From positions 31,738,254-31,802,253 of the forward strand of contig OZ025260.1 in assembly GCA_964019135.1 (NCBI GenBank): DNA of 64,000 nucleotides, given 5' to 3'. Shown here piece after piece: positions 1 through 64,000 of the stretch (its first letter is position 1; every line of letters begins with the position of its first letter). Position numbers and translations under genes: made by a program. The notes below the pieces were generated by a model. That model worked only from the letters and a program-made list of their open reading frames with translations, was not told where the DNA came from and did not search any database. Origin of the DNA: Arenicola marina (lineage: Eukaryota; Annelida; Polychaeta; Arenicolidae).

Positions 1-3000
1 AGCAGACTTACCATGCCTGAGATAGGAATGAGGAGCAGACTTACCATGTCTGAGATAGGAGTGAGGAGCAGACTTACCATGTCTGAGATAGGAGTGAGGA
101 GCAGACTTACCATGTCTGAGATAGGAGTGAGGAGCAGACTTACCATGCCTGAGATAGGAGTGAGGAGCAGACTTACCATGCCTGAGATAGGAGTGAGGAG
201 CAGACTTACCATGTCTGAGATAGGAGTGAGGAGCAGACTTACCATGTCTGAGATAGGAGTGAGGAGCAGACTTACCATGTCTGAGATAGGAGTGAGGAGC
301 AGACTTACCATGTCTGAGATAGGAATGAGGAGCAGACTTACCATGTCTGAGATAGGAATGAGGAGCAGACTTACCATGTCTGAGATAGGAGTGAGGAGCA
401 AACTTACCATGTCTGAGATAGGAATGAGGAGCAGACCTACCATGTCTGAGATAGGAGTGAAGAGCAGACTTACCATGCCTGAGATAGGAGTGAGGAGCAG
501 ACTTACCATGCCTGGGATAGGAATGAGGAGCAGACTTACCATGCCTGAGATAGGAATGAGGAGCAGACTTACCATGTCTGAGATAGGAGTGAGGAGCAGA
601 CTTACCATGCCTGAGATAGGAGTGAGGAGCAGACTTACCATGCCTGAGATAGGAGTGAGGAGCAGACTTACCATGCCTGAGATAGGAGTGAGGAGCAGAC
701 TTACCATGCCTGAGATAGGAGTGAGGAGCAGACTTACCATGTCTGAGATAGGAGTGAGGAGCAGACTTACCATGTCTGAGATAGGAGTGAGGAGCAGACT
801 TACCATGTCTGAGATAGGAATGAGGAGCAGACTTGCCATGTCTGAGATAGGAGTGAGGAGCAGACTTACCATGTCTGAGATAGGAGTGAGGAGCAGACTT
901 ACCATGCCTGAGATAGGAGTGAGGAGCAGACTTACCATGCCTGAGATAGGAGTGAGGAGCAGACTTACCATGTCTGAGATAGGAGTGAGGAGCAGACTTA
1001 CCATGTCTGAGATAGGAGTGAGGAGCAGACTTACCATGTCTGAGATAGGAATGAGGAGCAGACTTACCATGTCTGAGATAGGAATGAGGAGCAGACTTAC
1101 CATGTCTGAGATAGGAGTGAGGAGCAGACTTACCATGTCTGAGATAGGAGTGAGGAGCAGACTTACCATGTCTGAGATAGGAGTGAGGAGCAGACTTACC
1201 ATGCCTGAGATAGGAGTGAGGAGCAGACTTACCATGCCTGAGATAGGAGTGAGGAGCAGACTTATCATGTCTGAGATAGGAGTGAGGAGCAGACTTACCA
1301 TGTCTGAGATAGGAGTGAGGAGCAGACTTACCATGTCTGAGATAGGAGTGAGGAGCAGACTTACCATGTCTGAGATAGGAATGAGGAGCAGACTTACCAT
1401 GTCTGAGATAGGAATGAGGAGCAGACTTACCATGTCTGAGATAGGAGTGAGGAGCAGACTTACCATGTCTGAGATAGGAATGAGGAGCAGACCTACCATG
1501 TCTGAGATAGGAGTGAAGAGCAGACTTACCATGCCTGAGATAGGAGGGAGGAGCAGACTTACCATGCCTGAGATAGGAGTGAGGAGCAGACTTACCATGT
1601 CTGAGATAGGAGTGAGGAGCAGACTTACCATGTCTGAGATAGGAGTGAGGAGCAGACTTACCATGTCTGAGATAAGAGTGAGGAGCAGACTTACCATGTC
1701 TGAGATAGGAGTGAGGAGCAGACTTACCATGCCTGAGATAGGAGTGAGGAGCAGACTTACCATGCCTGAGATAGGAGTGAGGAGCAGACTTACCATGTCT
1801 GAGATAGGAGTGAGGAGCAGACTTACCATGTCTGAGATAGGAGTGAGGAGCAGACTTACCATGTCTGAGATAGGAGTGAGGAGCAGACTTACCATGTCTG
1901 AGATAGGAATGAGGAGCAGACTTACCATGTCTGAGATAGGAATGAGGAGCAGACTTACCATGTCTGAGATAGGAGTGAGGAGCAGACTTACCATGTCTGA
2001 GATAGGAATGAGGAGCAGACCTACCATGTCTGAGATAGGAGTGAAGAGCAGACTTACCATGCCTGAGATAGGAGGGAGGAGCAGACTTACCATGCCTGAG
2101 ATAGGAGTGAGGAGCAGACTTACCATGCCTGGGATAGGAGTGAGGAGCAGACTTACCATGCCTGAGATAGGAGTGAGGAGCAGACTTACCATGTCTGAGA
2201 TAGGAGTGAGGAGTAGACTTACCATGTCTGAGATAGGAGGGAGGAGCAGACTTACCATGCCTGAGATAGGAGTGAGGAGCAGACTTACCATGCCTGAGAT
2301 AGGAGTGAGGAGCAGACTTACCATGTCTGAGATAAGAGTGAGGAGTAGACTTACCATGCCTGAGATAGGAGTGAGGAGTAGGCTTACCATGCCTGAGATA
2401 GGAGTGAGGAGTAGACTTACCATGCCTGAGATAGGAGTGAGGAGCAGACTTACCATGTCTGAGATAGGAGTGAGGAGCAGACATACCATGTCTGAGATAG
2501 GAATGAGGAGCAGACTTACCATGCCTGAGATAGGAATGAGGAGCAGACTTACCATGTCTGAGATAGGAGTGAGGAGCAGACTTACCATGTCTGAGATAGG
2601 AGTGAGGAGCAGACTTACCATGTCTGAGATAGGAGTGAGGAGCAGACTTACCATGCCTGAGATAGGAGTGAGGAGCAGACTTACCATGCCTGAGATAGGA
2701 GTGAGGAGCAGACTTACCATGTCTGAGATAGGAGTGAGGAGCAGACTTACCATGTCTGAGATAGGAGTGAGGAGCAGACTTACCATGTCTGAGATAGGAG
2801 TGAGGAGCAGACTTACCATGTCTGAGATAGGAATGAGGAGCAGACTTACCATGTCTGAGATAGGAATGAGGAGCAGACTTACCATGTCTGAGATAGGAGT
2901 GAGGAGCAGACTTACCATGTCTGAGATAGGAATGAGGAGCAGACTTACCATGTCTGAGATAGGAATGAGGAGCAGACTTACCATGTCTGAGATAGGAGTG

Positions 3001-6000
3001 AGGAGCAGACTTACCATGCCTGAGATAGGAGTGAGGAGCAGACTTACCATGCCTGAGATAGGAGTGAGGAGCAGACTTACCATGTCTGAGATAGGAGTGA
3101 GGAGCAGACTTACCATGTCTGAGATAGGAGTGAGGAGCAGACTTACCATGTCTGAGATAGGAGTGAGGAGCAGACTTACCATGTCTGAGATAGGAATGAG
3201 GAGCAGACTTACCATGTCTGAGATAGGAATGAGGAGCAGACTTACCATGTCTGAGATAGGAATGAGGAGCAGACTTACCATGTCTGAGATAGGAATGAGG
3301 AGCAGACTTACCATGCCTGAGATAGGAGTGAGGAGTAGACTTACCATGCCTGAGATAGGAGTGAGGAGCAGACTTACCATGACTGAGATAGGAGTGAGGA
3401 GCAGACTTACCATGTCTGAGATAGGAGTGAGGAGCAGACTTACCATGTCTGAGATAGGAGTGAGGAGCAGACTTACCATGTCTGAGATAGGAATGAGGAG
3501 CAGACTTGCCATGTCTGAGATAGGAGTGAGGAGCAGACTTACCATGTCTGAGATAGGAGTGAGGAGCAGACTTACCATGCCTGAGATAGGAGGAAGGAGT
3601 AGACTTACCATGTCTGAGATAGGAGGGAGGAGCAGACTTACCATGCCTGAGATAGGAGTGAGGAGCAGACTTACCATGCCTGAGATAGGAGTGAGGAGTA
3701 GACTTACCATGTCTGAGATAGGAGTGAGGAGCAGACTTACCATGCCTGAGATAGGAGTGAGGAGCAGACTTACCATGTCTGAGATAGGAGTGAGGAGCAG
3801 ACTTACCATGCCTGAGATAGGAGTGAGGAGCAGACTTACCATGCCTGAGATAGGAGTGAGGAGCAGACTTACCATGTCTGAGATAGGAGTGAGGAGTAGA
3901 CTTACCATGCCTGAGATAGGAGTGAGGAGCAGACTTACCATGCCTGAGATAGGAGTGAGGAGCAGACTTACCATGCCTGAGATAGGAGTGAGGAGCAGAC
4001 TTACCATGTCTGAGATAGGAGTGAGGAGTAGACTTACCATGTCTGAGATAGGAGTGAGGAGTAGACTTACCATGCCTGAGATAGGAGTGACGAGCAGACT
4101 TACCATGTCTGAGATAGGAGTGAGGAGTAGACTTACCATGCCTGAGATAGGAGTGAGGAGCAGACTTACCATGCCTGAGATAGGAGTGAGGAGCAGACTT
4201 ACCATGCCTGAGATAGGAGTGAGGAGCAGACTTACCATGTCTGAGATAGGAGTGAGGAGTAGACTTACCATGCCTGAGATAGGAGTGAGGAGCAGACTTA
4301 CCATGCCTGGGATAGGAGTGAGGAGCAGACTTACCCAGCCTGGGATAGGAGTGAGGAGCAGACTTACCATGTCTGAGACAGGAGTGAGGAGCAGACTTAC
4401 CATGTCTGAGATAGGAGTGAGGAGCAGACTTACCATGCCTGAGATAGGAGTGAGGAGCAGACTTACCATGTCTGAGATAGGAGTGAGGAGCAGACTTACC
4501 ATGCCTGAGATAGGAGTGAGGAGCAGACTTACCATGCCTGAGATAGGAGGGAGGAGTAGACTTACCATGTCTGAGATAGGAGTGAGGAGCAGACTTACAA
4601 TGCCTGAGATAGGAGTGAGGAGCAGACTTACCATGCCTGAGATAGGAGTGAGGAGTAGACTTACCATGCCTGAGATAGGAGTGAGGAGCAGACTTACCAT
4701 GCCTGAGATAGGAGTGAGGAGCAGACTTACCATGTCTGAGATAGGAGTGAGGAGCAGACTTACCATGTCTGAGATAGGAGTGAGGAGCAGACTTACCATG
4801 TCTGAGATAGGAATGAGGAGCAGACTTGCCATGTCTGAGATAGGAGTGAGGAGCAGACTTACCATGTCTGAGATAGGAGTGAGGAGCAGACTTACCATGC
4901 CTGAGATAGGAGGAAGGAGTAGACTTACCATGTCTGAGATAGGAGGGAGGAGCAGACTTACCATGCCTGAGATAGGAGTGAGGAGCAGACTTACCATGCC
5001 TGAGATAGGAGTGAGGAGTAGACTTACCATGTCTGAGATAGGAGTGAGGAGCAGACTTACCATGCCTGAGATAGGAGTGAGGAGCAGACTTACCATGTCT
5101 GAGATAGGAGTGAGGAGCAGACTTACCATGCCTGAGATAGGAGTGAGGAGCAGACTTACCATGCCTGAGATAGGAGTGAGGAGCAGACTTACCATGTCTG
5201 AGATAGGAGTGAGGAGTAGACTTACCATGCCTGAGATAGGAGTGAGGAGCAGACTTACCATGCCTGAGATAGGAGTGAGGAGCAGACTTACCATGCCTGA
5301 GATAGGAGTGAGGAGCAGACTTACCATGTCTGAGATAGGAGTGAGGAGTAGACTTACCATGTCTGAGATAGGAGTGAGGAGTAGACTTACCATGCCTGAG
5401 ATAGGAGTGAGGAGCAGACTTACCATGTCTGAGATAGGAGTGAGGAGTAGACTTACCATGCCTGAGATAGGAGTGAGGAGCAGACTTACCATGCCTGAGA
5501 TAGGAGTGAGGAGCAGACTTACCATGCCTGAGATAGGAGTGAGGAGCAGACTTACCATGTCTGAGATAGGAGTGAGGAGTAGACTTACCATGCCTGAGAT
5601 AGGAGTGAGGAGCAGACTTACCATGCCTGGGATAGGAGTGAGGAGCAGACTTACCATGCCTGGGATAGGAGTGAGGAGCAGACTTATAATGCCTGAGATA
5701 GGAGGAAGGAGCAGACTTACCATGTCTGAGATAGGAGTGAGGAGCAGACTTACCATGCCTGGGATAGGAGTGAGGAGCAGACTTACCATGCCTGAGATAG
5801 GAGTGAGGAGCAGACTTACCATGTCTGAGATAGGAGGGAGGAGTAGACTTACCATGTCTGAGATAGGAGGGAGGAGCAGACTTACCATGCCTGAGATAGG
5901 AGTGAGGAGCAGACTTACCATGCCTGAGATAGGAGTGAGGAGCAGACTTACCATGTCTGAGATAGGAGTGAGGAGCAGACTTACCATGTCTGAGATAGGA

Positions 6001-8970
6001 GTGAGGAGCAGACTTACCATGCCTGAGATAGGAATGAGGAGCAGACTTACCATGTCTGAGATAGGAGGGAGGAGCAGACTTACCATGTCTGAGATAGGAG
6101 GGAGGAGTAGACTTACCATGCCTGGGATAGGAGTGAGGAGCAGACTTACCATGCCTGGGATAGGAGTGAGGAGCAGACTTACCATGCCTGAGATAGGAGT
6201 GAGGAGCAGACTTACCATGCCTGAGATAGGAATGAGGAGCAGACTTACCATGTCTGAGATAGGAGTGAGGAGCAGACTTACCATGTCTGAGATAGGAGTG
6301 AGGAGCAGACTTACCATGCCTGAGATAGGAGTGAGGAGCAGACTTACCATGTCTGAGATAGGAGTGAGGAGCAGACTTACCATGTCTGAGATAGGAGTGA
6401 GGAGCAGACTTACAATGCCTGAGATAGGAGTGAGGAGCAGACTTACCATGCCTGAGAGAGGAATGAGGAGCAGACTTATCATGCCTGAGATAGGAGTGAG
6501 GAGCAGACTTACCATGTCTGAGATAGGAGTGAGGAGCAGACTTACCATGTCTGAGATAGGAATGAGGAGCAGACTTACCATGTCTGAGATAGGAGTGAGG
6601 AGCAGACTTACCATGTCTGAGATAGGAGTGAGGAGCAGACTTACCATGTCTGAGATAGGAATGAGGAGCAGACTTACCATGCCTGGGATAGGAGTGAGGA
6701 GCAGACTTACCATGCCTGAGATAGGAGTGAGGAGCAGACTTACCATGCCTGAGAGAGGAATGAGGAGCAGACTTACCATGCCTGAGATAGGAGTGAGGAG
6801 CAGACTTACCATGTCTGAGATAGGAGTGAGGAGCAGACTTACCATGTCTGAGATAGGAATGAGGAGCAGACTTACCATGTCTGAGATAGGAGTGAGGAGC
6901 AGACTTACCATGTCTGAGATAGGAGTGAGGAGCAGACTTACCATGTCTGAGATAGGAATGAGGAGCAGACTTACCATGTCTGAGATAGGAATGAGGAGCA
7001 GACTTACCATGTCTGAGATAGGAGTGAGGAGCAGACTTACCATGTCTGAGATAGGAGTGAGGAGCAGACTTACCATGTCTGAGATAGGAATGAGGAGCAG
7101 ACTTACCATGCCTGGGATAGGAGTGAGGAGCAGACTTACCATGCCTGGGATAGGAATGAGGAGCAGACTTACCATGCCTGAGATAGGAATGAGGAGCAGA
7201 CTTACCATGTCTGAGATAGGAGTGAGGAGCAGACTTACCATGCCTGAGATAGGAGTGAGGAGCAGACTTACCATGCCTGAGATAGGAGTGAGGAGCAGAC
7301 TTACCATGCCTGAGATAGGAGTGAGGAGCAGACTTACCATGCCTGAGATAGGAGGGAGGAGTAGACTTACCATGCCTGGGATAGGAGTGAGAAGCAGACT
7401 TACCATGCCTGGGATAGGAGTGAGGAGCAGACTTACCATGCCTGAGATAGGAGTGAGGAGCAGACTTACCATGCCTGAGATAGGAATGAGGAGCAGACTT
7501 ACCATGTCTGAGATAGGAGTGAGGAGCAGACTTACCATGTCTGAGATAGGAGTGAGGAGCAGACTTACCATGCCTGAGATAGGAGTGAGGAGCAGACTTA
7601 CCATGTCTGAGATAGGAGTGAGGAGCAGACTTACCATGTCTGAGATAGGAGTGAGGAGCAGACTTACAATGCCTGAGATAGGAGTGAGGAGCAGACTTAC
7701 CATGCCTGAGAGAGGAATGAGGAGCAGACTTATCATGCCTGAGATAGGAGTGAGGAGCAGACTTACCATGTCTGAGATAGGAGTGAGGAGCAGACTTACC
7801 ATGTCTGAGATAGGAATGAGGAGCAGACTTACCATGTCTGAGATAGGAGTGAGGAGCAGACTTACCATGTCTGAGATAGGAGTGAGGAGCAGACTTACCA
7901 TGTCTGAGATAGGAATGAGGAGCAGACTTACCATGCCTGGGATAGGAGTGAGGAGCAGACTTACCATGCCTGAGATAGGAGTGAGGAGCAGACTTACCAT
8001 GCCTGAGAGAGGAATGAGGAGCAGACTTACCATGCCTGAGATAGGAGTGAGGAGCAGACTTACCATGTCTGAGATAGGAGTGAGGAGCAGACTTACCATG
8101 TCTGAGATAGGAATGAGGAGCAGACTTACCATGTCTGAGATAGGAGTGAGGAGCAGACTTACCATGTCTGAGATAGGAGTGAGGAGCAGACTTACCATGT
8201 CTGAGATAGGAATGAGGAGCAGACTTACCATGTCTGAGATAGGAATGAGGAGCAGACTTACCATGTCTGAGATAGGAGTGTGGAGCAGACTTACCATGTC
8301 TGAGATAGGAGTGAGGAGCAGACTTACCATGTCTGAGATAGGAATGAGGAGCAGACTTACCATGCCTGGGATAGGAGTGAGGAGCAGACTTACCATGCCT
8401 GAGATAGGAATGAGGAGCAGACTTACCATGCCTGAGATAGGAGTGAGGAGCAGACTTACCATGTCTGAGATAGGAGTGAGGAGCAGACTTACCATGTCTG
8501 AGATAGGAGTGAGGAGCAGACTTACCGTGTCTGAGATAGGAGTGAGAAGCAGACTTACCATGTCTGAGATAGGAGGGAGGAGTAGACTTACCATGCCTGA
8601 GATAGGAGGGAGGAGCAGACTTACCATGCCTGAGATAGGAGTGAGGAGTAGACTTACCATGTCTGAGATAGGAGTGAGGAGCAGACTTACAATGCCTGAG
8701 ATAGGAGTGAGGAGCAGACTTACAATGCCTGAGATAGGAGTGAGGAGCAGACTTACAATGCCTGAGATAGGAGTGAGGAGCAGACTTACCGTGTCTGAGA
8801 TAGGAGTGAGAAGCAGACTGACCATGTCTGAGATAGGAGGGAGGAGTAGACTTACCATGCCTGAGATAGGAGGGAGGAGCAGAGTTACCATGCCTGAGAT
8901 AGGAGTGAGGAGCAGACTTACCATGCCTGAGAGAGGAGTGAGGAGCAGACTTACTATGTCTGAGATAGGA
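1..8970 (-). repeat. 33-bp minisatellite, about 270 copies, in SLC30A9 intron 5
   Basis: Perfectly in-register 33-bp units run from the left edge of the window to about 8,970. Unit variants differ at a few sites (tctgag/cctgag, gagtgagg/gaatgagg/gagggagg, cagactta/tagactta). Because 33 is a multiple of 3 and the unit has no stop, the plus strand is open for 2,999 codons; this is a by-product. Read on the minus strand, the coding strand of SLC30A9, every unit holds CTATCTCAG, five bases (GCATG or ACATG) and then GTAAGT, a perfect 5' splice consensus. Blocks are duplicated inside the array: a 40-unit shift (1,320 bp) links about 3,480-4,330 to about 4,800-5,650, and a 38-unit shift (1,254 bp) links about 6,450 to about 7,705. 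The array continues off the left edge, so its full size is unknown. Confidence 0.97.
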
Positions 8971-9246
8971 GTTAGTGTGTGGGTGGGGGGGGGGCAGACT
9001 TACCATGCCTGAGATAGGAGTTAATGTGGGTGGGGGGGCACACTTACCGTGCCTGAGATAGGAGTTAGTGTGTGGGTGGAGGGGGGGCACACTTACCGTG
9101 CCTGAGATAGGAGTTAATGTGTGGGTGGGTGGGGGGGGGGCACACTTACCGTGCCTGAGATAGGAGTTAGTGTGTGGGTGGGGGGGGGGGGGCAGACTTA
9201 CCATGCCTGAGATAGGAGTCAATGTGTGGGTGGGGGGCACACTTAC
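8971..9246 (-). repeat. Transitional 44-53-bp copies of the exon 5 splice donor
   Basis: Between exon 5 of SLC30A9 and the regular 33-bp array lie longer units carrying G-runs. Their CTTAC motifs (GTAAG on the minus strand) lie at 9242, 9197, 9145, 9092, 9043, 8999 and 8950, that is 44-53 bp apart. The copies nearest the exon repeat the true exon-intron junction (CAGGCACG then GTAAGTGTG) almost exactly. Going away from the exon, this becomes CAGGCATG then GTAAGTCTG, the version used throughout the array. The gradient makes the exon 5 donor the likely seed of the array. Confidence 0.9.
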
Positions 9247-9350
9247 CGTGCCTGGTATCGGCGTAGGCTTAAAGATATAAGGCTTTTCGGTGGCCCCCTC
9301 TTCGTGCTGCTGCAGATAGGCGGACTTCGCCTTCTTCCTAACGAAGAGGT
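9247..9350 (-). CDS. SLC30A9: SLC30A9 coding exon 5
   Basis: 104 nt between acceptor TTGTTGGGCAG and donor GGCACG then GTAAGTGTG. It encodes LFVRKKAKSAYLQQHEEG followed by KPYIFKPTPIPGT and ends in phase 0. This is the last exon in the window; its donor is followed at once by the tandem copies described above. Confidence 0.83.
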
Positions 9351-12300
9351 CTGCCCAACAAAGGGGACTACATTAGGGATGCCAACAGCAATATCATATC
9401 CTTAAATACACTTAAACAATGGCTTCATTGGACGAGCACATCCACGACGACACGCCGTTGGGCAGAGCACAATAGTTCTTAATACCTAGTTATTGCACAC
9501 TAGTTTCCCGCCCAAGCTCACAATTACGCAGTAAACAACAATGGATTCTGTTCCACACTCACACAAAAAAAATCTCTTTGGCGGAACATGACGAGTAAAG
9601 AAGAGCGATCTCAACGAAGAAATATACATATATATATATATATATATATTAGTGTATCAACTCATACCACTTGAGTCTTCGGCTGCAAACGTCGCTTTCT
9701 ATCTAACGCTGCATGAATGTTGACGAATATTACCAGAATGTTAACGGATCTTACTATAGGGGGTAATATTCTAACTATATGTAACGGAGCATTAATTACA
9801 GTGGTTTTAATTTGATGTCACTGGTTCGCTTACAATGGTATGTCCATCGTGCAGGGGGTAAATATCTCATATTTACCAGCCATGATTACAATGACGAGGT
9901 TTTATTGTATGTTAATGCTTAGATCATATTCGGAAATACCAGATAATAATATAATCAAATCAAAACTTATACTGCAAGAAATCGTGATAACGGATCAACA
10001 AACAAGCTGGTGGATTACTTGCCAGCTATTCACTGCACTTACCATCTTCTGTACCATATCAGAAATTAATTTAAAAGGTCCTTCTTTAACTGTGGATTGT
10101 GAAGAAATACAACAGAAATATAGATCAATACGCGTAGATTCAGCGTGACATTTCTGTCAAATTCGATCACGAGCGAACACTGAGGCTGGCTGACCGCGGA
10201 ATGGCCTTACAATTACATGTTTAGTAATTGGGAAAACGTATTGCGTCCAGGTTTCTTCTCTCTTGTATATTCATTTTTTATCCCCAAAGATACTGTCGAA
10301 ACCGTTTCAAAACCCTTCGAAATAAATACCTAATGCGAAAAGCAGTTGTTCCACACTGTGACGAATACAGGTGTCCATTTGTTGGTTTGAGGAATACAGC
10401 TTAATCACCCGAGACTGATATCATATAGGAATTAGCACAAAATTGGAGGCATCCGCAATACTGAGGACCGACTTGGGAAGAATATCAAGAATTTCATGAT
10501 ACGCGAGGAGCCATCTCTAACATGGAATATGTCTTTAGCCGCCTATTAATAATGAATTTAAGACCACGTTTATGTAGTCTGAGTAGCAGACATGGGGTAA
10601 TCGTAATCAGTAATCGTAATCGATTGTAATTGATTACATTTTTTACAAGTAATCGTAATCGCAATCGATTACATTGGTTTTAAAAGCAATGTAATCGTAA
10701 TCGTAATCGATTACATTGCTAATGTAATCGTAATCATGATTACTTTTGATGATTACTTTACAATGTTCACTCAGGCTGTTTTAGTCTCCAAGGTGAGCTC
10801 CACACTTTCGATCTCGTCAGTATCATAAATGGAAACTGGCCACTGCAGTCCTACTGTAGAGACGCCCCTGCCCCCTCCCAACCACCCCCTACCCTTCCGG
10901 TCCTTCCTGTCCCATCCGAGACATAACCAGACATAACAATTAAGCTGGCTGGGTAACCGAAAGTAGACCCTTCTAATCCCATACTTATCTTGTTTGCATT
11001 TGATAACTAGGGATGGTCCAGAGCCACCTGTGTTATTGAGAGTGGGTGGGTGGGGGCTTGATGGAATGGTATTAGATGCTTGTGTTATTGTTCTCTGTGT
11101 AGATAGATTGGAATAGGTGTTGTTATAAAACGAACTTGACTGGGTTCAGTACTGGGGTGCGGCAAAGTATGGTATAGACACTCCCGTGTCCAATAGCATT
11201 GTGGTTTCTTCTATTACTTGCCATTTTACATAGAGGCCATAAGTTGTGTTACGCACCATACCTCCTTCTAAGGATGGTAAGAATAAATCCAACGGATCTG
11301 TATAAATAAATATATAATGTGTGTTTTTACATTAGCTACTATTTAATATAACTAATATAATAACTTTTATAGTTATGATTTGATCACCAAGTGATTACCG
11401 TGGGTTGTAACCCTCATTAAATGCCCTCAACAAATGCTCCCGTCGGGAATTAAATGCACAGCCCTATGATCAGAAATCTGGCGCTTTCCCAACCAAGCTG
11501 CCTAGTAATCATACATAATGCTGGTAATTAAATCGCCTGCTTCTGAACTCTTTCCCGTCAAATATGTGTGGCCTCGCTATTCCAATGTTCACTGCTTGTT
11601 GAAATATATACTTAAAGGTCTAGTTCAGAGCCCATTTATGAAAACACATAGAAAGTAATCATGATTGTAATCATCATTACTTTCAATCTAATCGTAATCG
11701 TAATCGATTACTTTCATATTTCCTGTAATCGTAATCATGAAATTTCCAAGTAATCGTAATCGTAATCGATTACATTTACAATGTAATCACCCCATGCCTG
11801 CTGAATAGTGGACCTCATGAACAATGAGATGAACGATTGCGCCACAAATCTCACACTCAAGTACGGAAGACGCTTATAAACCGATAGTAAGGGGAAACTG
11901 AAGTACTCACAGGCATTGTCTCGCCATTCCTTCTTCGCAATCCTTTTTCTTTCTTTCTGTACTTTTTCGAGGCTTCCCCATTTATTGATGGCGCTTAAAA
12001 TAGAAACATCCATCTGTGCAATCTGTCTCTAACGACAAATTGTTGTTTTGTAAAACATTGTTCATTTCACAATCGTATGGACATGAAACATTATCATCAT
12101 GTACATGATCACCTCACATATATTTAGCGCCGAACACTTACAGTACAACCTGAAAGAGACGATGGAAAAACGAGGGAGATGGCGGATAGGGTTTGTTCTA
12201 AGGTTGAACCCAAGTAAGAAGTGATGGAAATTCTAAAAGCCACCGTTGCGTTGTAATGCGTAATGGTTTGCAGCGCCCAAGAGGCCTTTGGGTGTACAAA

Positions 12301-14068
12301 CTATAGCAACAAATATAGCGTATATGATATACCAGGACTTGCCCGTGGGTAAATAGGTAATAACTGTAGAGGTTTCTCACATGTTCTCCACATCTCGGCG
12401 CAGATAGACGACGATGACCTCCTTCTCGGGGTATGGACTTCTCTTGCGGGTACGCACCAGCGGGTCGAGATCACTGAGGAAAAGATGTCAAACAATGCAA
12501 ACTGTACGACTGAGCAATCACAGAACAATCACGTTACCCATACATACATATACGGTTATACATGTAGTTTGATCTGGCTCAGGAGACTGAACAGCTTGGG
12601 TTTTGAAATTGCGATTTTGGCAAATAATTTCGATGAAAGAACATCATGTGAAAATCATAACATCCCTAACTGGAGTCGAACCCAGGACCGCCGATTTGGC
12701 GCGCAGGTACCTCTTACCAATTAAACATGTATGATCATCTCAGCTTATTATCCCAATTATTAAATAATATATGTATTGTGTTGCTCCTTGACAAGGACAG
12801 ATTCCGGTATATTTATCAATCAAGCGACAATTGGCCAGATGTTAGCATATGGACTTTTTGACTGCATTATTAATTGTCTTTCTACCCATTGAGACAATTT
12901 AAAAATAACAAAAATTAAGTACAAAATGACACAACGCCAAACAAAGCCATATGTTGTGTAAATGCATGTAATAATGCACAGGCCAGTCACAATACAATAT
13001 GCAGTACATGTACATATGTACCTATTAAATGCACAGGCCAGAAGGAAAATCACGCCTACGAGGAATCCAAAACGTATTCAGTCATCGCCCGAACAATACA
13101 ATATGTGATACCTATTTAATGCACATGCCAGAAGTCAAACTGAACTTACGAGGAATCCAGAACGTATTCAGTCATCGCCCGAAGAGGCGTTATGAAGATA
13201 TTGGCCGTGTACGACTGGCTGAAATCGATCTTTGGTCGAGACTTTAACTTGGCTTCTTCCGGAGAGCTGGCTTCGGGGGCGGGTGGGGATGCCTTGATGT
13301 CTGCACTCTGGACAGGATCCTGACCGGCAGAGGGCGCTAGCAGTCGGCATGTGCCACTCAGCCTGGCAAAGGGCACCACCAGTAGCACAGACTTCCTCTT
13401 TCTTGCCTGAGACAGCAGCCTGAAACGTCGCTCCCAACACCCTGGAAGTACCCAAAGCAAAACCTGTGGCTAGAAAATTGCCTGTCTGGTAAACAAACTC
13501 TGTCTTACTGCACATCCCAGAGGTTCCCATGTTTCATATAATAACGTTGGTGAACAAGTATGAAGATTAGTTAATATACCAGTACATATCAAAACCTTTT
13601 CTTCTTCTTCTTCTTCAGCCTTCTTGCATTCTCTGAATGCTTTTAAAACTGTATTTGCTGTACTATAATTTAACTAAACTTGCACAAACACATGGTTGAG
13701 AATGAAATAAAATAGCACAAAATCGTTTGCTTAATTGGTTTGAAAATGACACTATAACTTATAAAGATCATCTTAATTAATCTTATAAATATTATTTTAA
13801 TTAATCTTATAAATATCATCCTATGATCTTACAGGTTATACCAGCCAGCCTTGATACAATGGGTTATATCAACCAGTCCTGTCACTGGGTTATACCGGCC
13901 AGCCCTATCACTGGGTTATACCAGCCAGCTCTGATACTGGGTTATACCTGAGCATGGTTGTGATGTCACCAGACGTCTAGGTGCAGCGGTGCAAGAGGCT
14001 GAGGACTGGAGGCTACGGCCAGATAATTGCAGCCGAATTGCTTGTCTTGGTATACCCCAGGTAGCCAT
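9247..14068 (-). CDS. SLC30A9: SLC30A9 (ZnT9), mitochondrial zinc transporter; first five coding exons, 3' part outside the window
   Basis: Five minus-strand exons join in frame: 14068-13948, 13441-13150, 12473-12381, 11993-11911 and 9350-9247 (693 nt, 231 codons), with intron phases 1, 2, 2, 1 and 0. Exon 1 encodes an Arg-rich, acid-free start (MATWGIPRQAIRLQ), as expected of a mitochondrial targeting peptide. Exons 2-4 carry the conserved SLC30A9 N-terminal domain: NIFITPLRAMTEYVLDSS, then SDLDPLV, KRSPYPEKE and VVYLRRDVEN, then KWGSLEKV. These match, with the same spacing, the human stretch that runs from FITGVRAINEF through SSDLEQLR and RRSPHED to EVWGS. Exon 5 ends in FKPTPIPGT, where the family has a Gly/Pro turn just before the first membrane helix. 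The cation-diffusion helices themselves must lie beyond the left edge, after an intron of more than 9 kb. SLC30A9 exports zinc from mitochondria; that role comes from family knowledge. The identification is strong; the exact 5' end is less so. Confidence 0.88.
9351..10586. other. SLC30A9 intron 4, 3' half: no gene seen
   Basis: Unique AT-rich sequence with a (TA)n microsatellite at about 9,622-9,650. An open frame of 102 codons on the plus strand at 9,840-10,148 has no recognisable motif and typical intron composition, so it is not called. Confidence 0.6.
10587..11800. mobile_element. Non-autonomous hAT-type DNA transposon (1.2 kb)
   Basis: The left end reads CAGACATGGGGTAATC and the right end, reversed, reads CAGGCATGGGGTGATT, a terminal inverted repeat starting with CAG. 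The flanks ctgagtag (10579-10586) and ctgaatag (11801-11808) are an 8-bp target duplication with one change. Eight bases and CAG ends are typical of hAT elements. Both ends are packed with subterminal palindromes built on GTAATCGTAATCGATTAC, within about 190 bp of the left end and 150 bp of the right. No transposase remnant was seen in the middle. It sits in intron 4 of SLC30A9, 110 bp from exon 4. Confidence 0.85.
11911..11993 (-). CDS. SLC30A9: SLC30A9 coding exon 4
   Basis: 83 nt. It reads AINKWGSLEKVQKERKRIAK and then KEWRDNA, a charged helix that aligns without gaps with the segment after DVE in vertebrate SLC30A9. The acceptor TATTTTAAG (ending 11994) is used rather than the CACAG 17 bases upstream, because the latter would bring an in-frame TAA. 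The donor is AATGCCT then GTGAGTAC. Confidence 0.85.
11994..12380. other. SLC30A9 intron 3: nothing recognised
   Basis: Unique intronic sequence between exons 3 and 4. Short open frames here are extensions of exon 3 into the intron. Confidence 0.6.
12381..12473 (-). CDS. SLC30A9: SLC30A9 coding exon 3
   Basis: 93 nt bounded by acceptor TTTTCCTCAG and donor AACAT then GTGAGAAA. It reads SDLDPLVRTRKRSPYPEK and then VIVVYLRRDVEN, colinear with the SSDLEQLRKIRRRSP and VYLRSDVE blocks of vertebrate SLC30A9. Phase 2 in and phase 2 out. Confidence 0.88.
12560..12740 (-). mobile_element. tRNA-derived SINE-like fragment in SLC30A9 intron 2
   Basis: On the minus strand an A-box-like TTTAATTGGTAAGAGG (around 12,712-12,727) is followed by a B box GGTTCGACTCC (12,672-12,682), the spacing of a tRNA. 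The stem pairing is poor and the sequence continues into unrelated DNA, so this is a SINE head rather than a working tRNA gene. The far end is not defined. Confidence 0.5.
12990..13183 (-). repeat. Tandem duplication of the exon 2 splice donor (90-104-bp unit, 2 copies)
   Basis: Plus-strand 13,149-13,183 (end of exon 2 with its donor) and 13,059-13,093 in the intron are nearly identical over 35 bases, 90 bp apart. The similarity continues into the intron (atgcacaggccagaag and atgcacatgccagaag). In the intronic copy the donor GTAAGTTC has become GTAGGCGT. A partial third copy is visible around 12,973-12,990. It is an early tandem duplication across an exon-intron boundary. Confidence 0.9.
13150..13441 (-). 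CDS. SLC30A9: SLC30A9 coding exon 2
   Basis: 292 nt. The acceptor TACTTCCAG ends at 13442 and the donor GATTCCTC then GTAAGTTC at 13149. The first half (low-conservation Arg/Lys then Pro/Ala/Ser-rich linker) leads into the conserved NIFITPLRAMTEYVLDSS motif of SLC30A9. The acceptor was chosen because it completes the phase-1 codon from exon 1 and avoids the in-frame stop (TAG near 13470) carried by a slightly earlier start. The donor end is duplicated downstream. Confidence 0.82.
13834..13948 (-). repeat. 26-bp tandem repeat beginning at the exon 1 splice donor (5 copies)
   Basis: The motif gggttatacc occurs at 13939 (the true donor, GGTATAACCC on the coding strand), 13913, 13887 and 13861 (changed to gggttatatc), plus one shorter copy at 13834. 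The spacing is exactly 26 bp for the first four. Three of the four downstream copies keep the GT. Confidence 0.9.
13948..14068 (-). CDS. SLC30A9: SLC30A9 coding exon 1: mitochondrial targeting sequence
   Basis: Forty codons plus one base. The ATG complement is at 14066-14068. The peptide has six Arg, no Asp or Glu, and many Ser/Ala/Leu, as in a mitochondrial presequence. The donor is CTCAG then GTATAAC. A TTTTACAG acceptor ends at 14081, 13 bases before the ATG, so a separate non-coding first exon is likely further right. The intron starts with four tandem copies of its own donor. Confidence 0.78.
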
Positions 14069-14081
14069 ACTGGGGCCAAGC

Positions 14082-15128
14082 TGTAAAACACAATACCAGA
14101 TTAATTAATTACTACCCAATATTACAAAACATACTCAGAGAAACAGGAGGAAACAGGAAAGGAGAATCAGCATGATCTTTGTGTATATATATAAATAGGA
14201 TCACTCATTTCATGCACAGGATTTCACAATATCATTGGATAATACTGGGTAATTCAACATACCTAATTCAGCAAACAGTGGTTGGTTGCTAGATCATATG
14301 CATTTATTTCTGGATCAATACAACAAGAAGATAGACAAATAGAGGCTTTAGTATCAATATCTATATATATTCTACACTACAAATTGCAAGCTGGAACATG
14401 ACAAAACAAACTACAGTAGGGAGAAACTTGAGGTGTGACAAACTGCACCTTTTCCTAAGTATATTCACTTTCCATAATTCTGTGAGCAGTTGCTTAAATA
14501 TCTAATGACATAAGCCTACAAAAAATAGATTAATGCTCCTAGATTAATTATAAATCCATAGATATAACAACTCGCTGAAAGGATTATACCATAGATCTAT
14601 ACTATAGTCTAGATCAGTTAAATAACAGATAAATGCCTAACTCCCTAGTGATTTATATTATAGGTTAGATTAGTTATTAGTTATATATGCAGCAGATATA
14701 TATTTCTTTATCATTTGATATTCTAATGTCTAATGCCAGTCAAAGAGACATGTTTTTATATAATGGGTACCAGGGATCTTCCAAGAAATGTACCAACTGT
14801 ACCACTATATCAGTGTTCTGTCAGTGTCATCATTACAGTCTTGGTAAAGGCTGGTCAAGTCCCAAATGGAGTTGATTCCTAACATTACAGTCTCAGACTA
14901 TCTGGTCCAATGGTACTCTGTTAACTATAATAAATATAGGCACTGTATATGACTACCACCCCCTCCTCCCCTTTTGCATCTATTGATTTATTATATCTGT
15001 AGATTGAGGGATAAAAGTTCTGCAGGGTCCTAAATGTTATATCAAATACACCAAAGATTGCGCATGAGATATCTTGATATGTAATAGCTACTGTCAAATA
15101 CTTATCTTGTACTTGATACCAATTTTGT
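14082..15128. other. Upstream of SLC30A9 coding exon 1: no gene seen
   Basis: AT-rich sequence. A non-coding SLC30A9 exon and promoter may lie here or further right, because a TTTTACAG acceptor precedes exon 1, but no TATA box, CpG-rich stretch or donor was convincing. Confidence 0.5.
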
Positions 15129-15130
15129 TA

Positions 15131-15962
15131 CCGTAAACGACCTATTAGAAGCCGCACCCCAACTTTGGCCTAAAAACCGGGTTGGCTGGCGCCCAGAACC
15201 ATTTCCGGAAAACTACATATTATAAGCTGCACCCCGACTTTGGCCTTCCAACCCCCCCCCCCCCCCCCCACCGGGCCGCCCTCCGCCCTGTATTCCTGCT
15301 TAATCCATCCAGCCTACCAAGCCACTTAATTGTTTATACAAGCAGTCGCGACCACTAACAGCATTCGCCCCTCCCTCTCCGATCGCACCTCTTATCAAGT
15401 GTCACACCAGTGGCTGGCTCTCCTGGACCTTACCAAACCAATTAATTGTTTATACAAGCAGTCGTGACTACTAACAACATTCCCCTCTCTTGTCGGTCTT
15501 TATTGCCCTGGGTAATACAATGCCTGGGAAAAGAACATCTTACGACGCAGCTTTCAAGTTGAAGGTTATTCAACATGCGACTGAGTCTCAGAGTAACAGA
15601 GCTACTACTGAGTACTTGGGTCTCAATGAGAAACAAGTCCGAGAGTGGAAGAAAAAGCGATCTGAGATGACGGACTATTGATATTTGAAATGGATGATCT
15701 CCCGACTTGTTGACGTGTACAACATTGTGATGCAATATATGTTTTGTTGAATCGTATGACGTTATGATGCAATAAATTATTTTAGCAACATCGGTAATTT
15801 TCACATCACTCCCCCCCCCCCCCACCGCCTTGTCCTGCCACGCTCACTTGAAATCGGCAAAAGGCCCTATTATAAGCTGCACCCTGACTTCCGACTAAAA
15901 CTCGGGAATTTGACCCTCCAACTTCCTAATATAAGCCGCGGCTTCTAATACATCGTTTACGG
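15131..15962 (+). mobile_element. Small pogo/Tigger-like element with TA target duplication
   Basis: The left end CCGTAAACGA.CTATTAGAAGCCGC and the reversed right end CCGTAAACGA.GTATTAGAAGCCGC form inverted repeats of about 25 bp, flanked by TA on both sides (15129-15130 and 15963-15964). A subterminal motif (tataagctgcacc followed by gactt) occurs as direct repeats near both ends. An internal block ending in tttatacaagcagtcg is duplicated at about 15,335 and 15,447. The element is 832 bp. It carries one short helix-turn-helix ORF and no DDE transposase domain, so it can move only with help from a full-length relative. Confidence 0.82.
15520..15681 (+). CDS. Pogo-type DNA-binding (helix-turn-helix) ORF, 53 codons
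   Basis: Reads MPGKRTSYDAAFKLKV, then EYLGLNEKQVREWKKKR. This resembles the N-terminal CENP-B/pogo or Brinker-type helix-turn-helix that binds transposon ends: the YDAAFKLKVI helix, then LGLNEKQVREWKK as recognition helix. The stop follows within a few codons, so only the DNA-binding part is present. It may be a truncated transposase that could act as a repressor of related elements, or simply a fossil. An ATG at 15490 would add ten residues without family resemblance. Confidence 0.6.
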   Translation: MPGKRTSYDAAFKLKVIQHATESQSNRATTEYLGLNEKQVREWKKKRSEMTDY

Positions 15963-15964
15963 TA

Positions 15965-17716
15965 CATATTAAGCAATAGGGGATGCAATATTATTTTTGC
16001 TTCGTGCACAATCAAACATAAGCCTAAATAACCTTTTTGATTAAGCTTACTATAATATGTAATAAATATATAACTAGATATATAATATATAGGCAGGACT
16101 ACCAGTGAAAGAATGTAATGTTATCATTTAATGATACCTGATAATCTTGATCAGTCTGACCTCTTTACTGTCTAGACTGATGGCTTTGATGCAAGGTAAA
16201 CAAAGTCAAAGAGAAGTGCAAAGCCAGTTTCTTCTAAGCAGCGAAGTCTAAACTTTTCCTCATGGGCTTGTAGATTTGCCAAAGTTGTTCAACTTTCTCA
16301 GCTGATTCGTGAATGGGCCCTAATTTTACACAGTTCTTGGCATGGATGTGTAGCATTTTGGGGCTCCCACATGCACCTCCTTATAATGTTTTGTATCTTC
16401 CCCCACCTCCACCCACCCCCGGGCCTGAACTGCTGATGGCTGATCAGGACAAATTAATTTGACTGAGCCTTGACCAGTTGACCGTTCATTTGACTGGAGG
16501 ATTTGGTAGTTTGTATTCTCATCATGCTTTTGTCACGAATCTGGGCACCCATAAATATTATAAGCATTACCTCAGAAGGTATTGCACAACCCTCAGCTTT
16601 ATCCAAACTCTTTTGCTTGGTCAGTCGGTAAGGGGTTCACCTTCCACTATCAAAATATTTTGGTTTTCTCAGACAGCCGACGTCTATATGGCATTTCATT
16701 TCCGGTGCAAGCGAACCAGTGTTCGTGCTACAATCGCTAGGCGGCGCTGCGGCTGGCCGACTTTGGCACCTTTTTTTTTACGTTTCTAACAAGGAGTGCC
16801 GCGAAAGTGTACTTTAGTAGGCCAGGAGCGGACTTATGGGGGGGGGGGGGAGGGTTAGGGGGGTTTGAACCAGAACATACAACATACATGTTAAAGTCCC
16901 AAGTCTTCAGGCAGCAAGCCCCCCCCTTGGGAAACTAAACATACACTGTTAAAGTCGGGTTCTCCAAGCCCAAGCCCCCCGCCCCCGCCCACCCTCCACT
17001 CTCCCGGTCGCAAGTTTTTCAGAGCACACTCTCTGTATGGCTTTCATTTAACAGTTTGTATTTAACTTAGAGGGTAGCGTACGACATTGTAAATTACGGC
17101 AAACAATGCATAGTGACATAATTTGTAGACATATTATAAGAGTATAATTTGTTGTTTAGTGACTGGACACATCGTATTTTTGGGTTTTTGTTGTTGTTGT
17201 TGATTTTTTTTTTTTTTTTTTTTTGGGGGGGGGGGGGGGGTTGAAGCCATGGATAAGAGGCTGAATAAATCCCGCCCCTTATTAAAACGTTGTCGCTCAT
17301 GGAACCATGGTACCATGGGCAAGGGGGTATTTCCTATTTTCGTTCCTCGGGAATGGGCGTTTCATTTTACCGTGAACTGGAGATTAAGAAATACTTCTTC
17401 GTGAACTTGGAATGGGATATTGGCCGATCGTCGTGATCAAGGATGTTCATTAATTGAGCCCGGAGAATCTTAACATTAAATAACCGTGAATTGGGAAATC
17501 GCCAATTTATATTATGTTCCCGCTCTTTCCGGGGAGTTTTCCATTCAATTCATCGTCATCGTGACCTGGGAATACAAAAAAATATTTTGGGAACACAACC
17601 CCCCCTTGCCCCCCCCCCCCCCACTCCTCCCTCCACTACCTTGTGTTGTGGGATTTACCCCAACCTCACACACACCGACTGGTGAGAATAACAAACGAAC
17701 ACACGGCTCGGTATGA
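15965..17716. other. Intergenic stretch with homopolymer runs
   Basis: No gene recognised. It contains a poly-G run near 16,840, a (TTG)n tract into about 20 T followed by about 18 G near 17,200-17,240, and poly-C runs near 17,590-17,620. Short open frames through these runs are low-complexity. Confidence 0.6.
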
Positions 17717-20700
17717 CCGGCCGTGACTCACTGGGCAGGAGAACCCAGGGTACCCGGCCGTGACTCACTGGGCAGGAGAACCCAGGGTACCCGGCCGTGA
17801 CTCACTGGACAGGACCCAGGGTACCCGGCCGTGACTCACTGGACAGGACCCAGAGTACCCGGCCATGACTCACTGGGCAGGAGAACCCAGGGTACCCGGC
17901 CGTGACTCACTAGACAGGAGGACCCAGGGTACCCGGCCGTGACTCACTAGACAGGAGGCCCCAGGGTACCCGGCCGTGACTCACTGGACAGGAGAACCCA
18001 GAGTACCCGGCCATGACTCACTGGACAGGAGAACCCAGGGTACCCGGCCGTGACTCACTAGACAGGAGAACCCAGGGTACCCGGCCGTGACTCACTGGAC
18101 AGGAGAACCCAGGGTAACCGGCCATGACTCACTGGACAGGAGAACCCAGGGTACCCGGCCGAGACTCACTGGACAGGAGAACCCAGGGTACCCGGCCGTG
18201 ACTCACTAGACAGGAGGACCCAGGGTACCCGGCCGTGACTCACTAGACAGGAGGACCCAGGGTACCCGGCCGTGACTTACTGGGCAGGAGAACCCAGGGT
18301 ACCCGGCCGTGACTCACTGGACAAGAGAACCCAGGGTACCCGGCCGTGACTCACTGGACAGGAGAACCCCGGGTACGCGGCCGTGACTCACTGGGCAGGA
18401 GAACCCAGGGTACCCGGCCGTGACTCACTGGACAGGACCCAGGGTACCCGGCCGTGACTCACTGGACAGGACCCAGAGTACCCGGCCATGACTCACTGGG
18501 CAGGAGAACCCAGGGTACCCGGCCGTGACTCACTAGACAGGAGGACCCAGGGTACCCGGCCGTGACTCACTAGACAGGAGGACCCAGGGTACCCAGCCGT
18601 GATTGTTTGGACAGGAGAACCCAGGGTACCCGGCCGTGACTCACTGGACAGGAGAACCCAGGGTAACCGGCCATGACTCACTGGACAGGAGAACCCAGGG
18701 TACCCGGCCGAGACTCACTGGACAGGAGAACCCAGGGTACCCGGCCGTGACTCACTAGACAGGAGAACCCAGGGTACCCGGCCGTGACTCACTAGACAGG
18801 AGGACCCAGGGTACCCGGCCGTGACTTACTGGGCAGGAGAACCCAGGGTACCCGGCCGTGACTCACTGGACAGGAGAACCCAGGGTACCCGGCCGTGACT
18901 CACTGGACAGGAGAACCCCGGGTACGCGGCCGTGACTCACTGGGCAGGAGAACCCAGGGTACCCGGCCGTGACTCACTGGACAGGACCCAGGGTACCCGG
19001 CCGTGACTCACTGGACAGGACCCAGAGTACCCGGCCATGACTCACTGGGCAGGAGAACCCAGGGTACCCGGCCGTGACTCACTAGACAGGAGGACCCAGG
19101 GTACCCGGCCGTGACTCACTAGACAGGAGGCCCCAGGGTACCCGGCCGTGACTCACTGGACAGGAGAACCCAGGGTACCCGGCCATGACTCACTGGACAG
19201 GAGAACCCAGGGTACCCGGCCGTGACTCACTAGACAGGAGAACCCAGGGTACCCGGCCGTGACTCACTGGACAGGAGAACCCAGGGTAACCGGCCATGAC
19301 TCACTGGACAGGAGAACCCAGGGTACCCGGCCGAGACTCACTGGACAGGAGGACCCAGGGTACCCGGCCGTGACTCACTAGACAGGAGGACCCAGGGTAT
19401 CCAGCCGTGATTGTTTGGACAGGAGAACCCAGGGTACCCGGCCGTGACTCACTGGACAGGAGAACCCAGGGTAACCGGCCATGACTCACTGGACAGGAGA
19501 ACCCAGGGTACCCGGCCGTGACTCACTAGACAGGAGGACCCAGGGTACCCGGCCGTGACTCACTAGACAGGAGGACCCAGGGTACCCGGCCGTGACTTAC
19601 TGGGCAGGAGAACCCAGGGTACCCGGCCGTGACTCACTGGACAGGACCCAGAGTACCCGGCCATGACTCACTGGGCAGGAGAACCCAGGGTACCCGGCCG
19701 TGACTCACTAGACAGGAGGACCCAGGGTACCCGGCCGTGACTCACTAGACAGGAGGAACCAGGGTACCCAGCCGTGATTGTTTGGACAGGAGAACCCAGG
19801 GTACCCGGCCGTGACTCACTAGACAGGAGGACCCATGGTACCCGGCCGTGACTCACTAGACAGGAGGACCCAGGGTACCCGGCCGTGACTTACTGGACAG
19901 GAGAACCCAGGGTACCCGGCCATGACTCACTGGACAGGAGAACCCAGGGTACCCGGCCGTGACTCCCTAGACAGGAGAACCAAGGGTAACCGGCCATGAC
20001 TCACTGGACAGGAGAACCCAGGGTACCCGGCCGTGACTCACTGGACAGGAGAACCCAGGGTACCCGGCCGAGACTCACTGGACAGGAGAACCCAGGGTAC
20101 CCGGCCGTGACTCACTGGACAGGAGAACCCAGGGTACCCGGCCGTGACTCACTAGACAGGAGGACCCAGGGTACCCGGCCGTGACTCACTGGACAGGAGA
20201 ACCCAGGGTAACCGGCCATGACTCACTGGACAGGAGAACCCAGGGTACCCGGCCGAGACTCACTGGACAGGAGAACCCAGGGTACCCGGCCGTGACTCAC
20301 TGGACAGGAGAACCCAGGGTACCCGGCCGTGACTCACTAGACAGGAGAACCCAGGGTACCCGGCCGTGACTCACTGGACAGGAGAACCCAGGGTAACCGG
20401 CCATGACTCACTGGACAGGAGAACCCAGGGTACCCGGCCGAGACTCACTGGACAGGAGAACCCAGGGTACCCGGCCGTGACTCACTGGACAGGAGAACCC
20501 AGGGTACCCGGCCGTGACTCACTAGACAGGAGGACCCAGGGTACCCGGCCGTGACTCACTGGGCAGGAGAACCCAGGGTACCCGGCCGTGACTCACTGGA
20601 CAGGAGAACCCAGGGTACCCGGCCGTGACTCACTGGACAGGAGAACCCAGGGTACCCGGCCGTGACTCACTGGACAGGAGAACCCAGGGTACCCGGCCGT

Positions 20701-23700
20701 GACTCACTAGACAGGAGGACCCAGGGTACCCGGCCGTGACTCACTGGACAGGAGAACCCAGGGTACCCGGCCGTGACTCACTGGACAGGAGGACCCAGGG
20801 TACCCAGCCGTGATTGTTTGGACAGGAGAACCCAGGGTACCCGGCCGTGACTCACTAGACAGGAGGACCCTAGGTACCCGGCCGTGACTCACTAGACAGG
20901 AGGAGCCAGGGTACCCAGCCGTGATTGTTTGGACAGGAGAACCCAGGGTACCCGGCCGTGACTCACTAGACAGGAGGACCCAGGGTACCCGGCCGTGACT
21001 CAATGGACAGGAGAACCCAGGGTACCCGGCCGTGACTGCTTGGACAGGAGAACCCAGGGTACCCGGCCGTGACTGTTTGGACAGGAGAACCCAGGGTACC
21101 CGGCCGTGACTCACCGGGCAGGAGAACCCAGGGTACCCGGCCATGACTCACTGGGCAGGACCCAGGGTAACCGGCCGTGACTCCCTAGACAGGAGAACCC
21201 AGGGTACCCGGCCATGACTCACTGGACAGGAGGACCCAGGGTACCCGGCCATGACTCACTGGACAGAAGAACCCAGGGTACCCGGCCATGACTCACTGGA
21301 CAGGAGAACCCAGGGTACCCGGCCGTGACTCACTGGACAGGAGGACCCAGGGTACCCGGCCGTGACTCACTGGACAGGAGAACCCAGGGTAACCGGCCGT
21401 GACTCCCTAGACAGGAGAACCCAGGGTACCCGGCCGTGACTCACTGGACAGGAGAACCCAGGGTACCCGGCCATGACTCACTGGGCAGGACCCAGGATAC
21501 CCAGCCGTGACTCACTGGACAGAAGAACCCAGGGTACCCGGCCGTGACTGCTTGGACAGGAGAACCCAGGGTACCCGGCCGAGACTCATTGGTCAGGAGA
21601 ACCCAGGGTACCCGGCCGTGACTCATGGGTCAGGAGAACCCAGGGTACCCGGCCGTGACTGTTTTGACAGGAGAACCCAGGGTACCCGGCCGTGACTCAC
21701 TGGACAGGAGAACCCAGGGTACCCGGCCGTCACTCCCTAGACAGGAGAACCCAGGGTACCCGGCCGTGACTGTTTGGACAGGAGAACCCAGGGTACCCGG
21801 CCGTGACTCACTAGACAGGAGAACCTAGGGTACCCGGCCGTGACTCACTGGGCAGGAGAACCCAGGGTAACCGGCCGTGACTCCCTAGACAGGAGAACCC
21901 AGGGTACCCGGCCATGACTCACTGGACAGGAGAACCCAGGGTACCCGGCCGTGACTCACTGGACAGGACCCAGGGTACCCGGCCGTGACTCACTGGACAG
22001 GAGAACCCAGGGTACCCGGCCGTGACTCACTGGACAGGAGAACCCAGGGTACCCGGCCGTGACTCACTGGACAGAAGAACCCAGGGTACCCGGCCGTGAC
22101 TTACTGGACAGGAGGACTCAGGGTACCCGGCCGTGACTCACTGGACAGGAGAACCCAGGGTACCCGGCCATGACTCACTGGGCAGGACCCAGGATACCCA
22201 GCCGTGACTCACTGGACAGGAGAACCCAGGGTACCCGGCCGTCACTCACTGGACAGAAGAACCCAGGGTACCCGGCCGTGACTCACTGGGCAGGAGAACC
22301 CAGGGTACCCGGCCGTGACTCACTGGACAGAAGAACCCAGGGTACCCGGCCGTGACTCACTGGGCAGGAGAACCCAGGGTACCCGGCCGTGACTCACTGG
22401 ACAGAAGAACCCAGGGTACCCGGCCGTGACTCACTGGGCAGGAGAACCCAGGGTACCCGGCCGTGACTCACTGGACAGAAGAACCCAGGGTACCCGGCCG
22501 TGACTCACTGGGCAGGAGAACCCAGGGTAACCGGCCGTGACTCACTAGACAGGAGAACCCAGGGTACCCGGCCGTGACTTACTGGACACTAGAACCCAGG
22601 GTACCCGGCCGTGACTCACTGGACAGAAGAACCCAGGGTACCCGGCCGTGACTCACTGGGCAGGAGAACCCAGGGTACCCGGCCGTGACTCACTGGACAG
22701 GAGAACCCAGGGTACCCGGCCGTGACTTACTGGACAGGAGAACCCAGGGTACCCGGCCATGACTCACTGGGCAGGACCCAGGGTACCCGGCCGTGACTCA
22801 CTGGGCAGGAGAACCCAGGGTACCCGGCCGTGACTTACTGGACAGGAGAACCCAGGGTACCCGGCCATGACTCACTGGGCAGGACCCAGGATACCCAGCC
22901 GTGACTCACTGGACAGGAGAACCCAGGGTACCCGGCCGTGACTTACTGGACAGGAGAACCCAGGGTACCCGGCCATGACTCACTGGGCAGGACCCAGGAC
23001 ACCCAGCCGTGACTCACTGGACAGAAGAACCCAGGGTACCCGGCCGTGACTCACTGGACAGGAGAACCCAGGGTACCCGGCCATGACTCACTGGGCAGGA
23101 CCCAGGATACCCAGCCGTGACTCACTGGACAGGAGAACCCAGGGTACCCGGCCGTGACTTACTGGACAGGAGAACCCAGGGTACCCGGCCATGACTCACT
23201 GGGCAGGACCCAGGACACCCAGCCGTGACTCACTGGACAGAAGAACCCAGGGTACCCGGCCGTGACTCCCTAGACAGGAGAACCCAGGGTACCCGGCCGT
23301 GACTCACTGGACAGGAGAACCCAGGGTACCCGGCCATGACTCACTGGACAGGAGAACCCAGAGTACCCGGCCGTGACTTACTGGACAGGAGAACACAGGG
23401 TACCCGGCCGTGACTCACTGGACAGGACCCAGGGTACGCGGCCGTGACTCACTGGACAGGAGAACCCAGGGTACCCGGCCGTGACTCACTGGACAGGACC
23501 CAGGGTACCCGGCCATGACTCACTGGACAGGAGAACCCAGGGTACCCGGCCGTGACTTTCTGGACAGGAGAACCCAGGGTACCCGGCCGTGACTCACTGA
23601 ACAGGAGAACCCAGGGTACCCGGCCATGACTCACTGGACAGGAGAACCCAGGGTACCCGGCCGTGACTCACTGGACAGGACCCAGGGTACCCGGCCGTGA

Positions 23701-25357
23701 CTCACTGGACAGGAGAACCCAGGGTACCCGGCCGTGACTCACTGGACAGGACCCAGGTTACCCGGCCATGACTCACTGGGCAGGACCCAGGATACCCAGC
23801 CGTGACTCACTGGACAGAAGAACCCAGGGTAACCGGCCATGACTTACTGGACAGGAGAACCCAGGGTACCCGGCCATGACTTACTGGACAGGAGAACCCA
23901 GGGTACCCGGCCGTGACTTACTGGACAGGAGAACCCAGGGTACCCGGCCATGACTTACTGGGCAGGAGAACCCAGGGTACCCGGCCGTGACTCACTAGAC
24001 AGGAGAACCCAGGGTACCCGGCCATGACTTACTGGACAGGAGAACCCAGGGTACCCGGCCATGACTCACTGGGCAGGACCCAGGATACCCAGCCGTGACT
24101 CACTGGACAGGAGAACCCAGGGTACCCGGCCGTGACTTACTGGACAGGAGAACCCAGGGTACCCGGCCATGACGCACTTGGCAGGACCCAGGATACCCAG
24201 CCGTGACTCACTAGACAGGAGAACCCAGGGTACCCGGCCATGACTTACTGGACAGGAGAACCCAGGGTACCCGGCCATGACGCACTTGGCAGGACCCAGG
24301 ATACCCAGCCGTGACTCACTGGACAGGAGAACCCAGGGTACCCGGCCGTGACTCACTGGACAGGAGAACCCAGGGTACCCGGCCGTGACTTACTGGACAG
24401 GAGAACCCAGGGTACCCGGCCATGACGCACTTGGCAGGACCCAGGATACCCAGCCGTGACTCACTAGACAGGAGAACCCAGGGTACCCGGCCATGACTTA
24501 CTGGACAGGAGAACCCAGGGTACCCGGCCATGACGCACTTGGCAGGACCCAGGATACCCAGCCGTGACTCACTGGACAGGAGAACCCAGGGTACCCGGCC
24601 GTGACTCACTGGACAGGAGAACCCAGGGTACCCGGCCGTGACTTACTGGACAGGAGAACCCAGGGTACCCGGCCATGACTCACTGGGCAGGACCCAGGAT
24701 ACCCAGCCGTGACTCACTGGACAGAAGAACCCAGGGTACCCGGCCGTGACTCACTGGACAGGAGAACCCAGGGTACCCGGCCGTGACTTACTGGACAGGA
24801 GAACCCAGGGTACCCGGCCATGACTCACTGGGCAGGACCCAGGATACCCAGCCGTGACTCACTGGACAGGAGAACCCAGAGTACCCGGCCGTGACTCACT
24901 GGACAGGAGAACCCAGGGTACCCGGCCATGACTCACTGGGCAGGAGAACCCAGGGTACCCGGCCGTGACTCACTAGACAGGAGAAACCCAGGGTACCCGG
25001 CCGTGACTCACTGGACAGAAAAACCCAGGGTACCCGGCCGTGACTCACTGGACAGGAGAACCCAGGGTACCCGGCCGTGACTCACTGGGCAGGAGAACCC
25101 AGGGTACCCGGCCGTGACTCACTGGGCAGGAGAACCCAGGGTACCCGGCCGTGACTCACTAGACAGGAGAAACCCAGGGTACCCGGCCGTGACTCACTGG
25201 ACAGAAGAACCCAGGGTACCCGGCCGTGACTCACTGGACAGGAGAACCCAGGTACCCGGCCATGACTCACTGGGCAGGACCCAGGGTACCCAGCCGTGAC
25301 TCACCAGACAGAAGAACCCAGGGTACCCGGCCGTGACTTACTGGACAGGAGAACCCA
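17717..25357. repeat. 37-bp minisatellite, about 206 copies
   Basis: The unit is roughly ggccgtgactcactgg, acaggagaaccc, agggtaccc. Common variants shorten it (caggaccc for caggagaaccc) or replace actcactgg by actgtttgg or acttactgg. Five units make 185 bp, which explains the regularly spaced 62-codon ORFs. Most units hold TGACTCA (an AP-1 consensus) and GGTACC. Higher-order structure is clear: near-identical multi-unit blocks recur around 18,370 and 18,910. A variant with gacgcacttgg appears at 24171, 24279, 24424 and 24532, a duplicated 253-bp block. Not coding. Confidence 0.97.
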
Positions 25358-26952
25358 CTGGCTTGTATCAACTGTTTTGTGAAACACATTTGGCCATTAA
25401 TCCTCTTGCCCGCCTAATGCATTGAAACGACCTTGTTACATGCCGGAGTGTTGGGTGTCGCATGCCAAATGCGAGACTCAGAACGCGTGTTGTGAACCAG
25501 CTCAGTCGTGAGACAGGGAACCAGCGAGCCGTGTCGCGCGCTGACGTAGCGTGACTTCACGGTGTCAGTAAGACGACACGCGGACGTGATGACGTATCGA
25601 AGCAGCGAGCGCGCGTCGTCACTCTCTGTCATAGGGTCCGCTAGGGGCTGCGTTAGATCTCTGTTGTCCTCAATACACACCCACACTCCCCCACCCGGCA
25701 CTTCGCAAATTGATAGGAAAACGCGGCGCGCATTTCTACAAATCAATGCAGGGGACCCAGGCCGAAGTACACACGAATGTTAGTGAACAGAGGAAATTGT
25801 TCCCTGTGAGTTATCACTTTTCTTCAGAATAGTACACTATCTTGCTGTGTTATACACGCAAGATTCGTCAATTTTATGTTTTATTCTTGAAAATGTTTAT
25901 ATTGAGAAATTATAACTGATTTGACCTTTTTTCAACAACCCTGGAAATATATCCATCCAGAATGTCGATCTTTCACTGACGTCACTGTTGCTTTTATCCA
26001 ATCATATGTGGAAAAAGGTCTTCCACGTGCGTTATGTCGGACAAAAAAGTTGGACAAACAAAGCAGCATGGCACTTTCTTGTCAGTTTCAGAGCTGAGTA
26101 CTTCTCGCTTGTACCTACCACCAGCTATGATGGTCAATTTCATACTCATGATTAGGGGAAAAGGACTCAAACGTGGGCGGGGCTTGGTGGCGGAGTACGG
26201 TTCGGTCTATTTTCCCCCAGAAGGGAACGCAGTTCCACTTTTAGTAGATTGGAGCTTGCGCATGTCAACCACACTCCCACCAATTTCGCCCATATATATG
26301 CCAATCACGTATGTGTGGATCCAGGAAACTGACATAAGCTGTGTTATTGGGTTTGGATTACTATGGCTTTTTCTGATGTCGATTAGGCTGGCGCGTTCTG
26401 GCATCTGATGCCGACGGATGGGGCTGCACGTGGCTGATGCGGTCCGCTAGCTATAAGTTTTCGGGGGTGGGGGGTCCCCAGACACACAGATATATAGCCA
26501 ATGTCGGCCGTCGCGTTGTTATTAGCAATATCCACGCGATAATAAATAAGAACATTGATTTTCACTTTCAGCTTTAGCGTCGCGTTCAGCTTCACAGCGC
26601 AGCTGTCTGCAGGTTCCGGCCTTTAGGAAGTTCTCTCCCAAATGAATATGCATCGATCGGATGATATAAATACAGAAGGAACAGTTATTTGGCAGATTAT
26701 GTCGCAATTCCTGCCGTGAAACGTAGAACTCTCCTATATTGTTAGCCCCGAGTTCGCCGGAGAAGCACTATGTAAATATCTCGGCAAATAGCGCCATAAT
26801 CTGTGAACACGAATGTTGTTATAATAATGCTGCAGACATTTGGAATCGTTGGGCTGCCGGTGACAGGGTGAAAGTGACTGCGAAGCGTGGAGACTTCCTT
26901 GGTAACATACAGTTATAATTAACTCGGTGATGACAGACGGGATAACGCGAAA
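25358..26952. other. Upstream region of the lectin gene, CpG-containing
   Basis: No gene recognised. 25,440-25,760 is rich in CpG (gtgtcgcgcgctgacgtagc). Around 25,975-26,030 there is a CRE (tgacgtca), a CCAAT-type motif (ccaatca) and an E-box (cacgtg); tgggcggggc, a GC box, lies near 26,175. These may be regulatory, but short motifs alone are weak evidence. Confidence 0.45.
26665..26719 (+). promoter_or_regulatory. Candidate TATA box and upstream ORF of the lectin gene
   Basis: TATAAAT at 26665-26671 lies 288 bp before the proposed ATG. About 30 bp later is a short upstream ORF (ATG at 26699, six codons, TGA at 26717-26719). If transcription starts near 26,695 this would be a leader ORF. 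Weakly supported. Confidence 0.28.
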
Positions 26953-27013
26953 ATGTCAGGAATAAGAACACTGCAATTCCTGGTGATAATCACTACGGTT
27001 TCGGCATCGTTAG
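26953..27013 (+). CDS. Lectin gene exon 1: start and signal peptide
   Basis: MSGIRTLQFLVIITTVSASL plus one base. A basic start, a hydrophobic core (LQFLVIITTV) and a small-residue SAS-LA cleavage region make a signal peptide. The donor is TTAG then GTAAGA. This ATG was chosen because it gives the signal peptide and the correct phase into exon 2. Confidence 0.8.
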
Positions 27014-30000
27014 GTAAGATACGCATATTTTTCGCCAGACAAATTATTAATTTTAAATCCTATGCTGCTCACTTTTGGGATTGTAGAACGGCCACGAAGA
27101 ACAGCAGATGAAGCCAGTAAACCTTAATCCGGAATCCGGCAGTTTGAATTTAGACTTTTGTTCCATATCCGCTAATTTATTCTAGATTTGCATCAAATAA
27201 TGTAGATTTTCAACAATCCGAGGCATTCATGCATAGTAGCGTTACTTAAAAACATTTTCACGGACAGGTTGTGGCCCACGGTTATAGACATTTCTAGGGA
27301 GTTGGGGACTTTTCTCCCAATTAGTTACCATCGAAATATTAATATCAGAATGATATCTGAAACTCTATATGGAAGCATGGCCATCACTAACAAACTGTAA
27401 TGTGCAAACAGCGACGTTAGCAGATGTCTTTTTGGGGCTTTAGGGGAGGCTGGAAGTGTGGGAAGGGGGGAGGGGCGGGGGTACAAGTGAATGTCGTGAC
27501 CAATAAAAAGCGAAAACTGATGGCCGCGGGGGCGGGCAACCATAGGGTGGGAAAAACATTGCTCGTGCACGGCATTTTCAAACATTATTAAACATTGCCT
27601 TCACTGTTCTCTTTGTCCTTCAGCCACGACGTGCCACGGTCATGGCTGCCCATTGGGATACAGTAACCATAACGACGTGTGTTACAAGTACTACTCGACT
27701 GCCTTAAGCGTCACCGCTGCCATGGCGACGTGTGGAGGCGATGGAACCGACCTAGCCAGTTTCAACATGGGTAAAGAGAACGCACCGCTGAAGGCCCATC
27801 TGGAGGCAGCGGCTGGTGGAAGGTAGGCCTACACAGCGTCATTTATAAACAGTCGGCATTATTTTAAAGGCAGATTCTCTGATTGCTAAAACCTCATCTT
27901 CGACCCCACGAAATGGATTATTGTAGTAAATGCCAGGGTGAGTGATACGTAAGCTATGCTGAAGCGACGGTTCGCCCTATCATGGAAGAACGATCAAACA
28001 TGCATAAAATATTTAATCTTGTGTTAGGGACTGTGCGGGGGAGGAACATAATCTAAATGTATCCGTCGATATTTTATCCATATAGGACGCCGTAAACCTA
28101 GGCAATGGTGGTTGTGACAGTTGCTGTTTTGAATGTCCAGTCTAGGGACAACGTGGATGGGTTTGAGAGCTACCCACTGGGTCGACCAGCAGAACACCCC
28201 TGAGCCCCTTATGTACGAGGACAAGTGGGTCTCCGGGCAGCCTGACTTGGCCGACGGCTCCCCGTCCTGCGTCTACCTCGGCGTGACAGACCTTCAGTAT
28301 GGCTTCCACGACGCCGCGTGCAGTGACGTCATGTCCGGTATCCTCTGCGAGACGGGACGTGAGTGCCGAATATTTGTGATATCCTGCGCGTTACCTTTTT
28401 ATTTAGTAGCCCAGGCTGTGGTCCTGGAAAGTTATCAATGTCGTGCCCCCCACCCCCCTCGTCCTCCCCCACCCCTCTACCTTCCAACCCTACCCGCTCC
28501 ACCCCCTCTACCCTGCACCCTCGTCCCTCCACCCTGCACCCCCACTCCGTCCACTCTCCAGCCCCACCCCATCCAGCATCCACGCCTTCATGCCATTGGT
28601 TTTTTTTAAGCGTTACCCACCCGCCCCCCCCCCCTCCCCTTCCCCTCACCCCATGCCATCCCTCCGCCACCCCGAATGGAAATGGTGCGTATTCTGTCAA
28701 ATTGTATTTTCGGAGTACAGGTTAATAATATAGCTTCTCGAGTTGACCACAAAAACCTTATATACGTGTCCTTTGTGAACCTGCAGTGAGATGGGCCACA
28801 TGTCCACCCGGATTTACTCCGAACGAGATTCTCGGGAGCTGCTACAGACATGTACCCGGGAACTTCTCACACGCGTCCGGCATTGCTCGCTGCAGCTCCA
28901 CATCCGGGCATTTGTTGCGCCTGGACAGTCTCGCCGAGTACCAGTACATACACGGCAACTACTGGCAAAAGTAGGTTATAATATAATTTGATTTTGATTT
29001 GATATTTAGTTGCCATCAGAGAGCCTAGAACTTTACTTCCGGTGTCTTTGTGTGCGTTTTGGGGCGGCAAAAACTTACGAATATAAATTCTTGAGCTTCT
29101 GGGAATTTGCTCTGTTGGCAATGGCGCCCATTTTTCAAAATGGCGGCCAATTTTTACATTTTTGGTTGTATCAGGAAAACTAGGATACATAGAACTTTTA
29201 TTCCGGTGTCTACACATAGGTTTTCGGCCAGGTAGAGTTCATAAATTGCACTTATGAGAAGCCATCTGCCACTTTTAACGACGTAGCACATATGGGCAAT
29301 CGATAGTTCATTCTGTAGAGAATTGTAAGACGGAAAATCTTCATCCTGATTTAGTCAATAGACGTTGAGCGGTGTCGGGATTGCATCATCGCTACAGAAA
29401 GGGTTTGTCCTGCTTATATAAACATCCCAACATGGCAGGCATACCACTCACTCATAGGCGACTGTCTACCAACGACACGAGTGGGGTCATCGCCACTCAT
29501 TGATGCACTTGCACAGAGTGACAGACGATGTTGGCGGTCCTTATGCAGGCCCAGGGCATCACAACATAAGTAGTGGGGCCTGACGGTCATCTCCCTGTAC
29601 ATGGGTCTTTACAAGCCTGCCAAGCAGCTCCAGATGGCACGCAAGGACTTGGATAATATCGTTCTCCGTCCTGGTGAGCTGCATGGTGTAATGGCTCAGC
29701 TCTGCTGCATTGGAGCTCACATCGAGAACAGCGGTATTGACTACTGCTGGACGGAGGCAGACCTGTATCAACCAGTGACAGTCAAACAGATCATTGCTGG
29801 GAAGCACGTAAAGGGAGCTGTAGAGGCACACATTGTCACCCTACAAGCCCTATTATGCAATACAAGGAGGCTTTTTTCCACGAGTATCCCGATATCGTGG
29901 GGAGACACTACGGCAGCGGATAAACTTGACCTGTTGTGCAAGGACGGTAGCTGTGAGCAGCTACAACAAGGACATGCAGAGATGGTACGATCCTTGGAGT

Positions 30001-33000
30001 CCGTGCAAGGGCACGAGAACGATGGCCGGCCCCTGGCAGTCGTCATGCGAGGTTGCATCTAAATGGTGATGGAGATGCTGCTCTTCATCCAGTCGGTCAG
30101 AACGGGAGATTACTGTTTGGCCCATGATAAGCTCGTCTATGCACGAATGATACCACTGTACGTGGCTTACACATAATGATAGACAACGTCAAACACTGAC
30201 TTTAACCAGGAGTTGAACCTTTATGGCAACTGAGTTGTGGATAATAATTCCAATGTGCCGTTCTGCGCGATTGTTCTTATCATGCTTCAGAGCATGAAGG
30301 TAGCAGGTGGACTAGTCGGCATCACTCTGAATGAGAAAGTTCGGACAAAGTTCTTCCTCATGTCGCCAGAACTTGCAAGGGTAACTGTTGGTGCTCAACA
30401 CAGGCGCTCAGATCTGCTGACAGAACCCCCGAAGTAAATAAACAACGCCCCCCTCTCAGGCACCGCATATAATAGAAAGAAAGGTACCGCTCTTGGTTTG
30501 CAGCGCCACAGACAGGCCCTCGCTTCAACTGGCCCTAGCGACCCACACACGACATTCACAACGCATCTATCACCTCGAATCAACTCCATAGAAGTTTAAC
30601 TCTTACCACATCTACTTTCTGATGCCTGACATGTCCACAACTTAGCACAAATCGGACATTTTCCCAACAACTTGCAAAACAACAACACACTCGGACAGAT
30701 CCCTCGACCACTTTCGCCAGAAACGTGCCAGTGCGCAACTCAGAGTGAGCATTCCGGTGACGTCACTGAAATCGTGTCACACATTGGGTTAGGGGGGCTA
30801 CACCCCCATCTTCGCAAACAGGGGTGTGGTTCATAACATTTAAATATTTGTAGAGATCTCGAATTGGATTTTTGGTACAAACAGTTTAAGTGTTTTCGCG
30901 CCATTTTTTTTTAATCTGTAGGCACAAACAGTTGCCTGATGTCAAAGGTTGTTTTGCTGCTTGGTATAGGGCGGTTGTGGACACGTGCACACTATACAAA
31001 CTTACACGAAGAATCCATAATGTAAATAAATAGTCAGTGGACTTTCCCTCTCGAACATGATAATACTAGTAACCCCTTCATTTAGTGTCTTCCGGTGACC
31101 CACGACCTATATATTTTATTGGAACTCCTCTGATCACGTGTCTGGGTATTTAATAAAAGATGTAAACATCAACAAGTCATGCATGGCAAATCAAATAATG
31201 GAACAATTGGAAACCGCGCTGGACCTAATCTAGGCGGCCATAATGTATGTATTACCCGCCAAGCAGGGATAGGCAAGACATTCTATTTGCGGCAAGCTGT
31301 ACGTCGTCTTCAAGAACAAGGAGGAAAGAGTGGCTGTGACGGCCTCGAGTGGCATTATTTTGGAGCGGCTAAACAGCACCTGAGTGCCTGCCGTCAGAAA
31401 ACTTGAAACTGCCCGCCAAAAGTGCCCGGCGTATCTGGCTAATACCCTCCTAATTATCGCAGATATAGTGATGCCGGGATATGGGACTTGGTGTAAGACG
31501 ATAAAGAGTTCAGGGCTGCCAGGCACAGAATACTTGAGACAGATGTAATCTTCGTTTAGGAAATTTCAATGATATAAATATATTTGGGATATTCTGGGAA
31601 ACTGCTAATAATGCGATTTCACCATACATGTGGAAGTATGATTGAAATATTTATATTGCTTTAATTTCTTCACTTTAGTATATAGATTTATATGCAATAG
31701 TGCGGTCATATTAAATAAGCATTGGTATCATGCATACCAACTGCATGTGTAGTATAAAGTGTAACTAAATTATTTCAGTGCCACGACGCACGGCGTAACG
31801 TGTAAGAGACTACCGAGACTTGATCGAAGAAGTGGCCCCCCTTATACTCTTTACGGTGAAAGCTGTCAGATGAACTGAAATAATATCGATTATCTTATTT
31901 AAGAAAAAAAATAAGGAGGAAATTTGCAAAGACGCATACCGATACGTAATTTTTTCGAATGAAGACATAGTACAACAGCGCTAGAAGGCAGATTTATGTG
32001 GATTTGCCTGCGTAAAATTTAAACTGTTCAAATGCCCCCGCCAGAAATAAGTCACAGCCAATCACACGCCTTCTGCACAGGCCGGAAGTAAAGACGTCAC
32101 CGGAATGCTCGCTCTGAGTTGCGCACTGGCACGTTTCTGGCGAAAGTGGTCGAGGGATCTGTCCGAGTGTGTTGTTGTTTTGCAAGTTGTTGTGAAAATG
32201 TCATATTTGTGCTAAGTTGTGGACATGTCAGGCATCAGAAAGTAGATGTGGTAAGAGTTAAACTTCTATTGAGTTGATTCGCGGTGATAGATGCGTTGTG
32301 AATGTCGTGTGTGGGTCGCTAGGGCCGGTTGAAGCGAGGGCCTGTCTGTGGCGCTGCAAACCAAGAGCGGTACCTTTCTTTCTATTATATGCGGTGCCTG
32401 AGAGGGGGGCGTTGTTTATTTACTTCGGGGGTTCTGTCAGCAGATCTGAGCGCCTGTGGTGCTCAACATGCTCAACATGTGGCTGGCATGCCATTTGCTA
32501 CGCATCACCATGGGCACTCAAACGCAGTGTTGAATCGACAAGAAGGGAACATTGAAGCCCTCGATCTCTGCAACACTAACAAGCTTTAGCAATCCATTTA
32601 CCGAAGACGAAGGAGATGAACTGTTTAACTTTGTCACAAAGGCAGTCGTACCAGCAAAGGTGAAAAAAGACATGTACACAGCAGCAAATTGGAAGGAGGT
32701 TGTTTGATGCATTTGTCTCGGCCCGTATCAAATGGAAGACGATCAGTCTGTGGGCCCCAATGAAGAAGTGCAAGCTACTGACCTGGAACGCAACGGGAAA
32801 GCGGATGACAGTGAATACGGGCGCCACACTGGTAGAAATTAAACAAGACAGAAACCTCTTTGCTCGCCTGATGCTCGTTTCCAAGTCAAGGCGAGAGATC
32901 GACATGCAGGAAACATTAGGCTGACATTAGCTATCGATTGTGCCGAGGTCCATTGTTGGTTGGTTGGTTGCATATTCAGGACGCTTTAACCACTTTTGGT

Positions 33001-36000
33001 CGTATCGCGTAAATGGGAGAAAGCAGAGAGAGCGGAGCCATGTCCCCAGGGGTAACCCCCTACTCTCTGCGAAAAAGGACATGTGATCTTTATCCTGCGA
33101 CCACACAGACATGGCCACAGCGGGGTGCGAACCACCGATCCACGCGCCGTTAGGCTCTCAGGTGGACAGAGCGCTTCCATGTTTGCAGCTGATGGAACAA
33201 TGTGTATTGCCAGCAAAAGAGTAAGTTTATGGCCACCCTTGAAGCTCTGCGAAAAGAAAACAATGCATCGAATGACAGAAATGACTGGGGAACGTTGGTC
33301 ATGAAAGTGGCACTCGTGGATGCAATGGCGGACTGTATAAAGAACTGCCGCGAACTGACTGACCACTTCACCAACCGTATGTTGGAGAAATACGCCAATG
33401 TCGACGAACTGCACCTGATGTGCCAATGTCACTTAAAACAGCCACACGTTGCAGGGAGACCAGCCATTGATCTACTATAGAATTGTCGGTACCACGATCA
33501 TAGCACAGATTCCCACGAAGCGGCTGTCACCAAATCAGAAGACAAAGATGGAATTAAGCTGCAACTAGACTGCGCACATGCTGGAGAAAACTAAAAGAGC
33601 CGAGAAACACGTAGTTGTGGCATGGGGGTCCCAGTGCAGAGGAAGTCACAGAAATGTCACTCATCTTGAGCGCGATCAGGAAGAAGCCGACACAGAGCTG
33701 CTGCCGCACGTCTTTGATGCAACAGCCATTGGGGATTCCACGATCAACATTTATTTTCCAGATACAGACATCTTCGTACTGTCTCTCAGACGATACCCGG
33801 ATCTGTGTCGGGACACCAACGTCAGACGCGTCGTGTCATTCCGCTAAAACCTATCTACGAAGCCCTTGGGGAAACGACGGCTGCTGCCTCGCCTGGTCTT
33901 CATGCCATTATTGGTGCTGATATCACAGGCAGTTTTTCGGGAAAGGAAAAGCTTGCCCTTTGAAACGCGTTCCAAGATTCCATCGATGAAATTCTGGATG
34001 CAATTAGTAGTCTTGGTACAACTCGACTTCCCACCGAAAGCACATGTGCATCCCTTGAGTAGTATATCTGTCAAGTGCATCAACCTAACATCAAGGTTTC
34101 GAAGGTAGAGAAACTGATGTGGTGGCTTTTCACGAAGAAGCAAGCCCAGGCAGAGAAGCTGCCACCTACACAAGATGCCCTGTTCCAGGCAATCTTACGT
34201 GCTCACTACTATACCATTATCTGAATCAATGACATCCTGTCAAAGTCGGAGATACCATAACCACAAAACTACGGCTGGATCCTTGAAGAAACAAGGTAGG
34301 TCCCAATTATGACCCTCCAACCAACTGCGACGACCACCATACCTCACTTGGTAAAGTGCGGTTGTGCAAAGACAAAATGCTAGTTAGCAAGGTGTATCTG
34401 CAGGAAAGCGGGATTCCACTGCACTGAAATGTTTGGATGGGGCGACATCGGAGATTACTGTGAAATGTGGAACTAGCCACAGGGGACGAGGACGAGCAGA
34501 GCAAAGTCCCAGAAGCTCGAAAATATATTTTAGTCAGTCTTCGCCCCCTAGAACTCACGCAACGACAGCGGAATTAAGGTTCTATGCATCAGAGGTTTCT
34601 TTAAAAATAAGAAAACATGAAAATGGCCGCCATGGCCAGCTCAGCGAATTCCCAGAAGCTCGAAAATAAATTTTGGTCAGTCTTCGCCTCCCAAAACTCA
34701 CACAAAGACATCGAAATTAAGGTTCAATGCATCATAGCTTTCCTCCTACAGTAGAAAATATGAAAAATGGTGGCCATTTTGAAAAATGGCCGCCAACGGC
34801 CAACAGAGCAAATTCCCAGACTGCCAACAAGGTTTTTATTGATATTAAGGGTCACACGAACATATTTAAATAGGTGGCTTGCTTTCATTAAAAAAGTCCC
34901 ACGGGACCTCATTTCGTGCCTCTTGCTCCCTGACTATTAGCGGTCTGGCCTCAGTGGAATATAGACAAAAGTAATCTTGGACGATTCAATGACTGATTCT
35001 TTGTTTGTATTTTGACCTCTTTAGTTTTGGCGGGAAGAGCTCGATATGCAACTTTAAATGGGTGCACCCCAATCGGACCAAGCCATCGGACCAAATAAAG
35101 CCGGCGGAGACGATGTGTATATCTCTGCACAAGTCTCCCATTTCGTCTTCTTACTATCTCGTCCTTTGATTACATTTAGTAATAGTAATTATACATTTAA
35201 TAGATTCCATACAACGCTGAGGCGTGACAAATCACAGGTTTTTAGAAGTAGCCAGTATATGAAGGGTTTATCCAGGGCCTGGAGTCACAATGGGCGAGAG
35301 ACAGACCAAAAGGTCTTGGGTTCGAATCCTGGTACCTAAATCTGGGATGGTTTTCATACTGATCAATTTCATTTTCTTGTGTCATTTCATTGCATATTAA
35401 TAGTCGACGGGACTTTTTAATGAAACGCCGAAGACTTAAAGACCAGTTTCTGAGTAAATTAATGCGTAAACAGCACATAATATACCCACAGAAAAGTAAA
35501 TATTGAAGCAATCTGACTGGTTGCGCGAATTGTGTGGCTCACATTTTGGTAAGTGGAGCACGTTTTAGCCACGAAATCTGTACAAATTCGAGCATAAATG
35601 TTAATTTAATGAACCGTAATATTGTCGCGCCATGTGACATATATATGCAGGTTTCGGTTGAATTGATAAATATGGGCAGGTGAAGGGTTTACGTAAATAT
35701 TCGGATGGAATGGCTTTTTTGAGAATTGAGAGGTAACCAGTAGGGTTTCAAAGTGTTGAATTTATAATATCTGGAATAGCGTTTTAACCTAGAATCCCGT
35801 TACAAATCAAAAGAAATAGTATGACTGCCGGTCTCATATATAAAGCGCACCAGCTCTTCAATGGAGAGCCTATATTTACACGTCACGTCAAATGATCGCC
35901 CCTGACCTGTTCTTGGTGGTTTTAACGCATCATATGGGACTATGGCCGATATTTCTAATAATGCTTCCGATTAGAATTAAAGCGGGTCTACTTTGATTGC

Positions 36001-39000
36001 GTAATATATTGGGAATAATATCTTGAAAGTTCTTTTCCTGAAAGAAAAACCGTGACTTTAATATTCAAGATAAACGCATTATTGGATTTAGACGCCATGC
36101 AATTTTCCCTTGTTTTCTTTAGCAACGCTTTATAAAAACGTGGTTATGTATGCACCCAAGTTTTTATTTATTGTTTATCACGTATTTGTTACAATTATAC
36201 ATACAGATAGAGCGAAAAATATACGTAGGTTAATTGGCAACTTGTAACATGTGTGTTGCTAGTGTGACCGTCACTTGTATTCTTTGATTTGTTTACGATT
36301 CTGAACTGTATTAAACATGGTTCATCAACATCGGAGCTAGTACGCCCTAAATAATAACGAAGAAACACGTTGTGCAACAATATACAATTTCATACAATAC
36401 AATACAATGCGATGCAATACAGCATAGTACAGTATAGTACAGTATAGTACAGTATAGTACAGCATAGTACAGTATATTACAGTATAGTACAGTATAGTAC
36501 AGTATAGTACAGTATAGTACAGCATAGTACAGTATAGTACAGCATAGTACAGTATAGTACAGTATAGTACAGCATAGTACAGTATATTACAGTATAGTAC
36601 AGTATAGTACAGTATAGTAGAGCATAGTACAGTATAGTACAGTATAGTACAGTATAGTACAGTATAGTACAGCATAGTACAGTATAGTACAGTATAGCAC
36701 AGTATAGTACAGTATAGTACAGCATAGTACAGTATATGACAGTATAGTACAGTATAGTGCAGTATAGTACAGTATAGTACAGTATAGTACAGTACAATGC
36801 AATGCAATGCAATGCCATGCAATCCAATACATTACAATACAAAGCAATACAGTACAATACGACACAATACAATACAGTACATTGCAAAGCAATACAGTAC
36901 AAAACGACACAATACAGTACAATACGACACAATATGATACGATACGACACGATATGATTATAAAATATCAAATTGTGTGACGTCACGCCTTTGTCTTAAG
37001 TGTTCATTATCTGGAAGAATGACCCAGAAAACAGACCTAGCCTTGTTTTATTAACGTAATTGTTCTTTATTTAAATAAAGAAGGGAAAAACTGTGCATTA
37101 TCTTGATAATGAACAGTTGTTGTCAATATTGACTCCGTAAAGTGTCACGGTATAATCAATCGAGCCGAGCTGAGCTGAGCCGAGTTGGTATAGTCTTGTC
37201 AGAACTTGCAAATTTCAAGACAATGAAATGTCACCGTTAAAGGGAACCGCAAGCCTGGCCTCTAACGCTGCTTTACCAATTCATATAATACCCAATTATC
37301 TATCCTCCAAATTACAAAATTTTTCGTTCTATCTATAGCTCACAAGAAAATTTAGAAGTGACCGCCGGGCACGATTTTGCGGCCTACCCAGGCGGCAGCC
37401 CTTTTTGGAGGTGTGTCCGCGATTGACCAATCAGGAGGCGATACTCTCATTTATTCAAACCGGAAATTGCGCCTATTGTGTGAGCAAAACAAGAGCGCGT
37501 GATCATCGCTAATATAAAGAGCTGCAATTCTAACTCAAATCATGGCATTGTTGCGGAGTCCAACGTCGCAAGACGTATATCAGTTTGTTTGGATGGTTTT
37601 ATTTCCATAAAACACTAAGATCAAATTCTACTGCGCGGCTTGGAACTGCCGCTGTTCATCTGTAAATCGCGGCCCTGATCTCTCTCTCCGCGAGTGATAA
37701 CATAAGGCGGTGCCACATGAGTAGTCACAATACGCGTCACTGCTACCGGCAAAATGGCGCTCTGCTCGACATTGCTGGGGGCGGGTTGCCTTAATTTTTG
37801 TCTCCTTTCCAGTCGGCCGAAACGAAGCGTTAACACTCGCCAATCTAATTTTAAGATGTAAACTTTCGGTGCAGATCAAATTAGGTTGGACACCCGCTTT
37901 AAGCTCTAGGCTTGGGGGGGGGGTGCATTAGATCAAAAGGCACAAAACATATGGTAATTCGACAGTTTTCGACGGCATATATATCCGGTGCCGCTTATGA
38001 ACGGGGGACCGTATGACATTGGTCATGCCATTCCTACTAAAGATGCCACACACATAGATATATATCCGACATAAAAAGATGATCCATTTTAAAGTAAAAG
38101 CGTTGATTCACTGATACTGCTTTTCAGGCGAGTTGTTTCATTGAAATTAGACGGGAAGACTTGACCCTTGTGGGGATTTATGAAACCAAATTCAAAATTA
38201 TATCTACTAAGCTTACCCCCATACCTTCTGATCCGCCACCCTGGGGCTTCGCATTGACTGGTGCATTAGTTGATCGGTAGTTCTTTTATTTTAGAGCAAA
38301 CCGCTGCTTCCCTAATGCTGTCGATTTCTTGTGTCCAATCCTAGAAAATGAACCACGCAAATCATGAGCCGAACTAATGCCTTGTTACAACAAATTTATA
38401 AGTACGTTAAAGAAACCGCTGTCGTGCATTCCCCAAATAAAGCTTAATTTTGGCAAATGCACTTCAGGGTCAAGGTCATACTAAAGTACCAAACTGGAGT
38501 GTTTTAGCAAACAATAATAAGCTTAGTTCGACTTTATAGTCACAACAATCGGCGCGCAAGGCCGCTCCTTATTGTTCTCCAAACCAGTTCAGCCGCAATG
38601 ACTCACCTTTCCCGGCACCAACGCGTCCTACCGTCTTCGGTTCGGGTGGTTTGTGGTGCAGATATGCGCCATGTTGGATTTAGTGAAGTGGACTACGCAG
38701 GACCGGACATCGGACTTCTGCAACTGGACTGTTAGTGACTTAGGGGTTTATAGGGGTCTGGAAGGGGGGTCCAGTGTTCAGTGTCGATTTTTCACCAGGT
38801 TCCGTGTCGTTTTTAGCTAAGTTCAGCGTCGTTTTTTCAAACAATCTGTGTCGATGTCGCTTTTTCAAATCCTCAGTGTCAGAATGTTGAGGTCAATGAC
38901 GAATGTCGATTTTTTAAATATACGCCTGGGTCGCGCGTCGCCATTCACCCCTTCCAAACTTCTATCTATAGCCACGGAAACTCGACTTTGTTCCAGCCTT

Positions 39001-42000
39001 CCGTTTTGGACTGACTACAATAGGACAGAAGGGGTGTTTCGTTGGTATTGGACCGGCAGGCGGCAGACGCTGGTGGCCGGAGACGCCAACTGGGACGCGG
39101 GTAACCCGATAGCCGGTCACACGTGGGTCACCCGAGAACCCAGCGGCACTTGGAGGTCGTGGAGCGTCACGGAACAAAGGGGATTCCCCTATTTTTGTGA
39201 GATTCCCCGAGACACCAGTGAGTCACTCTTCCACGCCAGGCGGCGCTCTCAATTAAGTCAATGCCTGGAAAGGATTAACGGTTTAGTGTTGCCTAGGAAA
39301 TATATACCACATGTAAAGTTCACTAGATTTTACTACTTTAGTTGAACATTTAAAATGATCGCTCCGCTTTTATTTGCGCATTTATTGTCGGTGTCCTTCA
39401 TGGTAATGCTGGCAAAGCATGATGTATCCTTTTCTCTGCTCCCGTCTTTCATATACAATGTACAGACTTATATTCTTTATTTTTCTTTATTTTCTTAATT
39501 TTCCTTTTCTTGTCCCGCTCTACCAGGGTTTGACAGGCTGTGCGGTACCCCGGCCAATGCCGACCACCAGTGTGTGTGCTATTGGCGGCGGACGGCCACC
39601 GTGCAGTGGGCAGAGGGCCAGCGGGACTGCCGCGGCCAGGGCGGCGTCCTAGCCGTCCCCAGCTCTCTGGCCGATCACGACTTCATCATGCAGCAACTCG
39701 GTATCCAAAACATCATGTGAGTCAATGATGTCCATACAACTGTTCTTCAAGCAGGCATTTAAGAATAATTCGATGATAAACGTACGAGACTGGTATAGGA
39801 ATAGGAGAATGAGCGGTCTGCATCACTCGTCGCCGGAATACTGTATTTGGCGTATACTATGTATGTTTCTTGGAGTGTGAATGACCTATTAGGTCCAAGC
39901 ACTTTCTCCCCTGTTTAACTAGTTTATTCCCGGTGGAAATAATGTATGCCCCGCTTAAATGTAATGAAAGTAAAAAAATAAATAATGCATGGCGCTAATA
40001 GGCTTCCGTGCCAAAGCATGTTATATAATGCGTAATTAGTAATTTGCTGAACAATACGTTGAGGACCATGCCTTAACGCAAACCAACCAAAGGTAATGGT
40101 TGAGGAAACCTGCGATCACCATATTTATAAAAATAATCTTCGTCTCGATTAGCGGCTTATCAGAAGCATATCCTGCAAAATTCTTCACAGCATAGGCGAC
40201 ATTTTGATGGAGCAAAATGGCGGGGTACATGTGTTCTCTTTTGGGTTTGTCACCGTCAGTGGTCAATATTGGATTGGGATAGCTGATGGAATAGCTGACG
40301 GGGTGTATAGAACCACGACGGGGTCAGCTGCCGAGTTCCTTCTCTGGGCCCCCAACCAACCGAACGCCATCATCGACATGGACTGCCTGATGTATAATAC
40401 CGAGCGACTGATGATGAACAAGGACTGCGGTCTACGTAAAATGCCCATCTGTCAGTCAATGCCAGGTGAGTGACGCTTAATATAAATATATTATATTTAT
40501 GTAAAACATAAAATGTTATAAATATATTACATTTATATAAATCATAAAATGTTATCAACATATTATATTTATATAAAACATAAAATGTTATAAATATATT
40601 ATATTTATATAAATCATTAAATGTTATAAATATATGATATTTGTATAAAACATTCAATGTTATAAATATATTATATTTACATATAACATTAAATGCTATA
40701 AATATATTATACTTATATAAAACATTAAGTGTTATAAATATCTTATATTTATATAAAACTGAAAAAAATTTAAATGTTATATGCCGAAAAAGGTAATGAA
40801 ACAATGCAGTGTCCCTTTGCATGGATTAAGATGCATCTGTTCATATTCAGATGAAATGAATCCCATGATATAGGCAGTTGAAGTTAAGAGATATATCTGA
40901 TTCAGTTGACATGTTTCCAATTTCCCCAAAATACCGATGTGTCTATGACTTTGCCTTTGTCCATCGTATATACACGGTCTGACTTATTTGTATTGTTCTC
41001 CCACAGCTCACTACCAGGCCCCATGTACAGACGTCAATGGCTGCCTGGATCACATAAGTACGTTACCAGCTTGCTGATAACATTGGATAATTTCGTTATT
41101 TAACGCAGTGATTACTTGTATGATATCGACATTTTGCCTAATCCAGATTGTCGACATTAGCAGTCCAAAATCTTAGTTTTGTGCGCCCGCCACTAGTGAA
41201 ATTCATTTTCCGGGGCGGTTTCTTGCAATGACTTGGCCTCCATACGCATGAATGTAGAATAAAATAACTAAAATTCCAATTATAAAAAAGAGAGCGGTGG
41301 CGACGGATGCTATTTTCCGTTAGTGGGTCCGTTATCTATCTTATCGTTGGAACAGAGCTACCCCTAGCGAATGCAATATTGCTTGATCTAAATGATGGTG
41401 ACCGAATCACGAACGAAATGATGCTTCTCTGATATTCATCACTGTTGCAATATATTATTTAATAACACTCTTTGTCATAAATCAGTTTCCACAAATTACG
41501 AATATAACTTAAACCTTGTTCTTTCTCAAACAGCGCGCTGGACGGTAAACGACGGGCCCGTAAACTTTGAATGGAAAAACTATAAGACGACAGTTGTGCA
41601 GTACAATGGTGTGGCAAACGTGGATCAATGTTGGGCTCTGTGTCTGAGTGAAATCAGCCACCTATGTCTGTAAGTGACGATATTACATTAAATCTTACAT
41701 GATAATTATGCCTGTCTTAATGATGCATGCATTTGATCGATCATCTTTTTCATTTTTTAAGAAACTTATTAAAGTCTTTTTTTGTCGTGCTGCATGGTAC
41801 TAATCCTTTAAACGAAACCCACAATATTATCCATACCAGTCCCGCACTTAATGGCAACAGGACAGCAGCAATACACTATATTAGTGACGTAGTGCACACG
41901 AACGCAACACTATCTACATATATTTAAAAAAAAATCCTCTGCAAGACTACTTTTTTTGTTTAAACACCGAGGTACCGACACGATCAGATAGAAAACCAAA

Positions 42001-45000
42001 TTCAGGGAGAGTAATATCAAATTTGTAAGAATTCGGAAGGATCAATAACGGATATCTGAGAACATGATACTTGGCTACCGAGGGGTCAATTTCCTATGAA
42101 AACGGCTGAAGGAAGGGGGTGGGGGGCAAACAATGACGGAGGTGTTATCGCGAATATTGAGCAATACAAAAACTAATGTAGCAGCAGATCGCAGTAAAAA
42201 GAAAAAAAACAAGAATTGTACAAATCCCCCAAATTTTACCAACGCATAAACGCTGAATTTCTTCCACAATGCAATCCCGGGGATTGGAAGAGGTATCTCA
42301 ATGTAGCTACTATACTGAGTATGTAATACTACGACGCCTTGTTTGATATCCTTTCAGAATGTGTCATATAAATCCGACTACCACAGGACGTGACTGTATC
42401 ATTCCATCTTGCAGGTCAGTGAACTATGCCGGTACGGGTCTTTGCTTCTTGAAGAACGGCAACAAGGCGACCCTAGGTGGCAGTTACAGCAAGTCGGCCC
42501 GAGCGAGATATCGGGAGCGTGTCTACATAAGTACGAACGAGATGTCACGAGACATGCACCCTTGGGTCATTTGGCTAACGGTAAAATAAGTGTCTGGGTA
42601 CATGTTCCAAAGAGCCTTACCCGAAACGGGAAATTCCCTTTGATGTGACGCATTTGATGTTCAGCTCAGAATGTGAGATTACGGATCGAATCCCGTCCAG
42701 TTCGGGATGTGGATATTGATAGGTACATTCGGATCCAGAGTAGGAAATACTACAAATATACAAAATTATACTAATTATACTAATTTCAGAAAGCGACCCC
42801 GCGGATTTCTGCTTCCGGTACAAGTCGGAGGGGGTCACGTGGTATGAAGCTCGCCAGGCCTGTCTGGATATCGGGTCCGCCTGGTACCTGGCCCAACCCA
42901 ACGACACGACCCTCTGGGCGGACCTCCACAGCCTCGCCAAGACGTGAGGCCCTGTGTCTGGCAGACGCAGTATTGTCTGTTTTGTCTATTTTGCAGGAAA
43001 TCTAAGGGACTTTTTCCAGTAAATTTCCCCAAGCACGAATTTGAATAATATTTTTCATGAACAAAATTGCAAACAATTGTCATGCTCAAAATGGTTATGC
43101 TTGACCATTGTCATTTGAGTACAATGTTCTTGAGCTCCAGGAGAATGAAATATGCGTTGGTAAAAAATATGGAATTTTTATTAAGGTTGTAAATAATAAA
43201 GGTTGAAAATAGTCATTTAGTAGTGGTGAAATTTGACGAACATTGGTCAGAATTACCCCCTCGGGCGTTGCATGGAAATCCCCCCCCCCCCTTTGTTTCT
43301 GTATTCGCTTGATCATTTATTCAAAGGATTAACATATTCACGCATTTTATGATAGGTGTAATATATCGAATAGAAAGACGTCAGCTTTTGACACATATTG
43401 CCCAAAACCAATCTCGAGCGCGTGACACTAACTTAGGAGTCCATTTCATGGAATCGTCTTGACGAGGCCGTTTGATGGTTGCAGCCAGGACGTTAACTTG
43501 TGGATCGCGGCGTCTGACCTGGACATGGACTCCCAGGTTCGTTGGGCGGACAGGACCTACCCCTCCTGGGTGGCGTGGAAAGACGTGACACAGACCAATC
43601 ACGACTTAGATAACAATTGTTTCAGCCTGGAGAAAAGCGATGGGAGATGGACGAAACAAAACTGCAACAACTCTATCGAATTTGTCTGCCAAGCTCGGAA
43701 AGGTATGTTTGTACGACAGCTTTACTGGAGAGAAGATCAGTCTTATAGCTCATGCTGGGTAGGTGTAGTTTATCTAAAGTGGGATACCTAAAGCGTTCAA
43801 CTTATTGCTTGTAATCTTTACTGGATACGGTTTAACACTGTTTCGGTTATTATGTAATTTTTTAAGGAATGCGTACATTAGCATATTTATATCTACATGT
43901 CGAAGTATACCAGAAAACAACAATTCCTCACGTGTTATGTCAATCAAGATATTTTCCAGTAGTATCTCCCTTTATTTATACATGTAAAGGGCTTTGGAAG
44001 GCGTAAGTGTCAACAGGCGACTTTGCCGTTTTTTAAAAAATCAACACCGCCATTGGCATTCAAATTCGACACCGATACAGTTTTACAATTGCTTCTGAAA
44101 ACTTGGACGGCGACACCGTCATTCAACATTGGACACCGTAAATTTTGACAAATGATACTTGAAACTGGGCCGTCCTCCTCTTTCCGACCCCTATTTAAAT
44201 ATATAAATGTCATATGTTATGCAATAAGGCCCTATATACCACATGTTCATTCTTAACAATGGGTGTCAAATGTGTGATCCGCAATTGCCACCAACCATGA
44301 ATATATGTTGCCAATCAGAAAAGAAAATACTCACATAAGATTCCGATGTCATAAGACTTTGAATTCGTCTTCAGCCGACATTGTGGCCTCCGTGGCCGTG
44401 ACCTTGATCCACGGTGACGTGACACACGATCCGTCCACCGACCAGCTAGTCGCTTCCTGCCACTCCGGGTACATCTTTAACGGCACCGGCACAGCTTCCA
44501 AAAGCATACACATGTGCAACGAAAACCTACGGGACACCTGCCAGGGTTGGTTACAGTTCTTTCCTACTAGTATGACGGTTATTAATTGCCACACAAAACA
44601 AACTTTTTATGTGAACGGAGTAGGAAGCATTACGTGGGGGTATGTCCATCATTCTGTTTGCTTGTTTGCAGTATGTGAAGCTGTGTAAAAGAGCTGAACT
44701 TCAGATTTGATATAAACTATACGATCCAATCTGGTAGAGATTACCAGACAATGCAGAAAGGGCTAACCACCAGACTTCGGATAGTCTCTATAAAGTTTTC
44801 TGGGCGATTTTGCGTGCGTTCTCTTTCTGTATTCCCTGTGGGTACCCGAGGGTGACTTGTGTGTAGTGCGGGTAATGTGGGTGATATGTGTGTATTTTCT
44901 GTGGGTACCCGAGGGTGACTTGTGTGTAGTGTGGGTAATGTGGGTAATATGTGTGTAGTGTGGGTAATGTGGGTGATATGTGTGTAGTGTGGGTAATGTG

Positions 45001-47006
45001 GGTGATATGTGTGTAGTGTGGGTAATGTGGGTGATATGTGTGTAGTGTGGGTAATGTGGGTAATATGTGTGTAGTGTGGGTAATGTGGGTAATGTGGGTG
45101 ATATGTGTATATTTTCTGTGGGTACCCGAGGGTGACTTGTGTGTAGTGTGGGTAATGTGGGTGATATGTGTGTATTCTCTGCGAGTACATGTGAGTGATA
45201 TGAGTGTAGTGTGGGTAATGTGGGTAATATGTGTGTAGTGTGGGTAATGTGGGTGATATGTGTGTATTCTCTGTCGGTGCATGTGGGTAACCTGTATGTA
45301 TTCTCTGTACCCGAGGGTGACTTGTATGTAGTGTGGGTACATGTGGGTGATATTTGTGTATTCTCTGTGGGTACGTGTGGGTGATCTGTATGTATACTCT
45401 GTGGGTACCCGAGGGTGACTTGTGTGTAGTGTGGTCATGTGGGTGATATGTTTGTATTCTCCGTGGGTACCCGAGGGTGATATGTGTGTAGTGTAGGTAA
45501 TGTGGGCGATCTGTGCGTATTCTCTGTGGGTACGTGTGGGTGATATGTGTGTATTCTCTGTGGGTACACGTGGGTGATCTGTGTGTATTCTCTGTGGGTA
45601 CCCGGGGGTGACTTGTGTGTAGTGTGGGTAATGTGGGTAATATGTGTGTATTCTCTGTGGGTTCGTGTGGGTGATATGTGTGTAGTGTGGGTAATGTGGG
45701 TAATGTGGATAATATGTGTGTATTCTCTGTGGTACATGTGGGTGATATGTGTGTATTCCCTGTTGGTACATGTGGGTGATATGTGTGTGTTCTCTGTGGG
45801 TACCCGAGGGTGACTTGTGTGTAGTGTGGGTAATGTGGGTAATATGTGTGTATTCTCTGCGGGTACATGTGGGTAATATGTGTATTTTGTGGGTAATGTG
45901 GGTAATATGTGTGTATTCTCTGTGGGTAATGTGGGTAATATGTGTATTTTGTGGGTAATGTGGGTAATATGTGTGTATTCTCTGTGGGTACTTGTCTGTG
46001 ATATGTGTGTATTATCTGTGGGTACATGTGGGTGATCTGTGTGTATTATCCGCGGGTACCCGAGGGTGACTTGTGTGTAGTTTGGGTAATGTGGGTGATA
46101 TGTGTGTATTATCTGTGGGTACATGTGAGTGATCTGTATATATTCTCAGTGAGTACCCGAGGGTGACTTATGTGTAGTGTGGGACCTGTGGATGACTTCT
46201 GTGCATTCTCTGTGGGTACATGTGGGTGATGTGCGCGTGTTATCTGTGGGTAGCGGTGTCCTGTGGCAGTCCCCCAGCCCTGACTCACGGCTCCACCAGC
46301 TCGCCCCCCACCACCACTGACATTGGGGGCACCACCGTCTACCAGTGCGACACCAACTACAAGTTCCCTGACAACACGACGGCCAGAACGTCAACCTGCG
46401 TGCTGAGTGATGACCGGGTGACTGGAAGTTGGGACAACATCACTGCCTGCCAAGGTACTAATAGTCATTGTGACTATGTGAAGGGGCAGTCAGCCAAGAT
46501 GGCCGCCTTTCAAGGCGAGAAAATATATATAGGCATTAATTCCATGGATTCCGAATTAAAACTTAATATTTTCAGAAAGCAAACACAATTTCACCGTGTA
46601 AGCATCTTGAATTTATGCTTGGCTTAATCTTATGCAGTGAGAATTGTTCAGCTTTATTTCATTTGCATATTGCATATTATAAGTGAATTGGTGTTGTTGT
46701 TACTAGTACTTATGGCAATGCATAACATCGTTATCTTCCCATAAACCTATTATAATGGAGCTGTATTGTTCGGTTAACCATCAGGTTACGTGTTCCTTGC
46801 AGAAATACGGTGTGGCGACCCGCCACTGATAACTGGTGGTAGACTGCTGTCCAACTCACCAGGGGGCGACACAGTAGGCAGCGTCGCCCTCTACGAGTGT
46901 CCGCTGGGTTTCGTCCTTAGCGATCTGACGCGTGCTCGTAACGCCACCTGTGTGAAGAATGAGGACAACATCACGGCCAGCTGGATTAATGTCACGGATT
47001 GCCAAA
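26953..47006 (+). CDS. Secreted or surface mosaic protein: signal peptide, 3 CTLD, linker, PAN/apple, CTLD, 3 CCP (15 exons, 3' end open)
   Basis: Fifteen exons join in frame for 2,587 nt (862 codons plus one base). Order by residue: signal peptide 1-21; CTLD1 about 27-159; CTLD2 165-291; CTLD3 299-423; short Cys-containing linker 427-443; PAN/apple 445-544; CTLD4 549-667; CCP1 671-727; CCP2 728-794; CCP3 795-862. Every domain is bounded by phase-1 introns, and each CTLD and the PAN domain is split once by a phase-2 intron, the usual design of shuffled extracellular modules. CTLD1 has a QPD triplet and CTLD3 a QPN triplet at the calcium-site position, while CTLD2 and CTLD4 lack these. Such proteins act in carbohydrate recognition, adhesion or innate defence; the exact role is unknown. 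Either the last exon splices on (CAAA then GTCAGTG) or translation stops at TGA 47012-47014. No gene name is justified. Confidence 0.82.
27624..27822 (+). CDS. Lectin gene exon 2: CTLD1, first half
   Basis: Acceptor TTTGTCCTTCAG, donor GGAAG then GTAGGC. It begins TTCHGHGCPLGYSNHNDVC, a long-form CTLD start with an extra Cys pair, and continues with MATCGGDGTDLASF, the second-helix region. Confidence 0.85.
28141..28358 (+). CDS. Lectin gene exon 3: CTLD1, second half, with QPD
   Basis: Contains TWMGLRATHW, WVSGQPDLADGSPSCVYLG and the closing SDVMSGILCE. In calcium-dependent lectins QPD at this site favours galactose-type sugars. The partner WND motif is replaced by FHD, so binding is uncertain. 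Donor GGGAC then GTGAGTG. Confidence 0.87.
28359..28786. other. Lectin gene intron 3 with pyrimidine-rich tract
   Basis: 28,440-28,660 is almost pure C/T on the plus strand (ccaccccc, ccctctacc and similar). The open frames here are low-complexity proline, glycine or histidine strings. Confidence 0.7.
28787..28970 (+). CDS. Lectin gene exon 4: CTLD2, first half
   Basis: Acceptor GAACCTGCAG, donor CAAAA then GTAGGT. It reads WATCPPGFTPNEILGSCYR, then GIARCSSTSGHLLRLDSLAE. Ends in phase 2 after YWQ, before a 10-kb intron. Confidence 0.83.
30399..32458. mobile_element. Inserted 2.06-kb element with ~368-bp inverted repeats and 8-bp target duplication
   Basis: The left end CACAGGCGCTCAGATC (30,399) and the reversed right end are identical, and the match continues for about 368 bp (30,399-30,766 against 32,091-32,458) with few differences. 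The 8-bp sequence gtgctcaa flanks both sides (30,391-30,398 and 32,459-32,466). Removing the element rejoins the host transposon ORF. An 8-bp duplication fits hAT- or P-like transposition; the long arms fit a foldback or long-TIR element. The centre holds a helicase fragment. Confidence 0.85.
31230..31372 (+). pseudogene. PIF1-like helicase fragment
   Basis: Reads NVCITRQAGIGKTFYLRQ then AVRRLQEQG, and after a frameshift VAVTASSGI. This matches the Walker A region of PIF1-family helicases (GQAGTGKS, LRRIV.LQEQGK, VAVTASTGI). Only about 45 codons remain. PIF1-like helicases are often carried by eukaryotic mobile elements; here it lies between long inverted repeats. Confidence 0.68.
32954..33175 (-). 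mobile_element. tRNA-derived SINE (222 bp) with 5-bp target duplication
   Basis: On the minus strand a B box GGTTCGCACCC (33,123-33,133) lies behind a tRNA-like head, and the 3' tail is (CCAA)n, seen as ttggttggttgg at 32,956. The sequence tccat flanks both ends (32,949-32,953 and 33,176-33,180). The host ORF resumes exactly at the duplication (PRS before, MFAADG after). Confidence 0.78.
35278..35345 (+). mobile_element. tRNA-like SINE head
   Basis: An A-box-like agtcacaatgggcgagag is followed by a B box GGTTCGAATCC (about 35,319-35,329) in a tRNA-like spacing. It lacks a good acceptor stem, so it is read as a SINE head; the end is undefined. Confidence 0.45.
36385..36955. repeat. 10-bp tandem repeat (cagtatagta) with 5-bp variants
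   Basis: About 40 units of cagtatagta and cagcatagta at 36,420-36,790, flanked by looser caatacaatg-type units. Open frames rich in Leu, Tyr and Cys on the minus strand come from this repeat and are not genes. Confidence 0.92.
38997..39217 (+). CDS. Lectin gene exon 5: CTLD2, second half
   Basis: Acceptor GACTTTGTTCCAG, donor ACACCA then GTGAGTC. It reads LPFWTDYNRTEGVFRWYW and ends RGFPYFCEIP. The acceptor at 38,996 was chosen because it completes the phase-2 codon of exon 4 (AA+C) and starts at the conserved FW; the earlier CTATAG gives the wrong phase. This CTLD lacks the third conserved Cys and any EPN- or QPD-type triplet, so sugar binding by the usual route is unlikely. Confidence 0.8.
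39527..39716 (+). CDS. Lectin gene exon 6: CTLD3, first half
   Basis: Acceptor CGCTCTACCAG, donor ATCAT then GTGAGTC. It reads FDRLCGTPANADHQCVCYW, then WAEGQRDCRGQGGVLAVPSS, a well-preserved first half of a CTLD. Phase 1 to phase 2. Confidence 0.86.
39717..40259. other. Lectin gene intron 6: nothing recognised
   Basis: Unique sequence; the plus-strand open frame ending the region is exon 7 read back into the intron. Confidence 0.6.
40260..40465 (+). CDS. Lectin gene exon 7: CTLD3, second half, with QPN
   Basis: Acceptor TTTGTCACCGTCAG, donor GCCAG then GTGAGTG. It reads GQYWIGIADG, FLLWAPNQPNAIIDMDCL and KDCGLRKMPICQ. QPN sits where EPN or QPD would bind calcium and sugar; the second half of the site (WND) is MNKD here. 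Confidence 0.86.
40478..40765. repeat. AT-rich ~36-bp tandem repeat in intron 7
   Basis: Eight or so degenerate units of the type tataaatatattatattt followed by ataaaacataaaatgt, starting 12 bp after the exon 7 donor. The donor itself is not part of the unit. Confidence 0.85.
41007..41057 (+). CDS. Lectin gene exon 8: short Cys-containing linker
   Basis: 51 nt, reading HYQAPCTDVNGCLDHI. Acceptor TTGTTCTCCCACAG, donor CATAA then GTACGTT. It joins CTLD3 to the PAN domain; phase 1 on both sides, so it can be skipped without a frame change. Confidence 0.72.
   Translation, partial: LTTRPHVQTSMAAWIT
41058..41533. other. Lectin gene intron 8: nothing recognised
   Basis: Unique AT-rich intron without repeats or open frames of note. 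Confidence 0.6.
41534..41669 (+). CDS. Lectin gene exon 9: PAN/apple domain, first half
   Basis: Acceptor GTTCTTTCTCAAACAG, donor TGTCT then GTAAGTG. It reads TRWTVNDGPVNFEWKNY and NGVANVDQCWALCL. The xVxxxxQCxxxC pattern is the helix signature of PAN/apple domains. Confidence 0.8.
41670..42357. other. Lectin gene intron 9: nothing recognised
   Basis: Unique intron with a short C-rich tract near 42,110-42,125 on the minus strand. Confidence 0.6.
42358..42530 (+). CDS. Lectin gene exon 10: PAN/apple domain, second half
   Basis: Acceptor TATCCTTTCAG, donor ACATAA then GTACGAAC. It reads MCHINPTTTGRDCIIPSC and NYAGTGLCFLKNG. The donor is the same type as that of exon 8. If the intron is retained the frame stays open for 19 more codons to TAA at 42,587-42,589. 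Confidence 0.77.
42790..42943 (+). CDS. Lectin gene exon 11: CTLD4, first half
   Basis: Acceptor CTAATTTCAG, donor AAGAC then GTGAGGC. It reads DPADFCFRYKSEGVTWYEAR and QACLDIGSAWYLAQPND. Phase 1 to phase 2, as in the other CTLDs. Confidence 0.86.
42944..43484. other. Lectin gene intron 11: nothing recognised
   Basis: Unique intron with a C-run near 43,280. Confidence 0.6.
43485..43702 (+). CDS. Lectin gene exon 12: CTLD4, second half
   Basis: Acceptor TTTGATGGTTGCAG, donor GGAAAG then GTATGTT. It reads VNLWIAASDLD, NNCFSLEKSDGRWTKQNC and SIEFVCQA, a canonical CTLD ending. No EPN or QPD triplet is present, so a protein- or lipid-binding rather than sugar-binding role is possible. Confidence 0.87.
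43703..44374. other. Lectin gene intron 12: nothing recognised beyond a loose repeat
   Basis: A loose motif (cgacaccg, aacaccgcc) recurs at 44,040-44,140, in the opposite orientation to a similar set near 38,800. Otherwise unique. Confidence 0.5.
44375..44545 (+). CDS. Lectin gene exon 13: CCP/sushi domain lacking the first cysteine
   Basis: Acceptor AATTCGTCTTCAG. It reads LIHGDVTHDPSTDQLVASC, SGYIFNGTG and MCNENLRDTCQ. Spacing and the Gly-Tyr fit a CCP, but the first of four cysteines is missing (DIVASVAVT where xCxxP is expected). The donor CCAGG then GTTGGT is weak; it was chosen because the phase then fits exon 14. Confidence 0.65.
44821..46253 (+). repeat. GT-rich minisatellite filling intron 13 and forming the exon 14 splice acceptor
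   Basis: Two interleaved unit types: about 29 bp (gtgtgtagtgtgggtaatgt, gggtgatat) and about 34 bp (gtgtgtattctctgtgggta, catgtgggtgatat). A longer form contains cccgagggtgacttg. The last unit ends tatctgtgggtag at 46,253, where the AG is the splice acceptor; ordinary units read gggtac at this place. Long ORFs on both strands are repeat by-products. Confidence 0.93.
46254..46454 (+). CDS. Lectin gene exon 14: CCP/sushi domain
   Basis: Reads VSCGSPPALTHGSTSSPP, VYQCDTNYKF, TSTCVLSDDRVTGSWDNIT and ACQ: all four Cys and the Trp of a CCP. The acceptor GGGTAG has no pyrimidine tract, but it gives the right phase and places SCGSPP just inside the exon, as in exon 15. Donor CCAAG then GTACTA. Confidence 0.82.
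46455..46802. other. Lectin gene intron 14: nothing recognised
   Basis: Unique AT-rich intron. Confidence 0.6.
46803..47006 (+). CDS. Lectin gene exon 15: CCP/sushi domain, possible last exon
   Basis: Acceptor GTGTTCCTTGCAG. It reads IRCGDPPLITGGRLLS, ALYECPLGFVL, NATCVKNEDNITASWINVT and DCQ: a complete CCP. It ends CAAA then GTCAGTG, a fair donor giving the usual phase 1. Reading on instead gives only Ser-Gln and a TGA at 47,012-47,014. No polyadenylation signal follows before the minisatellite, which favours splicing onward past the array. Confidence 0.82.
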
Positions 47007-47127
47007 GTCAGTGAGAAATGAAAGACACATCATTTGTGCCATTGATAATTCGAGAAATTGTGCTTAGAATAGAGGATATTATTACCACGATGTTGTTCTT
47101 AACTGCAGAGCACGAGAGTCTCCTTAC

Positions 47128-50100
47128 AATGCACGTTATCATGTTATTGTACTTACAATGCACGTTATCATGTTATTGTACTTACAATGTACGTTATCAT
47201 CATGTTATTGTACTTACAATGCACGTTATCATCATGTTATTGTACTTACAATGCAAGTTATCATCATGTTATTGTACTTACAATGCACGTTATCATGTTA
47301 TTGTACTTACAATGCACGTTATCATGTTATTGTACTTACAATGTACGTTATCATCATGTTATTGTACTTACAATGCACGTTATCATGTTATTGTACTTAC
47401 AATGCACGTTATCATCATGTTATTGTACTTACAATGCACGTTATCATCATGTTATTGTACTTACAATGCACGTTATCATGTTATTGTACTTACAATGCAC
47501 GTTATCATCATGTTATTGTACTTACAATGCACGTTATCATCATGTTATTGTACTTACAATGCACGTTATCATCATGTTATTGTACTTACAATGCACGTTA
47601 TCATGTTATTGTACTTACAATGCACGTTATCATGTTATTGTACTTACAATGTACGCTATCATCATGTTATTGTACTTACAATGCACGTTATCATGTTATT
47701 GTACTTACAATGTACGTTATCATCATGTTATTGTACTTACAATGCACGTTATCATGTTATTGTACTGACAATGCACGTTATCATCATGTTATTGTACTTA
47801 CAATGCACGTTATCATTATGTTATTGTACTTACAATGCACGTTATCATCATGTTATTGTACTTACAATGCACGTTGTCATGTTATTGTACTTACAATGCA
47901 CGTTATCATCATGTTATTGTACTTACAATGTACGTTATCATCATGTTATTGTACTTACAATGCACGTTATCATTATGTTATTGTACTTACAATGCACGTT
48001 ATCATCATGTTATTGTACTTACAATGCACGTTATCATTATGTTATTGTACTTACAATGCACGTTATCATTATGTTATTGTACTTACAATGCACGTTATCA
48101 TCATGTTATTGTACTTACAATGCACGTTATCACCATGTTATTGTACTTACAATGCACGTTATCATTATGTTATTGTACTTACAATGCACGTTATCATTAT
48201 GTTATTGTACATACAATGTACGTTATCATCATGTTATTGTTCTTACAATGCACGTTATCATCATGTTATTGTACTTACAATGCACGTTATCATGTTATTG
48301 TACTTACAATGCACGTTATCATGTTATTGTACTTACAATGCACGTTATCATTATGTTATTGTACTTACAATGCACGTTATCATCATGTTATTGTACTTAC
48401 AATGCACGTTGTCATGTTATTGTACTTACAATGCACGTTATCATGTTATTGTACTTACAATGCACGTTATCATTATGTTATTGTACTTACAATGCACGTT
48501 ATCATGTTATTGTACTTACAATGCACGTTATCATCATGTTATTGTACTTACAATGCACGTTATCATCATGTTATTGTACTTACAATGCACGTTGTCATGT
48601 TATTGTACTTACAATGCACGTTATCATCATGTTATCATACTTACAATGCACGTTATCATGTTATTGTACTTACAATGCACGTTATCATTATGTTATTGTA
48701 CTTACAATGCACGTTATCATCATGTTATTGTACTTACAATGCACGTTGTCATGTTATTGTACTTACAATGCACGTTATCATGTTATTGTACTTACAATGC
48801 ACGTTATCATTATGTTATTGTACTTACAATGCACGTTATCATGTTATTGTACTTACAATGCACGTTATCATCATGTTATTGTACTTACAATGCACGTTAT
48901 CATCATGTTATTGTACTTACAATGCACGTTGTCATGTTATTGTACTTACAATGCACGTTATCATCATGTTATCATACTTACAATGCACGTTATCATCATG
49001 TTATTGTACTTACAATGCACGTTATCATTATGTTATTGTACTTACAATGCACGTTATCATCATGTTATTGTACTTACAATGCACGTTATCATAATGTTAT
49101 TATACTTACAATGCACGTTATCATCATGTTATTGTACTTACAATGCACGTTATCATTATGTTATTGTACTTACAATGTACGTTATCATCATGTTATTGTT
49201 CTTACAATGCACGTTGTCATCATGTTATTGTACTTACAATGCACGTTATCATCATGTTATTGTACTTACAATGCACGTTATCATGTTATTGTACTTACAA
49301 TGCACGTTATCATGTTATTGTACTTACAATGCACGTTATCATTATGTTATTGTACTTACAATGCACGTTATCATGTTATTGTACTTACAATGCACGTTAT
49401 CATCATGTTATTGTACTTACAATGCACGTTGTCATGTTATTGTACTTACAATGCACGTTATCATCATGTTATTGTACTTACAATGCACGTTGTCATGGTA
49501 TTGTACTTACAATGCACGTTATCATCATGTTATTGTACTTACAATGCACGTTGTCATGTTATTGTACTTACAATGCACGTTATCATCATGTTATTGTACT
49601 TACAATGCACGTCATCATCATGTTATTGTACTTACAATGCACGTTATCATCATCTTATTGTACTTACAATGCACGTTATCATCATGTTATTGTACTTACA
49701 ATGCACGTTATCATCATGTTATTGTACTTACAATGCACGTTATCATGTTATTGTACTTACAATGCACGTTATCATGTTATTGTACTTACAATGTACGCTA
49801 TCATCATGTTATTGTACTTACAATGCACGTTATCATGTTATTGTACTTACAATGTACGTTATCATCATGTTATTGTACTTACAATGCACGTTATCATGTT
49901 ATTGTACTGACAATGCACGTTATCATCATGTTATTGTACTTACAATGCACGTTATCATTATGTTATTGTACTTACAATGCACGTTATCATCATGTTATTG
50001 TACTTACAATGCACGTTGTCATGTTATTGTACTTACAATGCAGGTTATCATCATGTTATTGTACTTACAATGTACGTTATCATCATGTTATTGTACTTAC

Positions 50101-53100
50101 AATGCACGTTATCATTATGTTATTGTACTTACAATGCACGTTATCATCATGTTATTGTACTTACAATGCACGTTATCATTATGTTATTGTACTTACAATG
50201 CACGTTATCATTAAGTTATTGTACTTACAATGCACGTTATCATCATGTTATTGTACTTACAATGCACGTTATCATCATGTTATTGTACTTACAATGCACG
50301 TTATCATTATGTTATTGTACTTACAATGCACGTTATCATTATGTTATTGTACATACAATGTACGTTATCATCATGTTATTGTTCTTACAATGCACGTTAT
50401 CATCATGTTATTGTACTTACAATGCACGTTATCATGTTATTGTACTTACAATGCACGTTATCATGTTATTGTACTTACAATGCACGTTATCATTATGTTA
50501 TTGTACTTACAATGCACGTTATCATCATGTTATTGTACTTACAATGCACGTTGTCATGTTATTGTACTTACAATGCACGTTATCATGTTATTGTACTTAC
50601 AATGCACGTTATCATTATGTTATTGTACTTACAATGCACGTTATCATGTTATTGTACTTACAATGCACGTTATCATCATGTTATTGTACTTACAATGCAC
50701 GTTATCATCATGTTATTGTACTTACAATGCACGTTGTCATGTTATTGTACTTACAATGCACGTTATCATCATGTTATCATACTTACAATGCACGTTATCA
50801 TCATGTTATTGTACTTACAATGCACGTTATCATCATGTTATTGTACTTACAATGCACGTGATCATCATCTTATTGTACTTACAATGCACGTTATCATCAT
50901 GTTATTGTACTTACAATGCACGTTATCATGTTATTGTACTTACAATGTACGTTATCATCATGTTATTGTACTTACAATGCACGTTATCATCATGTTATTG
51001 TACTTACAATGCACGTTCTCATTATGTTATTGTACTTACAATGCACGTTATCATGCTATTGTACTTACAATGCACGTTATCATCATGTTATTGTACTTAC
51101 AATGTACGTTATCATCATGTTATTGTACTTACAATGCACGTTATCATGTTATTGTACTTACAATGCACGTTATCATCATGTTATTGTACTTACAATGCAC
51201 GTTATCATTATTTTATTGTACTTACAATGCACGTTATCATCATGTTATTGTACTTACAATGCACGTTATCATAATGTTATTATACTTACAATGCACGTTA
51301 TCATCATGTTATTGTACTTACAATGCACGTTATCATTATGTTATTGTACTTACAATGTACGTTATCATCATGTTATTGTTCTTACAATGCACGTTGTCAT
51401 CATGTTATTGTACTTACAATGCACGTTATCATCATGTTATTGTACTTACAATGCACGTTATCATGTTATTGTACTTACAATGCACGTTATCATGTTATTG
51501 TACTTACAATGCACGTTATCATCATGTTATTGTACTTACAATGCACGTTATCATCACGTTATTGTACTTACAATGCACGTTATCATCATGTTATTGTACT
51601 TACAATGCACGTTATCATGTTATTGTACTGACAATGCACGTTATCATCATGTTATTGTACTTACAATGCACGTTATCATTATGTTATTGTACTTACAATG
51701 CACGTTATCATCATGTTATTGTACTTACAATGCACGTTGTCATGTTATTGTACTTACAATGCAGGTTATCATCATGTTATTGTACTTACAATGTACGTTA
51801 TCATCATGTTATTGTACTTACAATGCACGTTATCATTATGTTATTGTACTTACAATGCACGTTATCATCATGTTATTGTACTTACAATGCACGTTATCAT
51901 TATGTTATTGTACTTACAATGCACGTTATCATTAAGTTATTGTACTTACAATGCACGTTATCATCATGTTATTGTACTTACAATGCACGTTATCATCATG
52001 TTATTGTACTTACAATGCACGTTATCATTATGTTATTGTACTTACAATGCACGTTATCATTATGTTATTGTACATACAATGTACGTTATCATCATGTTAT
52101 TGTTCTTACAATGCACGTTATCATCATGTTATTGTACTTACAATGCACGTTATCATGTTATTGTACTTACAATGCACGTTATCATGTTATTGTACTTACA
52201 ATGCACGTTATCATTATGTTATTGTACTTACAATGCACGTTATCATCATGTTATTGTACTTACAATGCACGTTGTCATGTTATTGTACTTACAATGCACG
52301 TTATCATGTTATTGTACTTACAATGCACGTTATCATTATGTTATTGTACTTACAATGCACGTTATCATGTTATTGGACTTACAATGCACGTTATCATCAT
52401 GTTATTGTACTTACAATGCACGTTATCATCATGTTATTGTACTTACAATGCACGTTGTCATGTTATTGTACTTACAATGCACGTTATCATCATGTTATCA
52501 TACTTACAATGCACGTTATCATCATGTTATTGTACTTACAATGCACGTTATCATCATGTTATTGTACTTACAATGCACGTGATCATCATCTTATTGTACT
52601 TACAATGCACGTTATCATCATGTTATTGTACTTACAATGCACGTTATCATGTTATTGTACTTACAATGTACGTTATCATCATGTTATTGTACTTACAATG
52701 CACGTTATCATCATGTTATTGTACTTACAATGCATGTTCTCATTATGTTATTGTACTTACAATGCACGTTATCATGCTATTGTACTTACAATGCACGTTA
52801 TCATCATGTTATTGTACTTACAATGTACGTTATCATCATGTTATTGTACTTACAATGCACGTTATCATGTTATTGTACTTACAATGCACGTTATCATCAT
52901 GTTATTGTACTTACAATGCACGTTATCATTATGTTATTGTACTTACAATGCACGTTATCATCATGTTATTGTACTTACAATGCACGTTATCATAATGTTA
53001 TTATACTTACAATGCACGTTATCATCATGTTATTGTACTTACAATGCACGTTATCATTATGTTATTGTACTTACAATGTACGTTATCATCATGTTATTGT

Positions 53101-56100
53101 TCTTACAATGCACGTTGTCATCATGTTATTGTACTTACAATGCACGTTATCATCATGTTATTGTACTTACAATGCACGTTATCATGTTATTGTACTTACA
53201 ATGCACGTTATCATGTTATTGTACTTACAATGCACGTTATCATCATGTTATTGTACTTACAATGCACGTTATCATCACGTTATTGTACTTACAATGCACG
53301 TTATCATCATGTTATTGTACTTACAATGCACGTTATCATCATGTTATTGTACTTACAATGCACGTTATCATCATGTTATCATACTTACAATGCACGTTAT
53401 CATCATGTTATTGTACTTACAATGCACGTTATCATCATGTTATTGTACTTACAATGCACGTGATCATCATCTTATTGTACTTACAATGCACGTTATCATG
53501 TTATTGGACTTACAATGCACGTTATCATCATGTTATTGTACTTACAATGCACGTTATCATGTTATTGTACTTACAATGTACGTTATCATCATGTTATTGT
53601 ACTTACAATGCACGTTATCATCATGTTATTGTACTTACAATGCACGTTCTCATTATGTTATTGTACTTACAATGCACGTTATCATGTTATTGTACTTACA
53701 ATGCACGTTATCATCATGTTATTGTACTTACAATGTACGTTATCATCATGTTATTGTACTTACAATGCACGTTATCATGTTATTGTACTTACAATGCACG
53801 TTATCATCATGTTATTGTACTTACAATGCACGTTATCATTATGTTATTGTACTTACAATGCACGTTATCATCATGTTATTGTACTTACAATGCACGTTAT
53901 CATCATGTTATTGTACTTACAATGCACGTTCTCATTATGTTATTGTACTTACAATGCACGTTATCATGTTATTGTACTTACAATGCACGTTATCATCATG
54001 TTATTGTACTTACAATGTACGTTATCATCATGTTATTGTACTTACAATGCACGTTATCATGTTATTGTACTTACAATGCACGTTATCATCATGTTATTGT
54101 ACTTACAATGCACGTTATCATTATGTTATTGTACTTACAATGCACGTTATCATCATGTTATTGTACTTACAATGTACGTTATCATCATGTTATTGTACTT
54201 ACAATGCACGTTATCATGTTATTGTACTTACAATGCACGTTATCATCATGTTATTGTACTTACAATGCACGTTATCATTATGTTATTGTACTTACAATGC
54301 ACGTTATCATCATGTTATTGTACTTACAATGCACGTTATCATCATATTATTGTACTTACAGTGCACGTTATCATTATGTCATTGTACTTACAATGTACGT
54401 TATCATTATGTTATTGTACTTACAATGCACGTTATCATAATGTTAGTGTACTTACAATGCACGTTATCATCATGTTATTGTACTTACAATGCACGTTATC
54501 ATCATGTTGTTGTACTTACAATGCACGTTATCATCATGTTATTGTACTTACAATGCACGTTATCATCATGTTATCATACTTACAATGCACGTTATCATCA
54601 TGTTATTGTACTTACAATGCACGTTATCATTATGTTATTGTACTTACAATGCACGTTATCATCATGTTATTGTACTTACAATGCACGTTATCATAATGTT
54701 ATTATACTTACAATGCACGTTATCATCATGTTATTGTACTTACAATGCACGTTATCATTATGTTATTGTACTTACAATGTACGTTATCATCATGTTATTG
54801 TTCTTACAATGCACGTTGTCATCATGTTATTGTACTTACAATGCACGTTATCATCATGTTATTGTACTTACAATGCACGTTATCATGTTATTGTACTTAC
54901 AATGCACGTTATCATGTTATTGTACTTACAATGCACGTTATCATCATGTTATTGTACTTACAATGCACGTTGTCATGTTATTGTACTTACAATGCACGTT
55001 ATCATCATGTTATTGTACTTACAATGCACGTTGTCATGGTATTGTACTTACAATGCACGTTATCATCATGTTATTGTACTTACAATGCACGTTGTCATGT
55101 TATTGTACTTACAATGCACGTTATCATCATGTTATTGTACTTACAATGCACGTCATCATCATGTTATTGTACTTACAATGCACGTTATCATCATCTTATT
55201 GTACTTACAATGCACGTTATCATCATGTTATTGTACTTACAATGCACGTTATCATCATGTTATTGTACTTACAATGCACGTTGTCATGGTATTGTACTTA
55301 CAATGCACGTTATCATCATGTTATTGTACTTACAATGCACGTTGTCATGTTATTGTACTTACAATGCACGTTATCATCATGTTATTGTACTTACAATGCA
55401 CGTCATCATCATGTTATTGTACTTACAATGCACGTTATCATCATCTTATTGTACTTACAATGCACGTTATCATCATGTTATTGTACTTACAATGCACGTT
55501 ATCATCATGTTATTGTACTTACAATGCACGTTATCATGTTATTGTACTTACAATGCACGTTATCATGTTATTGTACTTACAATGTACGCTATCATCATGT
55601 TATTGTACTTACAATGCACGTTATCATGTTATTGTACTTACAATGTACGTTATCATCATGTTATTGTACTTACAATGCACGTTATCATGTTATTGTACTG
55701 ACAATGCACGTTATCATCATGTTATTGTACTTACAATGCACGTTATCATTATGTTATTGTACTTACAATGCACGTTATCATCATGTTATTGTACTTACAA
55801 TGCACGTTGTCATGTTATTGTACTTACAATGCAGGTTATCATCATGTTATTGTACTTACAATGCACGTTATCATCATGTTATTGTACTTACAATGCACGT
55901 TATCATTATGTTATTGTACTTACAATGCACGTTATCATTAAGTTATTGTACTTACAATGCACGTTATCATCATGTTATTGTACTTACAATGCACGTTATC
56001 ATCATGTTATTGTACTTACAATGCACGTTATCATTATGTTATTGTACTTACAATGCACGTTATCATTATGTTATTGTACATACAATGTACGTTATCATCA

Positions 56101-59100
56101 TGTTATTGTTCTTACAATGCACGTTATCATCATGTTATTGTACTTACAATGCACGTTATCATGTTATTGTACTTACAATGCACGTTATCATGTTATTGTA
56201 CTTACAATGCACGTTATCATTATGTTATTGTACTTACAATGCACGTTATCATCATGTTATTGTACTTACAATGCACGTTGTCATGTTATTGTACTTACAA
56301 TGCACGTTATCATGTTATTGTACTTACAATGCACGTTATCATTATGTTATTGTACTTACAATGCACGTTATCATGTTATTGTACTTACAATGCACGTTAT
56401 CATCATGTTATTGTACTTACAATGCACGTTATCATCATGTTATTGTACTTACAATGCACGTTGTCATGTTATTGTACTTACAATGCACGTTATCATCATG
56501 TTATCATACTTACAATGCACGTTATCATCATGTTATTGTACTTACAATGCACGTTATCATCATGTTATTGTACTTACAATGCACGTGATCATCATCTTAT
56601 TGTACTTACAATGCACGTTATCATCATGTTATTGTACTTACAATGCACGTTATCATGTTATTGTACTTACAATGTACGTTATCATCATGTTATTGTACTT
56701 ACAATGCACGTTATCATCATGTTATTGTACTTACAATGCACGTTCTCATTATGTTATTGTACTTACAATGCACGTTATCATGCTATTGTACTTACAATGC
56801 ACGTTATCATCATGTTATTGTACTTACAATGTACGTTATCATCATGTTATTGTACTTACAATGCACGTTATCATGTTATTGTACTTACAATGTACGTTAT
56901 CATCATGTTATTGTACTTACAATGCACGTTATCATCATGTTATTGTACTTACAATGCACGTTCTCATTATGTTATTGTACTTACAATGCACGTTATCATG
57001 TTATTGTACTTACAATGCACGTTATCATCATGTTATTGTACTTACAATGTACGTTATCATCATGTTATTGTACTTACAATGCACGTTATCATGTTATTGT
57101 ACTTACAATGCACGTTATCATCATGTTATTGTACTTACAATGCACGTTATCATTATGTTATTGTACTTACAATGCACGTTATCATCATGTTATTGTACTT
57201 ACAATGCACGTTATCATCATGTTATTGTACTTACAATGCACGTTCTCATTATGTTATTGCACTTACAATGCACGTTATCATGTTATTGTACTTACAATGC
57301 ACGTTATCATCATGTTATTGTACTTACAATGTACGTTATCATCATGTTATTGTACTTACAATGCACGTTATCATGTTATTGTACTTACAATGCACGTTAT
57401 CATCATGTTATTGTACTTACAATGCACGTTATCATTATGTTATTGTACTTACAATGCACGTTATCATCATGTTATTGTACTTACAATGTACGTTATCATC
57501 ATGTTATTGTACTTACAATGCACGTTATCATGTTATTGTACTTACAATGCACGTTATCATCATGTTATTGTACTTACAATGCACGTTCTCATTATGTTAT
57601 TGCACTTACAATGCACGTTATCATGTTATTGTACTTACAATGCACGTTATCATCATGTTATTGTACTTACAATGTACGTTATCATCATGTTATTGTACTT
57701 ACAATGCACGTTATCATGTTATTGTACTTACAATGCACGTTATCATCATGTTATTGTACTTACAATGCACGTTATCATTATGTTATTGTACTTACAATGC
57801 ACGTTATCATCATGTTATTGTACTTACAATGCACGTTCTCATTATGTTATTGTACTTACAATGCACGTTATCATGTTATTGTACTTACAATGCACGTTAT
57901 CATCATGTTATTGTACTTACAATGTACGTTATCATCATGTTATTGTACTTACAATGCACGTTATCATGTTATTGTACTTACAATGCACGTTATCATCATG
58001 TTATTGTACTTACAATGCACGTTATCATTATGTTATTGTACTTACAATGCACGTTATCATCATGTTATTGTACTTACAATGCACGTTATCATCATGTTAT
58101 TGTACTTACAGTGCACGTTATCATTATGTCATTGTACTTACAATGTACGTTATCATTATGTTATTGTACTTACAATGCACGTTATCATAATGTTAGTGTA
58201 CTTACAATGCACGTTATCATCATGTTATTGTACTTACAATGCACGTTATCATCATGTTGTTGTACTTACAATGCACGTTATCATCATGTTATTGTACTTA
58301 CAATGCACGTTATCATGTTATTGTACTTATAATGCACGTTATCATCATGCTATTGTACTTACAATGCACGTTATCATGTTATTGTACTTACAATGCACGT
58401 TATCATTCTGTTATTGTACTTACAATGCACGTTATCATGTTATTGTACTTACAATGCACGTTATCATCATGTTATTGTACTTGCAATGCACGTTATCATT
58501 ATGTTATTGTACTTACAATGCACGTTATCATGTTATTGTACTTACAATGCACGTTATCATTCTGTTATTGTACTTACAATGCACGTTATCATGTTATTGT
58601 ACTTACAATGCACGTTATCATCATGTTATTGTACTTGCAATGCACGTTATCATTATGTTATTGTACTTACAATGCACGTTATCATCATGTTATTGTACTT
58701 ACAATGCACGTTATCATCATGTTATTGTACTTACAATGCACGTTATCATCATGTTATTGTACTTACAATGTACGTTATCATCATGTTATTGTACTTACAA
58801 TGCACGTTATCATTATGTTATTGTACTGACAATGCACGTTATCATCATGTTATTGTACTTACAATGCACGTTATCATCATGTCATTGTACTTACAATGCA
58901 CGTTATCATGTTATTGTACTTACAATGCACGTTATCATCATGTTATTGTACTTACAATGCACGTTATCATCATGTTATTGTACTTACAATGCACGTTATC
59001 ATCATGTTATTGTACTTACAATGCACGTTATCATCATGTTATTGTATAGACAATGCACGTTATCATGTTATTGTACTTACATTGCACGTTATCATCATGT

Positions 59101-62100
59101 TATTGTACTTACAATGCACGTTCTCATCATGTTATTGTACTTACAATGCACGCTATCATGTTATTGTACTTACAATGCACGTTATCATGTTATTGTACTT
59201 ACAATGCACGTTATCATCATGTTATTGTACTTACAATGTACGTTATCATCATGTTATTGTACTTACAATGCACGTTATCATGTTATTGTACTTACAATGC
59301 ACGTTATCATCATGTTATTGTACTTACAATGCACGTTATCATTATGTTATTGTACTTACAATGCACGTTATCATCATGTTATTGTACTTACAATGCACGT
59401 TATCATCATGTTATTGTACTTACAGTGCACGTTATCATTATGTCATTGTACTTACAATGTACGTTATCATTATGTTATTGTAATTACAATGCACGTTATC
59501 ATAATGTTAGTGTACTTACAATGCACGTTATCATCATGTTATTGTACTTACAATGCACGTTATCATCATGTTATTGTACTTACAATGCACGTTATCATCA
59601 TGTTATTGTACTTACAGTGCACGTTATCATTATGTCATTGTACTTACAATGTACGTTATCATTATGTTATTGTAATTACAATGCACGTTATCATAATGTT
59701 AGTGTACTTACAATGCACGTTATCATCATGTTATTGTACTTACAATGCACGTTATCATCATGTTGTTGTACTTACAATGCACGTTATCATCATGTTATTG
59801 TACTTACAATGCACGTTATCATGTTATTGTACTTATAATGCACGTTATCATCATGCTATTGTACTTACAATGCACGTTATCATGTTATTGTACTTACAAT
59901 GCACGTTATCATTCTGTTATTGTACTTACAATGCACGTTATCATGTTATTGTACTTACAATGCACGTTATCATCATGTTATTGTACTTGCAATGCACGTT
60001 ATCATTATGTTATTGTACTTACAATGCACGTTATCATCATGTTATTGTACTTACAATGCACGTTATCATTCTGTTCTTGTACTTACAATGCACGTTATCA
60101 TTATGTTATTGTACTTACAATGCACGTTATCATCATGTTATTGTACTTACAATGCACGTTATCATCATGTTATTGTACTTACAATGTACGTTATCATCAT
60201 GTTATTGTACTTACAATGCACGTTATCATTATGTTATTGTACTGACAATGCACGTTATCATCATGTTATTGTACTTACAATGCACGTTATCATCATGTCA
60301 TTGTACTTACAATTCACGTTATCATGTTATTGTACTTACAATGCACGTTATCATCATGTTATTGTACTTACAATGCACGTTATCATCATGTTATTGTACT
60401 TACAATGCACGTTATCATCATGTTATTGTACTTACAATGCACGTTATCATCATGTTATTGTATAGACAATGCACGTTATCATGTTATTGTACTTACATTG
60501 CACGTTATCATCATGTTATTGTACTTACAATGCACGTTCTCATCATGTTATTGTACTTACAATGCACGCTATCATGTTATTGTACTTACAATGCACGTTA
60601 TCATGTTATTGTACTTACAATGCACGTTATCATTATGTTATTGTACTTACAATGCACGTTATCATCATGTTATTGTACTTACAATGCACGTTATCATCAT
60701 GTTATTGTACTTACAATGCACGTTATCATCATGTTATTGTACTTACAATGTACGTTATCATTATGTTATTGTACTTACAATGCACGTTATCATGTTATTG
60801 TACTTACAATGCACGTTATCATTATGTTATTGTACTTACAATGCACGTTATCATCATGTTATTGTACTTACAATGCACGTTATCATGTTATTGTACTTAC
60901 AATGCACGTTATCATCATGTTATTGTACTTACAATGCACGTTATCATCATGTTATTGTACTTACAATGTACGTTATCATGTTGTTGTACTTACAGTGCAC
61001 GTTATCATCATGTTATTGTACTTACAATGTACGTTATCATGTTATTGTACTTACAATGCACGTTATCATCATGTTATTGTACTTACAATGCACGTTATCA
61101 TGTTATTGTACTTACAATGCACGTTATCATCATGTTATTGTACTTACAATGCACGTTATCATCATGTTGTGGTACTTACAATGTACGTTATCATCATGTT
61201 ATTGTACTTACAATGCACGTTATCATCATGTTATTGTACTTACAATGCACGTTATCATGTTATTGTACTTACAATGCACGTTGTCATGTTATTGTACTTA
61301 CAATGCACGTTATCCTGTTATTGTACTTACAATTCACGTTATCATCATGTTATTGTACTTACAATGTACGTTATCATCATGTTATTGTACTTACAATGCA
61401 CGTTATCATCATGTTATCGTACTTACAATGCGCGTTATCATCATGTTATTGTACTTAGAATACACGTTATCATCAGGTTATTGTACTTACAATGCTCGTT
61501 ATCATGTTATTGGACTTACAATGCACGTTATCATCATGTTATTGTACTTACAATGCACGTTATCATGTTATTGTACTTACAATGTACGTTATCATCATGT
61601 TATTGTACTTACAATGTACGTTATCATCATGTTATTGTACTTACAATGCACGTTATCATCATGTTATCGTACTTACAATGCGCGTTATCATCATGTTATT
61701 GTACTTAGAATACACGTTATCATCAGGTTATTGTACTTACAATGCACGTTATCATGTTATTGGACTTACAATGCACGTTATCATCATGTTATTGTACTTA
61801 CAATGCACGTTATCATGTTATTGTACTTACAATGCACGTTATCATCATGTTATTGTACTTACAATGTACGTTATCATCATGTTATTGTACTTACAATGCA
61901 CGTTATCATGTTATTGTACTTACAATGCACGTTATCATCATGTTATTGTACTTACAATGCACGTTATCATTATGTTATTGTACTTACAATGCACATTATC
62001 ATCATGTTATTGTACTTGCAATGCACGTTATCATCATGTTATTGTACTTACAATGCACGTTATCATCATGTTATTGTACTTACAATGCACGTTATCATCA

Positions 62101-64000
62101 TGTTATTGTACTTACAATGCACGTGATCATCATCTTATTGTACTTACAATGCACGTTATCATGTTATTGGACTTACAATGCACGTTATCATCATGTTATT
62201 GTACTTACAATGCACGTTATCATGTTATTGTACTTACAATGTACGTTATCATCATGTTATTGTACTTACAATGCACGTTATCATCATGTTATTGTACTTA
62301 CAATGCACGTTCTCATTATGTTATTGTACTTACAATGCACGTTATCATGTTATTGTACTTACAATGCACGTTATCATCATGTTATTGTACTTACAATGTA
62401 CGTTATCATCATGTTATTGTACTTACAATGCACGTTATCATGTTATTGTACTTACAATGCACGTTATCATCATGTTATTGTACTTACAATGCACGTTATC
62501 ATGTTATTGTACTTACAATGCACGTTATCATTATGTTATTGTACTTACAATGCACGTTATCATCATGTTATTGTACTTACAATGCACGTTATCATGTTAT
62601 TGTACTTACAATGCACGTTATCATCATGTTATTGTACTTACAATGCACGTTATCATGTTATTGTACTTACAATGCACGTTATCATTATGTTATTGTACTT
62701 ACAATGCACGTTATCATCATGTTATTGTACTTACAATGCACGTTCTCATCATGTTATTGTACTTACGATGCACGTTATCATGTTATTGTACTTACAATGC
62801 ACGTTATCATCATGTTATTGTACTTACAATGCACGTTATCATTATGTTATTGTACTTACAATGCACGTTATCATCATGTTATTGTACTTACAATGCACGT
62901 TATCATCATGTTATTGTACTTACAATGCACGTTATCATCATGTTATTGTACTTACAATGCACGTTATCATCATGTTATTGTACTTACAATGCACGTGATC
63001 ATCATCTTATTGTACTTACAATGCACGTTATCATGTTATTGTACTTACAATGCACGTTATCATCATGTTATTGTACTTACAATGCACGTTATCATGTTAT
63101 TGTACTTACAATGTACGTTATCATCATGTTATTGTACTTACAATGCACGTTATCATCATGTTATTGTACTTACAATGCACGTTCTCATTATGTTATTGTA
63201 CTTACAATGCACGTTATCATGTTATTGTACTTACAATGCACGTTATCATCATGTTATTGTACTTACAATGTACGTTATCATCATGTTATTGTACTTACAA
63301 TGCACGTTATCATGTTATTGTACTTACAATGCACGTTATCATCATGTTATTGTACTTACAATGCACGTTATCATTATGTTATTGTACTTACAATGCACGT
63401 TATCATCATGTTATTGTACTTACAATGCACGTTCTCGTTATGTTATTGTACTTACAATGCACGTTATCATGTTATTGTACTTACAATGCACGTTATCATC
63501 ATGTTATTGTACTTACAATGTACGTTATCATCATGTTATTGTACTTACAATGCACGTTATCATGTTATTGTACTTACAATGCACGTTATCATCATGTTAT
63601 TGTACTTACAATGCACGTTATCATTATGTTATTGTACTTACAATGCACGTTATCATCATGTTATTGTACTTACAATGCACGTTATCATCATGTTATTGTA
63701 CTTACAGTGCACGTTATCATTATGTCATTGTACTTACAATGTACGTTATCATTATGTTATTGTACTTACAATGCACGTTATCATAATGTTAGTGTACTTA
63801 CAATGCACGTTATCATCATGTTATTGTACTTACAATGCACGTTATCATCATGTTGTTGTACTTACAATGCACGTTATCATCATGTTATTGTACTTACAAT
63901 GCACGTTATCATGTTATTGTACTTATAATGCACGTTATCATCATGCTATTGTACTTACAATGCACGTTATCATGTTATTGTACTTACAATGCACGTTATC
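47128..64000. repeat. 29/32-bp minisatellite, about 540 copies, open to the right
   Basis: Units read acaatgcacgttatcatg, ttattgtactt (29 bp), or the same with an extra catcat/cattat triplet (32 bp). Minor variants include gtcatg, acagtg, aatgtacg and tgttcttac. Both lengths leave a remainder of 2 on division by 3, so every third unit returns to the same frame and all three plus-strand frames stay open for long distances (up to 3,023 codons). Nearly identical blocks recur at fixed shifts, for example 49,977-50,861 and 51,698-52,582 (1,721 bp). On the minus strand each unit carries ATTGTAAGTAC, a splice-donor-like motif. No coding role is proposed. Confidence 0.97.

Follow-up and report, generated by a model that had tools for sequence, protein, structure and literature searches.

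An SLC30A9 intron of the annelid Arenicola marina carries, directly behind its real 5′ splice site, an array in which the exon–intron junction recurs 391 times, the real copy included, over about 12.9 kb. We interpret this array, with a probability of roughly 0.82, as a 'mirage', that is, a junction-spanning tandem duplication that was enlarged by slippage or unequal exchange while splicing was kept at the first donor, and as one of many such loci. The same arrangement also occurs in neighboring genes and elsewhere in the genome, which goes beyond an earlier reading made from this DNA alone (the sequence-only reading). Coordinates refer to the window, the whole 64,000-nucleotide stretch that was analyzed; negative values and values above 64,000 lie in its flanks.

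1..8972, continuing to -3690 outside the window, minus strand: array of 33-bp units, CAGRCATG/GTAAGTCTGCTCCTCACTCCTATCT, with degraded copies distally (TRF).
8945..9254, minus strand: six exon-proximal units of 44–53 bp, CAGGCAYG/GTAAGTSTG plus a C-rich spacer (TRF, step count).
9238..9246, minus strand: real SLC30A9 5′ splice site GTAAGTGTG, junction no. 1 of the array; the intron begins at 9246 (sequence).
9247..9350, minus strand: SLC30A9 exon (exon 5 of the sequence-only reading), ending ...ATACCAGGCACG, with translation DLFVRKKAKSAYLQQHEEGATEKPYIFKPTPIPGT (sequence, collinear neighbors, phase-0 join).
12386..12475, minus strand: SLC30A9 exon segment SDLDPLVRTRKRSPYPEKEVIVVYLRRDVE (collinear with the 2enk match).
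13149..13280, minus strand: SLC30A9 exon segment SQSYTANIFITPLRAMTEYVLDSS (collinear with the 2enk match).

The stitched upstream exons matched PDB entry 2enk (human SLC30A9) with E=1.5e-14, and the exon downstream of the array intron, which is ~13.8 kb long, is a Cation_efflux exon. Of the residues encoded at 9247..9350, the 2enk match takes in just the opening few; this exon was assigned by collinearity and by a phase-0 join with the SLC30A9 exon that follows it (-4579..-4637). On the minus strand, the assigned exon terminates at 9247 (CAGGCACG), and the protein across the first-donor join stays in phase as PGT/ASESIFQSGSGKVVVYAVT-INAANC; human SLC30A9 reads TAS..GKVVMVAICINGLNC at the corresponding join. 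These results agree with the sequence-only reading, which had named SLC30A9 as the host gene, ended the exon at 9247, and derived the array from its 5′ splice site. Reading frame and conservation suggest that the first donor is the one used at SLC30A9, in which case all copies would be intronic and the mRNA would be unchanged; the array itself is probably close to neutral.

TRF reported a period of 33 bp at 1..8972 (271.9 copies) and units of ~49–53 bp at 8945..9254. The 33-bp array extends beyond window base 1, and with the flanks it spans 12.66 kb from -3690 to 8972 (383.7 copies). Thus, an earlier count of about 270 copies holds inside the window, but the total is 384. Counting the 390 steps between junction copies, we obtained exon-proximal unit lengths of 45, 52, 53, 49, 44, and 49 bp in order, followed by 383 steps of exactly 33 bp and a final step of 41 bp, in keeping with the graded series of 44–53-bp units into 33-bp units that had been described. 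The donors run in the sense direction, as previously noted, and GT is retained in 381 of the 391 junction copies. When scored with a 5′ splice-site frequency table, 354 of the 390 array donors equaled or exceeded the real SLC30A9 donor; a recount with a slightly different core gave 390 junction copies, with 354 of 389 array donors reaching the real one. The middle of the array is ~97% identical to the consensus, with diverged copies at both edges. The 383 bp adjoining the array match a single place in the one assembly examined, which thus offers no second haplotype for comparison. Long arrays are difficult to assemble, and an artefact could in principle have multiplied a short repeat; however, the array contains 54 distinct units with single-base variants and degraded edge copies, the N count in the surrounding 264 kb is 200, and unrelated loci with different units share the pattern, making this explanation highly improbable.

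The array starts inside the exon, and the exon end itself recurs within the units. Of three proximal units compared, one reproduces the final 8 exon bases exactly and the other two match at 7/8 positions, and 14 of 18 bases at the exon end match the best copy. Over exon positions -18 to -3, the match is 12/16, a value reached by 0 of 20,000 shuffles and by 0 of 195 GTRAGT sites in flanking sequence. Outside the 8-bp core, at positions -18 to -9, homology is modest (6/10; 287 of 20,000 shuffles did as well), and the exon content of the units is stronger at CLPB, AASS, PLC, and the 76.8-kb Sushi exon than at SLC30A9. Homology of the proximal copies to the exon end, on which the earlier account depended, is borne out by the 12/16 match. 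One could still propose an ordinary intronic minisatellite whose likeness to donors is coincidental, as TRF arrays account for 26% of this 264-kb region, so that some carry GTRAGT by chance, and a reversed control word is likewise found in many arrays. This proposal, to which we give almost no weight, is already contradicted by the exon sequence inside the units: neither shuffles nor flanking GTRAGT sites match the exon end as well, exon stretches of 19–53 nt are repeated at other genes, and 8 of 9 donor-bearing arrays lie at, or directly behind an array at, a coding-exon donor.

A mirage at SLC30A9 would have been seeded by a tandem duplication across the 3′ end of the exon and the start of the intron, and would have grown, through slippage or unequal exchange, to 391 junction copies. 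In the middle, a shortened 33-bp unit would then have prevailed, with older 44–53-bp copies persisting at the exon edge and degraded ones at the far edge. The first donor is probably set by exon definition, since no other donor lies nearer to the 3′ splice site of that exon.

The surrounding 264 kb hold 28 arrays, 6 of them on exon edges. Another 21 (22 counting a candidate at 17717..25357, described below) showed no exon-edge tie in a region without full annotation; thus, arrays are in themselves a common feature of this DNA. The CLPB exon, which matched 8zr0 with E=1e-30, is followed by 95 copies of a 60-bp unit with 45/49 exon bases matching, and 40 of 64 CLPB array donors score lower than the real donor under settings other than those of the main junction table. 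At a Sushi exon at 76.8 kb, the unit is 64 bp and 51/53 exon bases match. The arrays at the 72.3-kb Sushi exon and at an antistasin-like exon share almost no sequence with their exons (6/10 bases, again under settings other than those of the main table, and 3/3 bases, respectively). A 3′ boundary is affected at 80033–81474, where a 106-bp unit containing the acceptor and exon start is present in 13.6 copies. Two further arrays were rejected as junction repeats. One, with an 18-bp unit, occupies -7671..-7195; a donor lies ~55 bp ahead of it but shows no likeness to it by eye. The other, the largest array in the 264 kb, is flanked by Sushi exons of a gene on the plus strand and carries its GTAAGT antisense to that gene.

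47123..64000, continuing to 71996 outside the window, no strand assigned: 32/29-bp array of 795 units in an intron of the plus-strand Sushi-domain gene (TRF).

Across the genome, a coding-exon donor marks the start of 8 of 9 donor-bearing arrays or of the array directly in front of them (AASS, ALDH1L1, PLC-beta, PhyH, and others); these nine are every distinct donor-bearing array among the matches listed in three genome scans and, being picked for donors, they test whether donor-bearing arrays lie at real donors rather than what share of all arrays does. The numbers of matching exon bases were 36/39 for AASS, 34/35 for PLC-beta, 25/26 for PhyH, 18/19 for ALDH1L1, and 21/22 for an M20 peptidase. 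At C1:223851, with four or so units, no exon was seen on inspection. Three tandem copies of AGGTRAGT were found 14,928 times in the whole genome compared to 6,131 for the reversed word, and the strongest donor word gave a small excess (200 vs 136); of the arrays with the reversed control word, C1:1754361 alone was inspected, and it is common to both lists. By rough extrapolation, the genome would contain ~2,000 such junction loci.

Splicing from the array itself would have different consequences. If some transcripts used array donors, they could carry in-frame SLC30A9 inserts of 15 or more amino acids, as in IFI6. The human IFI6 (6-16) minisatellite is a single human locus with short units, and Turri et al. 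in 1995 reportedly found that it supplies multiple splice donors. In 11/11 junctions tested, the score of the next GT-keeping copy equals or exceeds that of the real donor, and the stretch leading to this copy is in frame and free of stops in 5/10 junctions of known phase, SLC30A9 included. This fraction is not clearly above the one third expected and makes no case for selection for in-frame units; a stop lies within the stretch in 4/10 (Sushi 76.8k, AASS, M20, and a TM protein), PLC is frameshifted, and the following five SLC30A9 unit lengths break the frame. IFI6 provides a precedent (cited in PMC4526556): this minisatellite, like the SLC30A9 array, lies at a splice donor and has units able to act as donors. 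Its downstream units are used, whereas use of the SLC30A9 array donors is hypothetical. By contrast, the lancelet Adh and TnC mirages are reported to yield no aberrant mRNA and the PGBD5 repeats to leave splicing unaffected (PMC3902484). We consider use of the array donors unlikely.

A functional reading, which we regard as very unlikely, is that the array donors bind U1 snRNP as decoys or a reservoir, shielding the long intron against premature cleavage and polyadenylation, or that they serve recursive splicing. Donor positions +1 to +6 are 98.4–99.7% identical over 379 units, and each 33-bp unit also has a pyrimidine-rich stretch and a CAG 5 nt ahead of the donor, as recursive splicing would use. 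However, most other unit positions are conserved about equally and there are 54 distinct units alone, so that homogenization by itself suffices to account for unit conservation; moreover, the 28-nt GT–AG stretch is below the usual intron length and too short to be a usual intron.

As a class, mirages are already known; the phylum, size, and abundance reported here are new. Amphioxus mirage minisatellites were reportedly described by Canestro et al. in 2002 and in later work, and the sequence-only reading had correctly linked the type to that animal. The amphioxus reports describe tandem copies of exon–intron boundaries at Adh3, the globins BflGb6 and BflGb9, TnC, and PGBD5, with AG/GT signals in many units, both 5′ and 3′ boundaries involved, and splicing reportedly undisturbed (PMC3087553, PMC3902484). 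The annelid arrays share the structural traits: the SLC30A9 units span the boundary and hold exon sequence (8-bp core, 14/18) together with AG/GT splice signals, and a 3′ boundary case occurs alongside the 5′ ones. Germline and somatic length instability is a further reported trait of mirages, the somatic kind for amphioxus Adh. The two BflGb6 haplotypes have 6 and 3 repeat units (PMC3087553, PMC3902484), compared to 391 junction copies over ~12.9 kb at SLC30A9, and the annelid loci involve other genes and are many in one genome. The hosts in the reports examined are cephalochordates, whereas the gene order of the worm's mitochondrial genome (by eye) is annelid, with protein genes on one strand and code 5, and an amphioxus host was rejected on that gene order; this is a difference in range, not in mechanism.

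Human internal tandem repeats likewise have ~30-bp units, some at exon–intron boundaries, but average ~4 copies, lie in recent primate paralogs, and were proposed to create introns (PMC2812944); the annelid copies, unlike these, are intronic and lie behind a conserved exon. Large intronic minisatellites also occur in another annelid gene, in intron 1 of earthworm metallothionein, with monomers of 25–216 bp and, in the available portion of that source, no exon-edge copies or donors described (PMC12783039). A literature search in which most subscription papers were beyond reach found no junction-derived arrays in an annelid. When the cases retrieved by this search come chiefly from amphioxus, recurrence of the structure in a protostome suggests that it arose independently or that a general process has been overlooked.

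How a donor is chosen among identical competing sites has mostly been studied with few copies in constructs. Here, two to several hundred similar donors stand in rows behind the real one in conserved genes, most of them at SLC30A9 scoring as high as the real site, and the splicing machinery must choose the correct one. The arrays are also relevant to models that derive new introns from junction duplications, and they would hinder gene annotation and assembly in genomes that carry them. Tentatively, and with doubt outweighing confidence, exon–intron junctions might be genome-wide hot spots of minisatellite birth (~2,000 loci), with a junction-tied cause, for example DNA breakage and repair coupled to splicing or linked to R-loops, making junction-spanning duplications, and with the spliceosome passing over as many as hundreds of similar donors that follow each true site. 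If those similar donors are ignored, genes with arrays would be natural multi-donor competition experiments.

Two further features lie in or near the same gene.

13019..13183, minus strand: two-copy (1.8) 90-bp duplication across the 5′ splice site that follows an earlier SLC30A9 exon, which ends at 13150 (TRF and sequence).
17717..25357, minus strand: 37/34-bp array of ~209 units, sense CCA/GTRAGTCAC (TRF and sequence).

The latter is a candidate that perhaps grew from the donor of a putative first SLC30A9 exon, and the former may be a nascent junction repeat within the gene that hosts the 33-bp array.

The array that fills the first 9.26 kb of the window lies inside a minus-strand gene, directly behind an exon ending at position 9247. 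A stitched translation of four exons matched human SLC30A9 (2enk, E = 1.5e-14), with the match running through the three exons upstream and reaching just a few residues into the array-bearing exon. A downstream exon of the same gene matched Cation_efflux, and the exons from 13280 to −10314 (negative coordinates, like those above 64000, extend the window numbering into the flanks) are collinear with human SLC30A9, in agreement with the sequence-only reading that the gene is SLC30A9. The exon ending at 9247 joins the exon at −4579 to −4637 in phase 0 to give PGT/ASESIFQSGSGKVVVYAVT, and the following exon continues INAANC; the first donor, the exon's own 5′ splice site, therefore yields a sensible protein. 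Nearly all of the intron of ~13.8 kb is array.

To the window, on contig C13 of the 867-Mb assembly, we added flanking sequence. Within the window, TRF found 271.9 copies of a 33-bp unit plus longer proximal units, as in the earlier estimate of >9 kb and ~270 copies, but that estimate falls short of the whole array, which reaches −3690 and comprises 383.7 copies in 12.66 kb. Counting all matches to a 17-bp junction core with at most four substitutions gave 391 junction copies, the real one included. The 390 steps between them begin with six of 45, 52, 53, 49, 44, and 49 bp, include 383 of exactly 33 bp, and end with one of 41 bp, bearing out the graded series described from sequence. Identity to the 33-bp consensus was ~97% in the array middle, 61–76% in the six exon-proximal units, and 55–88% in the final four, and only 54 distinct units were present among 379. 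Two degraded copies at the far edge read GTAAGTGTG, matching the real donor, and middle copies read GTAAGTCTG. An old junction duplication whose centre was homogenised by a shorter unit would look like this.

The earlier proposal that the proximal copies are homologous to the exon end held when we aligned them. The exon end ACGCCGATACCAGGCACG and the end of the best proximal unit ACTCCTATCTCAGGCACG are identical at 14 of 18 positions. At exon positions −18 to −3, the match was 12/16, a value reached by 0 of 20,000 shuffles and equalled at none of the 195 flanking GTRAGT sites; beyond the 8-bp core, support was modest (6/10, reached by 287 of 20,000 shuffles). For nine other exons of SLC30A9, whose boundaries are approximate, the exon ends matched at no more than 8 of 18 positions. 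The array also carries sense donors, as had been claimed: GT is kept in 381 of 391 junction copies, and on a 5′ splice-site frequency table the real donor's score of 10.39 is equalled or exceeded by 354 of the 390 array donors. Nothing in the SLC30A9 array suggests that its decoys have weakened.

To survey the neighbourhood, we took TRF rows with a score of at least 200 and a period of at least 12 across 264 kb (window plus flanks). Twenty-nine rows passed, two of them from the SLC30A9 array, leaving 28 arrays. Six lie on exon edges and a seventh is a candidate; for the remaining 21, no tie to an exon edge was seen with the exons recognised in this survey.

Arrays on exon edges in the 264 kb
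Case 1: SLC30A9 main array; minus strand; 5′ splice site
Case 2: 13019–13183; SLC30A9 90-bp duplication, 1.8 copies, spanning the donor of an earlier exon
Case 3: CLPB array; 60-bp unit, 95 copies; 45/49 exon bases match
Case 4: Sushi exon array, 76.8 kb; 64-bp unit, 6.3 copies; 51/53 exon bases match
Case 5: 80033–81474; start of a Sushi-like exon (by eye) at 81.4 kb; 106-bp unit, 13.6 copies
Case 6: Sushi exon array, 72.3 kb; donor GTGAGTT many times behind the exon; little exon sequence in common
Candidate (array 2): 17717–25357, 7.6 kb; SLC30A9 strand; sense CCA/GTRAGTCAC; exon putative

The junction-spanning duplication of case 2 may represent the earliest stage of such an array. The CLPB exon ends in GQEGAITTVSS, the next CLPB exon lies just past the array, and the two joined matched 8zr0 (E = 1e-30). 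In strength relative to the real donor, the CLPB array differs from that of SLC30A9: 24 of the 64 donors found score at least as high, and 51 keep GT. The unit of case 5 holds an acceptor and the exon start, making it a 3′ splice-site mirror of the donor arrays. The first unit of array 2 reads TTCTCCTGTCCA/GTAAGT, and 13 of its 16 pre-junction bases match the next copy. Array 2 adjoins a CpG-rich stretch, a possible promoter and first exon.

We also opened all nine distinct donor-bearing arrays among the matches listed in three genome scans. Seven start directly at the donor of a coding exon and an eighth does so indirectly; at the ninth (C1:223851), no exon was seen.

Exons at the start of donor-bearing arrays, with exon bases shared
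AASS: 8e8t, 3.4e-18; 41-bp unit, 87.6 copies; 36/39
M20 peptidase: Pfam; 21/22
ALDH1L1: 7yjj, 1e-24; 18/19
PLC-beta: 9y7h, 3e-13; 34/35
PhyH: Pfam; 25/26
Antistasin/lustrin-like: partial support, neighbouring exon Antistasin; only 3 bases
Transmembrane segment: open frame and splice signals only; 19/20
Tetraspan-like: open frame and splice signals only; 27-bp array; 12/12

The antistasin/lustrin-like array's own exon fell below the cut-off for Lustrin_cystein, and neither the transmembrane-segment nor the tetraspan-like exon had a Pfam match. Directly behind the 27-bp array of the tetraspan-like exon lies the listed 42-bp array; both are donor-bearing and fall within C1:1087700–1093699. Most copies of the 42-bp array read GATAAGT, with the donor G lost.

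In all 11 junctions compared, a set that leaves out array 2 because its exon is putative, the next GT-keeping copy has a score equal to or above that of the first donor; in M20, a copy without GT lies between the two. Among ten junctions of known phase, use of the second donor would make an in-frame, stop-free addition in five (SLC30A9, CLPB, ALDH1L1, tetraspan, and PhyH), add a stop in four (Sushi 76.8 kb, AASS, M20, and the transmembrane protein), and shift the frame in one (PLC). Decoy use would therefore break five of these ten proteins, and strict use of the first donor is thus likely. A tandem duplication across a junction would be silent while the first donor stays in use, array expansion would be equally silent, and exon definition, in which the 3′ splice site of an exon pairs with the closest donor downstream of it, would probably fix that choice. 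When two sites compete in constructs, the intron-proximal one is often favoured, and junction arrays are therefore a real test of donor choice.

Genome-wide, three GTAAGT words at 20–50-nt gaps occurred 76,774 times versus 49,847 for the reversed word, three AGGTRAGT 14,928 versus 6,131 times, and three CAGGTAAGTA at 28–34-nt gaps 200 versus 136 times; since these totals count every copy, long arrays contribute heavily to them. Single GTAAGT words outside arrays in the region around the window were rarer than the reversed word (205 versus 313 per Mb). Among the matches listed, the opening 1.75 Mb of contig C1 held four AGGTRAGT arrays, and the first 17.6 Mb held eight reversed-word arrays, three of these eight also containing donor-like GTGAGT or GTAAGA. 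The four C1 arrays (2.3 per Mb) extrapolate crudely to ~2,000 genome-wide, with a Poisson range of ~500–5,000. The word and array counts suggest, without proving it, that junctions give rise to arrays more often than the interiors of introns do.

Exon-edge tandem repeats in amphioxus are called 'mirages' (PMC3087553, PMC3902484), so the type is known there, as the sequence-only reading had noted, and human cases are described (PMC2812944; IFI6 as cited in PMC4526556). Earthworm metallothionein introns contain minisatellites that the portion of the account consulted does not link to exon edges (PMC12783039), and for the Amynthas genome the portion consulted gives just a tally of minisatellites (PMC12130307). 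Our literature search found no report of junction-derived arrays in annelids.

The host animal is an annelid. Its 15.9-kb mitochondrial contig carries the protein genes, named by eye from translations, on a single strand and arranged as COX1-COX2-ATP8-COX3-ND6-CYTB-ATP6-ND5-ND4L-ND4-(rRNA space)-ND1-ND3-ND2, and 23 of 25 ARAGORN hits fall on that strand, with the tRNAs placed as in annelids such as Lumbricus. By eye, genetic code 5 fits conserved COX1 residues.

TRF arrays with scores of at least 50 cover 26% of the 264 kb. A 25-kb array (47123–64000, continuing to 71996) of 795 units of 32/29 bp, with GTAAGT antisense to the host gene, fills almost all of the intron between two Sushi-type exons. 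A degenerate GT-rich array at 44828–46252 ends just before what is probably the acceptor for a Sushi-type exon (TGTCCTGTGGCAG) and may be a further 3′ junction case. Short-period repeats of TACAGTATAG and TACAA occupy 36418–36958.
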